NCBI GenBank assembly: GCA_014871385.1
Contig: CM026423.1
Coordinates: 17,721,690-17,785,689, forward strand
DNA length: 64,000 nucleotides
Direction of reading: 5' to 3'
Source of the DNA: Ceratodon purpureus
Lineage: Eukaryota; Streptophyta; Bryopsida; Pseudoditrichales; Ditrichaceae
The notes beneath the pieces are model-generated. The model was not told where the DNA came from. It was given only the letters and a program-made list of their open reading frames with translations, and made no database searches. The stretch's first letter is position 1. Each line of letters opens with the position of its first letter. This document shows, piece by piece, positions 1 to 64,000 of the stretch. A program made the translations under genes and the position numbers.

Positions 1-562
1 ACCTGCTGGTGCTCAGAATCCTGGAGGTGGCGCTGCGATGATTGGCGCTGCCGTGCCTGCAGCTGCTCCACCCATTGGAGGTGTTGGAGGGATGCTTGGT
101 CTACCGGCTGCTGCTCAGAATCCTGGAGCTGGTGCTGGGATGATTGCCGCTGCTCCACCCGCCGGTGCTCAAATCTTTGGAGGTGGTGCTGGGGTGATTG
201 CTGCCGTCGCGCTTGCAGCTGCTCCACCCATTGGAGGTGTTGGAGGAATGCTTGGTCTACCTGCTGCTGCTCAGAATCCTGGAGGTGGCGCTGGGATGAT
301 TGCCGCTGCCGCGCCTGCAGCTGCTCCACCTATTGGAGGTATTGGAGGGATGCTTGGTCTACCGGCTGCTGCTCAGAATCCTGGAGGTGGCGCTGGGATG
401 ATTGCCGCTGCTCCACCGGCTGGTGCTCAAATCTTTGGAGGTGGTGCTGGGGTGATTGCTGCACTTGGTCAAGGTCCTGTTCAACAAATGTTTAATATAG
501 AAGAAGCTCTGGAAGGTCCCCCACTGCGAAGAAGCGAGGTTGGGCCGTTCTTCTCCTTTTAA
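1..562 (+). CDS. Gly/Ala/Pro-rich repeat protein, 3' end (partial)
   Basis: The reading frame is open from the window edge to a TAA at 562, so only the 3' part of the gene is present. The protein is built from tandem copies of two modules, one around GGMLGLPAAAQNP and one around GAGMIAAAPPAGAQIF. They are rich in Gly, Ala and Pro and contain no Cys. The last 30 residues leave the repeat and read QQMFNIEEALEGPPLRR then a Phe-rich end. A very similar end (QQYFDVDGGLEGPRLGR, Phe-rich terminus) closes the minus-strand gene at 32250-32898, so the two are paralogues with a conserved C-terminus and divergent repeat bodies. Nothing in the sequence shows function. Repetitive, hydrophobic, low-complexity proteins of this sort can be structural or secreted, but that is inference. 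The true start lies upstream of the window. Confidence 0.55.
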   Translation, partial: PAGAQNPGGGAAMIGAAVPAAAPPIGGVGGMLGLPAAAQNPGAGAGMIAAAPPAGAQIFGGGAGVIAAVALAAAPPIGGVGGMLGLPAAAQNPGGGAGMIAAAAPAAAPPIGGIGGMLGLPAAAQNPGGGAGMIAAAPPAGAQIFGGGAGVIAALGQGPVQQMFNIEEALEGPPLRRSEVGPFFSF

Positions 563-2111
563 GGAGATTCAATTTATGAAAGCATCAGTACGGAAGCTTC
601 ACCATATCAGTCATTTAGATTTCAAGTTGCAGTTGATCTATACAGTCCCTCTGCGCTAGCACCTTGAAGTATCAGAAACCGTTTGGAGAATTATTCTGCC
701 AAAAAGTTGATCGACAAGTGGAGAGCGGTACAGACTACTATTTTGTAGAATATAAGGTATATATTTGTTTCTATATAGTTGGGTAGAGATCCCAATCAAA
801 AGTGCTGCAATTGTGGCCAGAATAGGTTTTTTCTACTAGCAACATGGCAGCAAGTTGGAAATCACTAAAATCCATTTAAAACAGTATTTGACTATGAAAG
901 ACTATAAATTTACAGATAATGGGTCACCTTCTAGTTTTGTAAAAGTTATCTACCGTGTCATCTAGTAAATCACAAGCCTTTGTGGCCTTGTAGAGCCTTG
1001 TCAAAATATGTGCAAGAGATCCAAGATGGGAGTAAAACTGGGAATAAAAGCACACAAAATTATCTACTCGACATAAACAACGCGCTCAGCTGTAAATTTG
1101 AAAACATTATCCAAGTTGCAGCTAGATCACTTACCTTGAAAAAATCCTACTCCTTTAGTGGCAGATCTGGACTTTTTGTTGCATTTGGATTCAGGCGCGC
1201 ATCTTCGAGTTTGGCCATGTGCTCTTTCATTCAGCACCGCCCTATTATACTCCAACGCAAATGTCCTTGTCCACTACCATAGTCATTCTTCAAGAGTTGA
1301 AACGAGGCAACCAAGAGAGAAATCACTCCTGCCGTAAGTACATATCCTAAGCTCTTACACTACACGAGGGTTTTGCAGATCATAGTCTAGAATCCTAGAT
1401 GACTGGAGTATCAACAGAGTTGAAGTTACAAGACGCGTGAAGGCTCACGACTGATAATACTCTTACATCGTTGTACTAGTCTAACATAGACACAGAACAT
1501 CGGACAAGATCCTAATGTCAGTCTGAAGCAGGTTTCAAACATCCGAAAAGCACACATTGAAGACTAGCGTTGGTTGTAGAAGATTCAAGTTCTAGACAGA
1601 ACTTACCACATATGCTATGCAATACTCGAACGAAGAGGACAGCGATGGCGGTGTCGACGAAGATATCTCAGTGAGGTGCAGACTACGGATTCGGGAGTGC
1701 ACCGTCAGCTAACACAGAACCAAAGCTACAGGGAAATGAGAGTGGCAGAATGCGGTGGAGAACTTCCCTTGCATGATCAACCCCAATCAAACTGGATGAC
1801 AGTGCTGCCAACTCTGGATGACAGTGCTGCCAACTCTGGATGACAGTGCTGCCAACTCAGTGATGGAGTTCGCAGTTCCAAAGGTGGAGAAGCGTCTCAG
1901 ATTCTAAGTCAGGCACTGTAAAATCACCCATTATCAACGATTCCACCCCCAAAGATCTCTCTTCAAATATGACGAATTGTAAGGATTTGTTATGAAATAC
2001 AGGGAAGAAGAAGAGTTTGAGCTTGATATATGAATAAAATTTGATGATTATTAAGATTAGAATATATTTGTGTGTATGGTTAATTCTATTCTACATAAGC
2101 TCAAATGATTC
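563..2111. other. Intergenic, no recognised gene
   Basis: No open frame here shows recognisable protein character. The stretch follows the repeat-protein stop and could include its 3' untranslated region. The only clear structure is the 22-bp tandem repeat at 1792-1857. Confidence 0.5.
1792..1857. repeat. 22-bp tandem repeat, 3 copies
   Basis: The unit CTGGATGACAGTGCTGCCAA plus CT is repeated three times without a change. It is not in a supported coding frame. Confidence 0.9.
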
Positions 2112-2817
2112 TTAACCACTAAAGGACAATTGTCCACATTTGGGCTTTTTTAAAGTTTGGGCAGGTACCTCTGATGTCAATTTTAGATTAAAAAAATTGA
2201 AAAGTTTTGTGAATGTTTGCAGTAACAAGAACTTTGAGGGAATCTTATTTATTTATTTTTTCAATTATATATGTAAAAAAATAGTTATGGTGCCTAAAGT
2301 GGAATTTTGTGTTTGGTCGGCAATTTGGGCACGGATGCTAAATAAATCTATTATCTTTGAAATTTCTCCAAAAAAAACTTATTTTAGTATGAAATGTTCA
2401 TTAAAAAAAACAAAGTTTTCTCACTATTTTGGGTAATGTACCCAAAAAAATTCTCCTTTCTTCTATAAAAGTTAGAAAATTTGTTTTTTTAGGTTTTTTC
2501 TTTTTCCCACCTACAGGATGAACATCAATCTTTACTTTGACAAGTTAAATTATGACTTTATGAAATAATGAAAATCTAAGAAAGAAATATGAACTAGCAT
2601 TCTTGTATATTGAACTTAATAAAAATATTGTTTTAAACATGCTACCATCGTCTTCTATGTGTAATTTTTTATATACAATTAGCTAACTTAGTTGTCATTG
2701 TCATGCACCAAAACCCTCCAAAATCAATAATGTAAAAAATTAGAGTGTATCAACGTAGTTAAAAATTGTGACAAAAAAGTTTGTTTTTCAAATTTTAATT
2801 GCCATAATCTTCTAATG

Positions 2818-3552
2818 GGGGGGAAGCACAATAAAGTGTACCACAAAAGTCCTTAGATCATTGCCAATTTCAGCCCCTATCGCAAAGACTTTAAAAAGTG
2901 GCATCTTGGTTGTTGGTATGATGGGAAGAAGTTTGGGTATAGAAAATAGACTTGATTATCTAAAGTGTGGGAGAATATGATACGAATTCACGTTCTCTAC
3001 AATGTTGTACGAGAACCTTAAAGTCCGACAAAGTGAATGCAGTCATTTGAAAAAGTGATAAGAACATTTGTCAAATGTTGTAGGAAATCACTTTTGATTC
3101 CATGATGTCCTTTGTTTGTGAATTGCGGTTGTAGAAATGACAATGACCACTTCAAATGAAAGTTTGGACGGACGAGAAGTACTACAAGGACATTTTTGAG
3201 ACGCGGTTTTTTGCAAAACTTTTTGGGGGTTTTTTTCAACGGACATTGTTTTTTAAATTGAAAAAAACATCCTCTAAAGATAATAGACAGCACCAAATGA
3301 AGAAATTAAGACTTCGGAAAAGTTCATTTTTATGATTCAGAACTACTGGTCAAATTAAGTTTCAATAGAGGACGTTCTTTTATGAAGATGCGTGTAAGAT
3401 ACTTTATGACACCTTAGAAAGTGACTAAAATGCTCAAAAACTACACCAAAATGCTCAAAATCAGCTTTGAGCTTTAAAAACAGCACACTTCATATTTACT
3501 TCTTAGTGATCACATATTGCACTTTGTGGTCCACTTTATTGGGCTCTCTCCC
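2818..3552 (+). mobile_element. Element G: 735-bp inverted-repeat element inside F
   Basis: The left end reads GGGGGGAAGCACAATAAAGT and the reverse complement of the right end reads GGGAGAGAGCCCAATAAAGT. The following bases also pair (G.ACCACAAA). The homologous element E runs straight through this point (TTCTAATGTCTAC), so this block is an insertion. AATG flanks it on both sides (2814-2817, 3553-3556), a possible 4-bp duplication. A related copy begins at 52624. Confidence 0.6.
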
Positions 3553-3710
3553 AATGTCTATAGTCAATTATGATGAAATTTTTTCAACTATCTATTACAA
3601 TAATCTAGTCGAAGATCTTATATTTAGAATTGGAAAATAATAAGTTTTTAGATGTTAATGTTGTTTACATTAGAAATGGCAGTTTTGGAGCATTTTTTGA
3701 TGGAATATAG

Positions 3711-4642
3711 TTAACCCCTAAACTCCCAGGCAACCAAAATTTGGTCGCCGGCTATTTTGGGCAGGATTCCTCAGTGTCAAAAATAACTTTCAAGTTTTGA
3801 GATTTTGCATGTGGATTCTCTAGGTCATTACGTACATGCCAAGCTTTGTTTCATAAGATTTGGTTATGTAATGCAAAAGTTATGAATGGTTGAAGGTAAA
3901 AAATCTCAACGCGGGCAGCCACAAAAATTTTCAAATATATTTTTAAAAAATAAATAAAAATATCATCATTTTGTAGAGAGTCATATTTGAATAGAATGCT
4001 TTGATTTAGTCCATTCCAACAAGTGAGGTAAAAGATATGACAATTCATATTTTGCGGGCAGTTTGGTCAAGTCTTCATGAAAAAAAAACTTTAAGAGCTC
4101 ATTTTGAATACAATTTTGACAATTTTTCAAAAATAAAAATTGGAAAAGTTTTTTGTTATGTATCACATCATTTTTACTGTTGAAAGTAATGTTATCCACT
4201 TTTATGTGGATGTAATTAGCAATTTAGTTTTTCCTTGTATTCTACATTGTATTTTGATTTACATATCTTTTGAAGATGAAAATCTAGGTTTTTTCATTTG
4301 ATATTCTTTGTGTAGATTCTCAAGTCATTTTTGTATTAGAATATGGAGTTGCCCATTTCAAATTTGTAAAGCATATTTTTTGAAAATTCATTGAAAGTGA
4401 GATTTCAGCTTTTTGAAGGATTGAAAAAAACTTGTTTTTTAACTTTGAACATTACGATCCTGCAATTGGTGATGTATTTTTCTCTAAAATTTTGGAAAAG
4501 AATGTCTCAATTAGTTAGCTATAAGATCCTACGGTTGAAATTGCAAAAAAATGTCACAAAATTGGAAAAACTAACTTGCTTCACAAAAGAGTGTTGAAAG
4601 GCAATTTTTGATGTGAATTCATGGTGGGCATTTAGGGGTTAA
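3711..4642 (+). mobile_element. TTAA-family element A (piggyBac-like, non-autonomous)
   Basis: The ends are TTAACCCCTAAA at 3711-3722 and TTTAGGGGTTAA at 4631-4642, a perfect 12-bp inverted repeat that includes the TTAA target. It sits inside element F. The paralogous copy E lacks it: F reads ATAG-TTAA-[A]-TTAA-GGAACTTTAG, while E in reverse complement reads ATAA-TCAA-GGAGCTTTAG. The subterminal stretch TTTTGGGCAGG recurs in element B. No coding capacity is seen; the short frames inside are shadows. Confidence 0.75.
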
Positions 4643-4659
4643 GGAACTTTAGGGATTAG

Positions 4660-5438
4660 GCATGGAAATGCTTCAATCTAACTTAAAGTTCATAAAAATC
4701 ATTTGTCAATATATGCAAGTTCAAGTTTTGATGTATTACTTTGTATTTTTATAGTAAAAAATTCAAATTTCAAATTTCAAAGTCTTTTTTAATTCTTGGT
4801 CTTATACAAGGAATTCACAATCTATAGGTGACGTTTATTATCCTAGGTTGAAATATGACACTTTAATTATGGTACGTTCTAAATATTTTTAATTGCCTAG
4901 TCTTTTGAATTGATTTTTTTCAAGATCATTTCAGAATTAAGATTTTATACATTTTAGAATGTATAATAAAATGTTAATTTTTTAGAATGTAAAAAGTCGT
5001 CTAATGAATGGAATTTGAAAACACTTTTTGAAATTAAGGCAAAATAATTGCAAATTATTAATAGAGTATTGAATTTTTCTGATCGATGATTTTCTTTAAT
5101 AAGAATGAGAGGCTAATTTGTACCTTCCAAGCAATTTGATTGATACCAATCTATCCATAAGGTAGAGGTGGTGAATCCCGCGCGGGTCCAAATGCCGCCT
5201 CTTATGATTTGAAGCAGGGTCTGCTGACCTACCCAGGAGGGTTTACAAAAGCGTCCTCCGGGGTGCTTTTACTAATCAAGGGGCGGATTTAGGGGTAGAG
5301 GGGGGTGGAGATGAGCATTTGATTGGATGAAAAAATGCATTTCAGAGCTTGTGAAGGGAGGTGGTTGGGATGCATTTAAGAATTTGCAAGTTCGAAAAAT
5401 AGCCCCCCAAAGTGCGCTGATTTTGTAATAAAGGAGGG
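4660..5438. other. AT-rich spacer, no gene seen
   Basis: This is AT-rich sequence with runs of A and T. From about 5165 the composition becomes more balanced up to the MULE target site. No coding frame or clear repeat boundary was recognised. Confidence 0.5.
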
Positions 5439-5447
5439 TGGATTTAG
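5439..5447 (+). repeat. Left 9-bp target-site duplication of the MULE
   Basis: TGGATTTAG lies directly outside the left terminal inverted repeat. The identical 9 bp lies at 18439-18447 outside the right one. Nine-base duplications are the hallmark of Mutator-superfamily insertion. Confidence 0.9.
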
Positions 5448-5702
5448 GGGTCTCTCTATTTTGCCCCATCGAGCGTTGCAGCCGCCCCTCACGCGGGCAG
5501 GGGCAGCGCAACGCCCCCCGACCCTCCCCCTCCCCGAACCAGGCCGTCCCCGACCCTGGGCGAAGCCCCGCGCGCCCGTGGTGAGCCCCGCGCCCGGGCT
5601 CCCGCTCCCCGCCCGGTCTGTCCGTCACCCATTCTTCATCCCGGTCCCGTCACCCTCGTCGAGCCTCCACCCCCGCGCCCCGCGACGTCTCCCCCGTTGT
5701 GC
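5448..5702 (+). repeat. Left 255-bp terminal inverted repeat of the MULE
   Basis: It begins GGGTCTCTCTATTTTGCCCC and is very GC-rich. It is the mirror of 18184-18438 with one difference noticed (CACGCGGGC here, CACGGGGGC in the other). The long open frames across it on both strands appear in both TIRs only because the repeat is duplicated; they are not supported as genes. By analogy with MuDR the TIR may hold the promoter of the inward-reading gene. Confidence 0.92.
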
Positions 5703-6187
5703 CATCATTATTCTCGGCGTCTCTCCTGACGGCGGCTGCGCAATTTTGAACGTCGGGGCGACGCTGTGAGGCAGAGCCAGGGGCGAATTCATGAGTTTGT
5801 AGGGAATTTGGATCGGACATGGCATGGGAAGGTTGGGCGGGGTTGAGGATTGTCTAGCTTGTGTCATTTGTGCGGAAAGTTTTCATGAACCTGCTGTGTT
5901 GTAGTTGCTGGGATTATGCGATGCATGGGGGAGGTTGTAGTTCCTGGGATTATGCGATGCATGGGGAAGGGTGAGCGGTACTTAAGGCGCGAGCTTCATT
6001 CAGCATGAGATGACGGTTGCTGACTGAATCACTTCGGATCGGTGTGACTCCATTCTACCCCTGTCATGCATACTCATCGGATCGGGAGCACGATCCGGAC
6101 CTCGCAGACACTGTACAGATGCATGATGTCCAGTTCGGGGCGGACGCTTATGCGGTGGACTTGGGCGCGGTCGGTGAGGACAGCACC

Positions 6188-6190
6188 TAG
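6188..6190 (+). other. In-frame TAG upstream of the transposase start
   Basis: The transposase frame is open upstream of the Met at 6398 back to this TAG. Beyond the TAG it is open again to about 6016, with an in-frame ATG near 6119. The residues on either side form two imperfect tandem copies of EDSTWGFQEAG; in the first copy the Trp codon TGG has become TAG. Either the original protein started upstream and this copy is truncated at its N-terminus, or translation normally starts at 6398. Confidence 0.7.
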
Positions 6191-6397
6191 GGCTTCCAGG
6201 AGGCCGGGGAGGACAGCACCTGGGGCTTCCAGGAGGCCGGGGGCGATGCAGCAGAAGATGAAGGAGGGCGAGCCCGAAGGGAGGAGACTCCCAACATCGA
6301 TGTCGGCTGTCGACAAGGCAGATGGGCAGTCCACTCCGATGCAGCAGGGCCTCTTTCCGAGCGGGTTCAGCAGCCAGTCGGATCAGCAGGCTACGGA

Positions 6398-9300
6398 ATG
6401 GATGAGCAGTGCGACGAGGAGATGGAGGACGGGGAGGACAGGGTCAGTCCGGAAGAAGAGCGAGAACTGAGCGAAGGTGAAGACTCTCTCAGTTTTAGGA
6501 CACAGCCCGTCCTGGAACCAATTAGTGGTGATGAACCTGAAGTCGAGGACTTGGGCGTCCAGAGTGCTGTTCTGGACGAGAAGATCAAGAGGCCCTCCTG
6601 GCGGAGGGTGGCAGACAGGGTTAGAAGGTCTGTCCAGAACCCACCCCCCGGGCCATTCTGTAGGACAGATCTGCGGTGGGAGTCCAAGTGGAACCAGGGG
6701 AATGGGAAGCGAAGGGAGACGCAGAAGGTCACTATCCCATGGAATAGGTTGGAGGACTTCCTCGAGGGTGAGATGTCTGCCCGTCAACATCCCTGTACCT
6801 TTGTGGAGGAGTCCCGCCGATGCATGAAGAGGGATGCTAGGAAACAGATCAGGGCTGACTCGGCTGTCCAGGAGATAAGGTAATGCCTGGCCTGAAGTGC
6901 TTCCCTTCTTAGGACAGCTCCTTTCGTTTGCAATTTCTGTCTGCTACGATTTTCTGAGTCCCTCACTGCTGCTGTGCAACCTCGAACAGTAGGACAGGTT
7001 CAGCTCACTTTACATGCCCCTCTCTGTGTCCTGTGCAGCTATTGGTGTCAATATGGGCCGGTGGACTACAGTCGCCAATACAAAGCCGAAGTGCAAAAGG
7101 TCTTCTCTCACTGCCTCACCCAGAGAAAGAACTCCACTAATCAGAGGAAGGCCGTGAAGAAGGCTCAGAAGCTTGTAGAGAAGGCTGCAAAAGATGCTGA
7201 AAAGGCTGCAAAAGATGCTGAGAAGAAGGCCGCAAAAGAGGCTGGGAAGAAGGGTCGGCCTAAAAAGAAAGGTAAGACAGAGACTATCCCTGTTCCTGAC
7301 CTTAATGTTGAGGCGGTGGATGAGGACGCAGAAGAGCTTGCTCGCCTACAGGAAGCACAGGAGAAGCTGCTGCAGGCGCAGGCCTTGATCGAAGCAGCCT
7401 CAAAGCCAAAGAGAAAGACCCGGGTGAGCAAGGTCCAGGCCGGGATGTCAATCAAGCGCGGCTGCCAGTGCAATTTCGTTGCAAAACAGCTACAGTGCGA
7501 TGAAAAACTCTGTACTATTCAATTTCACTGCATGACCCATACTAACCGGGAAGGGAAGGAGTGTCATGGAGCACAGTTTGGAGGCCACAGAGCTGGCCTA
7601 TCAGGTCATTTGTCAGCAGCCACGAAGAAGTGGATAGCAGACACCTTGAGGTCAGGCAAGTCGCCTGCCCAGGTCATGGCCGAGCACAAGGCGGAAGTAA
7701 TGCGATGTGCGCAGAATAACCTGCCAGCCACGAGGGACACATTCATTATGCCGTCCGACGTATATAACATCGCTAACAAGCTTGCCAAAGAACTGTGGGA
7801 AAAGCATCCCTCCGATGCCATGAGTGTCCGTATGTGGACAGACGAGAATGCAGACTGTCACTATCACTACCGTGAGTATGGGACTGTACAGCTCAATGAG
7901 CCGCCGCCTCCTGAGGACGACCCATTCTGCCTGGCCATCCAAACAGACTGGCAACTGGAGATGATGGTCAGACATGGCCACAGGAGGGCTCTCTCTATGG
8001 ATGCGACTTTCTCCACCAACGCCCCCAAGGTTAGCCCGCCGGTCACCCTCCAAATCTTCTGTACACATGAAGCCCTGTTTGCTGTATATGAGTTCAATTG
8101 CCTGTCCTCCTGTCCGAGCCATCTCTGATATTGTTCTCCCTGTCCTCGGGTGCAGTATCCACTATATACGGTGATGGTGTTCGACGAATGGGAGCAGGGG
8201 ATACCAGTAGCCTTCACAATCCAGGGAAGGTCACGGGAACAGGACATCACACCGTGGCTTACGAAGCTGCGGGATCGTTGCATAGCTGTGAAGCCTGATT
8301 GGAGACCAAGCTCCTTCTTGGTTGACAACGACCAGGCTGAACTGAATGCAATCAGGTGAGGACACTGACTACTATATCTCAGGGGGAGTGTCTTAAATAT
8401 GATTAGGACACGCAGCAGTTTAGGGTTCATCACGTCCCTGAAACAGCCCGCTTTCATGTCACTTTGCAGGAAGGTCTGGCCTGAGGCCGATGCTGTTGAA
8501 GGGGGAACGAAGGACGACGTGAAGATTTTGCTGTGTCTGTGGCATACACGCAAGGCGTGGCTGGAGAATGCGACTCAGAAGATCAAGGCAAACTATCTTA
8601 GGGCAGAGATTCTGTCTGCCTGTGCTGACCTAATGTATGGAAACGGTATCCTCCAGGGAGATCTTGCTGTGAAGGCTGCGCAGGAGCGTTTCAACTTCCT
8701 GAAGGCTAAGTATCCACAAGCAAAGGCATTCTTCCAGTATTTTGAAGAAACATGGATTCCCAAGCTGGAAATGTGGGTCAAGGGTTTCCGCAACATCCCA
8801 CACTGCAACCAGGACACCAACGCAGCAGTTGAGAGTTACCACGCCAACCTCAAGGCCATTCTCAGGTATTCCAGGCAGAAGTTTGACGGCCGCCGTGTGG
8901 ACTGGTTAATCTACCATCTGGTCAGGGATGTACTAATTCACTACTGGTATGCTGTCCAGTGTAAGCTGTACGGGTTTATCAAGAACGGGAAGGCAGAGGG
9001 GATTGTGGCCAGTGCAGTCATAAGGGCTGCAGAGATCCCCGACGAGCATGTGTCTATCTGCCTGGACCAGGACGTGGCCTATGTTGCGTCTCAAACTAAC
9101 TTTCCAGCAATCTGGGTGGTGACCAGCCCAAATTCAGACTGGGCTCACTGCAACTGCCCATTGGGCATGCGAGGTAACATCTGCAAGCATGTGGTGAAGG
9201 TGTTTAGGATGATAAACACGGAGGTTCACCCTGGAGACATCATACGGTATGCTGGGACCTTGAGGGGTACGATTCAGAGTGGCTGCAGTACTGCTGGCCT

Positions 9301-9649
9301 GGACATGGGAGACGGGACAGGCGAAGCGGCAATCCAGGACATCAGAGGGGCTGTCCTAAAGTCAGACGATCCTGAGAAAACGTACATCCAGATGAGGGGG
9401 TTCCTGGGGGAAGCGGATACTCTAGCGCTGGAGAATGTGGGTCTCCGGGAGCATTTCCTGGCTATCCAGGCTGAGGCCACAGGAAAGATGGCTGCACTGA
9501 AAGCCAAATCCGAGGCGGGCTTGCTGCACCCTCTCTCGCAGCCGTCCTTCAAAGTGAATGCAGGGCCCAAGAATCTGCGGCGCTTCAAAGCATGCTCCGA
9601 GACTGGGACTAAGAAAAGGGCTGCCGGGCGGAGTAGGAAATGGGATTAG
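6398..9649 (+). CDS. MULE transposase (MURA-like, DDE + SWIM zinc finger), 4 exons
   Basis: The likely exons are 6398-6879, 7039-8029, 8156-8355 and 8470-9649. All introns are GT..AG and the phases join without a shift, giving about 950 residues. The N-terminal quarter is acidic and low in complexity, followed by a Lys/Ala-rich helical stretch encoded at about 7140-7430. The MULE catalytic core follows: first Asp in SMDATFST (8000), second in FLVDNDQAE (8324 or 8330), a LLCLWHTRKAW block after it, and the catalytic Glu in TNAAVESYHANLK (8831). A SWIM finger, CNCPLGMRGNICKH, lies at about 9149-9190. It should bind the element's TIRs and carry out cut-and-paste transposition in the nucleus. The whole core is open, so it may be functional. 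The start is uncertain because the frame extends upstream to a TAG at 6188. FAR1/FHY3-type domesticated relatives share this architecture, but the intact TIRs and duplication argue for a live element. Confidence 0.9.
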
Positions 9650-10082
9650 GACAGGGGAGTAATATGACAGAGGAGTACGAGGACAGGAGTTTATTAGGGG
9701 GGAAGAGTACTCTGTATAGGATAGACAGGGTACGCAGGTACTGTATGTATGTATACTTAAACGAGTATTGTTACCTCAGTTTTGTGAGTACAAGAAGGCT
9801 ATGGCATATGCCCAGCTTCTCTTTTCCCTGCCCAAAGAGGCTTCGGCTCCCACTCTAGTCCTTCTGTCATCTATGGTCGTCTTCGAAATTGTAGTGGGTC
9901 TGGAATTTTGGGCCACCCTTAAAATTCCGGAATCACTGTGCACAAGAGACACGGTTGCAGTACTTCGTACTACTATAGTCTAGATTCTGTTCTCAGTCCC
10001 GTGGTCACCGAATTCAACACTGCAGACCTGGAATTCAGAAAACCTTCACTCCACCAAATTTCAGTCTAGAAGGTTCAGCCAT

Positions 10083-10277
10083 GGTTGCCTGTCCTAAATA
10101 ATCCTACACAGGTTGACTAGAATTGGTTACCTGTCCTAAATAATCCTACACACAGGTTGACTATAATTGGTTACCTGTCTTAAATAATCCTACACACAGG
10201 TTAACTACAATTGGTTACCTGTCCTAAATAATCCTACACACTGTGGTTCACTGTAGTTGGTTACCTGTGCTAAATTA
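10083..10277. repeat. 44-bp tandem repeat, about 4 copies
   Basis: The units start GGTTACCTGTCCTAAATAAT and end with a variable GGTTgACTaTAATT segment. They lie about 430 bp past the transposase stop, inside the MULE. Three of the copies carry the octamer TGTCCTAA that is enriched across the element. Confidence 0.85.
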
Positions 10278-13018
10278 CTGTATAATCCATGCTTCATTAA
10301 TTTAATTGCCACTTGGTAACCCATCTCCATTTGCAAACGTAGCAACTTAGGGTACTGAATGAATATTTGATTTTGAAAGAATGTTGTATTAATGAGAAAA
10401 GTTTACATTGAGCATTCCAATTTTCTAAAAACATTATCAAATAGAAAACTAAATTTATTTGTTTCGAATTCACTAAAGAATGTGTAAAATTTCAATAAAA
10501 ATTTATTTCATAAATTCACAAAAAATTAAAATTCATGTAATAAAGCAATTGTAATTTGATATAAAGATAAATTCAATGGGATTTAAAGCTCAATGATAAA
10601 AATCAAGAGTTGAAAAGGTAGAGAAATCTCTAATAATGTTTTATAAATTATTATATTACAATTTCTGTTTTCTTGAATTTTTGAATTCATTATGGATGAA
10701 TGTAGAGAGTTTTGACATTTAGAAGGAAATTCAATTATTTTGTTCTTTTTACTTTGCAGTTCTCTGGCTTTGGTCATGTTATATTTATGTAGTATTGCAT
10801 GTTCTCGAGTGGTATGCTAAGAAGAGGAGGCGATTTAAGAAATAAAAATAAAATCATGGTTATACTGCGTGAGATAAACTCATACGAAGACCTCATGCTC
10901 TTGAAGGGGTCATTTAAAAAACCTTCTCTTCTTTAGGAACACATTTCACTTCCCGGTTTTCAATAAAAAAATTGTTGAGAGTCTGCGAATCATGAAACTG
11001 ATGAATCAAGCACCCTTCCGTTTATCATGACTTACAAGAATAATAGATTGCCTCTCCGGTTCATGTAGTCCACAACGCGATGGAGTACTGCACTGGTGTC
11101 TTTAGCGTGCAGGAAAATCGCAGCGGTAACTCCAAAGTTGTAATCAACGCCTAATCGATAGCTGGAGTTTGCGAAATCAAGTTTTCATATGTAAAGGCTT
11201 TTTACATGCAAATTCAGAAAATTCAAGTTCTCTCAAGAGTCCCATAAAAATTCAAAGGCTGCAACAACTTTAGAATGCGAATTTAAATTAACGCATACGT
11301 CTACAACGGCGGGAAGGACATCGAATAATTCAACAAAGTGGGGCCTGATTATTTCCTGCAACTTCTTCAGAAGACCTTCATCATGAACTGCCGTGAAGGA
11401 GCACTAAACAAAGTGAAGCCTGATTTTTTCCTGCAAAACCAGCAGAAGACCTTCATCATGAAGTGCCGTGAAGGGGCACTAAACAAAGTGAAGCCTGATT
11501 TTTTCCTGCAACTTCTTCAGAAGACCTTCATCATGAAGTGTCGTGAAGGGGCACTAAACAAAGTGAAGCCTGATTTTTTCCTACAACAACTTTACAATAG
11601 CTTCATCGGGAAGTACATGAAGAGGCAGTTAAGAATCTGAATAACACCCGAAATTAGTATTCTATTAATTCTGACGGAGACACCTCTTTTTTCAGCAATT
11701 AGATGTGGATTGATAAGTTGAACTGCGCACAAGTGGTTCCCTAATTTGACGCATCGACGCTCCTCAAATGTGTAGGAGTTCTTCTCTGTAGAGAAGCTCC
11801 ACAACTTATCCAAATCTTTCTGGACTCACAATTGAAGATGTCTATCACCTTCTTGTACATTCCTACTGTGGTGCATTCATACACTTGATATAAGCACTTC
11901 GTTCTTCAGAATTTTGCACCAGGTTCTGAATTGAAGTTAAATATTTTGCTTTCCCTGCCTTGTAGATCTTATTTATGTGTTTATGAACTTGACAAAGTTT
12001 ACAGCTCTCGATTCATACTTTTAATGTTCGGTTGCGTGAACATGTTTCTTGGCATGAACGTCCTCACCGCTTACTGAAACGAGGGACTGTCGTAGCCAGC
12101 ACCTTTGCCTTCGACGCCGCCTCCCCATTCCTCCTCCTTAGCTCTACTCGCTCCACTCTTCGCCCTCGCTCCTTCCCATCGCCCTCGCCGTCTTCTCGAT
12201 TTTTTTTTTTTTTGGTCAGCCTGGCCATGGGGAATGATGGAATTCTAGGACGACGCTGCCTCCTTGTTTTTTCAAGGAAATCCTCACCGCATTTAAGAAC
12301 TTATTGCTCAGTGAAATGGATCCAACATAACGCTAAGTACTGATTTTTTTCTCCAATTTTTTCATCCAAAGGTCACATAACCCTGAACTCTACAACCTTC
12401 TATGAAAGTGCCCCAAAGTTCTATGTTTTTGTTTCCGGAGTCTTCTTTTATTTTATTTTATTCAAGGATTACAAATTTTTATATTTTTTTCAAAAGTTTA
12501 GTACCTTCCTCCTCACATGCATTGCCTATAGCCTCATATCCTTTTACCTCACTGTATTAAATTCATAGCATTTACTTCTTGAAAGTTTAGAACATTTAGT
12601 TCCTCAACATTCTAAATTTTACCAAAAATAGTACCTCGTGACCCCTTTTGATCACCCCTTTCTATCCCCTGGTCCGCACGAACCGCACATGTTTTTTATT
12701 TTGTCTTTTCTTTGTTGATTACTCTTATTTTTTTTCCATTGTTGACTTCTTCTGGATTTTTTCTAAATATACATATTTTATTTCTAAATTCTTTGCATAT
12801 ATTCCCTGGACTTCATTTATTCCCTAAATTTTCCTCCCCCTATTCTAGTTTTTTTTTTATTAATGTTTTTTCTGATTCAATTCATTTCGATCGTTCTCGT
12901 CCTTGTCATTTTCTTCCTTTTTTTCCATTTTGGGCGTTTGATTCCTCCCCATTTGCCATTCCTTTTCATTAGCATCCTCAGTTTCATTTTCATCATTATT
13001 TTTTTTTTTTTTTGGGGG
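10278..13018. other. Non-coding interior of the MULE
   Basis: This is AT-rich sequence to about 12000, then pyrimidine-rich on the plus strand to 13018. Apart from the 75-bp repeat at 11332-11620, no supported gene or domain is seen. It separates the 3' ends of the two convergent genes. Confidence 0.6.
11332..11620 (+). repeat. 75-bp tandem repeat, nearly 4 copies
   Basis: The period is 75 bp, a multiple of three, so a 100-codon frame stays open across it. The repeated peptide contains KPDFFLQ and KTFIMKCREGAL. The open frame is most simply a by-product of the in-phase repeat and no homology is recognised. A small real protein cannot be excluded. Confidence 0.75.
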
Positions 13019-13252
13019 TTTTCCATTCTTCCCCATTTTCGTTTTTGTCCCTGTTTACTTAAATTTCAGTTTTCCATTCTCCCCCATTTTCATTTTCATC
13101 CCCATTGTTTTTAATTTCAGTTTTCCATTCTCCCCCATTTTCATTTTCATCCCCATTGTTTTTAATTTCAGTTTTCCATTCTTCCCCATTTTCATTTTCA
13201 TCCCCATTGTTTTTAATTTCAGTTTTCCATTCTTCCCCATTTTCATTTTCAT
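13019..13252. repeat. 51-bp tandem repeat, 4-5 copies
   Basis: The pyrimidine-rich unit of 51 bp includes CCCCATTTTCATTTTCATCC. The open frame on the minus strand (KMKMGKNGKLKLK periodicity) is explained by the period being divisible by three. Confidence 0.85.
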
Positions 13253-13920
13253 GTACAAGAAGTCTCTACGTAAAATTTTGAAACAACTTTATTTTCGAGT
13301 CGCTTCTTGCCGAATTTCGAGGAAATCCTCACCAGAATTGTATTTAGGACAGACATCTGCGGTCGTCCTTCTTTGTTTTTGCCCTTCCACGCTTTCTGTC
13401 CTAAATGTCCCCTGTCCTAAATGTCTCCTGTCCTAAATTTCCTCCTCTCTACCCGTTCATTTAATTTAAATGAAGTCGCACGTAAAGCCCTGCCAGTCCC
13501 GCGCTTAGGACAGAGGAATGAGGAGGACTTAGCATGGTAAAACCTTGATCTCGAGGGCTGCCGACCTCCGGCTCTGTCCTAATGGAGCAATGCTGAGATG
13601 GAGTTCCCTGATTTTTTTCCTACGGAGTTTCTGCACTTTTAATCAGTCTTCTCCGTGCTTCCAGTTAAGTATCAAACTCTGTACTAAATGTTAATACATT
13701 CACATGAGGAGGCAACATACGAATTTTGAAAGTGTATTTAAATTTCAGTACTCACATACTACTGGTCTCTGGCCTAACGTACTCCCAGCCCCGACCTCGC
13801 CAGCTGCCCAGCGTCCCCCCTAGAAACCGCCCATCCTAAACTGAACCAAACAAGATGTAACAAAACTGTCCCGGAATGACTAGTACAGAAGTAGCACCCT
13901 GCGAATTCTGCCTAAAAGTA
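13253..13920. other. MULE interior between tandem repeat and gene 2 stop
   Basis: This is probably the 3' flank of the minus-strand gene. It contains six TTAGGACA/TGTCCTAA octamers between about 13345 and 13580, including three in tandem at about 13395-13440. No coding frame is supported. Confidence 0.5.
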
Positions 13921-16900
13921 CTAAGGGGCAGCCAAGGAAACAACTGATTCGCATGATGGTACAACGGGCTCCACGTCTTCCAGCTGCTCGATTGAAGGGT
14001 TCTCAGGCTCCACGCCTCCCGAAGCCTCGCACGGAGGGTTTTCAGGATGCTTGCCTTCCACCTGCCCAGCATCCGGTGCGAGGTGCCAGTCCCCCCCTGC
14101 ATTGCGCTCCCCAGAGTTACTTCTCTCCATCCGGCTGAAAGCGCTGTCGCCCTCCAGACACGGCGAGATCAGCGGCATGTCGAATGTACACATCACCTGC
14201 GAGGGCAACGGTAGGTAATCCAAGTCATCCAAGTCCACTGAGATGTTCCAGTCGGCCAACTTCGCCTGCATGTGGTACATGCTGTTCTCGAGCATCTCCT
14301 TCGCTGCATCAAACAGTGACTCCCCCGCAGCCGGCCATTGACCCGTAGCCTCCAAAGACCCCCACCCATACTCGAGGTCGATGTTCTCGCGAAGGAGCAA
14401 GACTGTCCTAAAAGCCCCCGCGACCTTCTCTTGATCCACTCCTGCCTTCGTTACCCACATGTCCCGCAATATGTCCTCCTTCCCCTGATCCATCACGTCC
14501 ATGCATGCCCGAATGAAGGTGGCGCGCCTCCACTGCTGGTAGCTCTCCACCTGCTCACCCTTGTCGTCCCCGACATCCAGGACCTCTCTGAAGACTTCCC
14601 AACTCTCTCCATGAATATCCATCGTGGGGAAATAAATTTTACCCACTCGTATGAGTTCCTCCATAGCGAGCATGACCTGCCTCGATCTCTTCATGAGAGT
14701 GTCCTCCGTGAGCCCAAGCACCGGACACAGCATGGGCACGCGAGCCCCTGTCTCGCTCCGACTGAAGAGTTTCAATGCCCTCGCAAAATGAGGCGGCTCC
14801 TTCTTCTCCCCGGCCTGGCGGTTCTCCCGCTCCATCCATTTGATGAGACCCTGGAACTCCTCCTCGAAGTGCTCACAGGGCCTGCAGAGGCAGGATGGCA
14901 AAGGCAGGAGGATCATGTGACTGAACAGGGGCGACCACCCCCATTCCCGACCCTCCGCCGCAATACTCAGGTCTCGGTCGAATCTCGCCATCTCCTCAGC
15001 CACAAACGCAGCCCGGTTCTTCACCAACACTTTCATCGCCTCCACCGACTCCTCGTGCTCCTTCACCCGCGTTGCATAGCTGAGTACGTCGTCGTGATAC
15101 AAGTAGAAATCTTGGATTTCCTTCTCGATGGCTGCCTCGCATTTGGACGTAAACGCCTCTTTGCACCTGTCCAGGAGCTTCAGGGACTGGATTGGCAGCG
15201 CATCCTGCATTGAATAACCGGGGGGCCGCCACGATTAATCTTCGCCCACAAGGGCTGCTCGGAGAATGCATGGAAAGCTTACATTGAATTCAGCAATGCC
15301 GAGGGAAACTTACCGTCAAGTCTGGATTGAATTGCAGCGCCCCCCATGCATGGGCTACCATCCCAGGCAGTTGGCCCACCTCCTGCAGCTTCCGCAGCAT
15401 CTCCACCGGGCTGTGAAGGTCCTTCATGCAGTCCAGCGGGAGAATTGTACCTACCTGCTTCTGCAAGCAGTACAAGCCCGGCGGATGCCCGGGCTTCCTG
15501 GGGGCTGCCTTCACCTGAATATCTGGGTACAGCGTTCGCGCCCTCTCCCTCGCTTCCTCTTGTATCTGCAATCGCCGGCTCTGTCTTCCCCCCTTGGGTT
15601 GCACCTGCTCCTTCCCCTTTGGCTGCCCTGCCTCCTTCCCCGTCGAAGCCTCTGCCCCCTTCTCCTTCGCACCATCCTGGCCCTTCCCCTCCAAGTCTTC
15701 TGTGTTCTTCCCCGACGCCTGCGCTCCCCCGCTCCCTCCTGGCTTCCCATCCCCCTTCGACCCCGATGCCGGCTCGCGCTCCGCTGCTGGACCTGCATTC
15801 CCCACATTCCGCCTGCCTCCCTTCACCGACGGGACCCACTCCTCCGAGGTGGTCTTCTGCTCCGAACTTGGGGATCCCGTCCGCGGCCGCCTCTCGGTCG
15901 ACTTTGTTGGAGTCGTTCCCGCCTGCTGCGTCGCGGCCCGTGTCCTTCCCCCGACCCCCGGCGCAGGCGTCCCATGATTCTTTGGCGTCCCTGCAGGGCT
16001 TCTCCCCCCGACCCCCGTGCTTCCTCCGCGGTCACCCTTACTCCCTCTCCTCCCGGAAGCACTGGATGGCCCTGCTCCGCCCTTCGGCCCACTGCACTCA
16101 CCACGGCGGCCCCCTCCCTCCTTACTCCCTTGCGCTCGACTGGGCCGGTGCCTCTTGGGCGACCCCGCCTTGATCCAGTCGTTGCGCTTCTCACGCAGCA
16201 GGTCCGCGACAGATGGCGGGTCTTCCTCCCTTGCTCGCTTCCCTTGCGTCGGCGCTTGCTGGCTCCCCCCCCTCCTATCTCCCCCCGTCTCCCTCTCTGG
16301 ACTGGAGATTTCGACCACCTCCACACCTGCGCGTACACCCTGCCCCTCCTCCGAGCTCGTATTATCTTCCCCCGAATCGGTGCTTTCCCCATGTGTCTCC
16401 AAGTCGTCCCCGTCCGTGTCTGGTGGCAGGCTTTTTTTTTCCGAGCATCTGCCACGGTAGCTTGATGTTATACTTCCGAAACACAGCCCGGGACTCCTTA
16501 TTTCCATTCACCCCCATAGCAGGATAAATCTTCAGAGGGCCCCATACATTGTACTCGTAACCCTCGCACATTTCCATCTGCCAATGCCATCCCAGGTTTG
16601 CTTTATCCACCATGTCTAGGTCGCAGTACTTGCAGTAGAATGGGATCTTCGTCCTGGCCTTCCCGACTGCCTCCGGTGCCGGCTTTGTCCTTCGCCACAA
16701 CAGGTTAACCTCCACCATCAGCCAGTCATATTCTGACATGGTGAAGGCGTCCCTATTCGGAGCGTATCGCACCCATGTGCTGCAGCAGACGATGACCCGC
16801 TCCGGGCCGAATTTTCCTTCCACTTGGAGCTGCAAAACCAGAGCCCCAATGAGTGAGAACTCCAACTAGAGTAGAAAAAGGTATTCAAGCAGAATGACAA

Positions 16901-17160
16901 TAAAACAGAATTCATGTTTAGGACAGCATGCACATATGAGGGGAGAGGTTGTAGTCGCTTACCCCCGGGACAACTCCTGGATCCATCTTGGCGATCTTGG
17001 ACTGCCATTCCTTCGACAACGTCCGAACGTCCAGCTCTGTCGCCCTCAGCCTCAGCACATCGCAGGCGTCCTGGCGGGAGAGTCGAGACAGGTCCGGAGT
17101 GTTCGGATCATGGATCTGGGCAGCGAAGGGCACCATCGTCAGGGCCCGGAGCATGGACAT
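13921..17160 (-). CDS. MULE second gene: about 1,000-aa C2HC-finger protein of unknown function, 3 exons
   Basis: The gene is read from the right TIR toward the transposase gene. Likely exons are 17160-16963, 16829-15314 and 15204-13921, with GT..AG introns of 133 and 109 bp that keep phase. Exon 1 gives 66 residues. Exon 2 starts with a compact domain holding a CX2CX12HX5C motif (YCKYC ... HWQMEMC, about residues 131-153). It then has roughly 300 residues of highly charged Gly/Lys/Glu/Ser-rich linker. Exon 3 (427 residues) is globular and mostly helical-looking, with an acidic tail. Exon 2 is 505 codons plus one base: the frame changes at an A9 run (16432-16440), so this copy is either broken there, mis-sequenced, or uses slippage. 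The position matches mudrB of maize MuDR, but I recognise no family. A DNA-binding or transposition accessory role is inference. Confidence 0.7.
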
Positions 17161-18183
17161 TGCGAGGGCAAACAGAAATTAAACGGCAGAGGGGGAAGGT
17201 GGGGCGAGAAGAGCCAAGCTGAACCTAGGTGGGGATAGAAAGCGAAGGTGAACAGGAACTCGAAAAAGAGGAACATGAACAGCGTAAGGGAAGAGGCGGA
17301 GCCGAGACGCGATGGGACTGAAGAGGAGGTACTGTCGGAGGTTTCCCATGCCCAATTGGATCGTCGAAGCAACCCTAAACCCCGAACACAAGGTCCCCGG
17401 AAGATGGAAAGAAGAGGAGACCAACCTCGAATACGACCCTAAACCCTAATACAATGGTAGGACACAGCGAGACGAGGACAGGAAATCGAGAAGAACATGA
17501 AGACAGGAAGACATTAGGACAACAAAACTTCGCGAGTACAAGACAACATAAAACTTCAAAACAAAGGGCAAAGCTCAAACGGGAAGAGAGGCACGATGCT
17601 TAGTACTGACCAGCGCCTGTAGAGGTCCCATGGCAGTAGTGTCACTTGATTTGACGCTTCCGACACCTCCTGCCTACGTCGCGTGTCCACACGCACGAAG
17701 ACGCCCTGCACTGCCGAAGCTCGCTGCCCACCTGCAGTCCGAGATGCAATCGCCTTCCTCACCGTCACAATGGCACCGGTGTCCAAGGACACAGAACGCG
17801 TCCCCCCCTCCTAGCCAGCACCCTCCCGAAGTCTAAAACGTACGAGGAAACATGGGCCCCGGGATCGCCCACCTGGCCTCCAGAACTCCAGTTGGTCGAC
17901 AGCCTCCGAGGGGTTTACGAGTCTTCAATCGCATCCTCAAACTCGCAGTTGACCAACCCTGGACGCTCGAAGACAGCCTGCCCCTCTATCCCGGAGAAGG
18001 AATGCTCATGGCCAGCGGCACAAAACCCTGACCACGATATCACACAATGCAGAAACATCCGAAACCCCGTCACCTCTGCTAATGCACACCCTAAACGCCA
18101 TAGCCATTGTGAGTAAACCCTACCTTAGAATTCAAAACCTGCCTGTCCTAAACTCAGGGGCAAAACGTCGAATCATGCTGAAT
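17161..18183 (-). other. Leader region of MULE gene 2
   Basis: This lies between the start codon of the second gene and the right TIR and presumably includes its 5' leader. Open frames exist on the minus strand, for example 17792-17556 ending near a GGTCAGT donor-like site, but no splice partner keeps a sensible frame, so none is called as an exon. Telomere-like CCTAAACCCTAA occurs near 17440. Confidence 0.4.
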
Positions 18184-18438
18184 GCACAACGGGGGAGACG
18201 TCGCGGGGCGCGGGGGTGGAGGCTCGACGAGGGTGACGGGACCGGGATGAAGAATGGGTGACGGACAGACCGGGCGGGGAGCGGGAGCCCGGGCGCGGGG
18301 CTCACCACGGGCGCGCGGGGCTTCGCCCAGGGTCGGGGACGGCCTGGTTCGGGGAGGGGGAGGGTCGGGGGGCGTTGCGCTGCCCCTGCCCCCGTGAGGG
18401 GCGGCTGCAACGCTCGATGGGGCAAAATAGAGAGACCC
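18184..18438 (-). repeat. Right 255-bp terminal inverted repeat of the MULE
   Basis: This is the mirror copy of 5448-5702. It is followed directly by the 9-bp duplication TGGATTTAG at 18439-18447. Confidence 0.92.
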
Positions 18439-18615
18439 TGGATTTAGGCTTGTAAATGGACAACTTAGTGTGGCGGAATGGTTTTAATTGCAATCCAAGA
18501 AGGACGTGGTTACATACATAAGTGCTTGTCTTTGTGACAAACCATGGTGGTTTTAGTGTTGCAACAAGGGTGGAGTTAGAGTGGACATTGGAGATTATTG
18601 AGACATGGTTATTAG

Positions 18616-19749
18616 AGTGCACGTACCTTTGGAATTCCTTATACCTCTTTGAGAGACCATCTCTATGGCAGAGTGAGGGGAAGGAAGAGGGGAACAAATA
18701 CAGTGTTAAGTCAAGAGGATGAGGAGAAGTTATTGGACTATTGCTTTAAGATGCAAGATCTAGGACATCGATTGAGTTCAGGGCAGTTGAGAATAAAAGT
18801 GGCAATGGCAACACAAACAAGAGAAACACCATGGAGTCACAATGGGATCCCTGGAAAGTCATGGCTTAGAAATTTTAAACATAGACATCCAGATCTAGTT
18901 TCTAGGAAGAGTCAGCCCTTAGAGATGGCAAGGGCTAGGGGATTATGTCCTACAACTGTGGCAACCCTTTATTCTAACCTACATGAGCTTTACAGCACAA
19001 ACAACTACCCATCCTCTCACATCTAGAACTCTGATGAGAGTGGTGTATAGGCAGGGAGATCTGGAGGGGCGACAGTGTTAGCAAAATGTGGTAGCAAGTC
19101 TGTTTATACTATAGAGCGAGACCAACGTGGGCATCTCTCTGTCCTCTCATGTATCAATGCTGCAGGGGGGAAGATCCCTAACTTCTACATCTTGAAGACG
19201 ACTTATTTTCTAAAAGACTACATTCAGAACTATGAACGAGATGCTCTCATGGCCATGCAACCTAATGCATGGATGACTAAGTGGGTGTTTAAATCATGGA
19301 TCTCACATTTCATCAACATTTTGAAGAAAACAAGAGGAATTGACGAGACTAACAAACACTTGCTAATTTTAGACGGATATAATTTACATGTCACCTTGGA
19401 AGTATTTACAGTTGCCATGAATTCCGGTTTAGATATCATCTCCTTCCCTAGCCATACATCCCATGCACTACAGCCCTTGGATGTCTCCTATTTTAAACCT
19501 TTTAAGACTGCATTTAAACAAATTAGAGACTGCAGTCTGCAGGTCTTTAACAAACAAGGGCAAGAAGGTAGAAAAAAAGACCTTTGTGAATGGACATCTC
19601 GAGCCTTAGAGAAATCCCTAACTGCAAAGAACATCAAGTTAGAGTTTCAAAAAATAGGGATTTGGCTACTAAATGACCAAGCATGCAATGAAAAAATGAA
19701 TCCTCGTCTAGGTTTTGAAGAGGGGCAGGAGGGCTTTAAATTTGCTTAA
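18616..19749 (+). pseudogene. Pogo/Tigger-type (CENP-B-like) transposase pseudogene
   Basis: One reading frame runs from 18616 to 19749 but has TAG stops at 19024 and 19048. The N-terminal part matches a psq helix-turn-helix end (GIPYTSLRDHLYGR) followed by a CENP-B-type helix-turn-helix region (QEDEEKLLDYCFKM ... WLRNFKHRHP). The DDE_1 endonuclease then has its acidic residues in NSDESG, LLILDGYNLHV and SFPSHTSHALQPLDVSYFKP. The stops are consistent with a Trp codon and a Gln codon having mutated to TAG; no frameshift is needed. The 5' end of the first helix is lost upstream of 18616. The gene starts only about 170 bp right of the MULE, which may have landed in the 5' part of this element. 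It is dead as a protein-coding gene unless stops are read through. Confidence 0.85.
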
Positions 19750-21389
19750 GGAGCAGAGTCCAATAAATCTGACTCAAGTGCCACAGGTAAGGGGTGGGAA
19801 GGCGAAGGCAATGAGCCTCATACATGGGAGCATGCAGATGGTATGCATATAATAGGCAGTCGGCACGCATGTAGGGTTAGGACTAGCAGAGCGAATGAAA
19901 GCAGTGAGCAGCGGATCACCGCAAGTGCAGCGCGAAGGGAGGTGACTGCTGGTCCTTAAACGAGGAGCAGGAGCGGCGAAGCCTTGGTGCGAGGGGAGCA
20001 ACGGAGAACAAGGGAGAGCTGCGGTGCAAGACTGCTCAGGCGCGGTGAATAGCGAAGCAACCACGGTGAAGGATAGAGCAACGGGGTCGATCAGCGGAGC
20101 AGTGGATCCATGGTTGTAATGTCCAGGGCAAGCGGCGGAAATCAACAGAGCAGCCACGGTGCACTGCGAAGGAATTCAAGCGGAACGAGATCAGAAAGAT
20201 CAAGAGAGGGACCACATGCAACGACATCGACGAGCAGAGAAGCAAGACCACGACTGTGAACAGAGCAAACAAGACCACGACGGTCAACAGGGCGAACAAG
20301 ATACACACGCATGATAGTGCAACTAGCAGCCTCTGGAAAACAATTCAGAAGTGGGGTGTCTAGTTCTAGCTGGGCTTTTATACCCATCTCAAAAAATGTT
20401 CATCGGAGGAAGGGGGAATCAAGGGAGGAGAATGGCCGTGGGGCGCCCACGTCGCGGCCGACCCTCCGATCGTCGGCTGTCGGTGCGTCGCAGCGGCGAC
20501 AGCGACCGTCCGCCCCGCTTTGCCTTAGCCGCGGGTGCCTCGTCGGCCGTCGTCTCCGCCGCAACGCGACGACGGTCCCTCTCGGCTGTAGCGAGGACGA
20601 CCCTAGCCGACGGCCCCTTGCGCTCGCCATGCGGGCAGCTGCAACATAGCGGTAGCCGGCCCCTCTCCCGACGCCGCGACGGCCCCCGCCATCACAATCA
20701 TGTTTCACCCCGGGATGAAACTTGTCCGTGTGATTTTTTTTTTGTAAGTCACAAGACGTCCTAAAGGGCTAGCGGACGTCTTATGACGTCCAGACTTCGA
20801 GCCGGACATCGAGCATCCTGACAACCATGTTTAAAAAGCCATGGTTCTTGGAAGCAATACAAAATTTAAAAAAAACCATGAAGTAGACTAAATCATTTTT
20901 TAATAGGATAAAATTACCAACTTGTTTACTAAAAAACACTTCAAGATTGAATCCCAAACATTTATTAAAACCAACTGTAAAAAAAATATTCAGACAATGA
21001 TAATTCTAAAGATGTGACAAAAAAACTTTGTAGATGAATTCTAAATGATAGGGGTGACCCTAAATATTTCAAATACAATTTATGCACCATGTTTCAATGT
21101 ATCATTAGTACATCCAAAGAATCTCGATGTTTTATCCTCATGAATGCTAGCACCTTCAATGATAAACCTTGAGAAAATATTGTTCCTAACTGGCTGCTCC
21201 CTTGCACATGTAGCACACAAAGATGCCATTGTAACTCTAGATTTAGACCAGTGTCAAAGATTTACCATACCAAAGCAACCCCCTACAGAAATAGACCCTA
21301 ATCTTACCATACAATTCATTGGATTCACATACTGCAATAATAGATTCTCTCCAGAAACACTTGAAGCTAAAACCAACAAATACAATCCA
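19750..21389. other. Intergenic; GC-rich block then AT-rich
   Basis: From about 19800 to 20720 the sequence is GC-rich (peak 20400-20700) with open frames on both strands of low-complexity Arg/Ser/Pro type. None has a recognisable domain, so none is called. Two short inverted repeats lie at 20702-20721 and 20748-20787. From 20820 the sequence is AT-rich without genes. Confidence 0.5.
20748..20787. repeat. Short hairpin, 14-bp arms
   Basis: GTCACAAGACGTCC is followed after 12 bases by GGACGTCTTATGAC, pairing with one mismatch. It could form a stem-loop in DNA or RNA. No terminator-type U run follows and no gene is next to it. Confidence 0.7.
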
Positions 21390-22152
21390 TTAACCCCTAA
21401 AATTTCAAGCCCATTTTTGCCAATTTTCACCTCTAAAACACTGATTTTTTTTTAAAAATCAAAAAAAGTCCAAAAATCAACTTTTAACCAAAAGATGTTG
21501 TATTTCACATTGAATCAAAGGCATGGTGAAATTCTCAGAATTTTTGACTTTACGTATCTCAAGATAATAAGAGACAAACCTTTTTTATTTTTATTTTTGC
21601 CACATGCCCGAACGTGTTTGTATACTTTCAAATTCAATAATTGAAGTTCTATGTGCAATCCAAATTGAGAAATTACATACATATATAGGGCTTCAAGTTG
21701 AGATTATGCAAAAAAAAAGGGCTTGGAAAAAAAACCAAGAACAATTTCAAAGTTTGATCAAGGCTAATATGGTCTGATGAATTGTGGTCACAGTCTAATG
21801 GGATGGTGGGCATGCATGGATGGGTGGTATGTTCATCTGTTGAGATTATTGCAAAAAAAATCAAGCCCAACATGCACTCGGGCACTGCGTCCATAAAAAG
21901 CTGCCACATTATTCATTGGTCAGAATTTACAACATCATTATCAGAACATGCCCACTTGGTTGCAATCAACTTTGATTATGTCTTGTAATCACAGAAAAGG
22001 ACCAAATGCAATGAAATAAAGTACCTCCAATAGAGTATGATTTATTGGATCTATAATAAAAAGGGTGTCAAAAAATATTAAAAATTCTAACTGTGGCAGC
22101 CTGCCCAAAGTACTTGCGACCGCTTTGGGTTTTGTGGAATTTTAGGGGTTAA
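21390..22152 (+). mobile_element. TTAA-family element B (piggyBac-like, non-autonomous)
   Basis: The ends are TTAACCCCTAAAATTTCA and, in reverse complement, TTAACCCCTAAAATTCCA. Length is 763 bp including both TTAA. The right subterminal region (GGTCGC ... TTTGGGCAGG) matches the left subterminal region of element A. No transposase frame. Confidence 0.75.
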
Positions 22153-22489
22153 TCGCCAGTATTATTGTTAGAGGATGGAAAGTTGACCCCCTTATTGTCA
22201 TCACAACAGGGGCCAGAGCCACCACACACATTCCATCAATGAAACTATTTAAAAGAGTATTTCAAAACACCTATGCTTATCCATAAAAAAAAATTAAAAA
22301 CATAAACTCTATTGCCATACAATATGCCATGTCTATCCTTCTCTATAAAAGAAGAATAGAAAATCACCAACGATTACCCAAAATATTAGATCCTCCATAG
22401 TCTAAATTCTAAAACAATATCAAATAAAAAAAATTAGTAGCTAGACCTACAAGTTTATTTAACGTTAGCAAACGGGTGTAAAGTCTCTT
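22153..22489. other. AT-rich spacer
   Basis: No gene or defined repeat was recognised between element B and the first SINE copy. Confidence 0.5.
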
Positions 22490-22886
22490 GTCACTTTTCG
22501 TACAGTGGGCTGTTGGTTGGCACAACTCATTTCTTACATGCGATCGCTCTCTCAGCACTACCAAGCCATTTCATCCCCCACATCTGCTCAAACGAGTCCA
22601 TCAAGGTTCAAACACGAACCAGGTAAATGAGACAAACGCTCACCACCAACCAACAATGAGCTCATGGTTTTGTGTCCAAAACCACATTTAAATGAATCTT
22701 AAAATGCTAATCATTCTTGTTTTTTGTTACTGGTTACTTGTGAAAAGTGTTCACTCTCAAAAAGGGGGAGTAGATCTTTATTTCCATACCTTTGTCTTGT
22801 GGGCATTGGATTGTGGGTGAATCAAACAAACACTTAATTCACGTCGGTTTCCTCCAGAGACGGAAGTTTCTCTCTCTCTCTATCAT
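22490..22886 (+). mobile_element. tRNA-derived SINE, copy 1
   Basis: It aligns along its length with 26429-26811. The head contains GTTGGTTGGCACAACTC and a B-box-like GGTTCAAACACGAACC. The 3' end is a (TC)n run, CTCTCTCTCTCT. Copy 2 carries a better B box and a target duplication; this copy is more diverged and its exact left edge is uncertain. Confidence 0.65.
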
Positions 22887-22927
22887 CGGTGCATAAATTA
22901 TATTTGAATTAACCGTTTCTTAAAAAA

Positions 22928-23092
22928 TAAGCCTGGAAATGCCACATGAAAATAATTTACGGGTGCTACGATTCCCTCAAACCTAGTCTTCCCCACCAGA
23001 AAGTCTTGCATGACAAGAGGAGGTTCCACTCTTGCAAGTCTGTAGCTCAATTGATCAATAGTGGCGATCAAATCCATTTCCACAACTAAATA
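22928..23092. repeat. Dispersed repeat, related to 39742-39910
   Basis: It shares AATGCCACATGAAAAT and CTCAAACCTAGT with the region around 39750 in the left arm of the large inverted repeat (and its mirror near 49830-49930). No terminal repeats or coding capacity were defined. Confidence 0.5.
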
Positions 23093-23093
23093 G

Positions 23094-24307
23094 GGGTGTT
23101 CAGAGCACAAAATGAGACTACTTGAAAGGGAATCTAGATTTCATCACCGGGACCACCATACAGAGAGGACCCCACATGAGGGCCCCAAACTCACTTAACC
23201 CCTAAAGTTCTGAGGGTATTTTTCATCAAAACTGCCTCAAAACAGCCCCTCTTCAAAGCAAGGTGGATTTTGCAGACTTGTGGTCTTTTAGTACATCTAA
23301 CCCTAAGATCTCGTAGCTAACTTCTATGTCTACATGTCCAAAAAATCTTACACTCTCATTCCTCACCAATTGCAAGATAGTAACGTTCAAAGTAGAAATA
23401 CAAGTTTTTTTTCCTTGCAAAAAAAGGGGACAACAGAGTTTTGAAGGCCCAAAAAACCATTTTTAAAAGCAGATAAGGAATGGATCTCTCCATATTATTG
23501 TTACTAAGTGAGTTAGGTACATGTTCAAAAATTACCATATTCAAAAAAGTTGTGGAAGGTTTCCAAAAAAATCATTTTCCGCTAGGGGGTATGCTGAAAT
23601 TCACATACAAAGGCCGTTTTTTGACAATAAAAATAGCATATGAAAAATTATTGGATCGAAAATAAAAACAGTGGAAACATGATCTACTGCCTTTTCTATA
23701 AATAGAAATTTTTATTTTTAAAAAATATCAAAATCTCAATTTTTGGTGGAATTTCAAAGTTTTGTCTTTGGGCAGATTTTGGCAATTTTTAGCAATTTTG
23801 GGCAGCTTTGGGCAGAATTTGCTGCATTCACAGTGGCTTAGAAAATTTCAGTAGCTGCCCAACAAGCAGCGTTTGACACTTAAACCTTCATAAATTTTGA
23901 TCCCGATGTCGGAATTGAAAAAATAAAAATACTCGCACGAAGGTCTCCGAATGGCCCACCTTCAATAAAAATTTCAGAAAATCTCGATGTAAATTGCATT
24001 CATAGGTACATGCTCTAATTCCAAAAAATCCCAAATGTAGATGATTGTCCTTGAGGGGTTAAAATTTGGTAAGTTGGCAAGATGAGATTGGACGCTAGAA
24101 ATTAGTCATTTGAAACTTATTGTGGAGGGTGGGGGGCTCCACGATGAGTTTCAAGTGACTAATTTCTAGCGTCCAGTCTCATCCTGCCAACTTACCAAAT
24201 TTTAAGTGAGTTTGGGGCCCTCATGTGGGGTCCTCTCTGTATGGTGGTGCCGGTCATGAAATTTAGATTTCCTTTCAAGTGGTCTCATTTTGTGCTCTGA
24301 GCACCCT
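23094..24307. mobile_element. Palindromic MITE interrupted by TTAA element C
   Basis: Without element C this is about 346 bp of near-complete palindrome. The left arm (23094-23198 plus 24063-24127) pairs with 24137-24307 around a short G-rich loop. Ends read GGGGTGTTCAGAGCACAAAA and, in reverse complement, AGGGTGCTCAGAGCACAAAA, next to TA. The right arm keeps the uninterrupted sequence ACTCAC-TTAA-AATTTGG (in reverse complement), which is exactly the left arm with element C removed. Confidence 0.75.
23195..24062 (-). mobile_element. TTAA-family element C (piggyBac-like, non-autonomous)
   Basis: The ends are TTAACCCCTAAAG and, in reverse complement, TTAACCCCTCAAGGACAATC, 868 bp including both TTAA. 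In reverse complement it shares TACATTTGGG and neighbouring bases with the left end of element F. Its insertion is precise: the opposite arm of the host palindrome preserves the empty site with a single TTAA. No transposase frame. Confidence 0.85.
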
Positions 24308-24458
24308 TAATGACTTGTGAGGAAGATAAATTCCCCTCTTGATGCACTGGCAACTTTCCATAGCCAACCCACCTGTAGAGCAATGATAGGAGGGATCATG
24401 CAGATAGTTGCTAGTTAGATGAATGAAACTGTCAAACTACCGATTTGATCATAACTTA

Positions 24459-24772
24459 AGGTCGACTGTCCTAAAAGCACCAACTTAAGCGACCTGACCT
24501 ATTTTTAGCAGTACTAAATTCGAAATAAAAATATGATCACATTCAAAATACGAAATAAAAATATGATCACATTCAAAATAGGTTTTCACGAGGATTGAAA
24601 AAAATTGCAACATGTAATTCGCATTTATGAATTTTATACAAAATTCCAAACTGCTAAGTAAAATTTGACCCAAATGCGCACTCTACAAATGAGGTACATC
24701 TGTCTTCTCACAATCAAGAGAATTAGAACAGGGCGCTTTTGGGTGAGGGGGCGCTTTTAGGACAGTCGACCT
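24459..24772. mobile_element. TA-flanked MITE, 20-bp perfect TIR (copy 1)
   Basis: The TIR AGGTCGACTGTCCTAAAAGC is perfect at both ends and flanked by TA on each side (24457-24458, 24773-24774). It is homologous to 36612-36895 along its length. Inside is a tandem duplication of a 30-bp stretch around CGAAATAAAAATATGATCAC that copy 2 lacks. The TA target suggests a Tc1/mariner-type (Stowaway-like) element; no transposase is present. Confidence 0.85.
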
Positions 24773-25774
24773 TACTTTATTTTTATTTTTTGAAACGAGG
24801 GGAGGTTTGTTCCATTGCAGAAGTTACATCACAATCAAGATTCAACACCACATTGAACACCACACTGAACCAAGTAAGATATACCTTACTGGCAAAAGGA
24901 GAGATTTTTATTTTTATTTTATTGAGGCGAATTAATAAAAAAATTCAATATCAAAAGTTCCTAATCCAAAAGCAAGTGTTCTTGCACCATTCAGTCTAAA
25001 ACAGTTCAAGGAACCCAGAAGCTCGCTAAGGGTATTACTTCATCAATGCCAGAAAAAATCTGTTGAAACTATTTTCCTCTAAAAAAACTCAAAGGTTTGT
25101 CACCTTGCAGGATAGTGTTTCAAAAAATAATGTGGCAAATCTTTGAAGATTTTTAGAAGAAAATGTTTTAAAAATATAAATTTCTTTTAGACAATGTTCT
25201 CAAAAGCAATCATGTTAGTTACATGTATTAAAAATTTCAAAGGTAAAACATGGGTGTGGCAAAAAAAATTCAAGGTGCCCCTTGTCAAAAAGCATGACTT
25301 AGAGAAATATGATTTTATTTCTAGAGTCCATGTGGGGAAAAATTTATATTCCCACAATATACTTGTAATTTCTTATATCTACAATTTTTTCACAAAATAT
25401 CCTTAAAATTTGACATTATAAAAATATGCCCAAAATCCCAATCATAAGTGGACCAAATAAAATCTTTTTTAGGAATTAAAACATAGACATGGTTATGTTT
25501 AATCAAAACTCATGGTATTTGAGTCAAATATTAGATGCATTTACAAATGACTCTAATACTTTACACATATTCTTTTCTATCATTGAATACTATGATTACC
25601 TCATAACCTACCCAAAAAACCCTTTGAATACATTTGGATATCTAACGTGACATATTATGCCCCCTCAATATGATAAGCTAAAGCATGTTCTTCCTGGGCT
25701 ATACAAGAAAATGCAGAATAAAATAAACATAATCTTGCATCACATGTATACCTACAAACGTCATACCTGTAAGG
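24773..25774. other. AT-rich spacer, no gene seen
   Basis: AT-rich sequence with short open frames of low complexity only. Nothing here could be assigned to a repeat family seen elsewhere in the window. Confidence 0.5.
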
Positions 25775-25800
25775 CCCGGACAATAAACCTCGCCCTTGTC

Positions 25801-27112
25801 TTGACCTCTAAAGCTCCTTGATTATGTTTCACCAAAAAAAAAACTCCAAAACTGCCATTTCCGATGTAAAAACCATGAATGACTAAAAAATCATTTTTTC
25901 TAATTCTACCTGTAAGATCTTCAAAAATATTATTGTAATAGATAGCCCAATAAATTTCATCATAATCAACTGTAGACATTAGAAGATTATAGCAATTGAA
26001 AATTATAAACATGCTTTTTTTATACGATTTTTGATTAGGTTCACACACTCTAATTTTTTTTTCCTTAGGTTTTTTGCATTATGGATTTTGGCGGATTTGG
26101 TGCATGACAAAGACGACTAAGTTAGCTAATTGTGAAAAAAATTACACATAAAAAAAAAGTGTAGCATATTGAAAACAATATTTTATTAAGATGGTTACAA
26201 AAGAATGTTGATTAATATTTCTTTCCTAGAAATTCCATAATGTTATTAAATCATAATCCAAACGGTCAAAGTCAAGATTGATGTCCATCCTTTAAGTTCA
26301 AAAAAAAGAATAAACCTAAAAAAACAAATTTTCTAACTTTTATGAAGGAAAGAAGAATTTTTAGTATACTATCCGAAATGGTGAGAAAACTATGATCTTT
26401 GTGGAGTAAACCTTTTGTATTGAAAGAAGCTCGCTCGGTGGACTATTGGTTGGCACAACTCATTTCATACTTGCGATCGATCACTCAATAGTACCAAGCC
26501 ACTTCATTCCCCACATCTGCTCAAACGAGTCCATGAGGGTTCGAACCCGGACCAGTTATATGAGATAAACGCTCACCTCCAACCAACAATGAGCTTGTAG
26601 CTTGACGTTCAAACTCTTAGTGCAAACTAACTTATACACCCGTTTTACTGGTTTTTGTTATTGGTTACTTGTGATTAAAGTGTCTACTCTCGAAAGGGGG
26701 GAGTAGATCTTTACTTCCATACCTTTGTCGAGACATTAGATTGGGGGTCGATCGAACAGACACTTAATTCACGGCGGTCTTCTCTGGAGACCGAAGTTTC
26801 TCTCTCTCTCTATTGAAAGAATTTTCTTTTTGGAAATCTTCAAGATGACAACATCCAATATTTATGGAAATAATCTCAGACTTAGTAGATGTATTTAATA
26901 TGCCGACCAAACAGAAAATTTCACTTTGGATACCATAATCTTTTTTTTAAATGTCTAAATGAAAAAAAATAAAAATCCCTTAAAAGTTAAATTCCTTGTT
27001 ACGGCAAACATACACAAAAAGTTTCAAAAAATATTGATTTAAATTGAAGTCCTAGGTATATGCCTAAAGTCTAAAAAAGCCAATAGAAGGCAAATTGTCT
27101 GTAAGGAGTTAA
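25801..27112 (-). mobile_element. TTAA-family element E (holds a SINE)
   Basis: The left boundary is TTGA (mutated TTAA) then CCTCTAAAGCTCC; the right boundary is GTAAGGAG-TTAA. Its reverse complement is colinear with element F (2112-4659). Without the SINE it is about 0.92 kb. It is inserted at the TTAA of GTCTTAATGACGAG in the host MITE. No transposase frame. Confidence 0.7.
26429..26811 (+). mobile_element. tRNA-derived SINE, copy 2, with 10-bp target duplication
   Basis: The element is 383 bp and flanked by the perfect direct repeat ATTGAAAGAA (26419-26428 and 26812-26821). The head has GGTTGGCACAACTC near the A-box position and a classical B box GGGTTCGAACCCGG about 100 bp in, as in tRNA-derived SINEs transcribed by RNA polymerase III. 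The tail is (TC)n, not poly(A). Copy 1 lies at 22490-22886. Confidence 0.8.
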
Positions 27113-27364
27113 TGACGAGATGGGTCCTCTCCTCATCCTCCCCTTTCTCTTCTCATTCTTGATTCTATTTTTAGAAGGCATGCAACTCTTTTTAAGTAAA
27201 ATTTATATTTTTAATGGAATCAAGGATCCAAAATTACATAAGGGGGCCCATTTAATCAATTTTAGATAGTTTATATATTTTTTATTTTTTTAAAATTGAA
27301 TTATTTTTTTCCATTAACAAAATATGTATTGGGGACTTTTTGCCCCCTCCAATGAGAACCCTAG

Positions 27365-28537
27365 TTAATCCCTAAAGGTCCTTCAGACCATATTTAGAAG
27401 GCAACACTTCTTGGCAAGCTATTCTAAGGTCTCAAAATTTTATTAGTTTCAGAAATTTATATTCCATTTAGCTCTCAATGGTCGCTTTCCAATGCCGCAA
27501 ATTTCAAAGCATTTGGAGTTACAATGCAAAGGTTGTGAATTTTAGAAGAATCTGCTCTAAATTTGGACAGCCAATATCTTATCAAAACTCCCATTTTTTG
27601 CCCAAGTTGCCCGTCATTCACAAGGGCAGAAAGTGAAGACAAAATTTCAAAGGGTGAGCACTTACAAAATGATGGGTCCAATATTTTTCATCCGTATACA
27701 TTCATGACAATTTTTAGCAAATAATTTTTTCCATCTAACTAATCGTTTCCATCTAAAGAGATCTCAGATTGCTGATTTTTCATCCAAATGACAATTAGCA
27801 TCCAAAGCTTGATTTTCATCTAAAATCTATTTTTTCATCCACATAAGATATTACATCCAATATTTATTTTTCATCCAAAATTAATAAATTTCATCCAATA
27901 TTTATGACGTGGCAGGAATCCCTTATAAAACTGCACTTTGAAATAAAAGGGAAATATATAATTTGTACTTCAAAAAATTTTAGAAATTTGAGATTTACTT
28001 CGATTGCTTTGAATTTTTTTGTGGTTCTTTCCTTCGTTGACTTCAACATATTTGTCATTGGATTTTCCAACTAGACATTTTAAGACTACCCTTTAAGGAG
28101 TTTTAATTTTGGAGAATGTAAGGCAATTTCAGCACACCTTCTTTCTCAAAATCAAGGATTTTTTTTTACTTTTCCAAGCCCGTATGAGCCTCAAAATTTG
28201 ACAGTTTATACATTAATTCCATACCTCAAGGAATTGATGATCCTCCATAGATCTATTCTGGTTGCAAAGTATAGTTTTTGGACAACAAAACTTAGGTATA
28301 CTCTTGGGGCAGTGTCAAAAAAAACTTTTACATTGACTTCAAACGTTATAATATTGTAATCTGTGCACTGGATTGTCATCAAAATTGGTATACATCTTTT
28401 TTAATAAGGTAGTTACAAGATCCTACAATTAAATATTCAATTTAATATCTAAACTTAGAAAATAATATGTTTATATTAATAAGGGTATATTTTTGGCAAT
28501 ATTGACTCCAAAAACACCAAGGACATGTAGGGGTTAA
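27365..28537 (+). mobile_element. TTAA-family element D (piggyBac-like, non-autonomous)
   Basis: The left end is TTAATCCCTAAAGGTCCTT and the right end in reverse complement is TTAACCCCTACATGTCCTT. It interrupts the host MITE at CCCTAG-TTAA; the intact MITE copy reads CCCTGG-TTGG-GGGG with no insertion. No transposase frame. Confidence 0.75.
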
Positions 28538-28580
28538 GGGGCTCTTGTCATGAAGACGAGGGCGAGGTTTATCGTTGAGG

Positions 28581-31500
28581 CTTCTAAGGTGCCTAGGAAT
28601 CTGAGATATACAATCCCATGCAATTAAGTTACTATAAACTCAAAATATCATGCAATAAAATTACAATGGATTACAAAACCTTAGTACAAAACAAAGAATT
28701 CTTGAAATGTAATTCTTGAAATGTGAAAAATCGCACATTCAGAACAACGGAAATGATTTCTCTCTTCCCCATTACTCCACACGGCGCCATTGGCCAAAGG
28801 GTGGATTTTGTGTGTAGGTATTGACTATTGTAGTCTGTAGAGGTTGGCGTATCTGGCTGATCAAGGCGTGCATGCCCTCAAGGAGTGCAGTAGAGTTTCC
28901 CAAAAACAGAGAAGTGGTGAACTGAAAACCAAATATTTTTAAATGGTTTTGGTCGACCAGCCAGGTTTTGGTGGACGAGTCAAGTTTTGCGACGTAATGT
29001 GAAGTTATGGTTTTTTTCGTAGTCTTATGTCTAGTTTTCTGTGATATTAGTTAACGCTTTTAGAACACCATCACGTTTGGTTCAAGAAGAGTCTTATATA
29101 CAAGAAAGGGGTTTGACAAACCTCCTACTTTAAGAAATTCTAGACAATTATTTACGAGGAATAAAAATAAAAACAAGCTGCATTCTTCATCACAAAAAAT
29201 TCAGAGAATTTCTATCTCCGTCTTTTCTGGTCGAATCATTTTATTTTCACGATTTTTGGTTTCTCTACCTCAAGTACAAGGAGCAAGGAAAGGGAGAGAA
29301 ATTCTAGACATTGACAAGTGAGTGACAAGACTAAAGCGTGTTCGGAACAACACCTCTTGGAGGCAACAAGTTCTAGTGGGCTTTTGGTTTCGTATAGGGG
29401 CCACACCAAAAACCCCAACAGCTGCCTTATGAATTCTCTGAAAATACTGCGCTAAGAATTGAGTTGGTTGGAGCAACTATAGTAGCCATAAGGAGGGGTT
29501 AGCCTTGTAACCAGCAGATCCAGCCAACTGAAATCCCAACGTAGTAATTTTGGAGAATACATTCGGCTGATGTGTCTGGCTGGGCCGCCCGGTGTGGCCC
29601 TGGTATCCTGGTATCAGCAAGTGCTTCATCAATAACTATTCTAATTCAAAATTGGGATTGCTGCAGGTTCACCTGGATTTGATTGATTGCTATCGTTGTC
29701 TACGTCATTTGTTTGTTGATCCGTACCGCAGTGGGAAGTTTTCTTGCATTCTCGGAGATGGTTATTTTCACGTGCAGCTTTTGTGGACAGCCGTGAATTG
29801 CTATCACAGAATATCCTGCATCTTTGAGGGACTGACTAAAGTGAAGTAGGATCTGTCTCGGCTCTTCTGATTCAGCAGCTTGCATGGTCAAGTTTGTTTG
29901 GAAACAAGTGGGGTTACGAGTTATATTGAATGTTCCAGTTGGAGGGGAGCAGGGGCCCAAATCTTACAATGGGGGATAACTAAGTTAGAGGTATACAGCA
30001 GATTTTAGAGAATGTTGTCAGACCGCAACCTGAGTGTTTTCATTTTATATTAAGGATTTTAGACTTTAGACTGTATACTTCTGATAAGTATTACGATGTG
30101 CACGAATCTTACTGAATCAGGCATAGAGAAGTCAAGGCAGCTTTAGTTTGTTTCTTTGTTCGCATCTTCAGTAAGATTTTTTCTGACTCAGCATTCTTTT
30201 GGGATACGATACAGTTACTTGTAACTACATCTAGTATTTGACTTAGGTACCATGAGTTTTGATTGAACATAATCTTATTTGTCCATGCTAAGTAGTTAAT
30301 AGATATGGAAGAGATGGTGGGTTTTCCTTATTAGGTATGTAAGAGCTTAGTGGTCTTTAAATGATAGGAAAACTAGTTTTTAACCCCTTAATTGGCCATA
30401 GTCTTAAAATAGGCTTTTTGAGATTTTAAGTAGAATCTTACGATGTTAGTTTTGAATGTGATTTTCTCAAAAAAAATTGTAGACCTTAGATATTGTATGG
30501 ACTTTGTGGGGATGTGAATTTTTTTACATCGGAAATTGAAAAAATGCTTATGGTGCCCAAAGAAAATTTTATACTTTTTGGATAACTCCAATTTTATTGC
30601 AACACCCATCAACTACCTTTGGAATTTTTTATACAAGTAATTCACATGATGACCTTTTCATTTTCCACTTAGATAATTTGTGCAAAATCTAATGCTAAAA
30701 AATAAGTCATGCAAAATTTTTGATTCTTTACAAAAACTAACTTACAATGCAAGAAAATAATCTTTCTATCTATGGTAGGTCTAGAAAGAATGTAGACAAT
30801 TTAAATTGTTGGAATTAGATTTGTCAACCTTAAGCATCATAAACTAACAAACATTAAGCATTTCAAGAATTCCAAACTTGCTACTTATTCTATAGAAATT
30901 TGGAAAGAGAATGCCAAATTTTATTGATCCATTGGACTGTTGTACTAAACACGCCATATTCATTTAAATAGAAAATCTTGATTATATTTGCTACTCAAAA
31001 AGTGTGATTTTAGTTCATTTTCACTCTTTATTTGATTACTATGGCGGCTTATATAATCAAGATTGACTAATTTGATCAATATGGCAATTCAACCACAACC
31101 TCAGGTGGATCAACTTTTCTAAACGTGCTTATTTTGGAGTTCTAGAGTTTTCTTTCTAAATTTGGAGTCTGCAACCTCAAATGTAGAGCCCCCTTATATC
31201 AAATAGAGCCTGACCCCTTAGATCAAATAGAGCGTGACATGAACATAAAGAAAGCAGTAGATTTTATCCATACCCTCTCAATCCGTCCCAAAGTTGTAGC
31301 TCCAAGTCACACCTGAGGGGGTTATACACTCTAACCATGATAATCTCACCCTTCTTAATAACTTAATAGAACACTTTGATATTATCACCTAAAAGTTTGA
31401 AACCAATTTTCTTAGTGTAAAACTCCCTCGTTATTATCCTATCACCCTTGAGGCTTGATTATAATTTATGTCACTATTTTTTCCAAAATCCACCAAGTAC

Positions 31501-31929
31501 ATGAATGGATTGTATGTGATGACTAGATGGATAGATTGTATGTGATGATTAGTTGATTGGATGGATTATTTTGATTTTCTACTTATTTTTTTGATAATAT
31601 CACATTATGCACAAATCTCCAAAATGTGTCATCATCAAATATGTCACACCTTGTTTATATCACTCTTTATAGTGAAATGGATAGTGTGATATTATCATAG
31701 TATATAGAGAAATCCAAGAATGCTACTTGGCAGCTACAGATGTACTTTACAACCAGAATTTTATAATCTACTTTCAATGATTAGTGGAATAAGTATTATT
31801 TAAATATCAGTATACACATACTGTACGTTTCATTGTATACACAAAGATATGCTGTGATTGGTGGGATACCACCACTTACATGAAACTTCATAATAGTTAT
31901 CCGATGAGGGCCGTTGTTTTCTTTTTCCT
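28581..31929. other. Long gene-poor AT-rich stretch
   Basis: Short open frames on both strands have no recognisable domain. TTAACCCCTTAATTGG at about 30380 resembles the left end of the TTAA family, but no matching right end was found. Low-complexity GATGATTAGAT-type sequence lies near 31500-31570. Confidence 0.5.
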
Positions 31930-31981
31930 TTGCAATGAATTCCGTTCATTTGCTTCAAAAAAAAAAAAAAAAAAAAAAAAC
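31930..31981 (+). mobile_element. Retroposon 3' tail with poly(A)
   Basis: The sequence GCAATGAATTCCGTTCATTT is followed by CTTC and then about 24 A. The same GCAATGAATTC motif precedes A-rich tails at about 36180-36231 and, on the minus strand, about 41020-40977 (mirrored at 48999-49050). This looks like a shared 3' end of a non-LTR or SINE-type retroposon; 5' boundaries were not found. Confidence 0.45.
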
Positions 31982-32249
31982 TTCATAATAGTTAGTATAC
32001 AACCAATCCTGGTTGTGAGCCATATTTCTCTTGAAGTTCGTGACAAACACTGATCAGCCTTGGTGACGGAGTGATCAACTTGGCCAACACTTACGAATCA
32101 CGATTCCCACAGCTTACATACCAAAGCATATTCGAAGGAACCGAGCAGTTTCAACATACTTACGGGTCGGGAAAGCAGAGATAACTGTATTGACGTTCGG
32201 AAAGCCTGAAATAGACTGCTTCCTAGACAACACTCCATCTGCATTTTAC

Positions 32250-32898
32250 TTAGAAGAAGATGAGTGAGTTTCTTCCAAGTCGACGACCCTCTAAACCACT
32301 GTCCACATCAAAATACTGCTGAACAGGAGGTAGAGCAGGGCCAGCGAAGAAGATGAGTGAGTTTCTTCCAAGTCGAGGACCCTCTAAACCACCGTCGACA
32401 TCAAAATACTGTTGACCAGGAGGTAGAGCAGGGCCAGCGAGGGCCACTGCAACACCTCCTGCATTACGATGAGCCTGGTGCGGAGGGGCACCAGCACCAG
32501 CAATGTGCATCGCTGCACCACCTCGAATATTCGGGGGAGGACCAGCTCTCCTACGACCAGGAATCATAGCTGCACCACCTCCAGCACGTTTTGGGTGAGG
32601 AGCCGCAGGTCCATTAGGGTCAGCGAGCACTGGTGCGCCTCCAGCATTGTTTGGGTGAGAAGGAGCACCATCTGGGGCAGCATGCATCGCTGCACCACCT
32701 CTAGCAATCACTGCTCAAAACGAGAAAGAGGTTCATGGGAGAGAGTGAGAGCTGCGTAGAAACATGGTAAATGTATACGAGAGCATGGTTCACGTTCGGA
32801 ATCAAAATTCTTGTGATTCCAGTCAATTGTAAGAAAAAAATAGAACTCTACAGCAAGGGAAGTCAGAACTGACCGTCTGGAATTTCCCCTTCCGCCAT
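32250..32898 (-). CDS. Gly/Ala/Pro-rich protein with duplicated C-terminal motif, 2 exons
   Basis: The likely start is ATG at 32898. Exon 1 (32898-32874) gives MAEGEIPD plus one base; after a 163-bp GT..AG intron, exon 2 (32710-32250) continues in phase to a TAA, for about 161 residues. The body is a Gly/Ala/Pro/His-rich low-complexity region with recurring GGAAMH and NAGG blocks and no Cys. The C-terminus holds two tandem copies of about 31 residues, each with QQYFDVD, a GLEG..LGRNSLIFF end and a Gly-Pro start; they arise from a 93-bp DNA duplication (about 32254-32439). The same end motif closes the gene at 1-562, so this is its paralogue. Function is unknown. The conserved Phe-rich terminus might be a sorting or binding tag, but that is inference. 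Confidence 0.6.
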
Positions 32899-35462
32899 AT
32901 TCGTTGAGTCCAGCAACCTTATCGTCACCACGGTTCCTAAGTTTAAGCTGCAATCCTCAAAACCCGTTAACAAGTTCTGTAACACCTGCAGCCCACTCAC
33001 CTATCAAAATCACGTCGGTATCAACCGTCGAAAATCACAAGCCCAAAAACGGACCCCAAACTCATGGGACAAAAACCTGACACCAAAATCAATCACCGAC
33101 TCTTTCAAGGAAGGTAAATTCATAATAGGTACTCAACCGAACTATGAGCCTTTCCAAAAATAATCAAGCCAATCCGTAGTAATTAGCCCCCCACCTCCCA
33201 AGTGGGTCGGCACCGTGCTACCGGCGTCCATCGCCACACTGCAGCTCCCTCACTCACTTTGCGTCGTTTGCGACGCTCATAAACCACACAATTCTACATT
33301 ATGCATTGCAATCTGAAAATTGCAGTTCGGACTCCGACAGCACGAACACAGGAGTGGGCAAGCGTGTCCCTGCAAGGGTTCCATAGTAGTCCTGAGCTGT
33401 TGGTAAGCGACGACAGTTCCCGCTCTTTCAAAGCCTCGGACCTAACCGCAAAAGACATAAACGACGAGAGACACACGGATCGACACTAGACTTGTAACCA
33501 ACGCATGCGATCCCCGCAGCCATAACAAGTCCGGCGGCTCTCGCTCTCGCATGCCTCGGACCAACTAGACTGTCGAACTATATCCGCACTGGCCTTTACA
33601 TCGTGAAATTCTGGCGGTCACTTAACTAGGACGTGACCGCCAGAATCGCCCCGGCTACCCTCGGCATCCTCAAGCACCAGCTAGTCATGAAATAGAGACT
33701 AGAAGCGAACTAGAGACACATCCGCATGAGCACGAACCACTGCTCCAACAAGGGCAGTGACGAGATCCGACCTCGTCGACGACATTAGCACCTGCACCGA
33801 TCGCCATTGAACCATGCGCTCATGAGGGTCCTGCATACCATGCATACTTCCAAAGCGCTCAACAACGCCCACGCACGACCAAACGCGCCCCGAGCGATGG
33901 CATCCTGATATATAATGGACCCCAGGTCACCGGAGAAGCTCACTCCAGGAGTCTATGGCAATCGTCGCGCACCATCACCGTGCTTTCAATGGGTTCGCCT
34001 TCAATGCGCGGGACTCAGGTCATTATTGGCTAGGTGGTCTCCACATCTCACATCCGTCGCGGCGACTCGCGCGCCTGCACTGTCTCGAGCAGGCTTAGAC
34101 ATATTCAACAACAATCGCACCCGCCCCAACTGCCATCTATGTGTGGCAGCGGAGATGTACTTACCATAGCCGCTATCGCAAAGCCCAACAACGGCCCGTC
34201 CGCGACGGAATTTGCCCCGACCAACGGCGAGATATTGCAAGACTCCAGCTCGGACATTATGGATGGCAACTAGAAGCATACCAACAATGACTGCTTGCGG
34301 TAGAGTCATACAATCATCGCGCAGCATCACAACGTCCTCTGATTAGACCCTTAAATCTACTCAACCACTAGTGTCCATGGGGAAGCATGATCGCCGTGGT
34401 TCCAGCTAGACACACCATTCGCGCCCTATCGCACCTCGACCAAGTCGATGGTTGCAGCACCCGCACCGGCCCCTGGTAATCCATGGGCGCAGGGGGCACT
34501 CTAAGAACCATGCAATCTACTGCAAGTATCACCAAAGACCTTAAAAGAGCAGGATTTCACTCGACCACTAGGGGCAATCTGCTGGAGACTCATCTGCATG
34601 ATCACCTCAGCCATGATTGCTAGATCGGTGACTCGCCCTCTATCGCTGCGACTGTGGCTCTCTCGGAGGCTCGATTCTGCTCCGCGGCAGTCGTTCCTAC
34701 CCCAGCCGCCGTTGATACGCGAAGCAGATCAGCCTTGTGAACCATGGCCACCCGGCCGGGCCGCCGTGCAACGCTCAACTCCGGTGCCTATCTGCAAGCA
34801 CTCCACCTAGCCATCCAAATGGCCACGAATCTAAGCAAAACGAGGACTCTATGCGAAGAGCTCTGGTGATCACCGCGGCTTCGAAGGGCGGTAACAGCCA
34901 CTCTGACGGAGTCACTCACACTGTCGCAACCTCTGATCAGCTCGACTTCAACTGCAGCGGTGCCGGCAACGTCTGTAGCAACGTCTGTAGCAACGCCCAA
35001 CAACGATGCTACGACGAGAGGATTCACCCCGACCACCAGCACTCTAGACTCGAACATTATGTATCGACACAGACTACGATCTACAGAGTTTGCAGTGTCG
35101 AACCAACCTAAATGCGCAGTTTGGGATTGGACGCTCCTTCGATAGCGAGAACTCTTGATCTGAAATCGCTTGACACTGTTTGTATTACCGACATGTGCCT
35201 ATGAGTACTGAGTGTTCAGCTCGTCGGGAACTGAGTTCTGAAGTACAGACTTGGAGGCTGAAAGAGTTGCAGCAGTTATGATATAGGCATATTATGGAAC
35301 TACATTTTTTTGTGGGAGGCGTTACTTGGAGTTTTGATATATTTAATGATCTAAATTTAGTCAATCAGACCTTGCTCTTGCATAAATGCGTAGAAGAATT
35401 AACTCAGAGTAACTCTGATGCTGGTCTAAACGGAGAGACTGCCGGGGTGCCGCTAAAACTTA
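32899..35462. other. Intergenic, moderate GC, no recognised gene
   Basis: Open frames up to 124 codons exist on both strands without recognisable domains or splice-consistent exons, so none is called. It holds the hairpin at 33608-33646 and a duplicated GTCTGTAGCAAC at about 34970-34995. Part of it may be the promoter of the minus-strand gene ending at 32898. Confidence 0.5.
33608..33646. repeat. Perfect 14-bp inverted repeat, 11-bp loop
   Basis: ATTCTGGCGGTCAC and GTGACCGCCAGAAT form a perfect stem around TTAACTAGGAC. No adjoining gene explains it. Confidence 0.8.
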
Positions 35463-35781
35463 GGGCATCCTCAGTCCAACACTCTAGAGCTCCCTCCAAA
35501 CTAAAACCTATCTTTGGACTGATCTATAATTAGAAAGTGAAGTTACCATCATTGGAAACGTACTGGAATAAACGTGAGATATTTCTCAAGCAAATTTTTT
35601 TGTGAAATTGGGACATTTCACCTACGTCAAATTTTTACAATTTTTTTTTCTTAAAAAATATCACACGTTTATTTCGATGCGTTTTCAATGATGGTAATTT
35701 CACTTTCTAATTCTAGATCAGTCCAAAGATAGGTTTTAGTTTGAAGGGAGCTTTACATAGAGTGTTGGACTGAGGATGCTC
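35463..35781. mobile_element. Tourist-like (PIF/Harbinger) MITE, 319 bp
   Basis: Long inverted arms (over 100 bp each) start GGGCATCCTCAGTCCAACAC on the left and GAGCATCCTCAGTCCAACAC on the right in reverse complement. Both sides are flanked by TTA (35460-35462, 35782-35784). TTA duplications and GGGCATC/GAGCATC ends are typical of Tourist MITEs. No coding capacity. Confidence 0.85.
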
Positions 35782-35984
35782 TTAGTAATTCGACCTCAAC
35801 GATACCACCTGAGTCATTTCCTTGCAATTGGCAGTGGATAAGTACAACAATACCCTACAACTGATTAAAAGGTGTTCTAACGCCTACAGTAGGAACCAGG
35901 GGGAGTCTTCTGCGAGCCGCTGACGGAATTCAAAGGAATTACCGTGGGCCAGACCTGGGCTCCTTTATCTGACCTGAGGGTCAA

Positions 35985-36231
35985 TCCTTAGGTAGCGTTA
36001 TTTAGTTACAGTGGTAGCGTCTTTCTGCCAGTAGGTTTGTTGGCTCTCCTGCTTGATTTTGCGGTGGTGCTTCTTATTTCTCTCTTGCGGTGAAATAAAG
36101 GTTCCAGTTGTCTCAAAAAAAAAAAAAAAAAGTGTTCTAGCTACTCCGATCTAACGAGGGTGTGGATTTTCTCTTTTATGCAATGAATTCTCGTCATATG
36201 CTCTCAAAAAATAAAATAAAATAAAATAAAA
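35985..36231 (+). mobile_element. Two retroposon-like 3' tails
   Basis: A segment ending GGTTCCAGTTGTCTC then about 14 A (to 36130) is followed by a second ending GCAATGAATTCTCGTCATAT ... CTC and an (AAAAT)n tail (to 36231). They resemble the tail at 31930. Full-length bodies were not defined. Confidence 0.35.
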
Positions 36232-36611
36232 GGTGTTCTAACCTCTGAATTATTTTTACAACTACATTCAAGAGGCCTTACAGAAATACCATCTCTGTCT
36301 TTGCTCTTGGCTCTAATACTGTAGCCTTGAGTAAACAGTGTAGATATATACCATTTTTTGTGCAGTAGAAGGGACTTCTAATTTGCTGTTTAACTGTTTC
36401 ACAAGGCATGTTTATAAAATTTCACGGGATTTCAGGATTTTATATATTCTTTCATTCGAATTTCTTCATCCTAGTCTACAACTACGTCGGAGTAAGGGTC
36501 ACAAGACTGTTACTGAGGCCTTGAGCACCAGGGTAACTTGCTGTGCACGGATTAAATAATCGAGACTTTCTTCCTCATCATGATCTGATTTGGGCGTGGC
36601 TCTTTACAGTA

Positions 36612-36895
36612 AGGTTCAGTGTCCTATTATCACCAACTTAAGCGACCTGACCTATTTTTAGAAGTAGTAAATTCGAAATAAAAATATGATCACATTCGAA
36701 ATAGGTTTTCACAAGGATTGAAAAAATTTGCAACATGTAATTCGCATTTCTGAATTTTATACAAAATTCCAAACTGCTAAATAAGTTTTCACCTATTTGC
36801 GATATATACAAATGAGGTACATCTGTCCTTTCACAAATCAAGAGATTAGAACAGCGTCATTTTGGGTCAGAGGGCGCTTATAGGTAGTCCAACCT
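36612..36895. mobile_element. TA-flanked MITE (copy 2 of the 24459 family)
   Basis: It is colinear with 24459-24772 (shared CACCAACTTAAGCGACCTGA and more) but lacks the internal 30-bp duplication. Its TIRs have decayed: left AGGTTCAGTGTCC, right in reverse complement AGGTTGGACTACC. TA lies on both sides. Confidence 0.8.
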
Positions 36896-37056
36896 TACCT
36901 CCCCAACCTGCTACCGAACTACAGTAGTATCAACGTGAGTCAAGCGAGTCCAAGTAGGGGAGTGGGGTCAGTGGGCACCTAAGTTACTGCAGTAATTTAC
37001 AAGCTTGAACCCGCCTCAATAAAGTGAAGTTTCTTGAGCCAATCCATGCACCAAAA

Positions 37057-37331
37057 GGGTCTCTTTATTTCCCCCCATCGAGAGGTGCAACCAGCGGTTC
37101 GGTTGCTAGGCTTAGTGGGTTCTATTGCGCTGCCCTTCCCCATTTTGGGGTCATGTGGTCTTTTTTTGTTTCCTTTTTTGATAACTTCGGGGCTGTAGGC
37201 TTCAAATTACCCGATGGAGATCCTCTTGAGATCAGTAGGACAACAACTCAAAGCAAATAATAGGGGCAGAGATTTGCCCCCACCCCTCCGACCCCTCGAG
37301 CCTCGCTTGATGAGGGGATTTAGACAGATCC
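37057..37331. mobile_element. MULE-derived MITE, 275 bp, same end family as the 13-kb MULE
   Basis: The left end GGGTCTCTTTATTTCCCCCC then ATCGAG matches the MULE end GGGTCTCTCTATTTTGCCCC then ATCGAG. The right end in reverse complement (GGATCTGTCTAAATCCCC) is a decayed version. It is flanked by GCACCAAAA and GCACCAAAC, a 9-bp duplication with one mismatch. It has no transposase frame, so it would depend on a transposase such as the one at 6398-9649. Confidence 0.75.
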
Positions 37332-38162
37332 GCACCAAACGATCATCTCTGATACAACAACTTGAACTGAAAATTTAACCTCATTCCATGCACAAAGAAA
37401 ATATATATTAAGAATGTGAAAATTCATTATAATAAGCAAAATAAATCAGAAAGCAAGACGCAATTTCATGCCAAAATGACACTTACAAGATCAAAAGCAA
37501 CCTGCCAACTAAAGAATTTCACAGGAACGAAATAATGCATGCTATGTTTAGAGGACAAGATCAATAAATGAACAAAAATCACCATCTCCTCCCTGAACTG
37601 TAATTTCAACTCGGCTCATCTAGGCATGTGCGATTACCGTAACACCGTAGTAGGTTTGCTTACTGCAGCATGCAGAACAAATAATTATTTTTTTGAAAAA
37701 ATAAAGTTAATTTTTTGAAAATCAATTTTTCAAAATTTTGTTCCCTTATTTTTAGAGAGAAAAAATTCATTCAAATGAGGGTAGATGTATTGGGACAGTA
37801 AAATTTCTTCGTTAAAAATGACATTTTCATCCACTTATGAACAAAAAACTTGTTGAAACCTAATTCTATGCCCTAATCGTGCTTAACCTAAGTCTCTTCA
37901 CTTCCCTTGTATCATGTCTGTATTTTTCGTTTGCAAATTTGTATGTGTTTTGTTTTTGTAGTGTAAGAGTACAAGAGAGAGTAGTGATGGCCTCTATGCA
38001 CCAAAGGGTCGACTGTGCTTTTACACCATTACAAGAGAGGAGAGGGCCATGGAGAATGAAAAGGAATTTACAAATTTTGACAAAAGATTAGAAGAGCAGC
38101 GTTCAAGGGCAAGCAAGGAAGTTTTGAAACGACGAGTGGACACACCAAAGGAGACGGAGATT
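37332..38162. other. AT-rich spacer before the large inverted repeat
   Basis: Short open frames only; no gene or repeat boundary recognised. Confidence 0.5.
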
Positions 38163-39960
38163 GTTTTAGACCTTTTGCAAAAATTGCACAAAAGTGATGG
38201 AAATATGTAATTGAATTCAAATTTTTTTTTCGTAATGTAAAATCTCAATATATTCATTTCCAACTCAAAAAGTTTTGTGTACTTTGTACACTTTAAAGTT
38301 ATAGAATAAACGCTTTCAATCCAAGAAAAGTGAATGCAATCATTTCAAAAAGTGCCTAAAAAAGAATCAAAACGATTTTGAAACCACTTTTGATGGGGAG
38401 GTAGCCTTTATATGTTCTCTAAGGTAATCTAAAATGGTCAATATATGTACTCACTAACTAATTTAAGATCCAAAAGTACCAAAAGGATGTTTTTTAAGAC
38501 AGTTACTTCTGCGGTGTTTTTTGTGAACTTCTTGTGGGATATTTTTCACCAGAGATTCTTTTTTAATACTCTAACCCCTTGAATTGGATTCTCATAAAAG
38601 TCTAACTTCCAAAACTCTTTAGTAATCCCAAAAATTGCTTCAATCATTGCATTACCAACCCAAAAGCTACAACATATGGTACTTCACTAAGGGTCATCAT
38701 ATTAGGCCTACGCCCAACAAGATCTTGGAACCACAACTCCATTGATCTTATGTCAAATAACATGAGTGTTCTCATGATAAGGAACTTCTCTGATCACATC
38801 CACTGGAAGTATGCAATGAAAAACATCACTATTAAATAAGATAGCATAGAATTAAGTTGGAGATAAGTACTCCATGAATATCCAAAAAATATTCCATCCC
38901 AAGCATATGTTGTTTGCATTTTGTATTCTCTTTGTTCAAACTACATGTGCACTTGAGGTCACACCTTCACAAAATTGAATATTGTGATGTTGTTTCAAGT
39001 GACACGACGTATGTGTGACACATCCACATGGTCCCAAAATTGAAAGGAGAAATGGGATTAGAGCGTGCTCATCAAACCCTGGTTTTAGTGCAAGCAGTGC
39101 AGAGACTCAAGAGAGGCGCAACCCAAGCCAAATGAGCCAATGGGGAGGAACCATTACCCCCAAGGTATGTCCAACTCTTCACAAACTTGCGTCCATTGAA
39201 ACAGAGCCTCGCAGACGAATATGTGTTGAGCAGAAGAACACAAATCATCAATGTGAGCCTGTACACCGTCCAAACCATAGACTCTCCATGGGGTTGATGT
39301 GCGGAATGTCCACCCATGTTAGTAATTTTTGAAAAACTGGAAACTTGTTCATACAATGTCCAAATATTGCATGCTAAAGTGTGTTGGAGTTGCCGTTCAA
39401 TTGCCCACAAGGTGCTGTCAAACTAAATCCAATCTAATAATAGAAAGAAGATTGTGTAAGGGCCCAGAATAGATGCACATACGATTAGAGCTGAATCATG
39501 GTAGAGACAGGCTTGGGACCCAAAGGGTTCATTTAAGAGCTGATGAGCAGTGCCATCTGATACATCTCTCAAAGGTTGAGAATGGATCCTGATCCTGATG
39601 ATCACCGGGACTCCTTTCCGGGCAGGACCCCTCTTCCTGGCCGTCCAGGTTTCAGCAAAGTGGGGTGCGGATATTAGGGGTGGGATGATGAGTTGATCAC
39701 AAAGCAACCATAGCAATGTGGGGGCGCAATTACAGTAAGCGTGAAAATGCCACATGAAAATTGGTAACTGGTGCCATGATTCGCTCAAACCTAGTTCCCT
39801 CAGAAAGGCCGGCCTGCCAAGTGCAGGCTCCACAGGCTCGGGCAAGTCTGCCAACATAGTTGACCATTTGGTGGTCGATCAACTCCTACAACTTATTTTA
39901 CCCATTCAGAGTTACCTAAGGGTGTACTGTTACACTGTTCAGGGGAATTCCCATCTTGAC

Positions 39961-40291
39961 CCCTCGCTCTAAACCTCGCCCACGTCTTAATGACGAGGCG
40001 GGCCCTCCCCCTCCTCCTCCCCTTTCTCCTTTCCTCCCTGATCTATTTTTAGGGGCCCTGCGGCCCTTTTTTAGTAATTTTTTTATTTTTAATGAAACCG
40101 GGGACCCCGAATTAGCCTAGGGGGACCCACTAGATTAATTTTAGTTAGTTTATACATTTTTTTAATTTTTTTAATTTTTTAATTTTTTTTTCATCAACAT
40201 GCAAAATAAAGGGGGCTTTTTGCCCCCTCCAATGACAGCCCTGGTTGGGGGGCCCTCGTCATTAAGACGAGGGCGAGGTTTATCGCAAGGG
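39961..40291. mobile_element. MULE-type MITE, 331 bp, intact
   Basis: The ends are CCCTCGCTCTAAACCTCGCC and, in reverse complement, CCCTTGCGATAAACCTCGCC; the paired region continues for about 44 bp. It is flanked by the perfect 9-bp duplication CATCTTGAC (39952-39960, 40292-40300). The mirror arm at about 49723-49735 has the empty site with one CATCTTGAC. A split older copy is at 25775-28580. Confidence 0.9.
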
Positions 40292-40480
40292 CATCTTGAC
40301 ACCCTGCAACTTTCCTCCCCAACCCACCCACAGAGGGTCCTCTCTGGGGCCCAACCGCTTATTGGAAACCCAGGAGTGTTGAGAACACTGTTGAGATATG
40401 ACCCAACACGCATTTTAACTGTAGGTGGCGCCGCTGGCAACACATGTTCAACCTCAACTGGGGCAACACAGCCACTGTTA

Positions 40481-40854
40481 AGGTAGTGGTCCCAGAAACC
40501 GTCCGAATTTCAGGTTTGCTCATTTGGAATAGTGGTGGAATTTTTTGATAATTTTTGGATGAAGTGCAAAGCTAGTGCAAAGCCATCCCAAAAAAAAAAT
40601 CATTTTTTGAGTAAGTCTACAATTTCCTATGAATTTTTGAATGTTCAGCCCTAGGTGCTCCACTAACCGTCCCTAGAGTCATGGTTAATATGACCACTTG
40701 GATTCTGAGAATAGGACGTTTCTGCACCAATCACAAGCACTCAATTTCTGCAGCCATAGACAGAATTAGAATGATTTTGCACAGTTTCAGGAACAGCCTA
40801 TGTCAAGCCTATGGGACGGTTTTTGGGCCGGGACGGTTTTTGGGCGCACTACCT
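40481..40854. mobile_element. TA-flanked MITE, 374 bp (left arm)
   Basis: The TIRs AGGTAGTGGTCCCAGAAACC and, in reverse complement, AGGTAGTGCGCCCAAAAACC (then GTCC in both) are flanked by TA on each side. The mirror copy in the right arm is 49167-49540, also 374 bp, duplicated with the arm. No coding capacity. Confidence 0.8.
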
Positions 40855-41212
40855 TATGTCTGGCTCACTGGCCCCACTGTTTCCAAATTGTTGGGATCCT
40901 TAAATGGGCATGCAGTCACCCTGGAGCATGGAGGCTGGGCCTTCAAGAGCAGTTCTTAGCATCTTGTTTGCATTTTTCTTTTTTTTCTTTTTGACGCAAT
41001 AGGAATTCATTGCAGGAAATTAGATTACATCTTGCTTGCATTTTGACTCTTCTGCATGCAGTGCCAGGGCTGTCAGCGGGGTGGGCATAATGGATGTGCC
41101 AATGCTTGCCTGGGAAGTGTAACCCACAGTGGTATTCATTCTTTGTTTCCTTCATGATATTGAGGATGCCTGGAAGACGTGTATAAGTTCAATTGGGAAT
41201 CCATCTCGATAC

Positions 41213-42321
41213 GAGGCTGTCTTTTCGGAGTGCGTGGCTTAGGGTGCGTGGGTCCATGTGTAGGCCTTATCAGCCGGAATTTAGACCACCTAGTTACTGC
41301 ATTTAACAGATTTGCAGTGACGGAAACTGCGTCAGAGATGAAAATTTGATCCCAACTGCCACAGTAAAGCTAGAACCATAGAACTCACTGCTTTTTTATT
41401 TTTATTTTTTATTTTTTATATACTGAATAATTTAATAAAACTATTTAATGATCAATTTTATAATGAAAATATTTACAAATTTACGTTTAGAAATTTAAAT
41501 ATTACATTCGTGATTTTCCAAAAATAAAAAATTAATTTGATTGATTGGGTCAAGTGATTACTTAATGATAAATGATTTTTTGTAAATGGCTTTTTGCATC
41601 CTTATTCTTTGATTTTGATCATTCTGAGTTTTACACATTTTTAATATTATTTGGATGATAAAATAGGGGCTATAAAACCCAAAATTCAATGAGATCAACC
41701 CTAGCTATCCCGCTATCGTTGTTTTGAGTGAACCCTAAAATTACTTAACGGGCAACAGGTCCTACCGGACCCGTTGCCTTATTCAAACCCTTCTCGCTCC
41801 GCTCGATGGGTTTGAAAGGCTTTATATTTTTGCATCCTAATTTTTTGATTTTGATAAGTTTGAGATTTACATATTTTTAACATTATTTGCATGATAAAAT
41901 AAGGGCTATAAAACCCAAAATTCAATGAAATTAACCCTAGCTATCCCGCTATCGTTGTTTTGAGTGAACCCTAAAATTACTTAACGGGCAACGGGTCCTA
42001 CCGGACCCGTTGCTCTTATTCAAAGCCTTCTCGCTCCGCTCCATGGGTTTGAAAAGCCTAGTATTGCTTAAATATTTCTTATGTGAAATATATTTTTTAT
42101 TTATAAAATTTAATTTAATTATTTTATTTATTTATTTTCCTGAATTTTCCCTCAAAGGAACGGTTACAGTCACAATTTGGAACTGTATATTTCATTGAAG
42201 CCAGCATGAATTTTCGTTTTCATCCCCTTCTCCCACATGACCAGTGACTTCTCAGATTTTGATCCTGTCAGTGGACAGGGCTATGTGCACTCGGAGTGAC
42301 GCACTCCGAAACGCTGTCCTC
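41213..42321 (+). mobile_element. MULE-like non-autonomous element, 1,109 bp (tandem copy 1)
   Basis: The ends are GAGGCTGTCTTTTCGGAGTG and, in reverse complement, GAGGACAGCGTTTCGGAGTG. The outer duplication TCTCGATAC lies at 41204-41212 and, after copy 2, at 43437-43445. Inside is a tandem duplication of about 215 bp (roughly 41610-41825 and 41828-42045). Each half ends in GCAACGGGTCC/GGACCCGTTGC palindromes and a CTTCTCGCTCCGCTC stretch. No transposase frame. Confidence 0.8.
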
Positions 42322-42327
42322 TCTCGA

Positions 42328-43436
42328 GAGGCTGTCTTTTCGGAGTGCGTGGCTTAGGGTGCGTGGGTCCATGTGTAGGCCTTATCAGCCGGAATTTAGA
42401 CCACCTAGTTACTGCATTTAACAGATTTGCAGTGACGGAAACTGCGTCAGAGATGAAAATTTGATCCCAACTGCCACAGTAAAGCTAGAACCATAGAACT
42501 CACTGCTTTTTTATTTTTATTTTTTATTTTTTATATACTGAATAATTTAATAAAACTATTTAATGATCAATTTTATAATGAAAATATTTACAAATTTACG
42601 TTTAGAAATTTAAATATTACATTCGTGATTTTCCAAAAATAAAAAATTAATTTGATTGATTGGGTCAAGTGATTACTTAATGATAAATGATTTTTTGTAA
42701 ATGGCTTTTTGCATCCTTATTCTTTGATTTTGATCATTCTGAGTTTTACACATTTTTAATATTATTTGGATGATAAAATAGGGGCTATAAAACCCAAAAT
42801 TCAATGAGATCAACCCTAGCTATCCCGCTATCGTTGTTTTGAGTGAACCCTAAAATTACTTAACGGGCAACAGGTCCTACCGGACCCGTTGCCTTATTCA
42901 AACCCTTCTCGCTCCGCTCGATGGGTTTGAAAGGCTTTATATTTTTGCATCCTAATTTTTTGATTTTGATAAGTTTGAGATTTACATATTTTTAACATTA
43001 TTTGCATGATAAAATAAGGGCTATAAAACCCAAAATTCAATGAAATTAACCCTAGCTATCCCGCTATCGTTGTTTTGAGTGAACCCTAAAATTACTTAAC
43101 GGGCAACGGGTCCTACCGGACCCGTTGCTCTTATTCAAAGCCTTCTCGCTCCGCTCCATGGGTTTGAAAAGCCTAGTATTGCTTAAATATTTCTTATGTG
43201 AAATATATTTTTTATTTATAAAATTTAATTTAATTATTTTATTTATTTATTTTCCTGAATTTTCCCTCAAAGGAACGGTTACAGTCACAATTTGGAACTG
43301 TATATTTCATTGAAGCCAGCATGAATTTTCGTTTTCATCCCCTTCTCCCACATGACCAGTGACTTCTCAGATTTTGATCCTGTCAGTGGACAGGGCTATG
43401 TGCACTCGGAGTGACGCACTCCGAAACGCTGTCCTC
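42328..43436 (+). mobile_element. MULE-like non-autonomous element, 1,109 bp (tandem copy 2)
   Basis: It appears identical to 41213-42321 by eye and by its translated frames. Only TCTCGA, six of the nine duplication bases, separates the copies. It ends at the second outer TCTCGATAC. The right arm of the inverted repeat has just one copy (47700-48808). Confidence 0.85.
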
Positions 43437-43739
43437 TCTCGATACCATCTACTTTTTGAGAAATATTATGTGTGTACAGTATGTTTACATAGCAACTGAT
43501 TGGTAGTCTGTAGTTGACTATGCAAATTGTGATTTTTGTGTTATATGGAAGGGTTTGTGATTTCCAGCTTTGGCCATATGTTAATGTGTAGGGCTGATTT
43601 TTTGCAAAGTTTTAGCCAGTCCACGTCCAAAAACGTTGAGTTGAAAGGGAAAAAATAATTGGAACCTGACCATGGAAAGGTTGAAGAAAAAAACAACATG
43701 TCCCAAAACCGGTTGGAAATTGAAAATGCTCGTCCCACA

Positions 43740-47365
<3,626 letters not shown>

Positions 47366-47699
47366 TTTCTGGGACAAGCATTTCCAATTTCAAACCCGTT
47401 TTGCGACATGTTGTTTTTTTCTTCAACCTTTCATGGACGGGTTGATTTGAAATTACCAGATTTCGGACAGGTTCCAATTATTTTTTCCCTTTCAACTCAA
47501 CGTTTTTGGACGTGGACTGGCTAAAACTTTGCAAAAAATCAGCCCTACACATTAACATATGGCCAAAGCTGGAAATCACAAACCCTTCCATATAACACAA
47601 AAATCACAATTTGCATAGTCAACTACAGACTACCAATCAGTTGCTATGTAAACATACTGTACACACATAATATTTCTCAAAAAGTAGATGGTATCGAGA

Positions 47700-48808
47700 G
47701 AGGACAGCGTTTCGGAGTGCGTCACTCCGAGTGCACATAGCCCTGTCCACTGACAGGATCAAAATCTGAGAAGTCACTGGTCATGTGGGAGAAGGGGATG
47801 AAAACGAAAATTCATGCTGGCTTCAATGAAATATACAGTTCCAAATTGTGACTGTAACCGTTCCTTTGAGGGAAAATTCAGGAAAATAAATAAATAAAAT
47901 AATTAAATTAAATTTTATAAATAAAAAATATATTTCACATAAGAAATATTTAAGCAATACTAGGCTTTTCAAACCCATGGAGCGGAGCGAGAAGGCTTTG
48001 AATAAGAGCAACGGGTCCGGTAGGACCCGTTGCCCGTTAAGTAATTTTAGGGTTCACTCAAAACAACGATAGCGGGATAGCTAGGGTTAATTTCATTGAA
48101 TTTTGGGTTTTATAGCCCTTATTTTATCATGCAAATAATGTTAAAAATATGTAAATCTCAAACTTATCAAAATCAAAAAATTAGGATGCAAAAATATAAA
48201 GCCTTTCAAACCCATCGAGCGGAGCGAGAAGGGTTTGAATAAGGCAACGGGTCCGGTAGGACCTGTTGCCCGTTAAGTAATTTTAGGGTTCACTCAAAAC
48301 AACGATAGCGGGATAGCTAGGGTTGATCTCATTGAATTTTGGGTTTTATAGCCCCTATTTTATCATCCAAATAATATTAAAAATGTGTAAAACTCAGAAT
48401 GATCAAAATCAAAGAATAAGGATGCAAAAAGCCATTTACAAAAAATCATTTATCATTAAGTAATCACTTGACCCAATCAATCAAATTAATTTTTTATTTT
48501 TGGAAAATCACGAATGTAATATTTAAATTTCTAAACGTAAATTTGTAAATATTTTCATTATAAAATTGATCATTAAATAGTTTTATTAAATTATTCAGTA
48601 TATAAAAAATAAAAAATAAAAATAAAAAAGCAGTGAGTTCTATGGTTCTAGCTTTACTGTGGCAGTTGGGATCAAATTTTCATCTCTGACGCAGTTTCCG
48701 TCACTGCAAATCTGTTAAATGCAGTAACTAGGTGGTCTAAATTCCGGCTGATAAGGCCTACACATGGACCCACGCACCCTAAGCCACGCACTCCGAAAAG
48801 ACAGCCTC
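47700..48808 (-). mobile_element. MULE-like non-autonomous element, 1,109 bp (right arm, single)
   Basis: It is flanked by GTATCGAGA on both sides (47691-47699, 48809-48817), the 9-bp duplication in reverse complement. It matches the two tandem copies in the left arm. Confidence 0.85.
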
Positions 48809-49166
48809 GTATCGAGATGGATTCCCAATTGAACTTATACACGTCTTCCAGGCATCCTCAATATCATGAAGGAAACAAAGAATGAATACCACTGTGGGTT
48901 ACACTTCCCAGGCAAGCATTGGCACATCCATTATGCCCACCCCGCTGACAGCCCTGGCACTGCATGCAGAAGAGTCAAAATGCAAGCAAGATGTAATCTA
49001 ATTTCCTGCAATGAATTCCTATTGCGTCAAAAAGAAAAAAAAGAAAAATGCAAACAAGATGCTAAGAACTGCTCTTGAAGGCCCAGCCTCCATGCTCCAG
49101 GGTGACTGCATGCCCATTTAAGGATCCCAACAATTTGGAAACAGTGGGGCCAGTGAGCCAGACATA

Positions 49167-49540
49167 AGGTAGTGCGCCCAAAAACCGTCCCGGCCCAAAA
49201 ACCGTCCCATAGGCTTGACATAGGCTGTTCCTGAAACTGTGCAAAATCATTCTAATTCTGTCTATGGCTGCAGAAATTGAGTGCTTGTGATTGGTGCAGA
49301 AACGTCCTATTCTCAGAATCCAAGTGGTCATATTAACCATGACTCTAGGGACGGTTAGTGGAGCACCTAGGGCTGAACATTCAAAAATTCATAGGAAATT
49401 GTAGACTTACTCAAAAAATGATTTTTTTTTTGGGATGGCTTTGCACTAGCTTTGCACTTCATCCAAAAATTATCAAAAAATTCCACCACTATTCCAAATG
49501 AGCAAACCTGAAATTCGGACGGTTTCTGGGACCACTACCT
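49167..49540. mobile_element. TA-flanked MITE, 374 bp (right arm)
   Basis: Mirror copy of 40481-40854 with TA at both flanks and the AGGTAGTG ends. Confidence 0.8.
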
Positions 49541-52500
49541 TAACAGTGGCTGTGTTGCCCCAGTTGAGGTTGAACATGTGTTGCCAGCGGCGCCACCTAC
49601 AGTTAAAATGCGTGTTGGGTCATATCTCAACAGTGTTCTCAACACTCCTGGGTTTCCAATAAGCGGTTGGGCCCCAGAGAGGACCCTCTGTGGGTGGGTT
49701 GGGGAGGAAAGTTGCAGGGTGTCAAGATGGGAATTCCCCTGAACAGTGTAACAGTACACCCTTAGGTAACTCTGAATGGGTAAAATAAGTTGTAGGAGTT
49801 GATCGACCACCAAATGGTCAACTATGTTGGCAGACTTGCCCGAGCCTGTGGAGCCTGCACTTGGCAGGCCGGCCTTTCTGAGGGAACTAGGTTTGAGCGA
49901 ATCATGGCACCAGTTACCAATTTTCATGTGGCATTTTCACGCTTACTGTAATTGCGCCCCCACATTGCTATGGTTGCTTTGTGATCAACTCATCATCCCA
50001 CCCCTAATATCCGCACCCCACTTTGCTGAAACCTGGACGGCCAGGAAGAGGGGTCCTGCCCGGAAAGGAGTCCCGGTGATCATCAGGATCAGGATCCATT
50101 CTCAACCTTTGAGAGATGTATCAGATGGCACTGCTCATCAGCTCTTAAATGAACCCTTTGGGTCCCAAGCCTGTCTCTACCATGATTCAGCTCTAATCGT
50201 ATGTGCATCTATTCTGGGCCCTTACACAATCTTCTTTCTATTATTAGATTGGATTTAGTTTGACAGCACCTTGTGGGCAATTGAACGGCAACTCCAACAC
50301 ACTTTAGCATGCAATATTTGGACATTGTATGAACAAGTTTCCAGTTTTTCAAAAATTACTAACATGGGTGGACATTCCGCACATCAACCCCATGGAGAGT
50401 CTATGGTTTGGACGGTGTACAGGCTCACATTGATGATTTGTGTTCTTCTGCTCAACACATATTCGTCTGCGAGGCTCTGTTTCAATGGACGCAAGTTTGT
50501 GAAGAGTTGGACATACCTTGGGGGTAATGGTTCCTCCCCATTGGCTCATTTGGCTTGGGTTGCGCCTCTCTTGAGTCTCTGCACTGCTTGCACTAAAACC
50601 AGGGTTTGATGAGCACGCTCTAATCCCATTTCTCCTTTCAATTTTGGGACCATGTGGATGTGTCACACATACGTCGTGTCACTTGAAACAACATCACAAT
50701 ATTCAATTTTGTGAAGGTGTGACCTCAAGTGCACATGTAGTTTGAACAAAGAGAATACAAAATGCAAACAACATATGCTTGGGATGGAATATTTTTTGGA
50801 TATTCATGGAGTACTTATCTCCAACTTAATTCTATGCTATCTTATTTAATAGTGATGTTTTTCATTGCATACTTCCAGTGGATGTGATCAGAGAAGTTCC
50901 TTATCATGAGAACACTCATGTTATTTGACATAAGATCAATGGAGTTGTGGTTCCAAGATCTTGTTGGGCGTAGGCCTAATATGATGACCCTTAGTGAAGT
51001 ACCATATGTTGTAGCTTTTGGGTTGGTAATGCAATGATTGAAGCAATTTTTGGGATTACTAAAGAGTTTTGGAAGTTAGACTTTTATGAGAATCCAATTC
51101 AAGGGGTTAGAGTATTAAAAAAGAATCTCTGGTGAAAAATATCCCACAAGAAGTTCACAAAAAACACCGCAGAAGTAACTGTCTTAAAAAACATCCTTTT
51201 GGTACTTTTGGATCTTAAATTAGTTAGTGAGTACATATATTGACCATTTTAGATTACCTTAGAGAACATATAAAGGCTACCTCCCCATCAAAAGTGGTTT
51301 CAAAATCGTTTTGATTCTTTTTTAGGCACTTTTTGAAATGATTGCATTCACTTTTCTTGGATTGAAAGCGTTTATTCTATAACTTTAAAGTGTACAAAGT
51401 ACACAAAACTTTTTGAGTTGGAAATGAATATATTGAGATTTTACATTACGAAAAAAAAATTTGAATTCAATTACATATTTCCATCACTTTTGTGCAATTT
51501 TTGCAAAAGGTCTAAAACTTACATATAGTTAAGCACTTTTTGGGTCCACTTTTTTGAGCTTCAACTAATCTCTAATCCATATGTTTTTTGATTTCACCAA
51601 TGATCATATTTCACAACTAGATCATCAGATTTTGGAATGCAATATGTCTATGGAAAGCTCTACTGCTGAATACTATTTTTTCTTTCAACATCAAATGATT
51701 TAAAACAACATGTGCCCTTCATTCTGTACAGTATTTGCCACAAAGGCATGTTCTGACATTGAGGGGTCAAAGCTGCAGGCACCGAGGTTGATAAGAGGAA
51801 AAAACAAAATCAGAAACCTCTGGAACTCCGAAAGGCCAAAGGACCCGACCGAGCGTGTGCTCGGAGCTTGGAGCGCCCAAGCTGCTTGATGAAAATGAAG
51901 AGACCCGTCACAGTTGTAGCTCCCCTTGACACAGCCTTTATATTACTGGCGAAATTTCGCCTAGATCTTACATGTGTACCCTGCTGGCGATTGATACACT
52001 GGAATTTCAAGGGGTATCGGGCGGGTGGGGAGCCTGAACGGGTATCGGGCGGGTGGGGTGGGGCCAGCTGAACGAGCTCCCCGTCACATCGGGTGCCGTT
52101 TTCCCCACCTCCACCTTCCCATCAGCGCCATTCCAATCTGTCACCCACGACCTGGGTCGCCTCCTTCTCTCCCCTTTTGCCCACGATCGCCAGCACTTCT
52201 TTCTTATTTTCGCACCTTCATCAGTTCTTCATCGCCTGCATTTGGCACTTCCCTTGTTTTGTGGATCGCCAATTCTTTGAGAGACTATTGTGAGGGGGGG
52301 CCAGTTTCTGCTCGCGCAGCTTGGAGTCCTGGAGAGTTGTTAATGTGGGAAGATGTGTAGCGTTTGCATTGGGGTGTCAGGGTTTTCGTATGAGCTTTTC
52401 CGTAGTTGGAAAACTTGCCGAGGCATTGCTGGATCTCGCAGTCTCAATGACGGCTGGAGGGGGAAATTGGCCGATGCCGTTGTGCACAGACTTGGGCGAT

Positions 52501-52623
52501 AAATGGAGCTCGGGGCCAGGGAAGTTATCGCATCAATTGTGTCTGCATTTCTTTAGTTCGCAATTGGCTTTGTGCTTGGTATCTCGGTGTTTCGCTTTGT
52601 AATTGCTGGTTTATTCTTTCGTT

Positions 52624-53050
52624 GGGGGGAAGCATGGTAAAGTGGACCACAAAAGTGCTTAGCTCATTGTCAATTTCAGCCATTATCGCAAACACTAAGA
52701 AAAGTGGCGTCTAAAATGAGGGTATGTTGAGAGGAATTGTGGATATGGAAAATAGACTTGATTATGAAGAGTGTGGGAAAGTTCCAATTGGATTCGCAAC
52801 TTCTAGAATGACGTATGAGAAGCGCAAAGTGGGACAAAGTGAATGGAGTCATTTGAAAAAGTGGTAAGAAAGATGGCACTTCTTCTCGGAAATCACTGAA
52901 AGTTTCGCCGGGACCTAAATTTCCTAATAGCGGATGTAGAAATGCATATGACCACATCAATTGCGGAATTAGGTGGAGCGCAAGTACCGTAGGGGCGTTT
53001 TCGGGGCCATGTTGTTTTTGACACTTTTTGGGGGTTTTAGGGACAATATT
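52624..53050 (+). mobile_element. Partial copy of element G
   Basis: It starts GGGGGGAAGCATGGTAAAGT and GGACCACAAAAGT, as in 2818 onward, and stays similar (AATAGACTTGATTAT, GTCATTTGAAAAAGTG) until about 53050, where similarity fades without a right terminus. Confidence 0.6.
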
Positions 53051-53186
53051 GTGGGGTTAAGGTAGAGTTTTGAACAACTAGTTAGGAAATTGATATCCCG
53101 AAAAAAAAAAAATTGGAAAAAAAATAATTCTAAAAATGAAATTACACTTGAAAAACACGGTGGAAAAAGTGACAGTGGGTGCCAAG

Positions 53187-53313
53187 TGCCTTAGAAATCT
53201 GCCACGCAGTCTCTGGTAGTTGAGCTGGTCGATGGGAACGTCGTTGATTCGCAATGCATTGGATGGACGCCGTACGTGCTCTGTAATGATGCCCCTGTCA
53301 GATTTCTAAGGCA
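53187..53313. repeat. Possible small MITE, 15-bp perfect inverted ends
   Basis: TGCCTTAGAAATCTG and CAGATTTCTAAGGCA lie 127 bp apart end to end. Flanking CCAAG and CTTGG add imperfect pairing. No target duplication was identified. Confidence 0.45.
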
Positions 53314-53980
53314 ATCATCACTTGGTGGCGGCGGTGGCGGAATTGTTCTCATTGCGGATCCGTTTCAATGAACCTGATGGGAATGTTGCCATGAGAGAGG
53401 GTAGGCACCTAGCACTGCGAGGGGTAGTAATTCAGATGTAGATGCCGGAATATTTGAGCAAAGATACCTCTTTAGCAAGGAATTGCAGAGGCGGAGCTCA
53501 TGGGAGTGTTCGAAACCGCAACAGAAGGTGCGTATGGAGTTTGATGACAGAACGAAATGGAAGAGAGGGGGGTTCGGGATCACAGCGGACTTCGAACACT
53601 CCGAACTTCTTCGCTGGATTGAGCCCATGTTCGCGACGATCACGAGGACGAAAAGTTGAAGCAATGACGGTTAGGGAACAGTGGAAATTGAAAATTACTC
53701 CATGCATCCTGGCAGGGTGTCTCCACGCTCATGGAACAAATGCGACTTTGTTACGGACATGACTTTGTTCAGGAGCGCACGGGGGTGGACAGCGTCGTAG
53801 GAGCTTCAGCAATGACATGGGACGCTGAACAAAGACCTACGCGAGCAGCGAAGAGAAACTGAGCGGAACGGCTACAAAATTCCAGGTTCGTGAGGTTCTC
53901 TCGTTGTTAGGGTTTACGGATTACAGGGCCTGCTGTTTAGGGTTCACGTGTCTGGCATGGTGTTTTGTCATTTCTTGCAG

Positions 53981-55195
53981 TGCTAAATTGTGGGCAGTCG
54001 TCATCTTGTTCTTCCGGCTCAACATTCATGGTGTGAGCCTACTTCTCTTCCAGCAGAGTTTTTAATATTTTTAAGTTGGGTTAGTATCTTTCTTAATGAT
54101 CTTTGAACACTCAACCCCAAAGCCCTACATTTTCTCCATGGCGCTCATTTAAGTGCAAAAAACTTTGGTTATGGTGCAGGGGTTTACCAAAGTTTTTTTG
54201 GTCATCATTCATTCCAGTCATCGTAAGCACTTACTGATCAAGCTCTTACGCATTTTTCTTGTTGAAAACATTACCGAAGTATACGGATTATGTTTACAGC
54301 GTTGACACATTCTGAATGGTCTTTGTACTTGTCAAATTGAAGCTGTCCCCGTAGCAGCATCCCCCTCTAACGTCTTTCTGGGTGAAAATGTGCAGTTCGT
54401 CCTGCTCATCGGTGCGAAGCTGCAGTACGTGGAGGCCACTTTGGCATTGGAGGCTGCGAACGTGCTAGGTGCATATGTAGGTCACGTGATACGGCCACGG
54501 GATGAGTTGTTTTGGTTCGATCGACCAGAGTTGCTCCTCTCCTTTCTGCACTTGGTCCTCTTCCAAGTATGTGATCTCTTGCACCCTCCAGTCCTGCTCC
54601 TACTTCTTTCATGTGCGGAATTTGCATCTTCAAACATAGTTTAGTGATTTGGGAGTCATCTTTTAGGTCACTGCACAAGAATGCTGATAAGTTTTATATT
54701 TTGAACTTAGGTTTTGCACTAATCTTGCTTGTATGGTATGCAGACTTCGTTTGAGTTAGCGACTTTCCTCTGGCCAGTGGTGAGCCCTAAACATTCAGTG
54801 CAGCTTGTGCTCATCGTTAGAAGTAATATTGTATCTACTCTTGAGTGTATTGTATTGAGAGCGGTCCATTTCCAAACAAGCCCTGGACGAGAAAAACCGG
54901 AATACATGTCTGATTTCATTGCAGTGGACGTTTGGATTTCACTCGTGCTTGCTGGAGGAGAACAAGACAATTCTGTATGTCCGCCTCGCAATGCGGTACC
55001 GTTCTGTGGCACTAATCTTCTTCTTCTTCATGCTCGAGGCTCATTTGGCAGATTATTATTCTTTATAATCTTTGCGCTTATATGTTCGCTTACATGCTAT
55101 GAAGACTGAACTGATTGCATTCTCTCACGCAGATTGGGTGTACAACTCTGCTGTAGTGTCAGTACAGTACCACTGTATGCTTCAGAATTTCTCAG
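53981..55195 (+). pseudogene. MLO-family gene fragment (several exons)
   Basis: Exon-like blocks with GT..AG borders match successive parts of the seven-transmembrane MLO protein. 53981-54030 gives LWAVVILFFRLNIHG. About 54180-54222 gives KFFWSSFIPVI. 54396-54566 gives GAKLQ, RPRDELFWF and ELLLSFLHLVLFQ. 54744-54776 gives FELATFLW. 54925-54995 gives WTFGFHSC. 55133-55195 gives LGVQLCCSVSTVPLYA. These are the conserved MLO signatures in the right order. The blocks from 54396 on join in phase; the junction between the first two blocks does not join simply. No N-terminal exons and no calmodulin-binding C-terminus were found, so this is probably a fragment, though a poorly resolved real gene is possible. 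MLO proteins are plasma-membrane proteins of plants and green algae. Confidence 0.65.
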
Positions 55196-56079
55196 GTGAA
55201 CTCAAACTTTTGTACAAATCTCTTGCTGCCGATTTAATGGATATGCTTGTTAGTAGAGAACTTATACCCATTGTAATTGGAATTTCTTCGACAGCGTCAC
55301 TATCATATGTCCAGGGAATTAGTGTTTGAAGTTAAGAATTAGTGTTTAGCAATCAAGAAGGGTTTTCTTTGTTTGATTTATTCATTTAGTGATATTCACT
55401 TCTATCCTCTTGCAATTTGGATCTCTTTGGACTTAGTTTACTTCGGTTCTCTATGTACAGGTGATAGAATTTGGTACAATCGTTGCAACCTTAACTGTCC
55501 CAAATTTGTGGAAAACTGCGTTTCATTGCAAAATACCGCTGGCATACTAACGAAAATGGAATGTGACGTGATTCGTAGGTCTGAAAGATCATGACTTCAC
55601 ATTAGAGACTGCTTCACAGGAAATGCGGATACGGTTTGGTGAAGGGCGGATCTGCAGAGGGCTTGCGATGCGGGAGACACTTCTGTAGGTATGTGTCTAG
55701 ACAAGTCTATGGCGTGGAAAATGAGCCGTCTATGGCGTGGAAAATGAGCCGTCTATGGCGTGGAAAATGAGCCGTCTTGCAGGATGGCAGTGCAAAATGT
55801 GCAGAGAGAACGGCGAACGTAATCGAGAGGAGTATAGTCAATGTAGAAATTAGCAGACATGTAGCGAGTAAATCACCTGAGGTAGCATTCACAGAAAGTG
55901 AGTTTGGATCCGATCGGACCCGACGACTGGTTCTGCGTGCAGTTCGAACTATAGTCCGTGCTTGGAAGACACTCCAAATAACCCCGTGAACTGTATGCGG
56001 CAGGTATGTTGTTATCGTAGAGATCATGCAAACGGTACAGGCCACGTGAAGCGGAAAGTTACTGTGAGCAGTGACGGGG
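55196..56079. other. Region between MLO exons and transposase-like gene
   Basis: No confident exon. It contains a 23-bp tandem repeat, three copies, at about 55707-55775 (unit CGTCTATGGCGTGGAAAATG plus AGC). Confidence 0.5.
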
Positions 56080-59000
56080 ATGGGGAGCCAGAAGAATGCC
56101 AGAGCAAGGGCGGCTGTCTCTCGGCGGAGAGAAATGAGAAGGGAGTATGAACAGCGTCGGGAGGTAGAGATCTTGGAGCAGGCCGAGGAGGACCGCCGTC
56201 GAGAACACAGGTGCAGTGGCCGGAACTTCTGCATTACCGGAACTTAAGGGTGGAGAGTGACGACTGCCCACGTCTGCATCCAATAGTGGTCGTGACCCGA
56301 GAATTATTTTTGGAAATGAGTACAACGTAGCTCTCGCTGTGTAAGAGGTGATTCTGGATGTGTTTCAGCTTTTTCCTGCTAACTTGTGTCCAAACAGAGC
56401 TGCGCAGAAGCGGGAACACCATCGCCGCTGGAGGAGTCGACGTCTGAGAGACGAGGTCGACGCACTTTGTGGGAATAGAGGCGGTGAAGGGCCTTCCGGG
56501 GCAGAAGTGGAGGACGACCTCGAGAACTTTGAGCAATTCAGAGAGGATTTCGGAGTGCGTGAACATGAGGCGGTGGAGAATGGCGCGGGAGTGTCAAGCG
56601 TGGCAGACTCTAGGGCGGAGAGTGCTGTCTCCGGCCCGACTGTGGAATCCGCCGGACCTAACATTGAGGATACTGAAGGCGATAGAGTGACTCTTAGAAA
56701 CCGGAAGTGCTCTTGGGGGGCTTCAAAAGTGATAAATACTCTAATGGAAGTCCTGGACGCAGGATTCTCAGAAGAAGAGAAGAGAAGTGTACTGGAACGC
56801 TGCTTCTGCGATGAACGGATCCGGGCACTTCACCCGGAACTCTGTGGAGCTGTTCAGAAGGTGCGCACAGTTGAGCCAATGCTGGGTCAGAGTTTGAAAG
56901 GTGCCTTGCAAACTATACGGTCCGCGTCCATTCAGGGGAAGTCAAAGGTAAGAAATATCGTGCTCACAGCTGCCGTCTCGAAGGGCGACTCTCAACGCAA
57001 GATCTGCAAGGCCTTAGGGGCATCACGGTATCTAGTACGTAAAGCTTTTCAACGTCGTGCAGAGGTCGACGAGACTGGGGAGAATTTATGGGCTGGTGGG
57101 GATCGAAAAAGACGTAGCGATTGTCTTAGTGCGGAGGATCGGTCTGCAGTCTCTGGGTGGTGGGAAACTGAGACAACTGTTTCGCCTAACAAGAAGGATG
57201 TGAAGAGGCGTCGGATCGGAGTCAAGGATTACGAGACGCATGCAACGCATTATTTGCAAGTATCGCAGGTAAACAATGCATAACCGTCGGTGGTTCCCCT
57301 TCACGATGATTGAGGCACTTCATTTCGAGCTAGCAAGTTCACTGCTTTCGTGGGCACGTGCCTGCAGTTTGATGGGGTTCACTGGGTAGGCAATGTCATA
57401 TCCTACTTCGTTGCTTGGACATGTCTGTTTCTGATCGTGAAAATGGCGTTCGTGGTCTCGGTGGGTTATGGCAGGGAGTTAGTACTGTGTTTTCACGTGT
57501 CATTGACATGGTAGATACAGTCTCGGTACCGGTCCTCGCACTTCTCTTCCTCCTGCGGTGAAGGGCAGTGTCAAGGGCTGCTCTGATAGGGCACAGGCCC
57601 GGAGTATTGCACGGCCTGCGGGGGGCGACATCCCGTCGGTGCTTGTGAGGAAGGTAGGGTGAGACACTTTGGCGTTACCGGGTTCAGAAGTAAGTGGTAC
57701 AGTTTAGTTCGTTGACAATTTCTAAATTTGGGGGGGATACACGGCACTGCTGAGTTCGGAGGAGCAGCCGTGACATGGGTGTACAGAGTCTGCAAGCAGG
57801 GGAAGTGTGGCCCGTAGGATTATTGACCGCATGATCTGCTGTGAGAAGCCGCGGGTACTGACCGCCGCAATACGGTACTTCCTCTGTTTCCGTGATTCTG
57901 AAAGCGAGTAGGACAGAAATAGAATTGAATGTCTGAAGCCCGCTTTTACATTCAGGACTGATGCATGTGTCATGCTCAGTTCAGTCCTGCCTGGTCTCGA
58001 CATCAGCTGGAGAATAATAGTAGAGGATGGGTGAAGGGGGTAGGTGCACGGCATTTTATCAACCGTGGTCAGACTAGTATAGAGGCGCTGGACTAATGCA
58101 ACATTTGTGCAACTGTGGGTGTGGCAGTTAGAGTTTCACTCTCGGTTCAGGGAGGCTAACGAGGACAACAAGGTGGGGCTCCGGGCGTTTGAGTTGTTGA
58201 AACCTTTCTTCGTAAGAAGGTTGACGGAACGTAATACATGTGCCTGTCACTACCATTGTGAGATGGCTGAACTCAGAAATGGGTGGAATAATATGCGCAC
58301 CACGAGCAAGGGGATACATGGACGCCATTGCAGCTGCGGATGTGAGGTGTGCGTTGCGCCGGGCACTGTACAACCGGCACTTGCGGAAGGGCCAAACACT
58401 TGCCACGCTGAACTGACCCACTTCACGGGATTAACTGACATGTGGCATAGTGTTCTATGCCCGGTAGAGGGGGACGGTTGGCACAACCCAAAGTGCATTA
58501 AGGGTCAATGCAATGTGTGTGGTGTGGATATGCTCCAGTTGTGCCCAAGAGAAGCGGATGACAGCATTCACCTACAGGTGCAATGGCATAACTTCGAGAA
58601 GGTTGTGCACGGGACGACTCGTGCAGGGAAGGAGAACAAGGTGCTTCGGATGATGTACCAAACCACGGGAGCGCCAACATTTCTGGAGTATCTGAAGCCA
58701 AAACTAAGTTCCTTCATAGTCCACAACTACATTGCGAGGTGGCAAGCAGAACAGTTCAAGGTATCCCTTGATAGTTTCCCACCTGATTCGATTTTGTCAG
58801 CTGTTGATTTCGCTGAGAACTACACGTTCCAGCCTTACCAAGAAGTGCAGTCCATGCACTGGCTTCAGCATCAGATCACAATATTGGTACATATTTGCTA
58901 TCGATGGAACCCCATTTTCCTTGCAGACCGACAATCGGGTGCCCCGAAGCTGTTGACTGAGTACCATTACTATATTAGTGACAGCATGGAGCATGATACT

Positions 59001-60548
59001 CTTTTCGTGCAGCACTGTTTTGCGTTGCATTGGAAGCATCTCACCGACAGAGGTTTGAAGCCCAATGAGCACATAGTATGGTCTGATGGCTGCGCGGCAC
59101 AGTTCAAGTCCCGGAGGTGCTGGTACCACGTGTCAAGGTACTCATGTCTTTGTAGTTGGCTTCATTTTGTGACTATGTCTTTGTAGTTGGCTTCATTTTT
59201 GGGGTCCCGTTTCCGTTTCCGTTCAATGCGTGGGACCTAAGAAATCCAGTACTTAACAACTTCTCTGTAAATGTGCGTACGTTTCTAGGTATCCATCGAC
59301 AACTGTGATGCCGGGGTTGCCAAATGGCTGCCGTATGGTGTGGTCATACTTCGGCAGTGGCCACGGGAAGGGGCTCCACGATGGAGCAGGTGCGATGCTC
59401 AAATGTGCAATTAGGAGCGAGGAGATGAATTTCGATTCTCGCACTAAACTGCAGAGCGCTGCTGACGTGGTGGGCTTTTGCAACCGCAAGGAGCATGAAG
59501 AACACCGCGCATATGGGAAAGCCCGGAGGACCCTCATCCGGTATTTTCATTTGATTGAGCCTGGTGCAGTTGACAGGGGTCGAGACATGGATTGCCGGCC
59601 AGTACCGGGGACAAGGTCTGTTCATTCCGTGTCCTCTGTGTCACCCTCTAACGTTACCTATTTGCACATCAGACAACTGGCGTGTTTCTGCCCCGAATGT
59701 ATGGACGACAATCCCATGCTTTGTGCGAAGCAGAAGCATGTGCGGCACTGGGCGTTGAAAGTGTTGCAGCCACTATCTCCAATTCCGGTGAGAGCATCCC
59801 TTCTCTCGGTTTCCTTTCCCGGTCATCGTTGTCTGTTAAGAACGCGTGTATGTTTGTGTGTAGTAATTTGGAGAGCGCATGTTAACGTGTTCACGCTGTC
59901 ACTCGCCGGCTGTGCATGTGCTTCGCTTTGGAGGTCGCCGGTGCTACGACTCGTTTTCAACGAGCCACAGGAGAAGTTGGGGAGACATCGGCTTCTTCCG
60001 AAAATCCCGATGGGGGTGACGGGTTTCAGAGCACGGCAGTGCGCAACCGAGCAGCAACCGTGCGAGAGGGAGACTCTGCTGATACAGACGCGGATTTTGA
60101 TGACGATCTTATTGACGAAAGCGATGACGAAGCTGACTTGGAATCGGAGGCACAGAGGGTGGAGACTGGGGACACGTACGTGGTCTACACTGACCGACCG
60201 GAGCATGGGGATTGTTTTTTCCTAGTGCTCTGTGATATGCCAGTGCACAGCAACGACGCTACGTTTACAGACGGTTGGGGGTGCACATGGCCTAAGGATA
60301 CTATGTTAATTAGTGGGACATATTACCGAAGAATTCGCAGTGTCGGTCGGGACGCAGGGTCATGCCGTTATGAACTCCTAGTGGACGAGCCGAAAGCATG
60401 GAATTACTCCCACCTTGTGGTGCAGTCAAAGGTGGAGTTGTTGCAGTACAAGAGCTGCAAGGGAAATCCACGGTTTAAGATGTCGGCAGAGACCCGAGAA
60501 ACCATCCTTTCCAACGTTGAAGAGCGCCAATCGTATAATGCACACTGA
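56080..60548 (+). CDS. Putative transposase-like gene, about 1,041 aa, 5 exons
   Basis: Exons 56080-56210, 56398-57268, 58128-59137, 59289-59787 and 59934-60548 all have GT..AG borders and keep one open frame to TGA. The N-terminus is basic and rich in Arg/Glu (likely coiled coil). Residues near 290-310 read TVSPNKKDVKRRRIG. Next comes KPFFVRRLTERNTCACHYHC and a Cys/His-rich, probably zinc-binding stretch. The core has acidic motifs in the order VDFAENY (about residue 561), WSDGCAAQFKSR (about 654) and GSGHGKGLHDGAGAMLK (about 694). Then come VPGTRSVH and CFCPEC. The last exon has an acidic linker and a domain with YVVYTD and WNYSHLVVQ. I recall similar uncharacterised, transposase-like proteins with these motif orders in other eukaryotes. 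The D...D...D/E spacing fits an RNase H-type nuclease, but catalysis is inference. No TIRs were found. Intron 3 has a 26-bp direct duplication (about 59145-59195). Confidence 0.7.
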
Positions 60549-60603
60549 TCAGCGTAGAACCATAGCTCGGAGTGCCCACACTGCCAGTAATTGAGCCATA
60601 GTG

Positions 60604-61632
60604 TATTCAGCCATGGGAGAGTGAGTTCATCGACGCGCAGCGTGTGTGGGCAGAGTATGCCTTGAAGAGGCAGGAAGCAGGGGCTCATAACACCTTGGTG
60701 AGTTCAGAGGATCTTGGTAAGACGTGGGAGAGGGGTATATCAATTATCAACACACTATTCCAGAAGGATCGTCAGACGCTGGCTTATGACAAAGGTTGGC
60801 GTGTGCGTACTGATTTCATGCTGTATCAAGTTCTGAAACAGAATCCTCTTTGGTGGACACATCAACTTCACGACGTGTGGGAAGTGGAGCTGGAACAACT
60901 ATGTTACTGATGTAATCCACGCTCCTGGTGGAGTGGACGGTATTTTGAAGCGTACATTGTTCAAGGGTACGTATTTCCCTACATGGGAACGTTTTTTCTG
61001 GGAAAAAGCATCAGGTTTTGTGGAATCCATGAAGTCCAAGAAGCTTACGGACGACCAACGTCGTGGTTTGATTCAAATTCCAAATCGACGTTTCACTCTT
61101 TGGTGGTCCCCAACCATTAAAAGAGCGACTGTTTATGTTGGTTTCCAAGTGCAGCTTTATCTCACAGGTCTCTTCATGCACGGGAAGATTCCGACCCTGA
61201 AGATTTCGCTCATCCAGATCTTCACGCACCCTTTGTGGCAGAAGGTGCATGAAAGTGTGGTGCGGGATCCCTGCCAAATCCATGACCAGGAGGTCGATGC
61301 TTAAGACTACTTCATCATACACGGCGTTCTCCAGGCTCATCCTGATTATAGGGCTCTTCATGTCAACAACGACAAGGCGAAGATGTTGTTGAATGCGGAC
61401 GAAACAGCGTTTCCAGAGCCGCACCACATTTGGGGCAACTTCAGTGATGATCAGTGTATGAAGGTCGAGGTTGCGCCGAGGGATCTGCTATTCTCTGATT
61501 ATGTGCAGAAAAACAATTTGAACACATCGGAGTTAACAGAGTCAGAGATTAGGGACATTATCCTCGGTGCTCAAATTACTCCTGCATCGCAACAATGGCA
61601 GCACATAGCAGAGATTCAGAAGTACGTAAGCG
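60604..61632 (+). pseudogene. PRP8 (spliceosome core protein) fragment, internally deleted
   Basis: Translated pieces match the very conserved PRP8 sequence: [74 protein letters not shown]. After EVDA it jumps to SSYTAFSRLILI, RALHVNNDKAKMLL, SEIRDIILGAQITP. In complete PRP8 these two parts are separated by a few hundred residues, so an internal deletion joins them near 61303. There are frameshifts near 60870-60905 and 61350, and stops. Similarity ends at QIAEIQK, just before a GTACGTAAG donor-like site. It begins 56 bp after the stop of the transposase-like gene and is on the same strand. It cannot make PRP8. A captured host fragment is likely. Confidence 0.88.
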
Positions 61633-62600
61633 TATGTTTCCGTGATTACGTATCCATTGCTTTATTGAATTTTCTCTTTCAATGTTTTCTATATTTCTTT
61701 CACGGAAATGTCAGATACGGAGGAAATTGCCGTTGCTTGGTTGGTGCATGCTCGAAACCAGAAGGACTCCCCTAATATCTTATTCGTCATGTATTGAATT
61801 TTCCTAGTCCGAACTAATTGTCTCACTCCTTCGTTACCTGTCTTGCAGATTCAGAAGGGCAGTCCTGAATTGAATCAAGTCAGTAAGAAGGTCGCAAGGC
61901 GGGTTCTCGACGGACAGTAGAAGGTACATCGTCAAAATGCTGATTAAGTAGTAACTCGAATGTTACTCATATGTTTGAGATCTGAGAGAAACGTTGAGTT
62001 TTGCAGATGTATGTAAGCTTCGCATTGGTGGTTGGTGGACATTTGACCATGGGGTCTGTGCAGACCTCGAATTCTACCTATTCCCTGTGTGGCACCTCGG
62101 TGGCGGTTGGCTGAGTGACGCGCTCAGCGAAGCGAATTCCCAAGTGGAAACTGGACACGCTTTGGAGCCGACTGTGTGCGGAACTTTGCTTTCACGTCTG
62201 GCCATGGTGCAAGTGCTCATACCGGGCCCAAGCACCGAGAGCACTACGGAATCGATTTGAGGTAAGCACTGTACTGCGTCTGGCACTGTGTAACTGTGTG
62301 CGACTTGCAATTCGCTGGGACTTCGCGGTTTCGCTTTGAGGACTGCGAAGTTGCTTGGCGACGGATGCCTGTTCCGGCCTCCGTCGGTTGCCACGTTAAC
62401 TTCCACGTTTACTCCACTTCATTTCATCTGCTTGCTTGCAGGCCGTGCTGGAACAGTGCCAGGGAAGACTATTGCACTTCGCTTTTGCTGTCTCCGCTTG
62501 CTTGCACTTTATTGGAACTTCCTGCATTTTTTTCCTCTGATTGCCTTTAGGACTTCTTCCCTTGCAATTCACTTCTCGCTTTTTCCACTTTTGATCTGAG
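61633..62600. other. Region after the PRP8 fragment
   Basis: It has intron-like sequence with donor and acceptor look-alikes (GTACGTAAG at 61622, CTTGCAG at about 61848 followed by ATTCAGAAGGGC). No assignable exon. Confidence 0.4.
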
Positions 62601-62925
62601 AATTCACTTCTTTCTAACTTCCACCCTGAGATTTCACTGTTTTCGAACTTCCTCCCTGAGAATTCACTTCGTCTGCACTTGCTCCCTTTGAATTCACTTT
62701 CTGTAAACTTCTTCCCATTGAATTCACTTGTTTTGGACTTCCTCCCTTCTCGTTCAGTTTATAGGAACTTACGCCCTCTGAATTCGCTTTCTGTATACTT
62801 GCTCCCTTTGAATTCACTTTTTTAGGACTTCCTCCCTTGTCGTCCAGTTTCTCTTAACTTATTCCCTTTGAATTCGCTTTTTGTGGACTTGATCCCTTTC
62901 AGTCCACTGCTTACTTACCATGTCC
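62601..62925. repeat. 30-bp minisatellite, about 11 copies
   Basis: The units follow GAATTCACTT-(6-7 variable)-ACTTCCTCCCTTT and most begin with an EcoRI-type GAATTC. The period is divisible by three, so a minus-strand open frame (VNSKG-type 10-residue period) appears; it is not supported as a gene. Confidence 0.85.
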
Positions 62926-63084
62926 CTCTGAAACAACTCATGGAATTCTGAATCACTGTGTTATTGCAGGAATATCTCTTGCAAAATTACTTGTCGGTCA
63001 CTGTCTTCTGAAGGAAAGAGTGGACACCTGTTTGTAGGCGAGTCCCTTGTTTGTAGGGAACGCAATGCGTGGGCACCTGGAGCA

Positions 63085-63408
63085 ATGGACAATATCCGGC
63101 CATGGCCGTGTCTAGTCAAGCGCGCGCCGGGACACGAGCAGGCTACGACGGTGACCATCCCGCCCATTCTGCGTTTGCGTGAGTCCCTTGCACGTCTTCT
63201 CAAGGTTTACGCGGTTGATATTGATGATGTCAAACATGGTGCATACTGCATGGCATTGCGGAATGTTGAAACCAATGTCTGTGCTTGGTTTCATTCAGGA
63301 AAGAGAAGGCTGCCCTGTGGAACGGATTCCCGTAATCACATTCGTCGCATCTTACTAAAAGATACGAAGTACGTCCTTCTGTGGTGCACAAGCGCCCGGC
63401 ATTACTGA
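63085..63408 (+). CDS. Hypothetical 107-residue frame
   Basis: An open frame from an ATG at 63085 to TGA at 63408. It contains a plausible globular stretch (LARLLKVYAVDIDDVKHG, CMALRNVETNVCAWFHSG) but I recognise no family. A TTCATTCAG acceptor-like site inside, at about 63299, means it could be an exon pair or intron sequence. It lies between the minisatellite and the ALG7-like exon, among gene fragments. Confidence 0.25.
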   Translation: MDNIRPWPCLVKRAPGHEQATTVTIPPILRLRESLARLLKVYAVDIDDVKHGAYCMALRNVETNVCAWFHSGKRRLPCGTDSRNHIRRILLKDTKYVLLWCTSARHY

Positions 63409-63604
63409 GAACGATGTGGGATACAGCTCGCAGTCCTTCACGACCAAGATGTCAGTTTCCCCTTGACAGTTCCCTAAGACTTGGTTATTGAGTTTCTAAT
63501 TTATGATCTCTGATTTCTGGATGATCATCCACAAAACTAAAACGCCTTTTACAATGTCCGCCCAGAGGCCCTTTTTCCATGATAACGGCTCTGATTTTTT
63601 ACAG

Positions 63605-63719
63605 GCTGCGTGTATAAGTTCGAAATGGGACTGCTAGCTGTTTTCTGCACCAACTCTGTTAACGTCTTGCCTGGTATGAATGGCCTAGAGGTTGGTCAAA
63701 CTGTTATCATTTCTTGTGC
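63605..63719 (+). pseudogene. ALG7/DPAGT1-like exon fragment
   Basis: After a TTTTTTACAG acceptor the frame reads [18 protein letters not shown], then [14 protein letters not shown], ending at a GCG-GTAAAC donor-like site. This closely follows a conserved membrane-loop segment of UDP-GlcNAc:dolichyl-phosphate GlcNAc-1-phosphotransferase ([18 protein letters not shown]), the first enzyme of N-glycan lipid-linked oligosaccharide synthesis at the ER. A His-Ala-Gly stretch usual between these motifs is replaced by LPGM. Neighbouring exons were not found. If read through the donor, the frame runs on to 63813 without family character. Confidence 0.6.
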
Positions 63720-64000
63720 GGTAAACGTTCTACTCCATTCCTATTATGTCGAGCTGCCTTTGGTTCGTATCAGAGAGTCATCAAAGTTTAGCCATGGTGA
63801 AGCCATAGAGTAACCGCTGTGGTTGCTGGTTGCATTACTTATCTTTTAACTCTTATATCGATGATTTTTCTACTAGTAGTGGAGGTGATGTGGTTTACTC
63901 ATGAAATAGTGGTACAAACTCGATCAGTGAATTTCTAGATCCTCGATTCTCCGCGAGTGCTGCACTTAAGTAGATTTATATCCACACTGTTTCCTGGGAG
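63720..64000. other. Window end, no feature recognised
   Basis: Possibly intron or intergenic sequence after the ALG7-like exon; nothing further could be assigned. Confidence 0.4.

Follow-up and report, generated by a model that had tools for sequence, protein, structure and literature searches.

Positions 5448–18438 of the window (the whole 64,000-nucleotide stretch of DNA analysed) are occupied by a Mutator-type element of 12,991 bp with two convergent spliced genes, gene 1 on the + strand (6119–9649, four exons) and gene 2 on the - strand (17160–13921, three exons). Both gene models were derived by comparing splice sites and frames in 11 copies of the element. The features are as follows.

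5439–5447, left target-site duplication TGGATTTAG, identical to 18439–18447
5448–5707, + strand, left terminal inverted repeat (TIR), 99% complementary to 18179–18438, paired elsewhere in the genome
6119–6879, + strand, gene 1 exon 1 (alignment of 11 copies)
6172–6242, + strand, tandem array in gene 1 exon 1, a 33-bp duplication with an in-frame TAG, absent from the other ten copies
6880–7038, + strand, gene 1 intron 1 (TAGGACA sites 6910, 6990)
7039–8029, + strand, gene 1 exon 2 (splice sites, frame)
8156–8355, + strand, gene 1 exon 3 (splice sites, frame across copies)
8356–8469, + strand, gene 1 intron 3 (TAGGACA site 8404)
8470–9649, + strand, gene 1 exon 4, with a SWIM-like CxCx(n)CxH motif and the stop codon
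6496–18150, dispersed array of 21 TAGGACA sites, at 6496, 6661, 6910, 6990, 8404, 9352, 9647, 10090, 10132, 10220, 13345, 13397, 13413, 13429, 13506, 13575, 14404, 16919, 17458, 17515 and 18144
10082–10275, 44-bp tandem repeat, 4.4 copies, unit with CTGTCCTAA, sites 10090, 10132 and 10220
13396–13442, tandem array of 2.9 units of 16 bp, each unit CTGTCCTAAATGTCCC with a single word, sites 13397, 13413 and 13429
13921–15204, - strand, gene 2 exon 3, with a conserved C-terminal region that has no known relatives and the stop codon (13921–13923)
15314–16829, - strand, gene 2 exon 2, with a zinc-finger domain that is conserved (residues 67–198) and, after it, a low-complexity variable region
16830–16962, - strand, gene 2 intron 1 (TAGGACA site 16919)
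16963–17160, - strand, gene 2 exon 1, residues 1–66 (splice sites in 11 copies)
18179–18438, - strand, right TIR, 99% complementary to 5448–5707
18439–18447, right target-site duplication TGGATTTAG, identical to 5439–5447

Alignment of both arms bears out the 255-bp TIRs with one mismatch described in an earlier note on this DNA: the arms are 99% complementary over 260 nt, and one base differs in the first 255 bp. The perfect 9-bp duplication that it reported is exact on both sides, and its two convergent spliced genes stand as well, with splice sites and frames in agreement across the 11 copies. A TIR search of the 362-Mb genome, probably that of the moss Ceratodon purpureus, yielded 191 candidate matches, 40 of which were scored and listed; among these 40, at least 13 inverted pairs, the window's included, lie 12–13.1 kb apart, and no short nonautonomous derivatives are present. 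The two doubts raised in the note, TIRs unpaired elsewhere and a false assembly join, are settled by these pairs, which rule out the latter. Ten further pairs were taken whole, so that all copy comparisons involve 11 copies with the window's own; an exact 9-bp duplication flanks nine of the ten, and the 10-bp GGTGTGGCCC flanks the remaining one, both lengths falling in the range of 8–11 bp that is typical of Mutator-like elements. The element is real and multicopy. It is also fairly young, as the note had supposed, because its TIRs are 99.6% alike and its divergence from the two nearest copies is low (1.27% and 1.23%, those two being 0.38% apart).

A comparison with Pfam, using the protein of the open C7 copy, identifies the MULE transposase domain PF10551 in gene 1 with an E-value of 1e-10 (42.3 bits, cut-off 27.6). 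The ZSWIM1-3 RNaseH-like domain, which is SWIM-related, scores 34.2 bits (cut-off 27.2), and SWIM itself (PF04434) reaches 15.6 bits, below the cut-off of 19.6. By PF10551, gene 1 is a MULE transposase, and this domain, the long TIRs, the 9-bp duplication and the convergent genes together agree with the MuDR-like Mutator plan that the note had proposed. Its description of the element as near-intact needs a qualification: gene 1 carries the in-frame TAG, and an extra homopolymer base in exon 2 shifts the frame of gene 2, an interruption behind which there may be an assembly error. The window copy looks disabled, and mobility under its own power is not supported, since both genes are interrupted as assembled. 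Among the ten other copies, four have uninterrupted models of both genes, namely C7_10.97, C2_6.62, C3_7.64 and the more distant C6_25.38.

The product of gene 2 (998 aa) matches no Pfam family at E up to 1, DUF1985 and DUF287 included, nor any of the 7985 candidates that were scored out of about 5.8 billion database proteins, although other mosses may still hold relatives; its C-terminal region has no PDB match either singly or as a profile. These searches agree with the earlier view that the partner protein may be new. Both genes are under purifying selection, with low dN/dS in three diverged pairs, each including the open copy C7 (0.11–0.13 for gene 1 and 0.05–0.17 for gene 2); the high gene-2 ratios of some closely related pairs (1.36 and 0.66 in the N-domain) are based on few changes. 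Gene 2 is the faster evolving of the two: between the window copy and L041, L042, L044 and L047, its C region is 50–55% alike and its N-domain 56–66%, compared to 75–79% for the transposase. That the element is an ordinary MULE with a degenerate, functionless extra gene is hardly credible; the frameshift in the window copy and the interruption of gene 2 in 6 of the 11 modelled copies would fit such a reading, but it is at odds with the purifying selection between families, with dN/dS well under 1, and with at least 141 listed homologous places in the genome, many with long open frames.

The element contains a repeated word, mainly in its noncoding DNA. In the window element, TTAGGACAG occurs 15 times, against an expected mean of 0.13 and a maximum of 2 in 300 simulations, and each of the 11 copies has 9–18 occurrences. 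Its core, TAGGACA, is found at 21 sites, 5 coding, 4 intronic and 12 in other noncoding DNA, so that the density peaks in introns (4 sites in 641 bp, versus 5 in 6130 bp of coding DNA and 12 in 6220 bp of the remaining noncoding DNA). The sites are kept preferentially: C5_19.39 retains 10 of 16 noncoding core sites, versus 5.4% of 1793 control 7-mers, and the retention of noncoding sites exceeds that of adjacent 7-mers by a factor that ranges from about 3 to about 12 with the copy. When the 11 copies are aligned, only 7 of the 42 site columns are filled in all of them, yet every copy has 20–27 core sites; the sites thus turn over at a steady number while the noncoding DNA around them turns over. 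This retention and steady number make it unlikely that gene 2 is an integration accessory of the mudrB type (MuDR) or mutB type (Mutyl) and the array a by-product of tandem duplication, a reading with which the shared two-gene plan is compatible; moreover, the two word-bearing tandem arrays hold just 6 of the 21 sites. Genome-wide, paired TTAGG words give 20 matches, with 1 for the backward control and none for a word changed by one letter, and every one of the 20 is found no more than 13 kb from a listed gene-2 place, these surroundings making up about 1% of the genome at most.

Sister families in this genome carry words of their own. The word YCCGGACAG, which shares the GGAC core with that of the window family, as do the sister-family words generally, occurs 17, 12, 8 and 7 times in L041, L045, L046 and L047, respectively (4 of the 7 sites in L047 are coding), and 0–1 times per copy in the 11 members of the window family. 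Of 53 paired CCGG words, 38 have a listed gene-2 place at a distance of 13 kb or less (backward control, 10), and the other 15 are farther than that from every such place. For a third word, CCAGGACR, 7 of 17 sites in L043 and 5 of 8 in L048 fall inside coding matches, the window family has 3–6, and paired CTGTCCTGG gives 13 matches versus 70 in the control. Thus, on sequence counts, the TTAGG and CCGG classes show firm family-specific enrichment and the CCAGGACR class a weak one. Such differences at similar numbers would not be required by a shared host factor, and the confinement of the 20 paired TTAGG words to the vicinity of gene-2 places also speaks against it; some words do lie in introns, in the DNA upstream of gene 2 and at the stop codon of gene 1, as would suit ordinary cis-regulatory sites (promoter, splicing or 3' end) read by a host factor, but this reading is quite unlikely. 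The word system as such is well supported.

The best candidate for the reader of the word is gene 2. Its exon 2 encodes a putative C2H2-type (CCHC) finger, C-x2-C-x12-H-x5-C, with a hydrophobic core and with ligands invariant in all 14 aligned gene-2 members; in L061, one of the 22 loci retrieved, serine replaces the first cysteine. A search of PDB with the gene-2 profile gives a best E-value of 3.6e-9, summed over PRDM9 fingers, and 21 of the 23 listed chains are classical zinc-finger proteins by name. Pfam zf-C2H2 is scored in 5 of the 14 members, member 1 (the C7 copy) not among them, and a single-sequence AlphaFold model of the window's finger exon has a mean pLDDT of 33 and provides no usable structure. 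Among 131 columns in 19 sequences, with 6 of 14 short loci left out, residue 144 (helix +3) is the sole one that sorts word class without exception; when L058 is removed, three columns qualify (137, 144 and 156), all within or adjoining the finger. This residue was picked out on the first loci, before the remaining loci were added; the class labels were assigned by hand, those of L049, L050 and L059 being among the ones that rest on one to three sites. The covariation is confounded by descent, with the N/TTAGG combination split over two lineages, so that independent co-changes are few. A 9-bp site is rarely served by a single finger, and the residue changes depart from the textbook finger code in places; an assignment of the contacted base by finger-code rules was rejected, as no single register suits all classes. 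We infer that gene 2 reads the word through this finger, with residue 144 as one specificity residue; the assignment of gene 2 as the reader is moderately supported.

Repeated subterminal sites occur in some plant elements, and the words might instead be internal binding sites of the transposase, or of a transposase–gene 2 complex, that serve transposition rather than anti-silencing. The transposase also co-diverges with the families (8 of 381 columns sort word class in a small set; in a 10-sequence set, about 2–3% of columns do so perfectly in gene 2 and transposase alike), paired TTAGG words are restricted to the surroundings of gene-2 elements, and the site at 18144 is only 35 bp inward of the right TIR. 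Nevertheless, this alternative seems doubtful given that the TIRs contain no TAGGACA, the first left site is 1 kb from the end and introns are densest in sites; furthermore, the transposase changes less than gene 2, and the TIR, its expected target, is 76% alike over 172–183 bp to those of the CCGG elements L041 and L045.

The MuDR plan consists of two genes converging from long TIRs over about 5 kb. With maize MuDR, whose two ORFs are mudrA and mudrB according to the available text of PMC6446971, the moss element shares the MULE-type transposase, long TIRs, 9-bp duplication and two convergent genes; it differs in being about 2.6 times longer, in encoding a gene 2 product of about 1000 aa with a C2H2-type finger, and in its dispersed family-specific word arrays. 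The same source describes two other two-ORF MULEs that are alike, by description, in having a finger or DNA-binding ORF apart from the transposase: Mutyl of Yarrowia, with the DNA-binding ORF mutB, and the aphid Spectre elements, whose C2H2 zinc finger is encoded elsewhere than in the transposase ORF. These are fungal and animal elements with short TIRs (22 and 74 bp) and duplications of 9–10 and 8 bp, respectively, and family-specific word arrays are not mentioned for them in the relevant parts of PMC6446971. Among the papers listed by searches of open-access text, none describes a moss or Ceratodon MULE like the present element.

VANDALs, to our knowledge, have no long TIRs, unlike the moss element. 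In the sections available, VANDAL21/Hiun with VANC21 is presented as a MULE in which a variable extra protein accompanies a far more conserved transposase (PMC5735166, PMC10398659), VANC evolving faster than VANA (PMC5735166), and the VANDAL word as a 9-bp sequence, variable between families, that is clustered, partly in tandem, in introns, intergenic and terminal noncoding DNA (PMC5735166, PMC10398659). The word of the moss element is likewise enriched in its own noncoding DNA, partly tandem and family-dependent. The words themselves differ, VANDAL21 has three genes rather than two, and VANC contains DUF1985/DUF287, neither of which is matched by gene 2 with its zinc finger; judged by its domains, gene 2 is not a VANC and would have arisen as a separate solution. 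For Arabidopsis VANDALs, these papers describe how a DNA transposon counteracts silencing in a sequence-specific manner; in the text available, PMC5735166 leaves the specificity-setting part of VANC to future studies.

The word arrays and the zinc finger, which go beyond the earlier note, are compatible with the following scheme. The gene 1 transposase would move the element via the 255-bp TIRs, and gene 2, as a sequence-specific DNA-binding partner reading the word through its finger, would coat the introns, intergenic DNA and gene starts of its own family; the coating would counteract silencing by DNA methylation there, as VANC does for VANDAL elements, and each family would thereby help its own copies only. 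We give about even odds to a MULE with a transposase and such a DNA-binding partner, anti-silencing by analogy. The evidence that gene 2 probably has an anti-silencing role consists of the VANDAL/VANC parallel and a mutation footprint of the methylation type: the share of C>T changes located at CG/CHG is 151 of 212 in four disabled copies and 52 of 117 in four open ones (baseline 40%), in a grouping set after the data were seen. When C11 and C5_19.39 are joined to the disabled group, the figure is 184 of 282, and C11 alone has 8 of 24. The broader proposal, that finger protein and word array co-diverge among moss Mutator families, each protecting its own copies, with helix +3 as the switch and independently of VANC, is tentative and has somewhat less than an even chance.

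If correct, the same word-array logic with an unrelated protein would represent convergent evolution of counter-defence. The finger offers one testable residue for word choice, and several word-distinct families in one genome would amount to a natural experiment on the co-evolution of protein–word pairs. Finally, the large contig C6 holds 68 of the 141 listed gene-2 places, compared to its 30.5% of the assembly, an excess that, should C6 be the moss sex chromosome, would connect the system to the evolution of sex chromosomes.

The element at 5448-18438 of the window (G000:C3:17721690-17785689; the source assembly, G000, comprises 362.5 Mb in 151 contigs) is a genuine, fairly young MULE of the MuDR plan, and its assignment to the MULEs is virtually certain. 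The 255-bp terminal inverted repeats (TIRs) with one mismatch and the perfect 9-bp duplication described in the earlier note were both recovered, the TSD being exact:

5448-5707 and 18179-18438, inverted: TIRs, with 1 mismatch within the first 255 bp

A genome search with the left TIR yields 191 candidates, of which 40 were scored and listed. These 40 include at least 13 inverted TIR pairs spaced 12-13.1 kb, the window's among them, and no short nonautonomous pairs. Ten further pairs taken whole are 12.1-12.9 kb long, with an exact 9-bp TSD in nine and a 10-bp TSD in one. Paired TIRs with 9-bp duplications, which the earlier note proposed to count, thus recur in the genome. Among these fetched copies, C7_10.97 (hereafter C7) and C2_6.62 are closest to the window copy (1.27% and 1.23% divergence over aligned bases, compared with 0.38% between the two). 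Alignment of loci L025-L030 with 5448-18438 reveals three mosaic copies (C3_7.64, hereafter C3, C6_28.25 and C6_54.79) that are 96-99% identical to the window copy in the first 5 kb, the gene 1 half, and 93-96% in the remainder, the gene 2 half. C3 and C6_54.79, the two copies measured, differ less from C7 at synonymous sites in gene 1 than in gene 2. The uneven identity and this lower divergence suggest that element lineages have recombined downstream of gene 1.

In C7, gene 1 spans 1032 codons and encodes the transposase; a Pfam scan of its protein identifies the MULE transposase domain at E 1e-10 and a ZSWIM1-3 RNaseH-like domain at 2.8e-8, and a SWIM finger scores below threshold. Gene 2, with 998 codons in C7, matches no Pfam family over the whole protein at E up to 1 and nothing among 7985 scored protein-database candidates. 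Within its own genome, residues 1-198 produce 183 matches (150 of 421 candidates scored), representing at least 141 distinct places, down to 46% identity. As modelled, each gene lacks internal stops in five of the 11 copies: both genes are open in C7, C2_6.62, C3 and C6_25.38, gene 1 also in C11_9.12 (C11), and gene 2 also in C5_19.39. The window copy had been thought possibly mobile; movement under its own power is not supported, because as assembled gene 1 is broken by a TAG within a 33-bp duplication absent from the other 10 copies and gene 2 is interrupted by A9 (A8 in six other copies), and it probably needs help to move. Between C7 and C2_10.78, C11_9.12 or C5_19.39, dN/dS is 0.11-0.13 in gene 1; in gene 2 it is 0.05-0.08 over the N-domain and 0.16-0.17 over the last exon. 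N-domain values are higher in some close pairs with few changes (C6_25.38/C11, 1.36; C5_19.39/C6_100.5, 0.66).

The word TTAGGACAG/CTGTCCTAA (TTAGG class, core TAGGACA) occurs 15 times across the 12.46 kb separating the two TIRs, against a mean of 0.13 and never more than 2 in 300 second-order Markov simulations, and twice in the remaining 51 kb of the window. Of the 21 TAGGACA sites in the window copy, 5 fall in 6130 bp of coding sequence, 4 in 641 bp of intron and 12 in 6220 bp of other noncoding DNA. Site density is thus much higher in introns, and in other noncoding DNA it is roughly double that of coding sequence; six sites belong to tandem arrays, one of 44 bp x 4.4 and one of 16 bp x 2.9. 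Each of the 11 copies carries 20-27 sites, which occupy 42 alignment columns, 7 of them filled in all copies. Five diverged copies retain 8-11 of the 16 noncoding sites, compared with 5-22% of control 7-mers (1793, at most 200 bp away). Paired TTAGG words (two within 30 bp) have 20 matches in 362 Mb, compared with 1 for the backward control and 0 for the one-letter-changed CTGTCCTTA; all 20 fall within 13 kb of a listed gene 2 place, and such neighborhoods cover no more than about 1% of the genome. Separately, 75-bp and 51-bp tandem repeats without the word lie between genes 1 and 2 (window 11332-11587 and 13018-13252).

Eight 8-10 kb loci surrounding diverged gene 2 homologs carry words of three classes (see table).

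Words in sister-family loci (sites inside conserved coding matches are a lower bound for coding)
Locus; word; sites; inside coding matches
L042; TTAGGACAG; 8; 0
L041; YCCGGACAG; 17; 2
L045; YCCGGACAG; 12; 0
L046; YCCGGACAG; 8; 2
L047; YCCGGACAG; 7; 4
L043; CCAGGACR; 17; 7
L044; CCAGGACR; 8; 2
L048; CCAGGACR; 8; 5

The four YCCGGACAG loci contain no TTAGGACAG, and about eight GGACA cores of L041 lie within a 10-bp tandem array. The CCAGG class is less clean, since CCAGGACR also occurs 3-6 times in the window family (about 1 expected). Genome-wide, paired CCGG words have 53 matches (control, 10), 38 of them within 13 kb of a listed gene 2 place; of the other 15, four lie at 14-26 kb and seven come from two recurring sequences. 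Paired CTGTCCTGG has 13 matches versus 70 for the control, 5 of the 13 being within 13 kb of a listed place (judged by eye). Given these counts, the TTAGG and CCGG classes are firm and the CCAGG class provisional. A selected, family-specific word system is highly probable. An identical 26-bp sequence with two CCGG words, perhaps another repeat bearing this word, is present at G000:C6:9775326, C6:99491727, C11:16611873 and C13:3130831, over 200 kb from any of the listed gene 2 places.

A search of PDB with a profile of 14 gene 2 N-domains identifies C2H2 zinc fingers, with a best E of 3.6e-9 (PRDM9), which adds up several fingers in a single chain; taken alone, its stretches are not significant. 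Judged by name, the 23 chains listed comprise 21 classical zinc-finger proteins, a GTPase and a LIM domain. Pfam zf-C2H2 is reached in 5 of the 14 domains (best E 4.4e-4), the C7 copy not included. The ligands C-x2-C-x12-H-x5-C are invariant in all 14, and in one of the 22 fetched loci (L061) the first cysteine is replaced by serine. The window copy carries R149W, next to the finger histidine at a residue that all other aligned members share, as well as G87R (G in its ten family members). The low-complexity middle region was left out of the between-family alignment; the last exon encodes a conserved region for which no known relatives were found.

Fourteen further 2-kb loci, six of which (L053, L055, L056, L060, L061, L062) were left out, supply the finger and upstream words. 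Helix position +3 (residue 144) is N in TTAGG loci (window family, L042, L049, L050; L049 assigned by one site), T in CCGG loci (L041, L045, L046, L047, L051, L052, L054, L057; in L051, TTCGG 4 exceeds TCCGG 2), and H (L044) or E (L043, L048, L059) in CCAGG loci; L058 has Y, with TTAGG 5, TTCGG 5 and TTTGG 4. Of 131 columns in 19 dereplicated sequences, it alone sorts the classes without exception; with L058 removed, three columns do so, all within or beside the finger. The position was noticed on the first eight loci before the others were fetched, so those eight are no independent test. In a tree built without this residue, N/TTAGG appears in two separate lineages and the T/CCGG clade is sister to the window family; N/TTAGG would thus be either ancestral or twice evolved, and independent co-changes are few. 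In the 10-sequence set, perfectly sorting columns have similar shares in gene 2 (6/185 and 12/423) and the transposase (8/381). Transposase binding sites are expected at element ends; the TIRs of the window copy contain no TAGGACA, and one site lies 35 bp inward of the right TIR. On balance, gene 2 is somewhat favored as the word reader. What is new here is the co-diverging word array, with its likely zinc-finger reader.

Judging from sequence, family-specific words are most likely kept up in introns, leaders and the stretch between the genes by a factor that the element encodes. The closest described system is VANC21/VANDAL21, where a protein recruited by the 9-bp word YAGTATTAY strips DNA methylation from its own family; the word is concentrated in introns and in intergenic and terminal noncoding DNA, often as tandem repeats. 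A family related to VANDAL21 has AGTTGTCC/AGTTGTAC instead, and VANC is far less conserved than the transposase (PMC5735166; PMC10398659). The moss element shares the word-level features, whereas a Pfam scan matches neither DUF1985 nor DUF287 of VANC in gene 2. Private C>T changes at CG or CHG number 151/212 in four disabled copies (window, C6_28.25, C6_54.79, C6_100.5) and 52/117 in four open ones, against a 40% baseline of cytosines in these contexts. With C11 (8/24) and C5_19.39 (25/46) added, the disabled group reaches 184/282 (Fisher p 1.4e-4), a post hoc grouping of ten of the 11 copies (C2_10.78 left out) with events not fully independent. This excess is indirect evidence that dead copies are silenced and could also reflect age alone. 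Anti-silencing, by analogy with VANC21, is a possible purpose of the word system, at slightly under an even chance.

Contig C6 (110.5 Mb, 30.5% of the assembly) holds 68 of the 141 listed gene 2 places (binomial p 8e-6, copies not independent). Published descriptions put the Ceratodon purpureus genome at about 360 Mb (358 Mb for R40) and its sex chromosomes at over 100 Mb, about 30% of the total (PMC8000587; PMC13120521); by size and share, C6 is probably the sex chromosome. Elsewhere in the window, a 232-codon stop-to-stop frame shortly to the right of the element (19051-19746, +) gives the impression of a fragment of another transposase. A large inverted repeat (38163-43671 and 47465-51518) has three arm pairs, 1.3-2.0 kb long and 100% complementary, and on one side a direct duplication of 1.1 kb; it is a very young palindrome or else a feature of the assembly. 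Several long open frames at 56345-63405, mostly on the + strand, possibly belong to another transposon; a repeat array with a 30-bp unit occupies 62570-62929.
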